From Acidobacteriota bacterium (GTDB taxonomy: Bacteria > Acidobacteriota > Terriglobia > UBA7540): a stretch of 13,856 bases of DNA. The notes below the pieces were generated by a model. That model worked only from the letters and a program-made list of their open reading frames with translations, was not told the origin of the DNA and did not search any database. Shown here piece by piece: positions 1-13,856 of this stretch (within the stretch, counting starts at the first letter, position 1; every line of letters starts with the position of its first letter). The position numbers and the translations under genes were made by a program. The stretch lies in assembly GCA_021780055.1 (NCBI GenBank), contig JAJXZM010000466.1, positions 1-13,856 of the forward strand, given 5' to 3'.

Positions 1-153
1 CAGCTTCACACCATGGTTGACGCTGCTGGCGCGGCGCAGAGCATTAGAACTCCTGTCGCAAATCGCCGCAACGTGGACATTATCCAGGCCCTGGAAATTC
101 CTCACAATGTTCGGACCCCAGTAGCCGTAGCCGATTACTCCAACTTCCATCAT
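1..153 (-). CDS. Gfo/Idh/MocA-family oxidoreductase, N-terminal fragment
   Basis: Only the first 51 codons lie in the window; the gene runs off the left edge. The visible protein begins MMEVGVIGYGYWGPNIVRNF, a Rossmann-fold dinucleotide-binding start (GxGxxG-type turn GYGYWG) typical of Gfo/Idh/MocA NAD(P)-dependent sugar dehydrogenases. It continues with a second beta strand, VHVAAICDRS, ending in the Asp that usually contacts the ribose. In polysaccharide loci this family oxidises UDP-hexosamines or hexuronates (WlbA/WbpB type), so a nucleotide-sugar precursor role fits, but the substrate cannot be read from this fragment. The start is ATG at 153 or the adjacent ATG at 150; a G-rich stretch containing GGGGGTG lies just upstream. 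It is the last visible gene of the minus-strand exopolysaccharide locus, 187 bp after the sugar transferase. Confidence 0.85.
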   Translation of the reverse strand, partial: MMEVGVIGYGYWGPNIVRNFQGLDNVHVAAICDRSSNALRRASSVNHGVKL

Positions 154-340
154 GTTTCACCCCCCGCCCTGTTCAGGTCTTTTTAGTACGACCCGAACGC
201 GTCATCCATCAAGGCGCTGTTCTTTTTGCAGCTGCGCACACCGCACTGACCCTGCAGCGCCTGCCATTCTTGGGTTAAAAGCGCGCGGCGTGTTCATCAG
301 TACTGATTGACTTATCAAGCCAAGGCAGGAAAATATGGCA

Positions 341-1483
341 TCAATAAGCGCCGTTACCAGAAATCATGGCGCGCGGCGTCGCGAATAGAATTTTCAGATC
401 GAGCCAGACCGACCACGATCTGGCGTATTGCAGGTCAAGGCGGACCATATCATTAAAGGTCGTCCGGCTGCGGCCCCGCACCTGCCATAGACCGGTGATG
501 CCCGGTTTAACTTCGAAAACCCGCCTCTGATGCCAGAAGTCATAGCATTCAACTTCATAAGGAATCGGAGGTCGCGGCCCAACCAGCGACATCTCACCTC
601 TGAGAACATTCAAGAACTGAGGCAATTCATCGAGACTGGTCTTCCGCAGAAACCTCCCGATTGGAGTCACGCGCGGGTCGTCCCGGATTTTATAAACGGG
701 GTCAGAGCCCAAAGAGTCATCTTCTCCCGCGATGAACCGTCTGATGTAATCCTTGTGCACATTCAGGTCGTTGTCCTGATACATGGTGCGCAATTTCAAA
801 AAAACAAATGGCACGCCGTGATAGCCCACCCGCAACTGACGGAAAAAGACCGGGCCTTTGGAAGAAAGCTTAATCAACAACGCCAGGACGCCCATCAGCG
901 GCGAGAGCAACAGGATGGCGGCGCCGCTTCCAATAATGTCGAGCCCCCGCTTTACGACTCGATGCAGTTTCTTGCCCGACTCCTGCTCCCGCAAATCACG
1001 GTAGAGGCCGGACCATTTTCCCCAGTTAGAAGCATTGTCGGGCTGCAGATACATTCGGATGTCAATTCGTTCGAATTCGTCGTTTTCAAGACGCGCGGAG
1101 AGTGCCGACTTAACCTTTGCATAGATGATATCGCTTACAGGCACCGGTCCTTCCGGGTTGACCTCGACAAAGATGACTCCGAGAACAGCACCCTGCAAAT
1201 ACCAACCCCTGATGTCCGAGTCTCGCGAGGCAGAGCATACCGAAGCCCAGACCTTTTCGATCATGTTTCGCGTGTTACCGTTCAGCAGGACATTTCGCAG
1301 GTCAAGAAGCATCAGGAGAAAAGGTTTACGAGACCGCTCTGCCCTTCTCCGCTCCAGGCAAAGAAGTTCCCCAAATTGCTTTTCGCCCGGGATTGCAGCG
1401 TTATCCCTATCCGGAACAACCGCCGGCAATGATGACGTCTCGGCTCCCCAATTCAATTGACTGCGTGTGGCACGAAGTGGCAT
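341..1483 (-). CDS. Polyprenyl-phosphate sugar-1-phosphate transferase (initiating PGT) with GGDEF-like N-terminus
   Basis: A 380-aa protein that should start exopolysaccharide synthesis by moving a sugar-1-phosphate from a UDP-sugar to undecaprenyl phosphate at the inner membrane. The C-terminal half (about residues 175-380) is a complete bacterial sugar transferase domain. It has KRGLDI at 178-183, a hydrophobic re-entrant/membrane helix at about 185-206, PVFFRQLRVG, FLKLRTM, the catalytic Asp-Glu dyad in SLDELPQF (285-286), SLVGPRPP, and the terminal WQVRGRS and LDLKIL motifs. The N-terminus lacks the four transmembrane helices of WbaP-type enzymes. Residues about 50-145 instead resemble a degenerate GGDEF fold (LLMLLDL then SRDSDIRGWY). 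I chose ATG 1483 because AGGTG sits about 6 nt upstream; the frame is open a further 85 codons to 1738, but that extension does not look protein-like. It lies 419 bp after the Wzc-like gene. Confidence 0.9.
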   Translation of the reverse strand: MPLRATRSQLNWGAETSSLPAVVPDRDNAAIPGEKQFGELLCLERRRAERSRKPFLLMLLDLRNVLLNGNTRNMIEKVWASVCSASRDSDIRGWYLQGAVLGVIFVEVNPEGPVPVSDIIYAKVKSALSARLENDEFERIDIRMYLQPDNASNWGKWSGLYRDLREQESGKKLHRVVKRGLDIIGSGAAILLLSPLMGVLALLIKLSSKGPVFFRQLRVGYHGVPFVFLKLRTMYQDNDLNVHKDYIRRFIAGEDDSLGSDPVYKIRDDPRVTPIGRFLRKTSLDELPQFLNVLRGEMSLVGPRPPIPYEVECYDFWHQRRVFEVKPGITGLWQVRGRSRTTFNDMVRLDLQYARSWSVWLDLKILFATPRAMISGNGAY

Positions 1484-1902
1484 AAGATTCACCTGGTAAG
1501 AAGAGCTTCTACTGTCAGATCGAACACAAAATGGCGCCCACGTCCTGTGCCGGGCTGCAAGGCAACTTTCCTGGAACTTGCGGGTATTGCAAAAGCCTCC
1601 TTTCGTCAGCCCGCGGTTCCGTCCCGGCAATTCACAAAACCAACGGCATCTTTCGTTTTTGGTGTATAGCTCCGCCCTCTGAGCCACACCGCCCGTGGCC
1701 CCCAAACCAACCTTGGATTGGCATTCCGACTTCAGCAAACCAACGTCTTACCGGAAACCTTCCCGGCCTGCTTACAAACTTGCGGAAGCGGCAACAGCCG
1801 GTTTAACCAAGTCATTCCGGAATAGCTCGCTCTCCGCGAACAACCTCAAACTCGCAGAATCTGAACCCTTCTTTGCTCAGGCTGCCAGTCAAATCGCGCA
1901 GG
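1484..1902 (-). other. 419-bp intra-operon gap upstream of the sugar transferase
   Basis: No convincing gene is visible on either strand. The minus-strand frame of the sugar transferase stays open to 1738, but its translation is low-complexity, rich in Arg, Cys and Ser, and preceded by no good ribosome binding site. An AAGGAGG sequence on the minus strand near 1597-1603 has no well-spaced start codon. A small hairpin (GCCAC at 1683-1687 with GTGGC at 1695-1699) is not followed by a T run. The gap may hold a leader, an internal promoter or a decayed gene; I cannot tell which. Confidence 0.4.
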
Positions 1903-4326
1903 TCACCCTGCTATCCGTTTCTCATACGGAGCCCGGTCGGAATCCTCTTCGTTTGCCGTATTGCCGTATCCGTACGAGTCGTAACCGTAGTAGTACTCCA
2001 TCGACCGCACATCCATACTGTTCAAAACCACACCGACAACGCTGTTCAATTGCTTGCGCGCCCGGATGACAAATTCGCGCGGTGCCATCCCGCTTCGAAC
2101 CACCATGATGCTGCCGTCAACCAGGCCAGCCAGGATGCGGGCATCTATCAGGTTAGGCATGACCGCTGGTGAGTCGATGATGAGATAGTCGTATTCCTCA
2201 AGAAGCTGGCTGATCAGCAGCTTCATCCGCGAAGACGAAAGCAAGGCGACCGGATTCTTTGGCGAATGGCCAGCAGGTAATGTATCCAGCCCCGGAGAGA
2301 GACCGGGCAAAACACAGGGGGCCCACTCGCTCAAACCACTCAAGTAGCTTGACAGTCCGCGAATATTCCGGAAGCCGAGCGCTCGATGGACCGCAGGGCG
2401 CCGCATGTCGGCGTCCACAAGGATGACCCGGCTGCCCTGCTGGGCCAGCGCGATCGCGAGGTTCACCGACACCGTGGTTTTTCCCTCGCCAGGCTGGGAA
2501 CTCGTGACGACAATGCTCCGCAAGACTCGCTTCCGGCCAGCAGCTTCCAGCATCACAGAGCTTCCCAGGGACCTGAAGGCTTCCACCAGCGGTGAGTATT
2601 TTTGCTGGATCTGCTTGTCAATTCGATACCAAGGGCTCTCAGACTTTGTCATCTGCGATGTATCGAGTATGTCGGGAATCACCAGACCGTGGCCATTGCC
2701 GTTGTTGTGGTTCCCATCCGCAACCAGTTCCTTGAGAGAACCCACCGCCGGGATCATCGCCAAAGCAGGCAGACCCAGGAAACGGTCTACTTCTTCGACC
2801 GTCTTTAATGTGGTGTCAAAGTGGGCCCGCAGGAAAGCAATTCCGACTCCCAAGCCCAGCCCTAGAATCAGACCAAGGACCATGTTGAACAAAATCTTGG
2901 GCTTGACAGGCAGAAATTCCGGCACCGCATGGTCTATGACGTTTACATTGTTCGACTTGATCCGGGCCACCAAGCTGGCCTCTTTGACCTTCTGCAGGAT
3001 GTTCTCGTAAAGCTGGTTATCAGAGTCCGCATTCCGCTTCAAGATGTCGTACTGAGTGGACTTTTCTGCCACCTGATTAGCCGCGATCTTCTGTTGCTCG
3101 TAGGCCCGCGCCATAAGAGCTTCACGCCGGACAGATGCAAGGTAATCATTGGTGATGTTTGCGGCAGCTCTCTGTCGTTCACGGGCCAGAGTTTCTTCCG
3201 CCGCCGCAAGCTGCCTCTTCACCTGCTGAACCTTGGGATAGCTGTCAGTAAACGTCGAAGACAACTGCGCATACTGAGTTTTGAGGTCTGCCACATTCTT
3301 CGTTAGGTCCTGCAGAAGCTTATCCTGGAAAACGCCGGGGAGTGAACCGTAGTCTCCCTTCTGAATAAGGTTGTAGACCGATTCTTTCTGGTAGCGGTCG
3401 GCCTGCGCCGCAGTCCACTGGTCCTGGATTTGACGGAGCCGCTCATTGACAATATTTTGAGAGGTACCCGAATTGGTTTCCAAATAGAGCAGTCCATTTT
3501 GGCGCGCATAGCGTGTCATCCTCTGCTCTGACTTTTCTAATTCTGTTCGTGCTTCATGGATCTGCTTGGCCAGCATCTTTGTAAATTTGTCAGTAGACGC
3601 CTGGTGAAGCTGCAGATAATGGGAAACGACTGCATTAACCACACGGGCCGCCATGCGAGGGTCATTGCTCTCATAGCTGATCGCAACCAGCCGGCTGCTT
3701 CCGATACGTGAAACATTGAGGGTCGACTCAAAATTGTCCACCAAACGCTGGTAAGCCCCGGGACTCATCTGAGATTCGGGTGAGACGTTCGCCGCCAAGC
3801 CAGAGCCATCATCATTCGACTTCCTCTGGGCAGAAGAATCGTTGTTGTCAGAGCCTGCATACCAATGGACGAAGGCGTGCCATGCTCCGCTGAAAATACC
3901 CGAATGGGCAGACTTAGGCTGTTTCGCCAGAATGACTTCATTGATCACCTGTCGGGCTAGTGAATCGCTCTTGAGGATCCCAATCTCCGTCTCAACCTCT
4001 GTCATAACAACATTGTTGGGGGCCATGTTCCGAGTCTGTAACTGCTCGAGGCTCTCGATGTCCGGCGTAGCCTGCTTGATCTCGATGGTTGCCTGAGCTC
4101 GATAAACTGGCTTCATGAAGAGAGAAACAATCAAAGCAGCCAGCATCAGAGCGATTCCGGAAACAAGAACCGTGCGGTAGTTTTCCAGCAGTACACGCAC
4201 GACGTAGTTCAAATCTACATCAGCGTCAGGATCTGGCAAGCTCGGGCTTGCAACTGTCGCCGTAAGCTTTCTCGCCCTCGAAAGAACTCCCCCCTTGTAA
4301 AGTTCAATCTTGTTTTCTTCCGTCAT
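1903..4326 (-). CDS. Wzc-like polysaccharide co-polymerase / BY-family tyrosine autokinase
   Basis: An 807-aa inner-membrane protein that controls chain length and export of exopolysaccharide through tyrosine phosphorylation cycles, partnering with the Wza-like channel encoded upstream. Order of parts: N-terminal Wzz chain-length region with TM1 at about 53-73; a long periplasmic coiled-coil section (about 240-450, rich in Gln, Glu, Arg and Ala) ending in a GNVR-like segment; TM2 at about 478-499; then a cytoplasmic BY-kinase. The kinase has Walker A (SSQPGEGKTT, 609-618), Walker A' (VILVDADMRRP, 634-644) and Walker B (YLIIDSP, 714-720). The C-terminal tail holds a tyrosine cluster (EYYYGYDSYGYG, 777-788, six Tyr, with one more at 801), the autophosphorylation site typical of the family. 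It is a single-chain, proteobacterial-style arrangement and looks intact. Start ATG 4326 has GGAG about 8 nt upstream and lies 40 nt after the export gene. Confidence 0.96.
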   Translation of the reverse strand: MTEENKIELYKGGVLSRARKLTATVASPSLPDPDADVDLNYVVRVLLENYRTVLVSGIALMLAALIVSLFMKPVYRAQATIEIKQATPDIESLEQLQTRNMAPNNVVMTEVETEIGILKSDSLARQVINEVILAKQPKSAHSGIFSGAWHAFVHWYAGSDNNDSSAQRKSNDDGSGLAANVSPESQMSPGAYQRLVDNFESTLNVSRIGSSRLVAISYESNDPRMAARVVNAVVSHYLQLHQASTDKFTKMLAKQIHEARTELEKSEQRMTRYARQNGLLYLETNSGTSQNIVNERLRQIQDQWTAAQADRYQKESVYNLIQKGDYGSLPGVFQDKLLQDLTKNVADLKTQYAQLSSTFTDSYPKVQQVKRQLAAAEETLARERQRAAANITNDYLASVRREALMARAYEQQKIAANQVAEKSTQYDILKRNADSDNQLYENILQKVKEASLVARIKSNNVNVIDHAVPEFLPVKPKILFNMVLGLILGLGLGVGIAFLRAHFDTTLKTVEEVDRFLGLPALAMIPAVGSLKELVADGNHNNGNGHGLVIPDILDTSQMTKSESPWYRIDKQIQQKYSPLVEAFRSLGSSVMLEAAGRKRVLRSIVVTSSQPGEGKTTVSVNLAIALAQQGSRVILVDADMRRPAVHRALGFRNIRGLSSYLSGLSEWAPCVLPGLSPGLDTLPAGHSPKNPVALLSSSRMKLLISQLLEEYDYLIIDSPAVMPNLIDARILAGLVDGSIMVVRSGMAPREFVIRARKQLNSVVGVVLNSMDVRSMEYYYGYDSYGYGNTANEEDSDRAPYEKRIAG

Positions 4327-4366
4327 ATGAGAGTCTCCAACGTTTCCAGATTATTTCCGCCACCGT

Positions 4367-5494
4367 CTAAGGGAGCCCCCGCCAGATGATCCACTGGGTA
4401 AATGTCCTAAGTGCAGCCTTGCCGGTTGACCTCGCCCCGTTCTTGGGAATGAACAGGACGTCCTTTGGCTGGAGCACAAGATCAGGCGCCTTTCCGGCCA
4501 GAATCTCATTCAGCCGCACAGGCAGTTCGATTTGCTGCCCATTTTCTGCAACTCGAATAATTTTGGCTTGGCTCATGTGAGCATCCGGACCAATTCCCTG
4601 CCCCAGCGATATTGCCTGCAAAACGGTCATATGTTCGTTGTCCTGGATGGGAAACCCACCCGGCCGCATGACATCGCCGACAACGTAGACAATTCCAGCG
4701 GCCTTGACCTTGATAATGTCTCCCGGATAGACGGCGACGTTGTACTTGGAATCTCCCGAATCAAGCAGTCGTTTCAGGCTGATCTCAATTGTCTTCCCCT
4801 CTACCGTATTTGCGGAAGATGCGGACGACGAAGAGGCTGAAGTTCCGCCCTGGACGCCAGCCGCCGCAACGCCTTTCGCTCCAACCGTCGGTGTTTGGTT
4901 AGAAGCAAAGTCATCGCCAGCCCCCCTCATGACCAACACGGCATTTCCGGCATCGGGTGTGAGACCCTGGGCCATGGAGAGCATTTCAAGAAGCGTCTTG
5001 GTCCCGCGAATCTGAAAGACGCCGGGCGCCTTAACAGCCCCAAGCACGGAAACGCTGTGGCTCTGCATTTCAGTAACCGTAACAGTGACTTGTGGATCCT
5101 TCATGTAGGTGCGACGTAACAGGGCCTGCAAAACCAGGTCTAGTTCCCGCGGCGTCAGTCCGACGGCCTTGATAGTTCCCAGCAAAGGCAATGAAATGTT
5201 GCCATCTCCAGAGACCCGAACGGTCTGGCTCAGGTCCGGCGCGTCGAAAACGGTAACTTGCAACTCGTCGTTCGGACCGATGCGGTAATCGCCCGGCGAC
5301 GGGCTGTTGTTGGCATTGGTGACGGCCGAATGAACCAGTTGCTGAAGGCGGCGATTCCAGTCGTCGGTTGTTTCCATTTGCGTGTTGTTACCGGCTGTCA
5401 GAACAGTTTGGCTTGAAGGATCAGCGGTCTGGGCCGCAACCTTCACCACCCCGACGGCCACAAAAACCGAGAGACAAAGCCAAATTCGAGACAT
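4367..5494 (-). CDS. Wza-like polysaccharide export protein (Poly_export + SLBB)
   Basis: A 375-aa exported protein expected to form the periplasmic/outer-membrane channel for the polysaccharide together with the Wzc-like kinase. A Sec signal peptide is visible (MSRIWLCLSVFVAVGVV, likely cleavage after VAA at about 21). The Poly_export domain spans about 66-142 (PGDYRIGPNDELQVTVF; the DPQVTVTV strand). A first SLBB domain follows at about 146-190 (VSVLGAVKAPGVF) and a second at about 268-315 (VYVVGDVMRPGGF). Between them is a low-complexity Gly/Ser/Ala linker at about 195-232. There is no lipobox Cys, unlike E. coli Wza. The C-terminus ends in a short aromatic, amphipathic stretch (FTQWIIWRGLP), perhaps the membrane-anchoring helix. 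Start ATG 5494 is preferred because GGGAGG lies 6 nt upstream and it gives a normal signal peptide; in-frame ATGs at 5527 (GAGG about 5 nt upstream) and 5515 are alternatives. Confidence 0.93.
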   Translation of the reverse strand: MSRIWLCLSVFVAVGVVKVAAQTADPSSQTVLTAGNNTQMETTDDWNRRLQQLVHSAVTNANNSPSPGDYRIGPNDELQVTVFDAPDLSQTVRVSGDGNISLPLLGTIKAVGLTPRELDLVLQALLRRTYMKDPQVTVTVTEMQSHSVSVLGAVKAPGVFQIRGTKTLLEMLSMAQGLTPDAGNAVLVMRGAGDDFASNQTPTVGAKGVAAAGVQGGTSASSSSASSANTVEGKTIEISLKRLLDSGDSKYNVAVYPGDIIKVKAAGIVYVVGDVMRPGGFPIQDNEHMTVLQAISLGQGIGPDAHMSQAKIIRVAENGQQIELPVRLNEILAGKAPDLVLQPKDVLFIPKNGARSTGKAALRTFTQWIIWRGLP

Positions 5495-5566
5495 TTTCCG
5501 CCTCCCATCATGCATCGGGAAACTCATTAAAACCTCGGATATCGTTTCTTTTGTCGGAACTGCTTG

Positions 5567-6205
5567 CTACGCCCCCATTCGGAGTGGCGATAGCAGCTCA
5601 TTTCCCAAACCCCAACCTCTGGCCATTGGGGTCAAAGCACAGCGCGTGCCTGCTCTGGCTTGCGGCGCTGTAATCCGCTCAACGATGCCCGCATCAACTT
5701 CCGCCGCGATAGACCTCTCAAGCAGCGTTACAGATATGACCAGACGCGCTTGGCCCTTTTTCCTTACCAGAAACCCTTCCAACCCCCGGAGTGCACCGGA
5801 TTTCACCCGGACAAGGTCGCCACACTTCAGGAAGGGATGCGGCTCGACATTAATTTCGTTCTCAACTACGCTCCTCACAGCCTCGATTTCCTCTTCGGGG
5901 ATACCGGCGAGTTTCCCCGCACTGCATAACAGCCCATGAACTCCGGGCGTTGTCAGAACCGGGAGGCGGCGGTCAAGATCGCCCCGCAGGAATACGTAAC
6001 AGGTGAAAAGCGGCACTTCCACTTTCTTTACGCGGTCTCTCCATTGGCGGACTTCCGTATAGAGCGGGAGAAAAGTTTCAAACCCTTTATTGGCAAGCGT
6101 CCGCGCCACCAATCTCTCATGCTGATGGCGCGTATGAACGGCGTACCAGACCGAATCGGCTGATGCGATGTTGCCGTTTGCGAATGGAGTATTGAGAACT
6201 GACAT
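5567..6205 (-). CDS. NusG-paralogue transcription antiterminator (RfaH/UpxY/LoaP type)
   Basis: A 212-aa member of the specialised NusG family that binds RNA polymerase and lets it read through long polysaccharide operons. The NGN domain spans about 18-115 (VWYAVHTRHQHE, KGFETFLPLYTE, RVKKVEVPLFTCYVFLR). The KOW domain spans about 126-178 (CGDLVRVKSGALRGLEGFLVRKK, shown here as its conserved core GDLVRVKSG and LRGLEG). A basic/hydrophobic tail of about 30 residues follows and is not part of the usual fold. It sits at the head of the export genes, 72 bp before the Wza-like start, the usual place for UpxY-type regulators. ATG 6205 has AAAGGG 6 nt upstream; a TTG at 6223 overlapping the upstream stop as TTGA is the alternative and would couple translation to the AAA+ regulator. 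It is not housekeeping NusG: no secE or ribosomal protein genes are nearby. Confidence 0.93.
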   Translation of the reverse strand: MSVLNTPFANGNIASADSVWYAVHTRHQHERLVARTLANKGFETFLPLYTEVRQWRDRVKKVEVPLFTCYVFLRGDLDRRLPVLTTPGVHGLLCSAGKLAGIPEEEIEAVRSVVENEINVEPHPFLKCGDLVRVKSGALRGLEGFLVRKKGQARLVISVTLLERSIAAEVDAGIVERITAPQARAGTRCALTPMARGWGLGNELLSPLRMGA

Positions 6206-6219
6206 GCCTTGCCCTTTGT

Positions 6220-7296
6220 TCAAGCCACCCTTCGATCAGATTTCTGGCTGCTCACTCCTGACAGCTCAACGTCGTCCGCTGGCCGCTCCGGCAGCAATCC
6301 AGCCTCTTTGATCTTGTAAAGCAGGGCGCGATAGCTGATGTTCAAGGCGCGCGCCGTCTGCCTGCGGTTCCATTGGGTCTCTTGCAGGGTCTTCAGAATG
6401 ATCTTTCGCTCCAGCGCCTGGGTGGCCTCACGGGTTAATTGCTTTAACGAGACGGAACGCCGAGCGGGAAGCGCCGGCGCAACCGGACGCTGAAGCTGCG
6501 GTGAGCTACCAAGACCCTCGATTCCTTCGGCTCCCAGAACTACGTAACGCTTCATGACGTTTTCGAGCTCACGAATATTGCCGGGCCAGGCATGCTCCTG
6601 CAGGCGCCGGACCAGTTGCAGGCTGGGGGCCGGCGATTGGCAGCCGAATCTATCGCTGTAAACCTGCCAGAAATAGTAGGCGAGCTGAGGAATGTCCTCT
6701 TTGCGGTCGCGCAAAGGGGAAAGGCGCAGCCTGACCACGCTGAGCAAGGAATGAAGATCTTCGCGGAGCCTTCCTGCTGCCACATCCTGTTCCAAGTCCT
6801 GGGTGCTGGTGCCAATAACACGTAGCTCTACCGGGATATCCGCACCATCCATAGAAATTAAAGGCCTGGAACCTCGAATCAACTGTAGTAGCTCCAACTG
6901 GCGATCTTGCGAAACCCCTGAAACCTCTTCAACAAACAAGGTACACGGCGGACCCTCTAAACCTCCCTCGCAAGCAAGCTCATCCCGCGCACCGACGGAA
7001 GGCTCCTCCAAGCGAAAGGCCACATCATCATTCGCACGGCCATCCCGGAACTGGTGGCTTAGCTTAAGGAACGGCGCTTTGGCGCCTGGGCTGCATGAAT
7101 GGATGAATCGCGCAAGAGTTTCTTTCCCCGTCCCCTTTTCTCCGAGAATGACGATCGGCACGCCGGCACCGGCAACCTGCTCAACAATCTGCAGAAGTCC
7201 CCGCATCCCCTCGGACGCACCAAAGATCATTTCTTTGGGCGGAAGATCATGGCAAGAAACCGACTTGCCCTCAAGGATATTTGAAATTACTCCCAT
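6220..7296 (-). CDS. AAA+/Fis-type transcriptional regulator lacking GAFTGA (paralogue 1)
   Basis: A 358-aa enhancer-binding-protein-like regulator. The AAA+ domain begins at FGASEGM (about 25-31) with Walker A GEKGTGKE (52-59), a Walker B-like TLFVEE (119-124, Glu where Asp is usual), RLREDLHS (176-183) in the arginine-finger region and WPGNIREL (237-244). A Fis-like helix-turn-helix lies at about 300-331 (NRRQTARALNISYRALLYKIKE). The GAFTGA loop that contacts sigma-54 is absent; residues about 82-117 are unrelated. There is no receiver, GAF or PAS domain in front. GAFTGA-less relatives such as TyrR and Rhodobacter NtrC act on sigma-70 polymerase, so this may too. Start: ATG 7296 matches the N-terminal length of the neighbouring paralogue, but its AAGG lies very close. 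GTG 7371 is the alternative. The gene reaches the NusG-like gene with only 14 bp between its stop and ATG 6205, so they are likely co-transcribed. Confidence 0.88.
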   Translation of the reverse strand: MGVISNILEGKSVSCHDLPPKEMIFGASEGMRGLLQIVEQVAGAGVPIVILGEKGTGKETLARFIHSCSPGAKAPFLKLSHQFRDGRANDDVAFRLEEPSVGARDELACEGGLEGPPCTLFVEEVSGVSQDRQLELLQLIRGSRPLISMDGADIPVELRVIGTSTQDLEQDVAAGRLREDLHSLLSVVRLRLSPLRDRKEDIPQLAYYFWQVYSDRFGCQSPAPSLQLVRRLQEHAWPGNIRELENVMKRYVVLGAEGIEGLGSSPQLQRPVAPALPARRSVSLKQLTREATQALERKIILKTLQETQWNRRQTARALNISYRALLYKIKEAGLLPERPADDVELSGVSSQKSDRRVA

Positions 7297-7478
7297 ACCT
7301 TCTTCTCTTCTCGCTCTTCCCAAACTCACATCAGATCTCAAGGATTTCCGAACCCACCATCGGGCTGCCACTCACGACAATTCCTTGAAAACTGCGGGAG
7401 TATCAGGGATTTACCCTATGCAAAGTCTCTCCAACACAGTTCGTGAGGCAATCTCAGGAAACGTGTTCCCTCTTCTAC

Positions 7479-7496
7479 TCGCACTCTGCATGCCAA
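7479..7496 (-). promoter_or_regulatory. Candidate sigma-54 (-24/-12) promoter upstream of AAA+ regulator 1
   Basis: The minus strand reads TTGGCATGCAGAGTGCG: GG (complement of 7493-7494), exactly 10 nt, then GC (complement of 7481-7482). Against the consensus TTGGCACG-N4-TTGCW the mismatches are C to T in the -24 block and two flanking positions in the -12 block. The predicted transcript would start near 7469 and have a leader of about 170 nt before ATG 7296. This is a motif match by eye and such matches also occur by chance. Confidence 0.4.
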
Positions 7497-7770
7497 ATCA
7501 AACCGGCTTTTCGAGAACACGGAAGCCTCAGATCTTGAAACCAATACAGATTGTCTTTACAACAAGTTACAAGCCTCGCTCGCCAGGCATAATAGCCACT
7601 GTTTTGTGGAGTTCTGTGGGTTATTCCCCGTCGACCACGCAAACTCATTCGCGCATGAGAATTGTCTTGCACTTTGTTTCACCTCTAGGGAGTGTGCAAA
7701 CACTTCAAACCTCTAGACTGCGGACGCGGCGCCTCGCATGAAACCGGAACTAGCCGGTTCAACCGGAGCG

Positions 7771-7798
7771 AAAAACCTTGCAGGTACGGACAACCTGC
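7771..7798 (-). terminator. Possible rho-independent terminator after the orphan gene
   Basis: On the minus strand a 6-bp stem (GCAGGT / ACCTGC, 7-nt loop) is followed by AAGG and then five T. It lies about 170 nt downstream of the 134-aa gene and ahead of the candidate promoter for the next operon, which is the expected place. The stem is short and the T run is offset by 4 nt, so it would be weak at best. Confidence 0.3.
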
Positions 7799-7966
7799 CA
7801 GATTTGCAAACGTGCCGTGCGTATTCCTGAGAAAATGGAGCCCGGCAGATCGTCGAAACGAGAACTTTTCGTCGGGCAGCCAACTGGTTCCAACTCAGGG
7901 GAATTGAGGGTGTTGGAATAATCTGAATACGGAATGCCGCAGGGATTTGACGCCGCGCACAGGGTC

Positions 7967-8371
7967 TCACGCCTTGCCGGCCCGTATCTCTGCCACCCAT
8001 GGAGCCGGGGCTTTGACATGGAAAATGCGGATAGGTTCAGCTGCAAGGGCCGCGACTTCGTCCGCAAGTGAAATCTGCAGCATTTCGTCTGAAAGAAGCA
8101 ACTTGTCTCCGCCGTCATTCGAACAGATGAACAGGCCGTCTAGTCCTTCCGGAGAACCTACCTTTAAGCCGCTGTCTTTGTTGGACTTCATGAAATCGGA
8201 AACCTGATTGAGGCCGTTAGAGCCCTCGGACCTCACCTGTCGGGGACGGGTAATGAAAGCGTAGTAATCGGCATCTTTAACAGCATCTTCGGCTGCTCGC
8301 TTCTTTAATTCGGTCGCTTCCAGATACTCAAGATTTAGTATGCCGTGCTTGGGTTCAGTGTGGTTTTTCAA
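7967..8371 (-). CDS. 134-aa protein of unknown function, coupled to AAA+ regulator 2
   Basis: I do not recognise the family. The TTG start at 8371 overlaps the stop of the upstream regulator (TTGA), with GGGAG 8 nt before it, so translation is probably coupled. The protein begins (M)KNHTEPKHGILNLEYLEATE. It has an acidic/basic helical stretch (about 15-33) with DADYYAFITRPR, a middle part with repeated Gly/Ser turns, and an ordered-looking C-terminal half (LDGLFICSNDGGDKLLL, then ISLADEVAALAAEPIRIFHV). There is no signal peptide, transmembrane helix or Cys motif, so it is probably a cytoplasmic soluble protein. Coupling to a regulator that lacks its own sensory domain makes a partner or effector of that regulator plausible, but this is inference from position only. 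The frame is open upstream to 8488, but that part lies inside the regulator gene. Confidence 0.7.
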   Translation of the reverse strand: MKNHTEPKHGILNLEYLEATELKKRAAEDAVKDADYYAFITRPRQVRSEGSNGLNQVSDFMKSNKDSGLKVGSPEGLDGLFICSNDGGDKLLLSDEMLQISLADEVAALAAEPIRIFHVKAPAPWVAEIRAGKA

Positions 8372-9408
8372 TTTTGTTTCTCCCGATTCACGACGATTCG
8401 TTTTGGAGGCACGCCAGCCTCCTTGATTTTGCAGAGCAGAGTCCTGTAGCTGATATTCAGCACGCGCGCAGCCCGCTTTCGGTTCCAATGTGTTTCGCGC
8501 AGTGTCTTGAAAATGATCTTGCGTTCAACTTCCTGGGCTTCCCGCCGCGCCAACCCCTTGAGGGAAATGCGCGCGCCAGGAACCTCGCCGCCGGGCCGCG
8601 GGCTTAATCTTTCAGTCAACTCGTTAATGATCTTGTCTTCGGATCCCAAAAGCACATAGCGCCTCATTACATTGGCAAGTTCCTGGATGTTGCCCGGCCA
8701 ATCGTGCTCCCGAAGGGCGGCAAGCAGAGGATCGGGAGGTGCTGGCGTATCCAAATCAAACTCAGCTTGAAAGGACTTCCAGAAGTACTGCGCCCATCCC
8801 GGAATGTCCTCTCGCCGCGCGCGCAAAGGCGGCAGGTACAGGGTGACAATGTTGATGGAATAAAAAAGGTCTTCGCGGAAATTCCCCAGGCTCATTTCAT
8901 GCTCAATGTCATGCTTCGTGCTGCAGATCGTGCGAAACAGAGGGGAACAGTATTCCGAGGGTCCCGTCCCGGCTGAATTGTCATCATGCAGCAGGTGCAT
9001 CAGGTTCCGTTGAAATGTGAAACTCAGTTCAGCCACTTCATCAAAGTAAAGCGTTCCGATACAACCGGGCCTACCGGAATCCCCTGGCCGGGAGTGGCCA
9101 TTGCCGTTGGCGCCGCCGGCCTCATATTTGGGAACCACAAAACTGGCGCTTTTTCGCCATCCGACCCTGCCCGCAGGAGTCACCCTGTGAAACGGTGTAT
9201 TCTCCCCGGGATATCTCTTGTGAATGAGCCTGGCTAAGAACTCTTTGCCAGTCCCGGCCTCTCCCCGGATCAGGACAGGAGCGTCGGTACAAGCCACTTT
9301 TTCAAGCTTGTTCCGGACTTCGCCCATAGCGTCTGAGGAACCAAATACCACCTCGTCGGGAGGCAGTATTCCATAACGAGTTGTAACAGCCGCAAAAGCT
9401 CCGGCCAT
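8368..9408 (-). CDS. AAA+/Fis-type transcriptional regulator lacking GAFTGA (paralogue 2)
   Basis: A 346-aa paralogue of the regulator at 6220-7296, with the same architecture: no N-terminal sensory domain, AAA+ from PPDEVVFGSSDAM, Walker A GEAGTGKE (about 49-56), Walker B TLYFDE (about 119-124, intact Asp-Glu), NFREDLFY in the arginine-finger region (about 176-183), DWPGNIQEL, and a C-terminal Fis-like helix-turn-helix (NRKRAARVLNISYRTLLCKIKE). The GAFTGA stretch is replaced by a Gly/Asn-rich insert (about 96-115), so classical sigma-54 activation is not expected. The HTHs of the two paralogues are close to identical in the recognition-helix region (LNISYR), suggesting overlapping DNA targets. 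ATG 9408 has AGAGG 8 nt upstream; GTG 9414 is only 2 nt from it and is less likely. It is the first gene of the minus-strand block and is coupled to the 134-aa gene downstream. Confidence 0.88.
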   Translation of the reverse strand: MAGAFAAVTTRYGILPPDEVVFGSSDAMGEVRNKLEKVACTDAPVLIRGEAGTGKEFLARLIHKRYPGENTPFHRVTPAGRVGWRKSASFVVPKYEAGGANGNGHSRPGDSGRPGCIGTLYFDEVAELSFTFQRNLMHLLHDDNSAGTGPSEYCSPLFRTICSTKHDIEHEMSLGNFREDLFYSINIVTLYLPPLRARREDIPGWAQYFWKSFQAEFDLDTPAPPDPLLAALREHDWPGNIQELANVMRRYVLLGSEDKIINELTERLSPRPGGEVPGARISLKGLARREAQEVERKIIFKTLRETHWNRKRAARVLNISYRTLLCKIKEAGVPPKRIVVNREKQN

Positions 9409-10094
9409 CTGCACTACCTCTGAATGGCACTGACCGGCAACGCGACGTGCACATCACCTTCCAAACGGGGAGTGGCCTGACGAGCCAGATTTACAAGTGG
9501 ACATGATCGCCCTGTAACGGCAAGGACGTGAATAGTTTGCGAGCTTCGCACGACCCTGCTTTAATTATGATCTGGCAACGCGAAAGGTATCTGGAATGCG
9601 CGCAAATCAATTCCGTTTGCGGAAATGTTTTGCAGATTGCGCCAGCAACTTTCCAGCGTGGCAATTCTCTTTTTAGGACGCGGCAAGGCAGGCCAGAACA
9701 AGTGGGATTTGCCCAGGAACCAACCGGGAGTTTCGCCCTGTTCTACGATGAGGATGCTCGTGATTCCCGGCATTGGGACCCCAAGGAGCCGACCGATCAA
9801 AAGCATTTGACACGTTGCCCCATAAAGCGCAAAACTCTAAACGATAAAATAACGGTGGGGGTTTGGTTGGCTATCGTTCATTGTGTTCGCATTTCGCCGG
9901 GGTGCTGAATTGCTCAACACCATGCAGTCGGGCGAACCGACCGTAAGGTAGCCTGATGACACCGGAGGGGACTGGTATTTTGACATTCCCTTACTCAAAC
10001 CCGGGTGCAGGTTTACAAGACTTCACGGCTGCATTGCTATGGGACATGCCATGGTCAGAATGAAAAGTACATACAAACAAGGAGGGTATTCCCT
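9409..10094. other. 686-bp divergent intergenic region between the EPS and Rsb blocks
   Basis: No convincing gene is seen; the open frames here (for example about 9528-9908 plus and 9561-9806 minus) have no family resemblance or good ribosome binding site. Apart from the -24/-12-like element at 9447-9464 it must hold the promoter of the plus-strand rsb operon, which I could not identify: TTGACA occurs at 9807-9812 and 9980-9985, but neither has a -10 box at proper spacing. Small inverted repeats are present (CGCAAA 9601-9606 with TTTGCG 9616-9621; AGAACA 9695-9700 with TGTTCT 9739-9744). Confidence 0.5.
9447..9464 (-). promoter_or_regulatory. Candidate sigma-54 (-24/-12) promoter upstream of AAA+ regulator 2
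   Basis: The minus strand reads TTGGAAGGTGATGTGCA: GG (complement of 9461-9462), exactly 10 nt, then GC (complement of 9449-9450). Mismatches to TTGGCACG-N4-TTGCW are C to A and C to G in the -24 block and T to G in the -12 block. Transcription would start near 9437, giving a leader of about 29 nt that contains the AGAGG ribosome binding site. The spacing to the gene is good; the motif itself is moderate. Confidence 0.4.
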
Positions 10095-10997
10095 ATGTCT
10101 GCAGCCAGAAAAGTGACCCCCCGTCCCGGTGCTCAAGGCGGGGCCGCCGATGTTTTTCCAGAACTCGTTGCCCACCTACGCAAAAACAGGACCCGCCTCC
10201 GGGAGGAGTGGGCCCGCCGCATCACCGAAGCTCGCATGTTGACGGCGATGACCAATGAGGAGATCATCACCGAAACCACATCCATTTATGACAATTACAT
10301 CAACGTCCTGGAAACAGGTGACGTTGAGGCCATGGAAGCCTACGCACGGAATCTTTCGGAAAGGATCATCCCCCGCGGTGTGGAAACGGATGAAATTATT
10401 GGGATCGTTCTTCTCCTGCGGGACGTGCTGCTGAGGTCCCTTTTCGAACTAAGCGAGTCCAGTTTGGCGCTGCTCAGCCGCATGCTGGATGCTTTTGAGC
10501 CTGCCGCACGACGGATCACGGTGACGGTTGCCGCCGGATTTGTGCACGAACGCGAAAGGATCATTCGCCAGCAGCAGGACGCCATCCGGGAGCTTTCCAC
10601 ACCGGTGTTGCCCGTACGCGAAGGGCTCCTCATCCTGCCCATCGTCGGCGTCATCGATCCGCAGCGCGCGCGCCAGCTAACGCAACAACTTCTGCGTGGC
10701 ATCCGGGCCAATAGAGCCAAGGTTGTGGTCATCGACATTACGGGTGTACCCTCCATCAACTCGACTGTCGCCAACCATCTGGTTCTGACGGTGGAAGCAG
10801 CGCGGCTGCTGGGGGCAACGGCGATCGTTACAGGCCTCTCGCCCGAGATTGCGCAAACGCTGGTTACGATCGGGGTTGATCTATCCAAGATGAACACCGT
10901 TTGCGACCTGCGGGAAGGAATTGAAGAGGCTGACAGAACCCTGGGCTTTAAAGTGACGCGGCTGGACGGTCCCTTTGAACAGGAGAGAGGCAGGTAA
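10095..10997 (+). CDS. rsbR: RsbR-like stressosome scaffold/sensor (RsbRD_N + STAS)
   Basis: A 300-aa stressosome protein expected to co-assemble with RsbS, sequester RsbT and release it on stress. The N-terminal all-helical domain (about 20-155) is of the RsbRD_N type (FPELVAHLRKNRTRLREEW, with a downstream RGVETDEIIGIVLLLRDVLL-like segment) rather than the non-haem globin fold of Bacillus RsbR. A linker helix (HERERIIRQQQDAIRELSTPVLPV) leads into a C-terminal STAS domain (about 165-285; DITGVPSINSTVANHL, GLSPEIAQTLVTIGVDL). The phosphoacceptor position usually read as Asp-Thr is Asn-Ser-Thr here (Ser223/Thr224), and Thr255 is a second candidate. The start is ATG 10095 with AGGAGG 9 nt upstream; the frame is open further upstream but the ribosome binding site decides. 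It is the first gene of the operon and the rsbS start follows 3 nt after its stop. Confidence 0.93.
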   Translation: MSAARKVTPRPGAQGGAADVFPELVAHLRKNRTRLREEWARRITEARMLTAMTNEEIITETTSIYDNYINVLETGDVEAMEAYARNLSERIIPRGVETDEIIGIVLLLRDVLLRSLFELSESSLALLSRMLDAFEPAARRITVTVAAGFVHERERIIRQQQDAIRELSTPVLPVREGLLILPIVGVIDPQRARQLTQQLLRGIRANRAKVVVIDITGVPSINSTVANHLVLTVEAARLLGATAIVTGLSPEIAQTLVTIGVDLSKMNTVCDLREGIEEADRTLGFKVTRLDGPFEQERGR

Positions 10998-11000
10998 ACT

Positions 11001-11381
11001 TTGCAGGTTCCAATTCTAAAGCAAGGGCCATACCTGATTGCATCAGTGCAGGCTGCCTTGAGGGATGCCGACCTGATCGTGCTTCGCGACGCACTGACGG
11101 AACAGGTTGGAACCTACCGCTCCCGGGGCGTGATCGTCGATGTCACAGCGATGGACGTGCTCGACTCATTCGCCTGCCGGACCCTTAGTGAAATCGCCAG
11201 CATGATCAGGTTGCGTGGGGCACAGACGGTAATCGTCGGCATTCAACCCGAAGTCGCTTTTTCTATGGTCCAACTTGGGCTCAAGCTGGAAGGTGTTGCA
11301 ACCGTGCTGGACCTGGAAGAAGGTCTCAAGTACATGGAACGCAGCACGAAACGAATCAACCATGGCCGTTACGGGAAATGA
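11001..11381 (+). CDS. rsbS: RsbS-like single-STAS stressosome protein
   Basis: A 126-aa stand-alone STAS domain, the core stressosome subunit that holds RsbT until it is phosphorylated. The conserved VDVTAMDVLDSFACRTLSEI contains the acceptor Ser56 in DSF (equivalent to Bacillus RsbS Ser59), followed by the family signature GIQPEVAFSMVQLGL and VLDLEEGL. Length matches the family. The start is a TTG at 11001, 3 nt after the rsbR stop, with CAGG about 6 nt upstream, so expression is probably coupled to rsbR. The 3' end overlaps rsbT by 20 nt. Confidence 0.94.
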   Translation: MQVPILKQGPYLIASVQAALRDADLIVLRDALTEQVGTYRSRGVIVDVTAMDVLDSFACRTLSEIASMIRLRGAQTVIVGIQPEVAFSMVQLGLKLEGVATVLDLEEGLKYMERSTKRINHGRYGK

Positions 11382-11772
11382 AGTTCGAGTATTGATTAAG
11401 TCCGATGAAGATATCCTTGCGGCCCGCCAAGAAGGGCGCGAACTGGGCGTCCGCCTGGGCTTTGAGCCCTCGGATCTTGCTGTGATCGCGACCTCGATCT
11501 CAGAATTGGCGCGAAATCTCCTGCTTTACGCAAAAAACGGAAGCATCATTTGCTGGGTTATCAACAAGGAGCCCAGGAAAGGCATCGTTATCCAAGCCGA
11601 AGATGAAGGCCCTGGTATACCGGATGTCGAAGCCGTGCTTAAGGACGGCTACTCCACTTCCGGCGGGCTGGGACTCGGCTTGCCAGGTGTCCGGCGAATG
11701 ATGGACGAGTTCGCCATCGTTTCCCACAAGGGACGTGGGACAACCGTAACCGCCATCAAGTGGAAGGAATGA
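11362..11772 (+). CDS. rsbT: RsbT-like serine/threonine kinase (switch protein)
   Basis: A 136-aa GHKL-fold kinase that phosphorylates RsbR and RsbS, leaves the stressosome and then activates a downstream partner bearing an RsbU_N-type domain. Visible ATP-site motifs are the N box (SELARNLLLYA, Glu48 and Asn52), G1 (EDEGPGI, Asp81 to Gly85) and G2 (GGLGLGL, 101-107). Family length is normal. The start is ATG 11362, inside the end of rsbS; no strong ribosome binding site precedes it, so translation likely depends on ribosomes finishing rsbS. Its stop overlaps the next start as ATGA at 11769-11772. Confidence 0.94.
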   Translation: MAVTGNEVRVLIKSDEDILAARQEGRELGVRLGFEPSDLAVIATSISELARNLLLYAKNGSIICWVINKEPRKGIVIQAEDEGPGIPDVEAVLKDGYSTSGGLGLGLPGVRRMMDEFAIVSHKGRGTTVTAIKWKE

Positions 11773-12377
11773 ATCGAGGCTTTGTCGAGTGGGGTGTGGC
11801 CGGCAGGCAGGTGCAGGGTGAAACCCTGTCTGGGGATCTGCATCTGGTCAAGCAGCATGAGAATGAGGTCCTGATTGCAGTCGCAGACGGACTTGGGCAC
11901 GGCAAGGCGGCTGCCGAGGCTGCAACGCTCGCGCTGAGCACCGTCGACGAGCATTCGGGCGAGCCACTCGTCAGGATCCTCGAACATTGCAGCTACAAGT
12001 TGCGCAGTACAAGGGGAGTCGTGATGAGCGTGGCTCTTCTCGATGGGGTGAAGGATTCAATGGAATGGCTGGGCGTAGGGAATGTTGCAGGCCTGCTGAT
12101 ACGCTCAGGGGCCGATGGGAATCGCGTGTACGAGTCTTTGTTATCATCCCAGGGAGTTGTCGGCATTCACTTTCCTCCGTTGCGCGCCACGGCGTTGAGG
12201 GTCGCCCCCGGAGACACGATAGTTCTGGCAACGGACGGCATCCGGCGCGGCTTCGAAGACGGCATGGTTCTGTTCGACGGAGCCGAAAAGACCGCGCAAG
12301 CCATCCTTTCGCGCGACGGGCTGGAGACAGATGACGCACTCGTGGTTGTTGCCACTTATCAAGGGAGACCGCGATGA
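11769..12377 (+). CDS. RsbX-like PP2C/SpoIIE-family serine phosphatase
   Basis: A 202-aa single-domain phosphatase expected to reset the stressosome by removing phosphates from RsbR and RsbS. The metal-binding acidic residues of the family are visible: Asp23 (SGDLH), Asp40-Gly41 (VADGLGHGKAA), Asp156-Gly157 (LATDGIRRG) and Asp189 (TDDALVVV), with GVGNV at 102-106. There is no N-terminal RsbU-type partner-binding domain, which fits RsbX rather than RsbU. ATG 11769 overlaps the rsbT stop as ATGA; GTG 11760 is an alternative in the same frame, and GGAAGG immediately precedes ATG 11769. The 3' end overlaps the histidine kinase start (ATGA at 12374-12377). Confidence 0.92.
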   Translation: MNRGFVEWGVAGRQVQGETLSGDLHLVKQHENEVLIAVADGLGHGKAAAEAATLALSTVDEHSGEPLVRILEHCSYKLRSTRGVVMSVALLDGVKDSMEWLGVGNVAGLLIRSGADGNRVYESLLSSQGVVGIHFPPLRATALRVAPGDTIVLATDGIRRGFEDGMVLFDGAEKTAQAILSRDGLETDDALVVVATYQGRPR

Positions 12378-13705
12378 AAACTGGCCAACGCGAACTCATG
12401 AACGCCTACACTTCGGCGTTGCGGACTTACCTGGAAAAAACAGACGAAGCGGCCCTGGAAGTTGCCTATGAACTGGGACGCCGCGGTCTGAGCCACGAGA
12501 CGAGCCTCATCGAAATGGTGACTCTCCATTACGATGCCTTTGGCCAGATCGTTTCAAGCATGCCCCAAATCCAGGATTTTTCCGATATGCTGAAGTCGTC
12601 GGCAAAATTCCTGATCGAAAGCCTTGCCCCCTATGAGATGACGATCAGCGGCTACCGGGAGACAAACGCCGCGCTGCAGGCCAGTGAGGAACGCTACCGT
12701 GAGTTGTTCGAAAACGCCAACGATATCGTTTTCACCACGGATTTTGAGGGCCGGCTCACATCAATCAACAGGGCCGGGGAAAGACTCACCGGGTATCGGC
12801 GGGATGAACCTCCGCCCATCCCTGTAAAAGTTCTGGCACTGGAATATTTCGAGCGCGCGGCGAGGATGTTCCAGGAACTGATCAGCGGCGGCGGCGGCGG
12901 GACCCAGGAATTTGAGATCATCACCAAAGACGGCCACCCGCTCATGGTGGAAGTTAGCGCCCGTCCGATTCTGAGCGACGGGAAGCCTGTCGGCGTGCAG
13001 GGCATTGCGCGCGACATCTCGGAGCGCAAGCGTGCTGAACAGGCCCTGCACCGGCTGAATGAAACGTTGGAAGAGCGTGCCCGGCACATTGCCCACGAAC
13101 TCCACGATGAGGCAAGCCAGCTCCTGGTGTCGGTCCATATCGCCATTGACGGATTGGCCCAGTCCCTCCCTGCTTCCGGCCAGCAGACCGTCACGGAGAT
13201 CAAGCAGTTGATTGAGCAGATTGAGTCTGAATTGCGACGCCTCTCCCATGAGTTGCGTCCGACCATCCTGGATGATCTGGGACTGATTCCGGCGCTCGAA
13301 TTCCTGGCGCAGGGCGTCTCAAAAAGATTCGGAATTCGGATCACCGTTGAAGGGGATACGGCCGGCCGCTTGCCCGCACAGGTGGAGGTCGCCCTCTATC
13401 GTATTACTCAGGAGGCTTTGAACAATATCACCAAACACTCGGGGGCCAATCACGTTGCCGTCCGGCTGCAAAAAGAGGACCACAAGATCCACTTGACTGT
13501 AACCGATGACGGCACCGGCTTCGATGTCCAGTCCGTTTTGGGGCAGAAAGGAAGGTCTGGACTGGGACTCATCGGAATAAGAGAACGGGTGATTCCTTTG
13601 CGCGGTGAATGTATAATTAATTCCAGTCCCGGCAAAGGCACGGAAATTTCAGTCTTGGTTCCTTCGGAGGGTAAAGATGCCTATACGTATCCTTCTGGCA
13701 GATGA
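12374..13705 (+). CDS. Histidine kinase with RsbU_N-like, PAS and HisKA_3/HATPase domains
   Basis: A 443-aa cytoplasmic sensor kinase without membrane segments. Residues about 8-88 (YTSALRTYL, AYELGRRGLS, LIEMVTLHYDAF, FLIESLAPYEMTISGY) match the helical N-terminal domain of RsbU, which binds RsbT. A PAS domain follows (about 105-222; ERYRELFENANDIVFTTDFEG, ending IARDISERKRAEQ). Then comes a HisKA_3 dimerisation domain with phospho-acceptor His244 (IAHELHDEASQLL), the SHELRPTILDDLGL segment, and an HATPase domain with QEALNN (346-351), DDGTGFD (378-384) and GLGLIGI (396-402). All residues needed for catalysis appear present. The start overlaps the phosphatase stop and has GGGAG 6 nt upstream; the 3' end overlaps the response regulator by 29 nt. 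The likely partner is that regulator, and the likely input is RsbT. Confidence 0.93.
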   Translation: MKTGQRELMNAYTSALRTYLEKTDEAALEVAYELGRRGLSHETSLIEMVTLHYDAFGQIVSSMPQIQDFSDMLKSSAKFLIESLAPYEMTISGYRETNAALQASEERYRELFENANDIVFTTDFEGRLTSINRAGERLTGYRRDEPPPIPVKVLALEYFERAARMFQELISGGGGGTQEFEIITKDGHPLMVEVSARPILSDGKPVGVQGIARDISERKRAEQALHRLNETLEERARHIAHELHDEASQLLVSVHIAIDGLAQSLPASGQQTVTEIKQLIEQIESELRRLSHELRPTILDDLGLIPALEFLAQGVSKRFGIRITVEGDTAGRLPAQVEVALYRITQEALNNITKHSGANHVAVRLQKEDHKIHLTVTDDGTGFDVQSVLGQKGRSGLGLIGIRERVIPLRGECIINSSPGKGTEISVLVPSEGKDAYTYPSGR

Positions 13706-13856
13706 TCACCAAATGGTCCGCCAGGGACTGAAGGCCCTCCTGGAACAGGAGGGTTTCAAGGTCGTCGGAGAAGCTTCCGATGGCCACCAGGCCACGCGAT
13801 TGGCCCAGGAATTGACGCCAGACCTCGCCGTTCTTGACCTGGCCATGCCTCTGATG
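13677..13856 (+). CDS. NarL/FixJ-type response regulator, N-terminal fragment
   Basis: The first 60 codons of a receiver domain, cut by the right edge. It begins MPIRILLADDHQMVRQGLKA with the acidic pair Asp9-Asp10 and has the phospho-acceptor Asp54 in VLDLAMP. The ADDHxxVRxGL start and the HisKA_3 partner kinase directly upstream both point to the NarL/FixJ family with a C-terminal LuxR-type helix-turn-helix, but that domain is outside the window. Start ATG 13677 has GGAGG 6 nt upstream and lies within the end of the kinase gene. Confidence 0.92.
   Translation, partial: MPIRILLADDHQMVRQGLKALLEQEGFKVVGEASDGHQATRLAQELTPDLAVLDLAMPLM

What the first reader, a model, noticed from the sequence alone, without database searches (positions are those of the whole stretch)
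12374..13856. RsbU_N-like domain fused to a histidine kinase: stressosome output rerouted into a two-component system
In Bacillus the RsbT released from the stressosome binds the N-terminal domain of the RsbU phosphatase. Here no RsbU, RsbV, RsbW or sigma-B gene follows rsbR-S-T-X in the window. Instead the RsbT-binding-type domain (residues about 8-88) heads a PAS/HisKA_3 kinase that overlaps a NarL-type response regulator gene. The implied pathway is stress, then RsbT, then kinase, then response regulator. The domain match is by eye from sequence pattern; the routing is inference.
Basis: partly seen in the sequence, partly recalled or inferred. Interest (0 to 1): 0.75.

Follow-up and report, generated by a model that had tools for sequence, protein, structure and literature searches.

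The report
Stressosome wired to a histidine kinase
A bacterial stress-sensing complex appears to pass its signal to a histidine kinase instead of the usual phosphatase, and in many relatives the genes sit beside those for making a protective slime coat, which suggests what the signal controls.

Summary
The 443-aa protein at 12374-13705 carries RsbU_N (PF08673, residues 11-89, E 1.6e-13, 51 bits, cut-off 25.5), then PAS, HisKA_3 and HATPase_c. Its gene overlaps rsbX and a NarL/LuxR-type regulator gene. No RsbU, RsbV, RsbW or sigma-B gene lies in the window or in 3.2 kb beyond the kinase in a 95%-identical locus, whose genome has no other PF08673 match. Of 43 genomes with an over-cut-off RsbU_N protein, 41 have rsbT just upstream and 38 a regulator just downstream; 42 of 43 proteins are visibly kinases. 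The general idea is in print for Proteobacteria (Heinz 2022; eLife 2025; passages read). I did not find in print the neighbour: exopolysaccharide genes within 10 kb in 17 of 43 such loci, against 0 of 45 RsbT loci without RsbU_N. RsbT residue evidence is mixed: G22 tracks the RsbT class, but R19/R23 are also kept in one control phylum. Best reading: stress, RsbT, kinase, regulator, probably exopolysaccharide. RsbT binding, kinase control and the regulator's target are inference.

The parts
10095..10997 (+). rsbR: RsbRD_N-like N-domain + STAS, stressosome sensor/scaffold
   Evidence: STAS 7.3e-13; RsbRD_N 1e-4, 23.4 bits vs cut-off 24.3
11001..11381 (+). rsbS: single STAS domain, stressosome scaffold
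   Evidence: STAS 1.1e-11
11362..11772 (+). rsbT: GHKL switch kinase, proposed messenger; overlaps rsbS by 20 bases
11769..12377 (+). rsbX: SpoIIE/PP2C feedback phosphatase; ATGA overlap with rsbT
12374..13705 (+). RsbU_N-PAS-HisKA_3-HATPase_c sensor histidine kinase, 443 aa; ATGA overlap with rsbX
12404..12640 (+). RsbU_N domain (residues 11-89), proposed RsbT dock
12578..12712 (+). helix 4 of RsbU_N running unbroken up to the PAS domain (residues 69-113 in the model)
12689..13018 (+). PAS domain (residues 106-215)
13103..13105 (+). His244, likely phospho-acceptor of the HisKA_3 H-box (motif recalled); invariant in 59 aligned sequences
13677..13856 (+). start of NarL/LuxR-type response regulator gene, cut by the window edge; overlaps the kinase gene by 29 bases
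   Evidence: whole copy in L001 11304-11936
341..1738 (-). sugar transferase (Bac_transf), exopolysaccharide cluster; start codon uncertain
1903..4326 (-). Wzc-like chain-length determinant / tyrosine autokinase
4367..5527 (-). Wza/EpsE-like polysaccharide export protein
5567..6223 (-). UpxY-family transcription antiterminator (120.3 bits, cut-off 100)
6220..7371 (-). sigma-54 AAA+ / Fis-HTH regulator; no receiver domain found
8368..9414 (-). second sigma-54 AAA+ / Fis-HTH regulator; no receiver domain found

Best explanation
This is a complete stressosome module (RsbR-RsbS-RsbT-RsbX) whose output has been moved from an RsbU phosphatase to a two-component system. Proposed working: stress sensed by RsbR makes RsbT phosphorylate RsbR/RsbS and leave the complex; free RsbT docks on the RsbU_N four-helix domain of the kinase and stiffens the helix that runs on to the PAS domain; this switches the HisKA_3/HATPase core; the kinase phosphorylates the NarL/LuxR-type regulator encoded by the overlapping gene; RsbX resets the stressosome. 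The regulator probably controls, among other things, the exopolysaccharide cluster next door (UpxY antiterminator, Wza, Wzc, sugar transferase). Shown here: domains, gene order, conservation, linkage. Inferred: RsbT binding, the sign of its effect (activation), phosphotransfer, and the exopolysaccharide target.
For: Domains. A kinase-derived profile finds only RsbU N-domain sequences in the PDB at E<=0.1. In 43 genomes with an over-cut-off RsbU_N protein: rsbT on the same strand just upstream in 41, R, S and T in 37, a regulator just downstream in 38. 42 of 43 proteins visibly have kinase domains; 1 is cut by a contig end; none was seen with a phosphatase domain after RsbU_N. One PF08673 match per genome in 8 of 8. 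RsbU E24, a published RsbT contact, is Glu in 151 of 159 aligned kinase rows, some near-copies. RsbT G22, between the published contacts R19 and R23, is Gly in 18 of 21 RsbTs beside RsbU_N against 1 of 21 without, repeated in a third phylum as 1 of 12 modules without RsbU_N, that one at a contig end. Linker from the FEM motif to the PAS start is 14 residues in 23 of 23 PAS-type sequences, window included; the models show one continuous helix. Exopolysaccharide genes (at least 2 of 4 kinds within 10 kb): 17 of 43 loci against 0 of 45 RsbT loci without RsbU_N (Fisher p 7e-7) or 0 of 31 counting only those with RsbS (p 3e-5); within the G008 phylum 10 of 18 against 0 of 12 such modules (p 0.002). 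Poly_export within 10 kb in 14 of 31 genomes, 0.39 expected.
Against: No binding or activity data. The RsbU contact Y28 is Gln or Glu in 123 of 159 kinase rows (Glu29 here) and I78 Ser or Thr in 119 (Ala85 here), so the interface is only partly conserved. R19 and R23 of RsbT are 21 of 21 beside RsbU_N against 16 and 14 of 21 without in two draws, but 12 of 12 and 12 of 12 in modules without RsbU_N in the third phylum, so they do not mark RsbU_N partners. G22 follows the RsbT tree (2 changes of label) and is also kept in 12 of 13 lone RsbTs with no RsbU_N nearby. Two of 43 genomes (G005/L005, G322/L156) have the kinase without rsbT nearby and no RsbT match at E<=0.001. Exopolysaccharide linkage is not seen in 26 of 43, including 7 of 7 Bacteroidetes-type loci; within the Acidobacteria-type draw alone the contrast is weak (5 of 16 against 0 of 16, p 0.043). 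None of these tests corrects for relatedness. Fold comparison ranks KaiA above RsbU.
Confidence: 0.67

Rival explanations
1. RsbU_N is here only a dimerisation or spacer domain; the kinase answers to its PAS ligand, and its place beside rsbRSTX reflects shared transcription, not RsbT control.
For: Y28 and I78 equivalents are not conserved. The fold is a common four-helix arrangement also seen in the KaiA C-domain. Two loci lack rsbT. R19/R23 of RsbT are no special mark of RsbU_N partners in one phylum.
Against: 41 of 43 linkage to rsbT; kinases without the PAS start motif still keep RsbU_N, at a constant distance from the H-box in 9 of 10; E24 kept in 151 of 159.
Confidence: 0.15
2. RsbT does act on the kinase, but by holding it inactive, or by phosphorylating it, rather than by an activating dock.
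For: Heinz 2022 proposes RsbT-dependent phosphorylation for downstream kinases that lack RsbU_N (passages). The sign of control cannot be read from sequence.
Against: The RsbU precedent is activation by docking and linker ordering, and the unbroken helix from RsbU_N to the PAS domain fits it.
Confidence: 0.2
3. A separate RsbU/RsbV/RsbW/sigma cascade elsewhere in the genome is the main stressosome output and this kinase is a side branch.
For: The window's own genome is not held. Related MAGs carry sigma-B/F/G-like matches, over cut-off in 1 of 8 (G003), and G001 has an RsbW-like hit about 0.8 kb from a sigma-like gene (C137).
Against: One PF08673 match per genome in 8 of 8, each the kinase. 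G001 has no SigBFG match over cut-off.
Confidence: 0.1

Closest known systems
RsbU_N-bearing histidine kinase in a stressosome operon ('NreB', MBI3545564.1, a gammaproteobacterium), eLife 2025 PMC12143880 (sections 8 and 18 and passages read)
   Same: RsbU N-domain joined to a histidine kinase; [quoted passage not shown]
   Different: From another phylum; the passages read name no exopolysaccharide link; I made no sequence comparison with it
rsbRSTX plus downstream modules with sensor-globin RsbR, Heinz 2022 PMC9237108 (passages read)
   Same: RSTX order, downstream HisKA/REC phosphorelays, some downstream proteins with RsbU_N
   Different: That survey took RsbRs with a globin sensor; here RsbR is RsbRD_N-like (just under cut-off). 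By that paper V. vulnificus D1 has no RsbU_N domain
B. subtilis RsbT-RsbU-RsbV-RsbW-sigma-B cascade
   Same: RsbR, S, T, X and the RsbU_N dock
   Different: Kinase core in place of the PP2C phosphatase; no RsbV, RsbW or sigma-B nearby
Moorella thermoacetica stressosome with RsbU_N-type diguanylate cyclase (Quin 2012, known only through PMC12143880 and PMC4976288)
   Same: RsbU N-domain moved to another output enzyme
   Different: Output is cyclic di-GMP, not phosphotransfer

Membership tests
RsbU_N domain (PF08673) | Profile match over curated cut-off | tested here: met
   51.1 bits, cut-off 25.5
RsbU_N domain (PF08673) | Sequence relation to solved RsbU N-domains | tested here: met
   Profile A3 finds only 4 RsbU sequences at E<=0.1, best 2.9e-8
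RsbU_N domain (PF08673) | Four-helix fold of RsbU | tested here: inconclusive
RsbU_N domain (PF08673) | Binds RsbT | not testable with these tools
   Only indirect and mixed: gene order and residue conservation
RsbU phosphatase | PP2C/SpoIIE catalytic domain | tested here: not met
   C-terminal part is HisKA_3 + HATPase_c
HisKA_3 (NarL-type) histidine kinase | HisKA_3 and HATPase_c over cut-off, conserved H-, N- and G-box residues | tested here: met
   H244, N351, D378, G380, G382 invariant in 59 sequences; box names recalled
Stressosome RSTX module | Consecutive RsbR, RsbS, RsbT, RsbX genes | tested here: met
   RsbR N-domain just under the RsbRD_N cut-off
Stressosome RSTX module | Assembly of a megadalton complex | not testable with these tools
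   none
sigma-B operon (rsbRSTUVW-sigB-rsbX) | rsbU, rsbV, rsbW, sigB beside rsbT | tested here: not met
   None among the window's genes or in 3.2 kb beyond the kinase in L001 (ORFs there read by eye except two scanned)

The most novel reading that the evidence does not exclude
In several little-studied phyla the stressosome is a dedicated stress-to-slime switch: RsbT docks on an RsbU_N histidine kinase, whose LuxR-type regulator turns on the adjoining UpxY/Wza/Wzc exopolysaccharide cluster, so that the general stress sensor governs capsule or biofilm matrix without any sigma factor.
Probability: 0.48. Interest if true: 0.7.

Novelty: new variant of a known kind. Interest (0 to 1): 0.52.

Why it matters
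If true, it shows that RsbU_N is a portable RsbT socket that can plug the stressosome into two-component signalling, and it gives a likely physiological output (exopolysaccharide) in lineages where no sigma-B gene lies beside the stressosome. It also makes the published 'exchangeable toolkit' idea directly testable with a compact, six-gene operon.

Tried and rejected
The heptad reading of the linker lengths was dropped: the first count gave 14 residues to the PAS start in 104 and 28 to the H-box in 7; the second, on 43 loci plus the window, gave 14 in 23 of 23 and 27 in 9 of 10 (33 in one). The two counts use differently placed anchors, and 38 of 164 sequences and 11 of 44 failed a motif, so only constancy within each class is claimed.

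The R19/R23 contrast of RsbT was given up as a mark of RsbU_N partners after the third phylum showed both kept in 12 of 12 modules without RsbU_N. The tree of RsbTs does not show independent origins, so G22 is a clue only; it is also kept in 12 of 13 lone RsbTs.

A Foldseek search with the whole kinase was filled by PAS/LOV and other kinases in the 50 rows shown and said nothing about RsbU_N; the domain was then modelled alone. A sigma-54 promoter scan of the window found no excess (6 sites, 8.1 expected).

Paper searches (listings only): 20 of 23 listed; 30 of 181; 7 of 7; 25 of 130; 1 of 1; 2 of 2; 15 of 26; 12 of 167. No title or abstract start in these capped listings ties an RsbU_N kinase or a stressosome operon to an exopolysaccharide cluster. 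Passages read: PMC12143880 (sections 8 and 18), PMC4976288, PMC9237108, PMC10014275, PMC5209427, PMC4260858 (it mentions V. vulnificus stressosome and exopolysaccharide in separate places). The 2017 and 2005 stressosome reviews are not held, nor are most papers of subscription journals, so absence from print is not shown.

Rows dropped before counts: G193 and G406 (below the PF08673 cut-off) and the second, borderline hit of G100 are not among the 43 genomes. L269 (G356) holds an RsbU_N protein by my own profile that PF08673 did not report; it has rsbT and no exopolysaccharide hit, and with it the count is 17 of 44; so the survey misses some. L219 (same cluster as L209), L170 (weak GHKL relative) and five rows at contig ends (L171, L176, L178, L183, L186) were left out of the 21 without RsbU_N; L217 has gaps there. 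Of the 20 control loci, 6 are shorter than 16 kb and one (L222) showed no RsbR/RsbS; of the 25, 9 are shorter than 15 kb and 13 are lone RsbTs without RsbR/RsbS. Controls were measured within 11 kb of RsbT, test loci within 10 kb of the kinase. The ANGP1-type phylum has no control. Poly_export background was taken for 31 genomes, not all 43: the 7 Bacteroidetes-type genomes with no linkage, and G005, G161, G216, G223 and G322, were not in it, so 14 of 31 is not the rate over all. The stop-to-stop frame of the G359 kinase also covers part of RsbX, ahead of RsbU_N.
Full report
WHAT IS THERE. The window holds, on the + strand, rsbR (10095-10997), rsbS (11001-11381), rsbT (11362-11772), rsbX (11769-12377), a sensor kinase (12374-13705) and the first 60 codons of a response regulator (13677-). 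rsbT/rsbX and rsbX/kinase overlap by ATGA and the kinase and regulator genes overlap by 29 bases, as expected for one co-translated operon (inference). Pfam gives RsbU_N at residues 11-89 of the kinase with 51.1 bits (cut-off 25.5), followed by PAS, HisKA_3 and HATPase_c, all over cut-off.

BEYOND THE EDGE AND ELSEWHERE IN THE GENOME. No whole genome is held for the window. The nearest locus found, L001, is an Acidobacteria MAG with a 95% identical kinase. There the regulator is complete (210 aa, REC + GerE) and is followed by a REC-only protein, a reverse-strand gene and an oxidoreductase-like gene, with no RsbU, RsbV, RsbW or sigma gene recognised in the 3.2 kb held beyond the kinase (all but the two receiver proteins judged by eye). 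In 8 of 8 related genomes the only PF08673 match at E<=0.001 is the kinase. SigBFG (TIGR02980) passes its cut-off in 1 of 8, G003, and not in G001.

HOW GENERAL IS IT? PF08673 was sought in four phyla, those of G001 (Acidobacteria by record title), G008 (Candidatus Rokuibacteriota), G007 (Bacteroidetes) and G003 (ANGP1): matches at E<=0.001 in 14 of 297, 18 of 95, 8 of 296 and 2 of 43 genomes. Together with three more genomes (G004, G005, G006) this gives 43 genomes with a match over cut-off. rsbT lies on the same strand just upstream in 41 of 43, all of R, S and T in 37, a PP2C-type RsbX in 37, a response regulator just downstream in 38. By the window's kinase core (39 proteins) or Pfam (3 more), 42 of 43 proteins are visibly histidine kinases; one is cut by a contig end; none was seen with a phosphatase domain after RsbU_N (in G359 the open frame also covers part of RsbX ahead of it). 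Of the 120 best homologues listed, 114 carry PF08673 (counted by eye). So in these draws RsbU_N is practically a kinase domain, tied to rsbT. The survey is not complete: my own profile found one more such locus that PF08673 did not report (L269/G356). Exceptions are L005/G005 and L156/G322, where no RsbT match was found at E<=0.001 either; the first is a MAG by its title, and both may be incomplete.

THE RsbT CONTACT. Published contacts are RsbU E24, Y28, I74, I78 and RsbT R19, R23, N24. In 159 aligned kinase rows E24 is Glu in 151 and the aligned I74 is mostly small or hydrophobic (I 47, A 38, V 37, L 12), but Y28 is Gln or Glu in 123 and I78 Ser or Thr in 119: the interface is partly kept, partly remodelled. 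In 42 RsbTs of such loci R19 and R23 are Arg in 41, with one gap, and N49 and D78 are invariant (numbering from a recalled B. subtilis sequence). RsbTs from loci without RsbU_N in the Acidobacteria- and Bacteroidetes-type draws keep R19 in 16 of 21 and R23 in 14 of 21 against 21 of 21 and 21 of 21, but in the G008 phylum modules without RsbU_N keep both in 12 of 12, so these arginines do not mark RsbU_N partners. The strongest difference over the positions compared is G22, between them: 18 of 21 against 1 of 21, and 1 of 12 in the G008 phylum, that one at a contig end. Against this: the two groups are nearly separate on the RsbT tree (2 changes of label), and 12 of 13 lone RsbTs with no RsbU_N nearby also have G22. 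So G22 marks an RsbT class that includes the RsbU_N partners; it does not prove docking.

LINKER. In 23 PAS-type sequences (window included) the distance from the FEM motif at the end of RsbU_N to the PAS start motif is 14 residues in all 23; in 10 without that motif the distance to the H-box is the same in 9; 11 of 44 sequences matched neither motif. Together with the unbroken helix this fits the mechanism shown for RsbU, where RsbT orders a flexible linker. That the same happens here is inference.

THE NEIGHBOUR. The left half of the window is an exopolysaccharide cluster on the - strand: sugar transferase, Wzc-like, Wza-like, a UpxY-family antiterminator (120.3 bits, cut-off 100) and two sigma-54 type regulators in which no receiver was found. 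The same kinds of gene recur beside the module elsewhere, often downstream and in the same direction: at least two of NusG-like, Wza, Wzc and sugar transferase within 10 kb in 17 of 43 loci (5 of 16 Acidobacteria-type, 10 of 18 G008 phylum, 2 of 2 G003 phylum, 0 of 7 G007 phylum). Controls, RsbT loci without RsbU_N: 0 of 20 from the Acidobacteria- and Bacteroidetes-type draws and 0 of 25 from the G008 phylum; together 17 of 43 against 0 of 45 (Fisher p 7e-7). Counting only controls with RsbS: 0 of 31 (p 3e-5), and within the G008 phylum 10 of 18 against 0 of 12 (p 0.002). Within the Acidobacteria-type draw alone the contrast is weak, 5 of 16 against 0 of 16 (p 0.043). Poly_export lies within 10 kb of the kinase in 14 of 31 genomes where 0.39 are expected from copy number and genome size; the 31 leave out the Bacteroidetes-type genomes, and no test here corrects for relatedness. 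In L005, which shows no rsbRST, the kinase still lies beside exopolysaccharide genes.

MECHANISM. Best reading: RsbR senses stress; RsbT leaves, docks on RsbU_N of the kinase, and changes its activity through the helix; the kinase phosphorylates the overlapping-gene regulator; the regulator acts on the neighbouring exopolysaccharide genes among others; the PAS domain adds a second input; RsbX resets. Shown: parts, order, conservation, linkage. Inferred: binding, sign, phosphotransfer, target.

WHAT IS KNOWN. Heinz 2022 (PMC9237108, passages) reports RSTX modules with globin RsbRs and eleven downstream types, including HisKA/REC relays, some with RsbU_N. [quoted passage not shown] So the fusion is a known kind. 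Not found in the capped listings of my searches are the members in these phyla, their near-exclusive use of RsbU_N on kinases, and the exopolysaccharide linkage.

VERDICT. Confirmed and sensible; a new variant of a published idea; the exopolysaccharide link is the part worth following.

Noticed in passing
L270, L272-L283 (G008 phylum); L176 (G001 contig C60) 6836-7405: Lone RsbTs of the same class (G22 in 12 of 13 in the G008 phylum) with no RsbR or RsbS detected in the stretch fetched, several in genomes that also have the RsbU_N kinase: extra inputs or decoys for it? Unexplained.
   Followed up: partly
L001 12262-12690; second receiver ORFs also follow in L003, L136, L137 and others: A second receiver protein follows the LuxR-type regulator; in L001 it is REC-only (142 aa).
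   Followed up: no
L005 7391-8971: An RsbU_N kinase and regulator beside exopolysaccharide genes but with no RsbRST upstream and no RsbT match in that MAG.
   Followed up: partly
L223, L226, L233-L236, L284-L292: Another class of RsbRST modules in these phyla has further RsbT-like ATPase domains in following ORFs and no RsbU_N.
   Followed up: no
G001 contig C137, 10798-12641: An RsbW-like ATPase lies about 0.8 kb from a sigma-B/F/G-like gene (112 bits, below cut-off).
   Followed up: no
window 7372-8367: About 1 kb without a convincing gene lies between the two sigma-54 type regulators; a similar gap is seen in L001 (5005-5998).
   Followed up: no
kinase residues 1-100: The modelled RsbU_N domain resembles the KaiA C-terminal domain at least as much as RsbU; I recall that structural classifications already group the two.
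   Followed up: no
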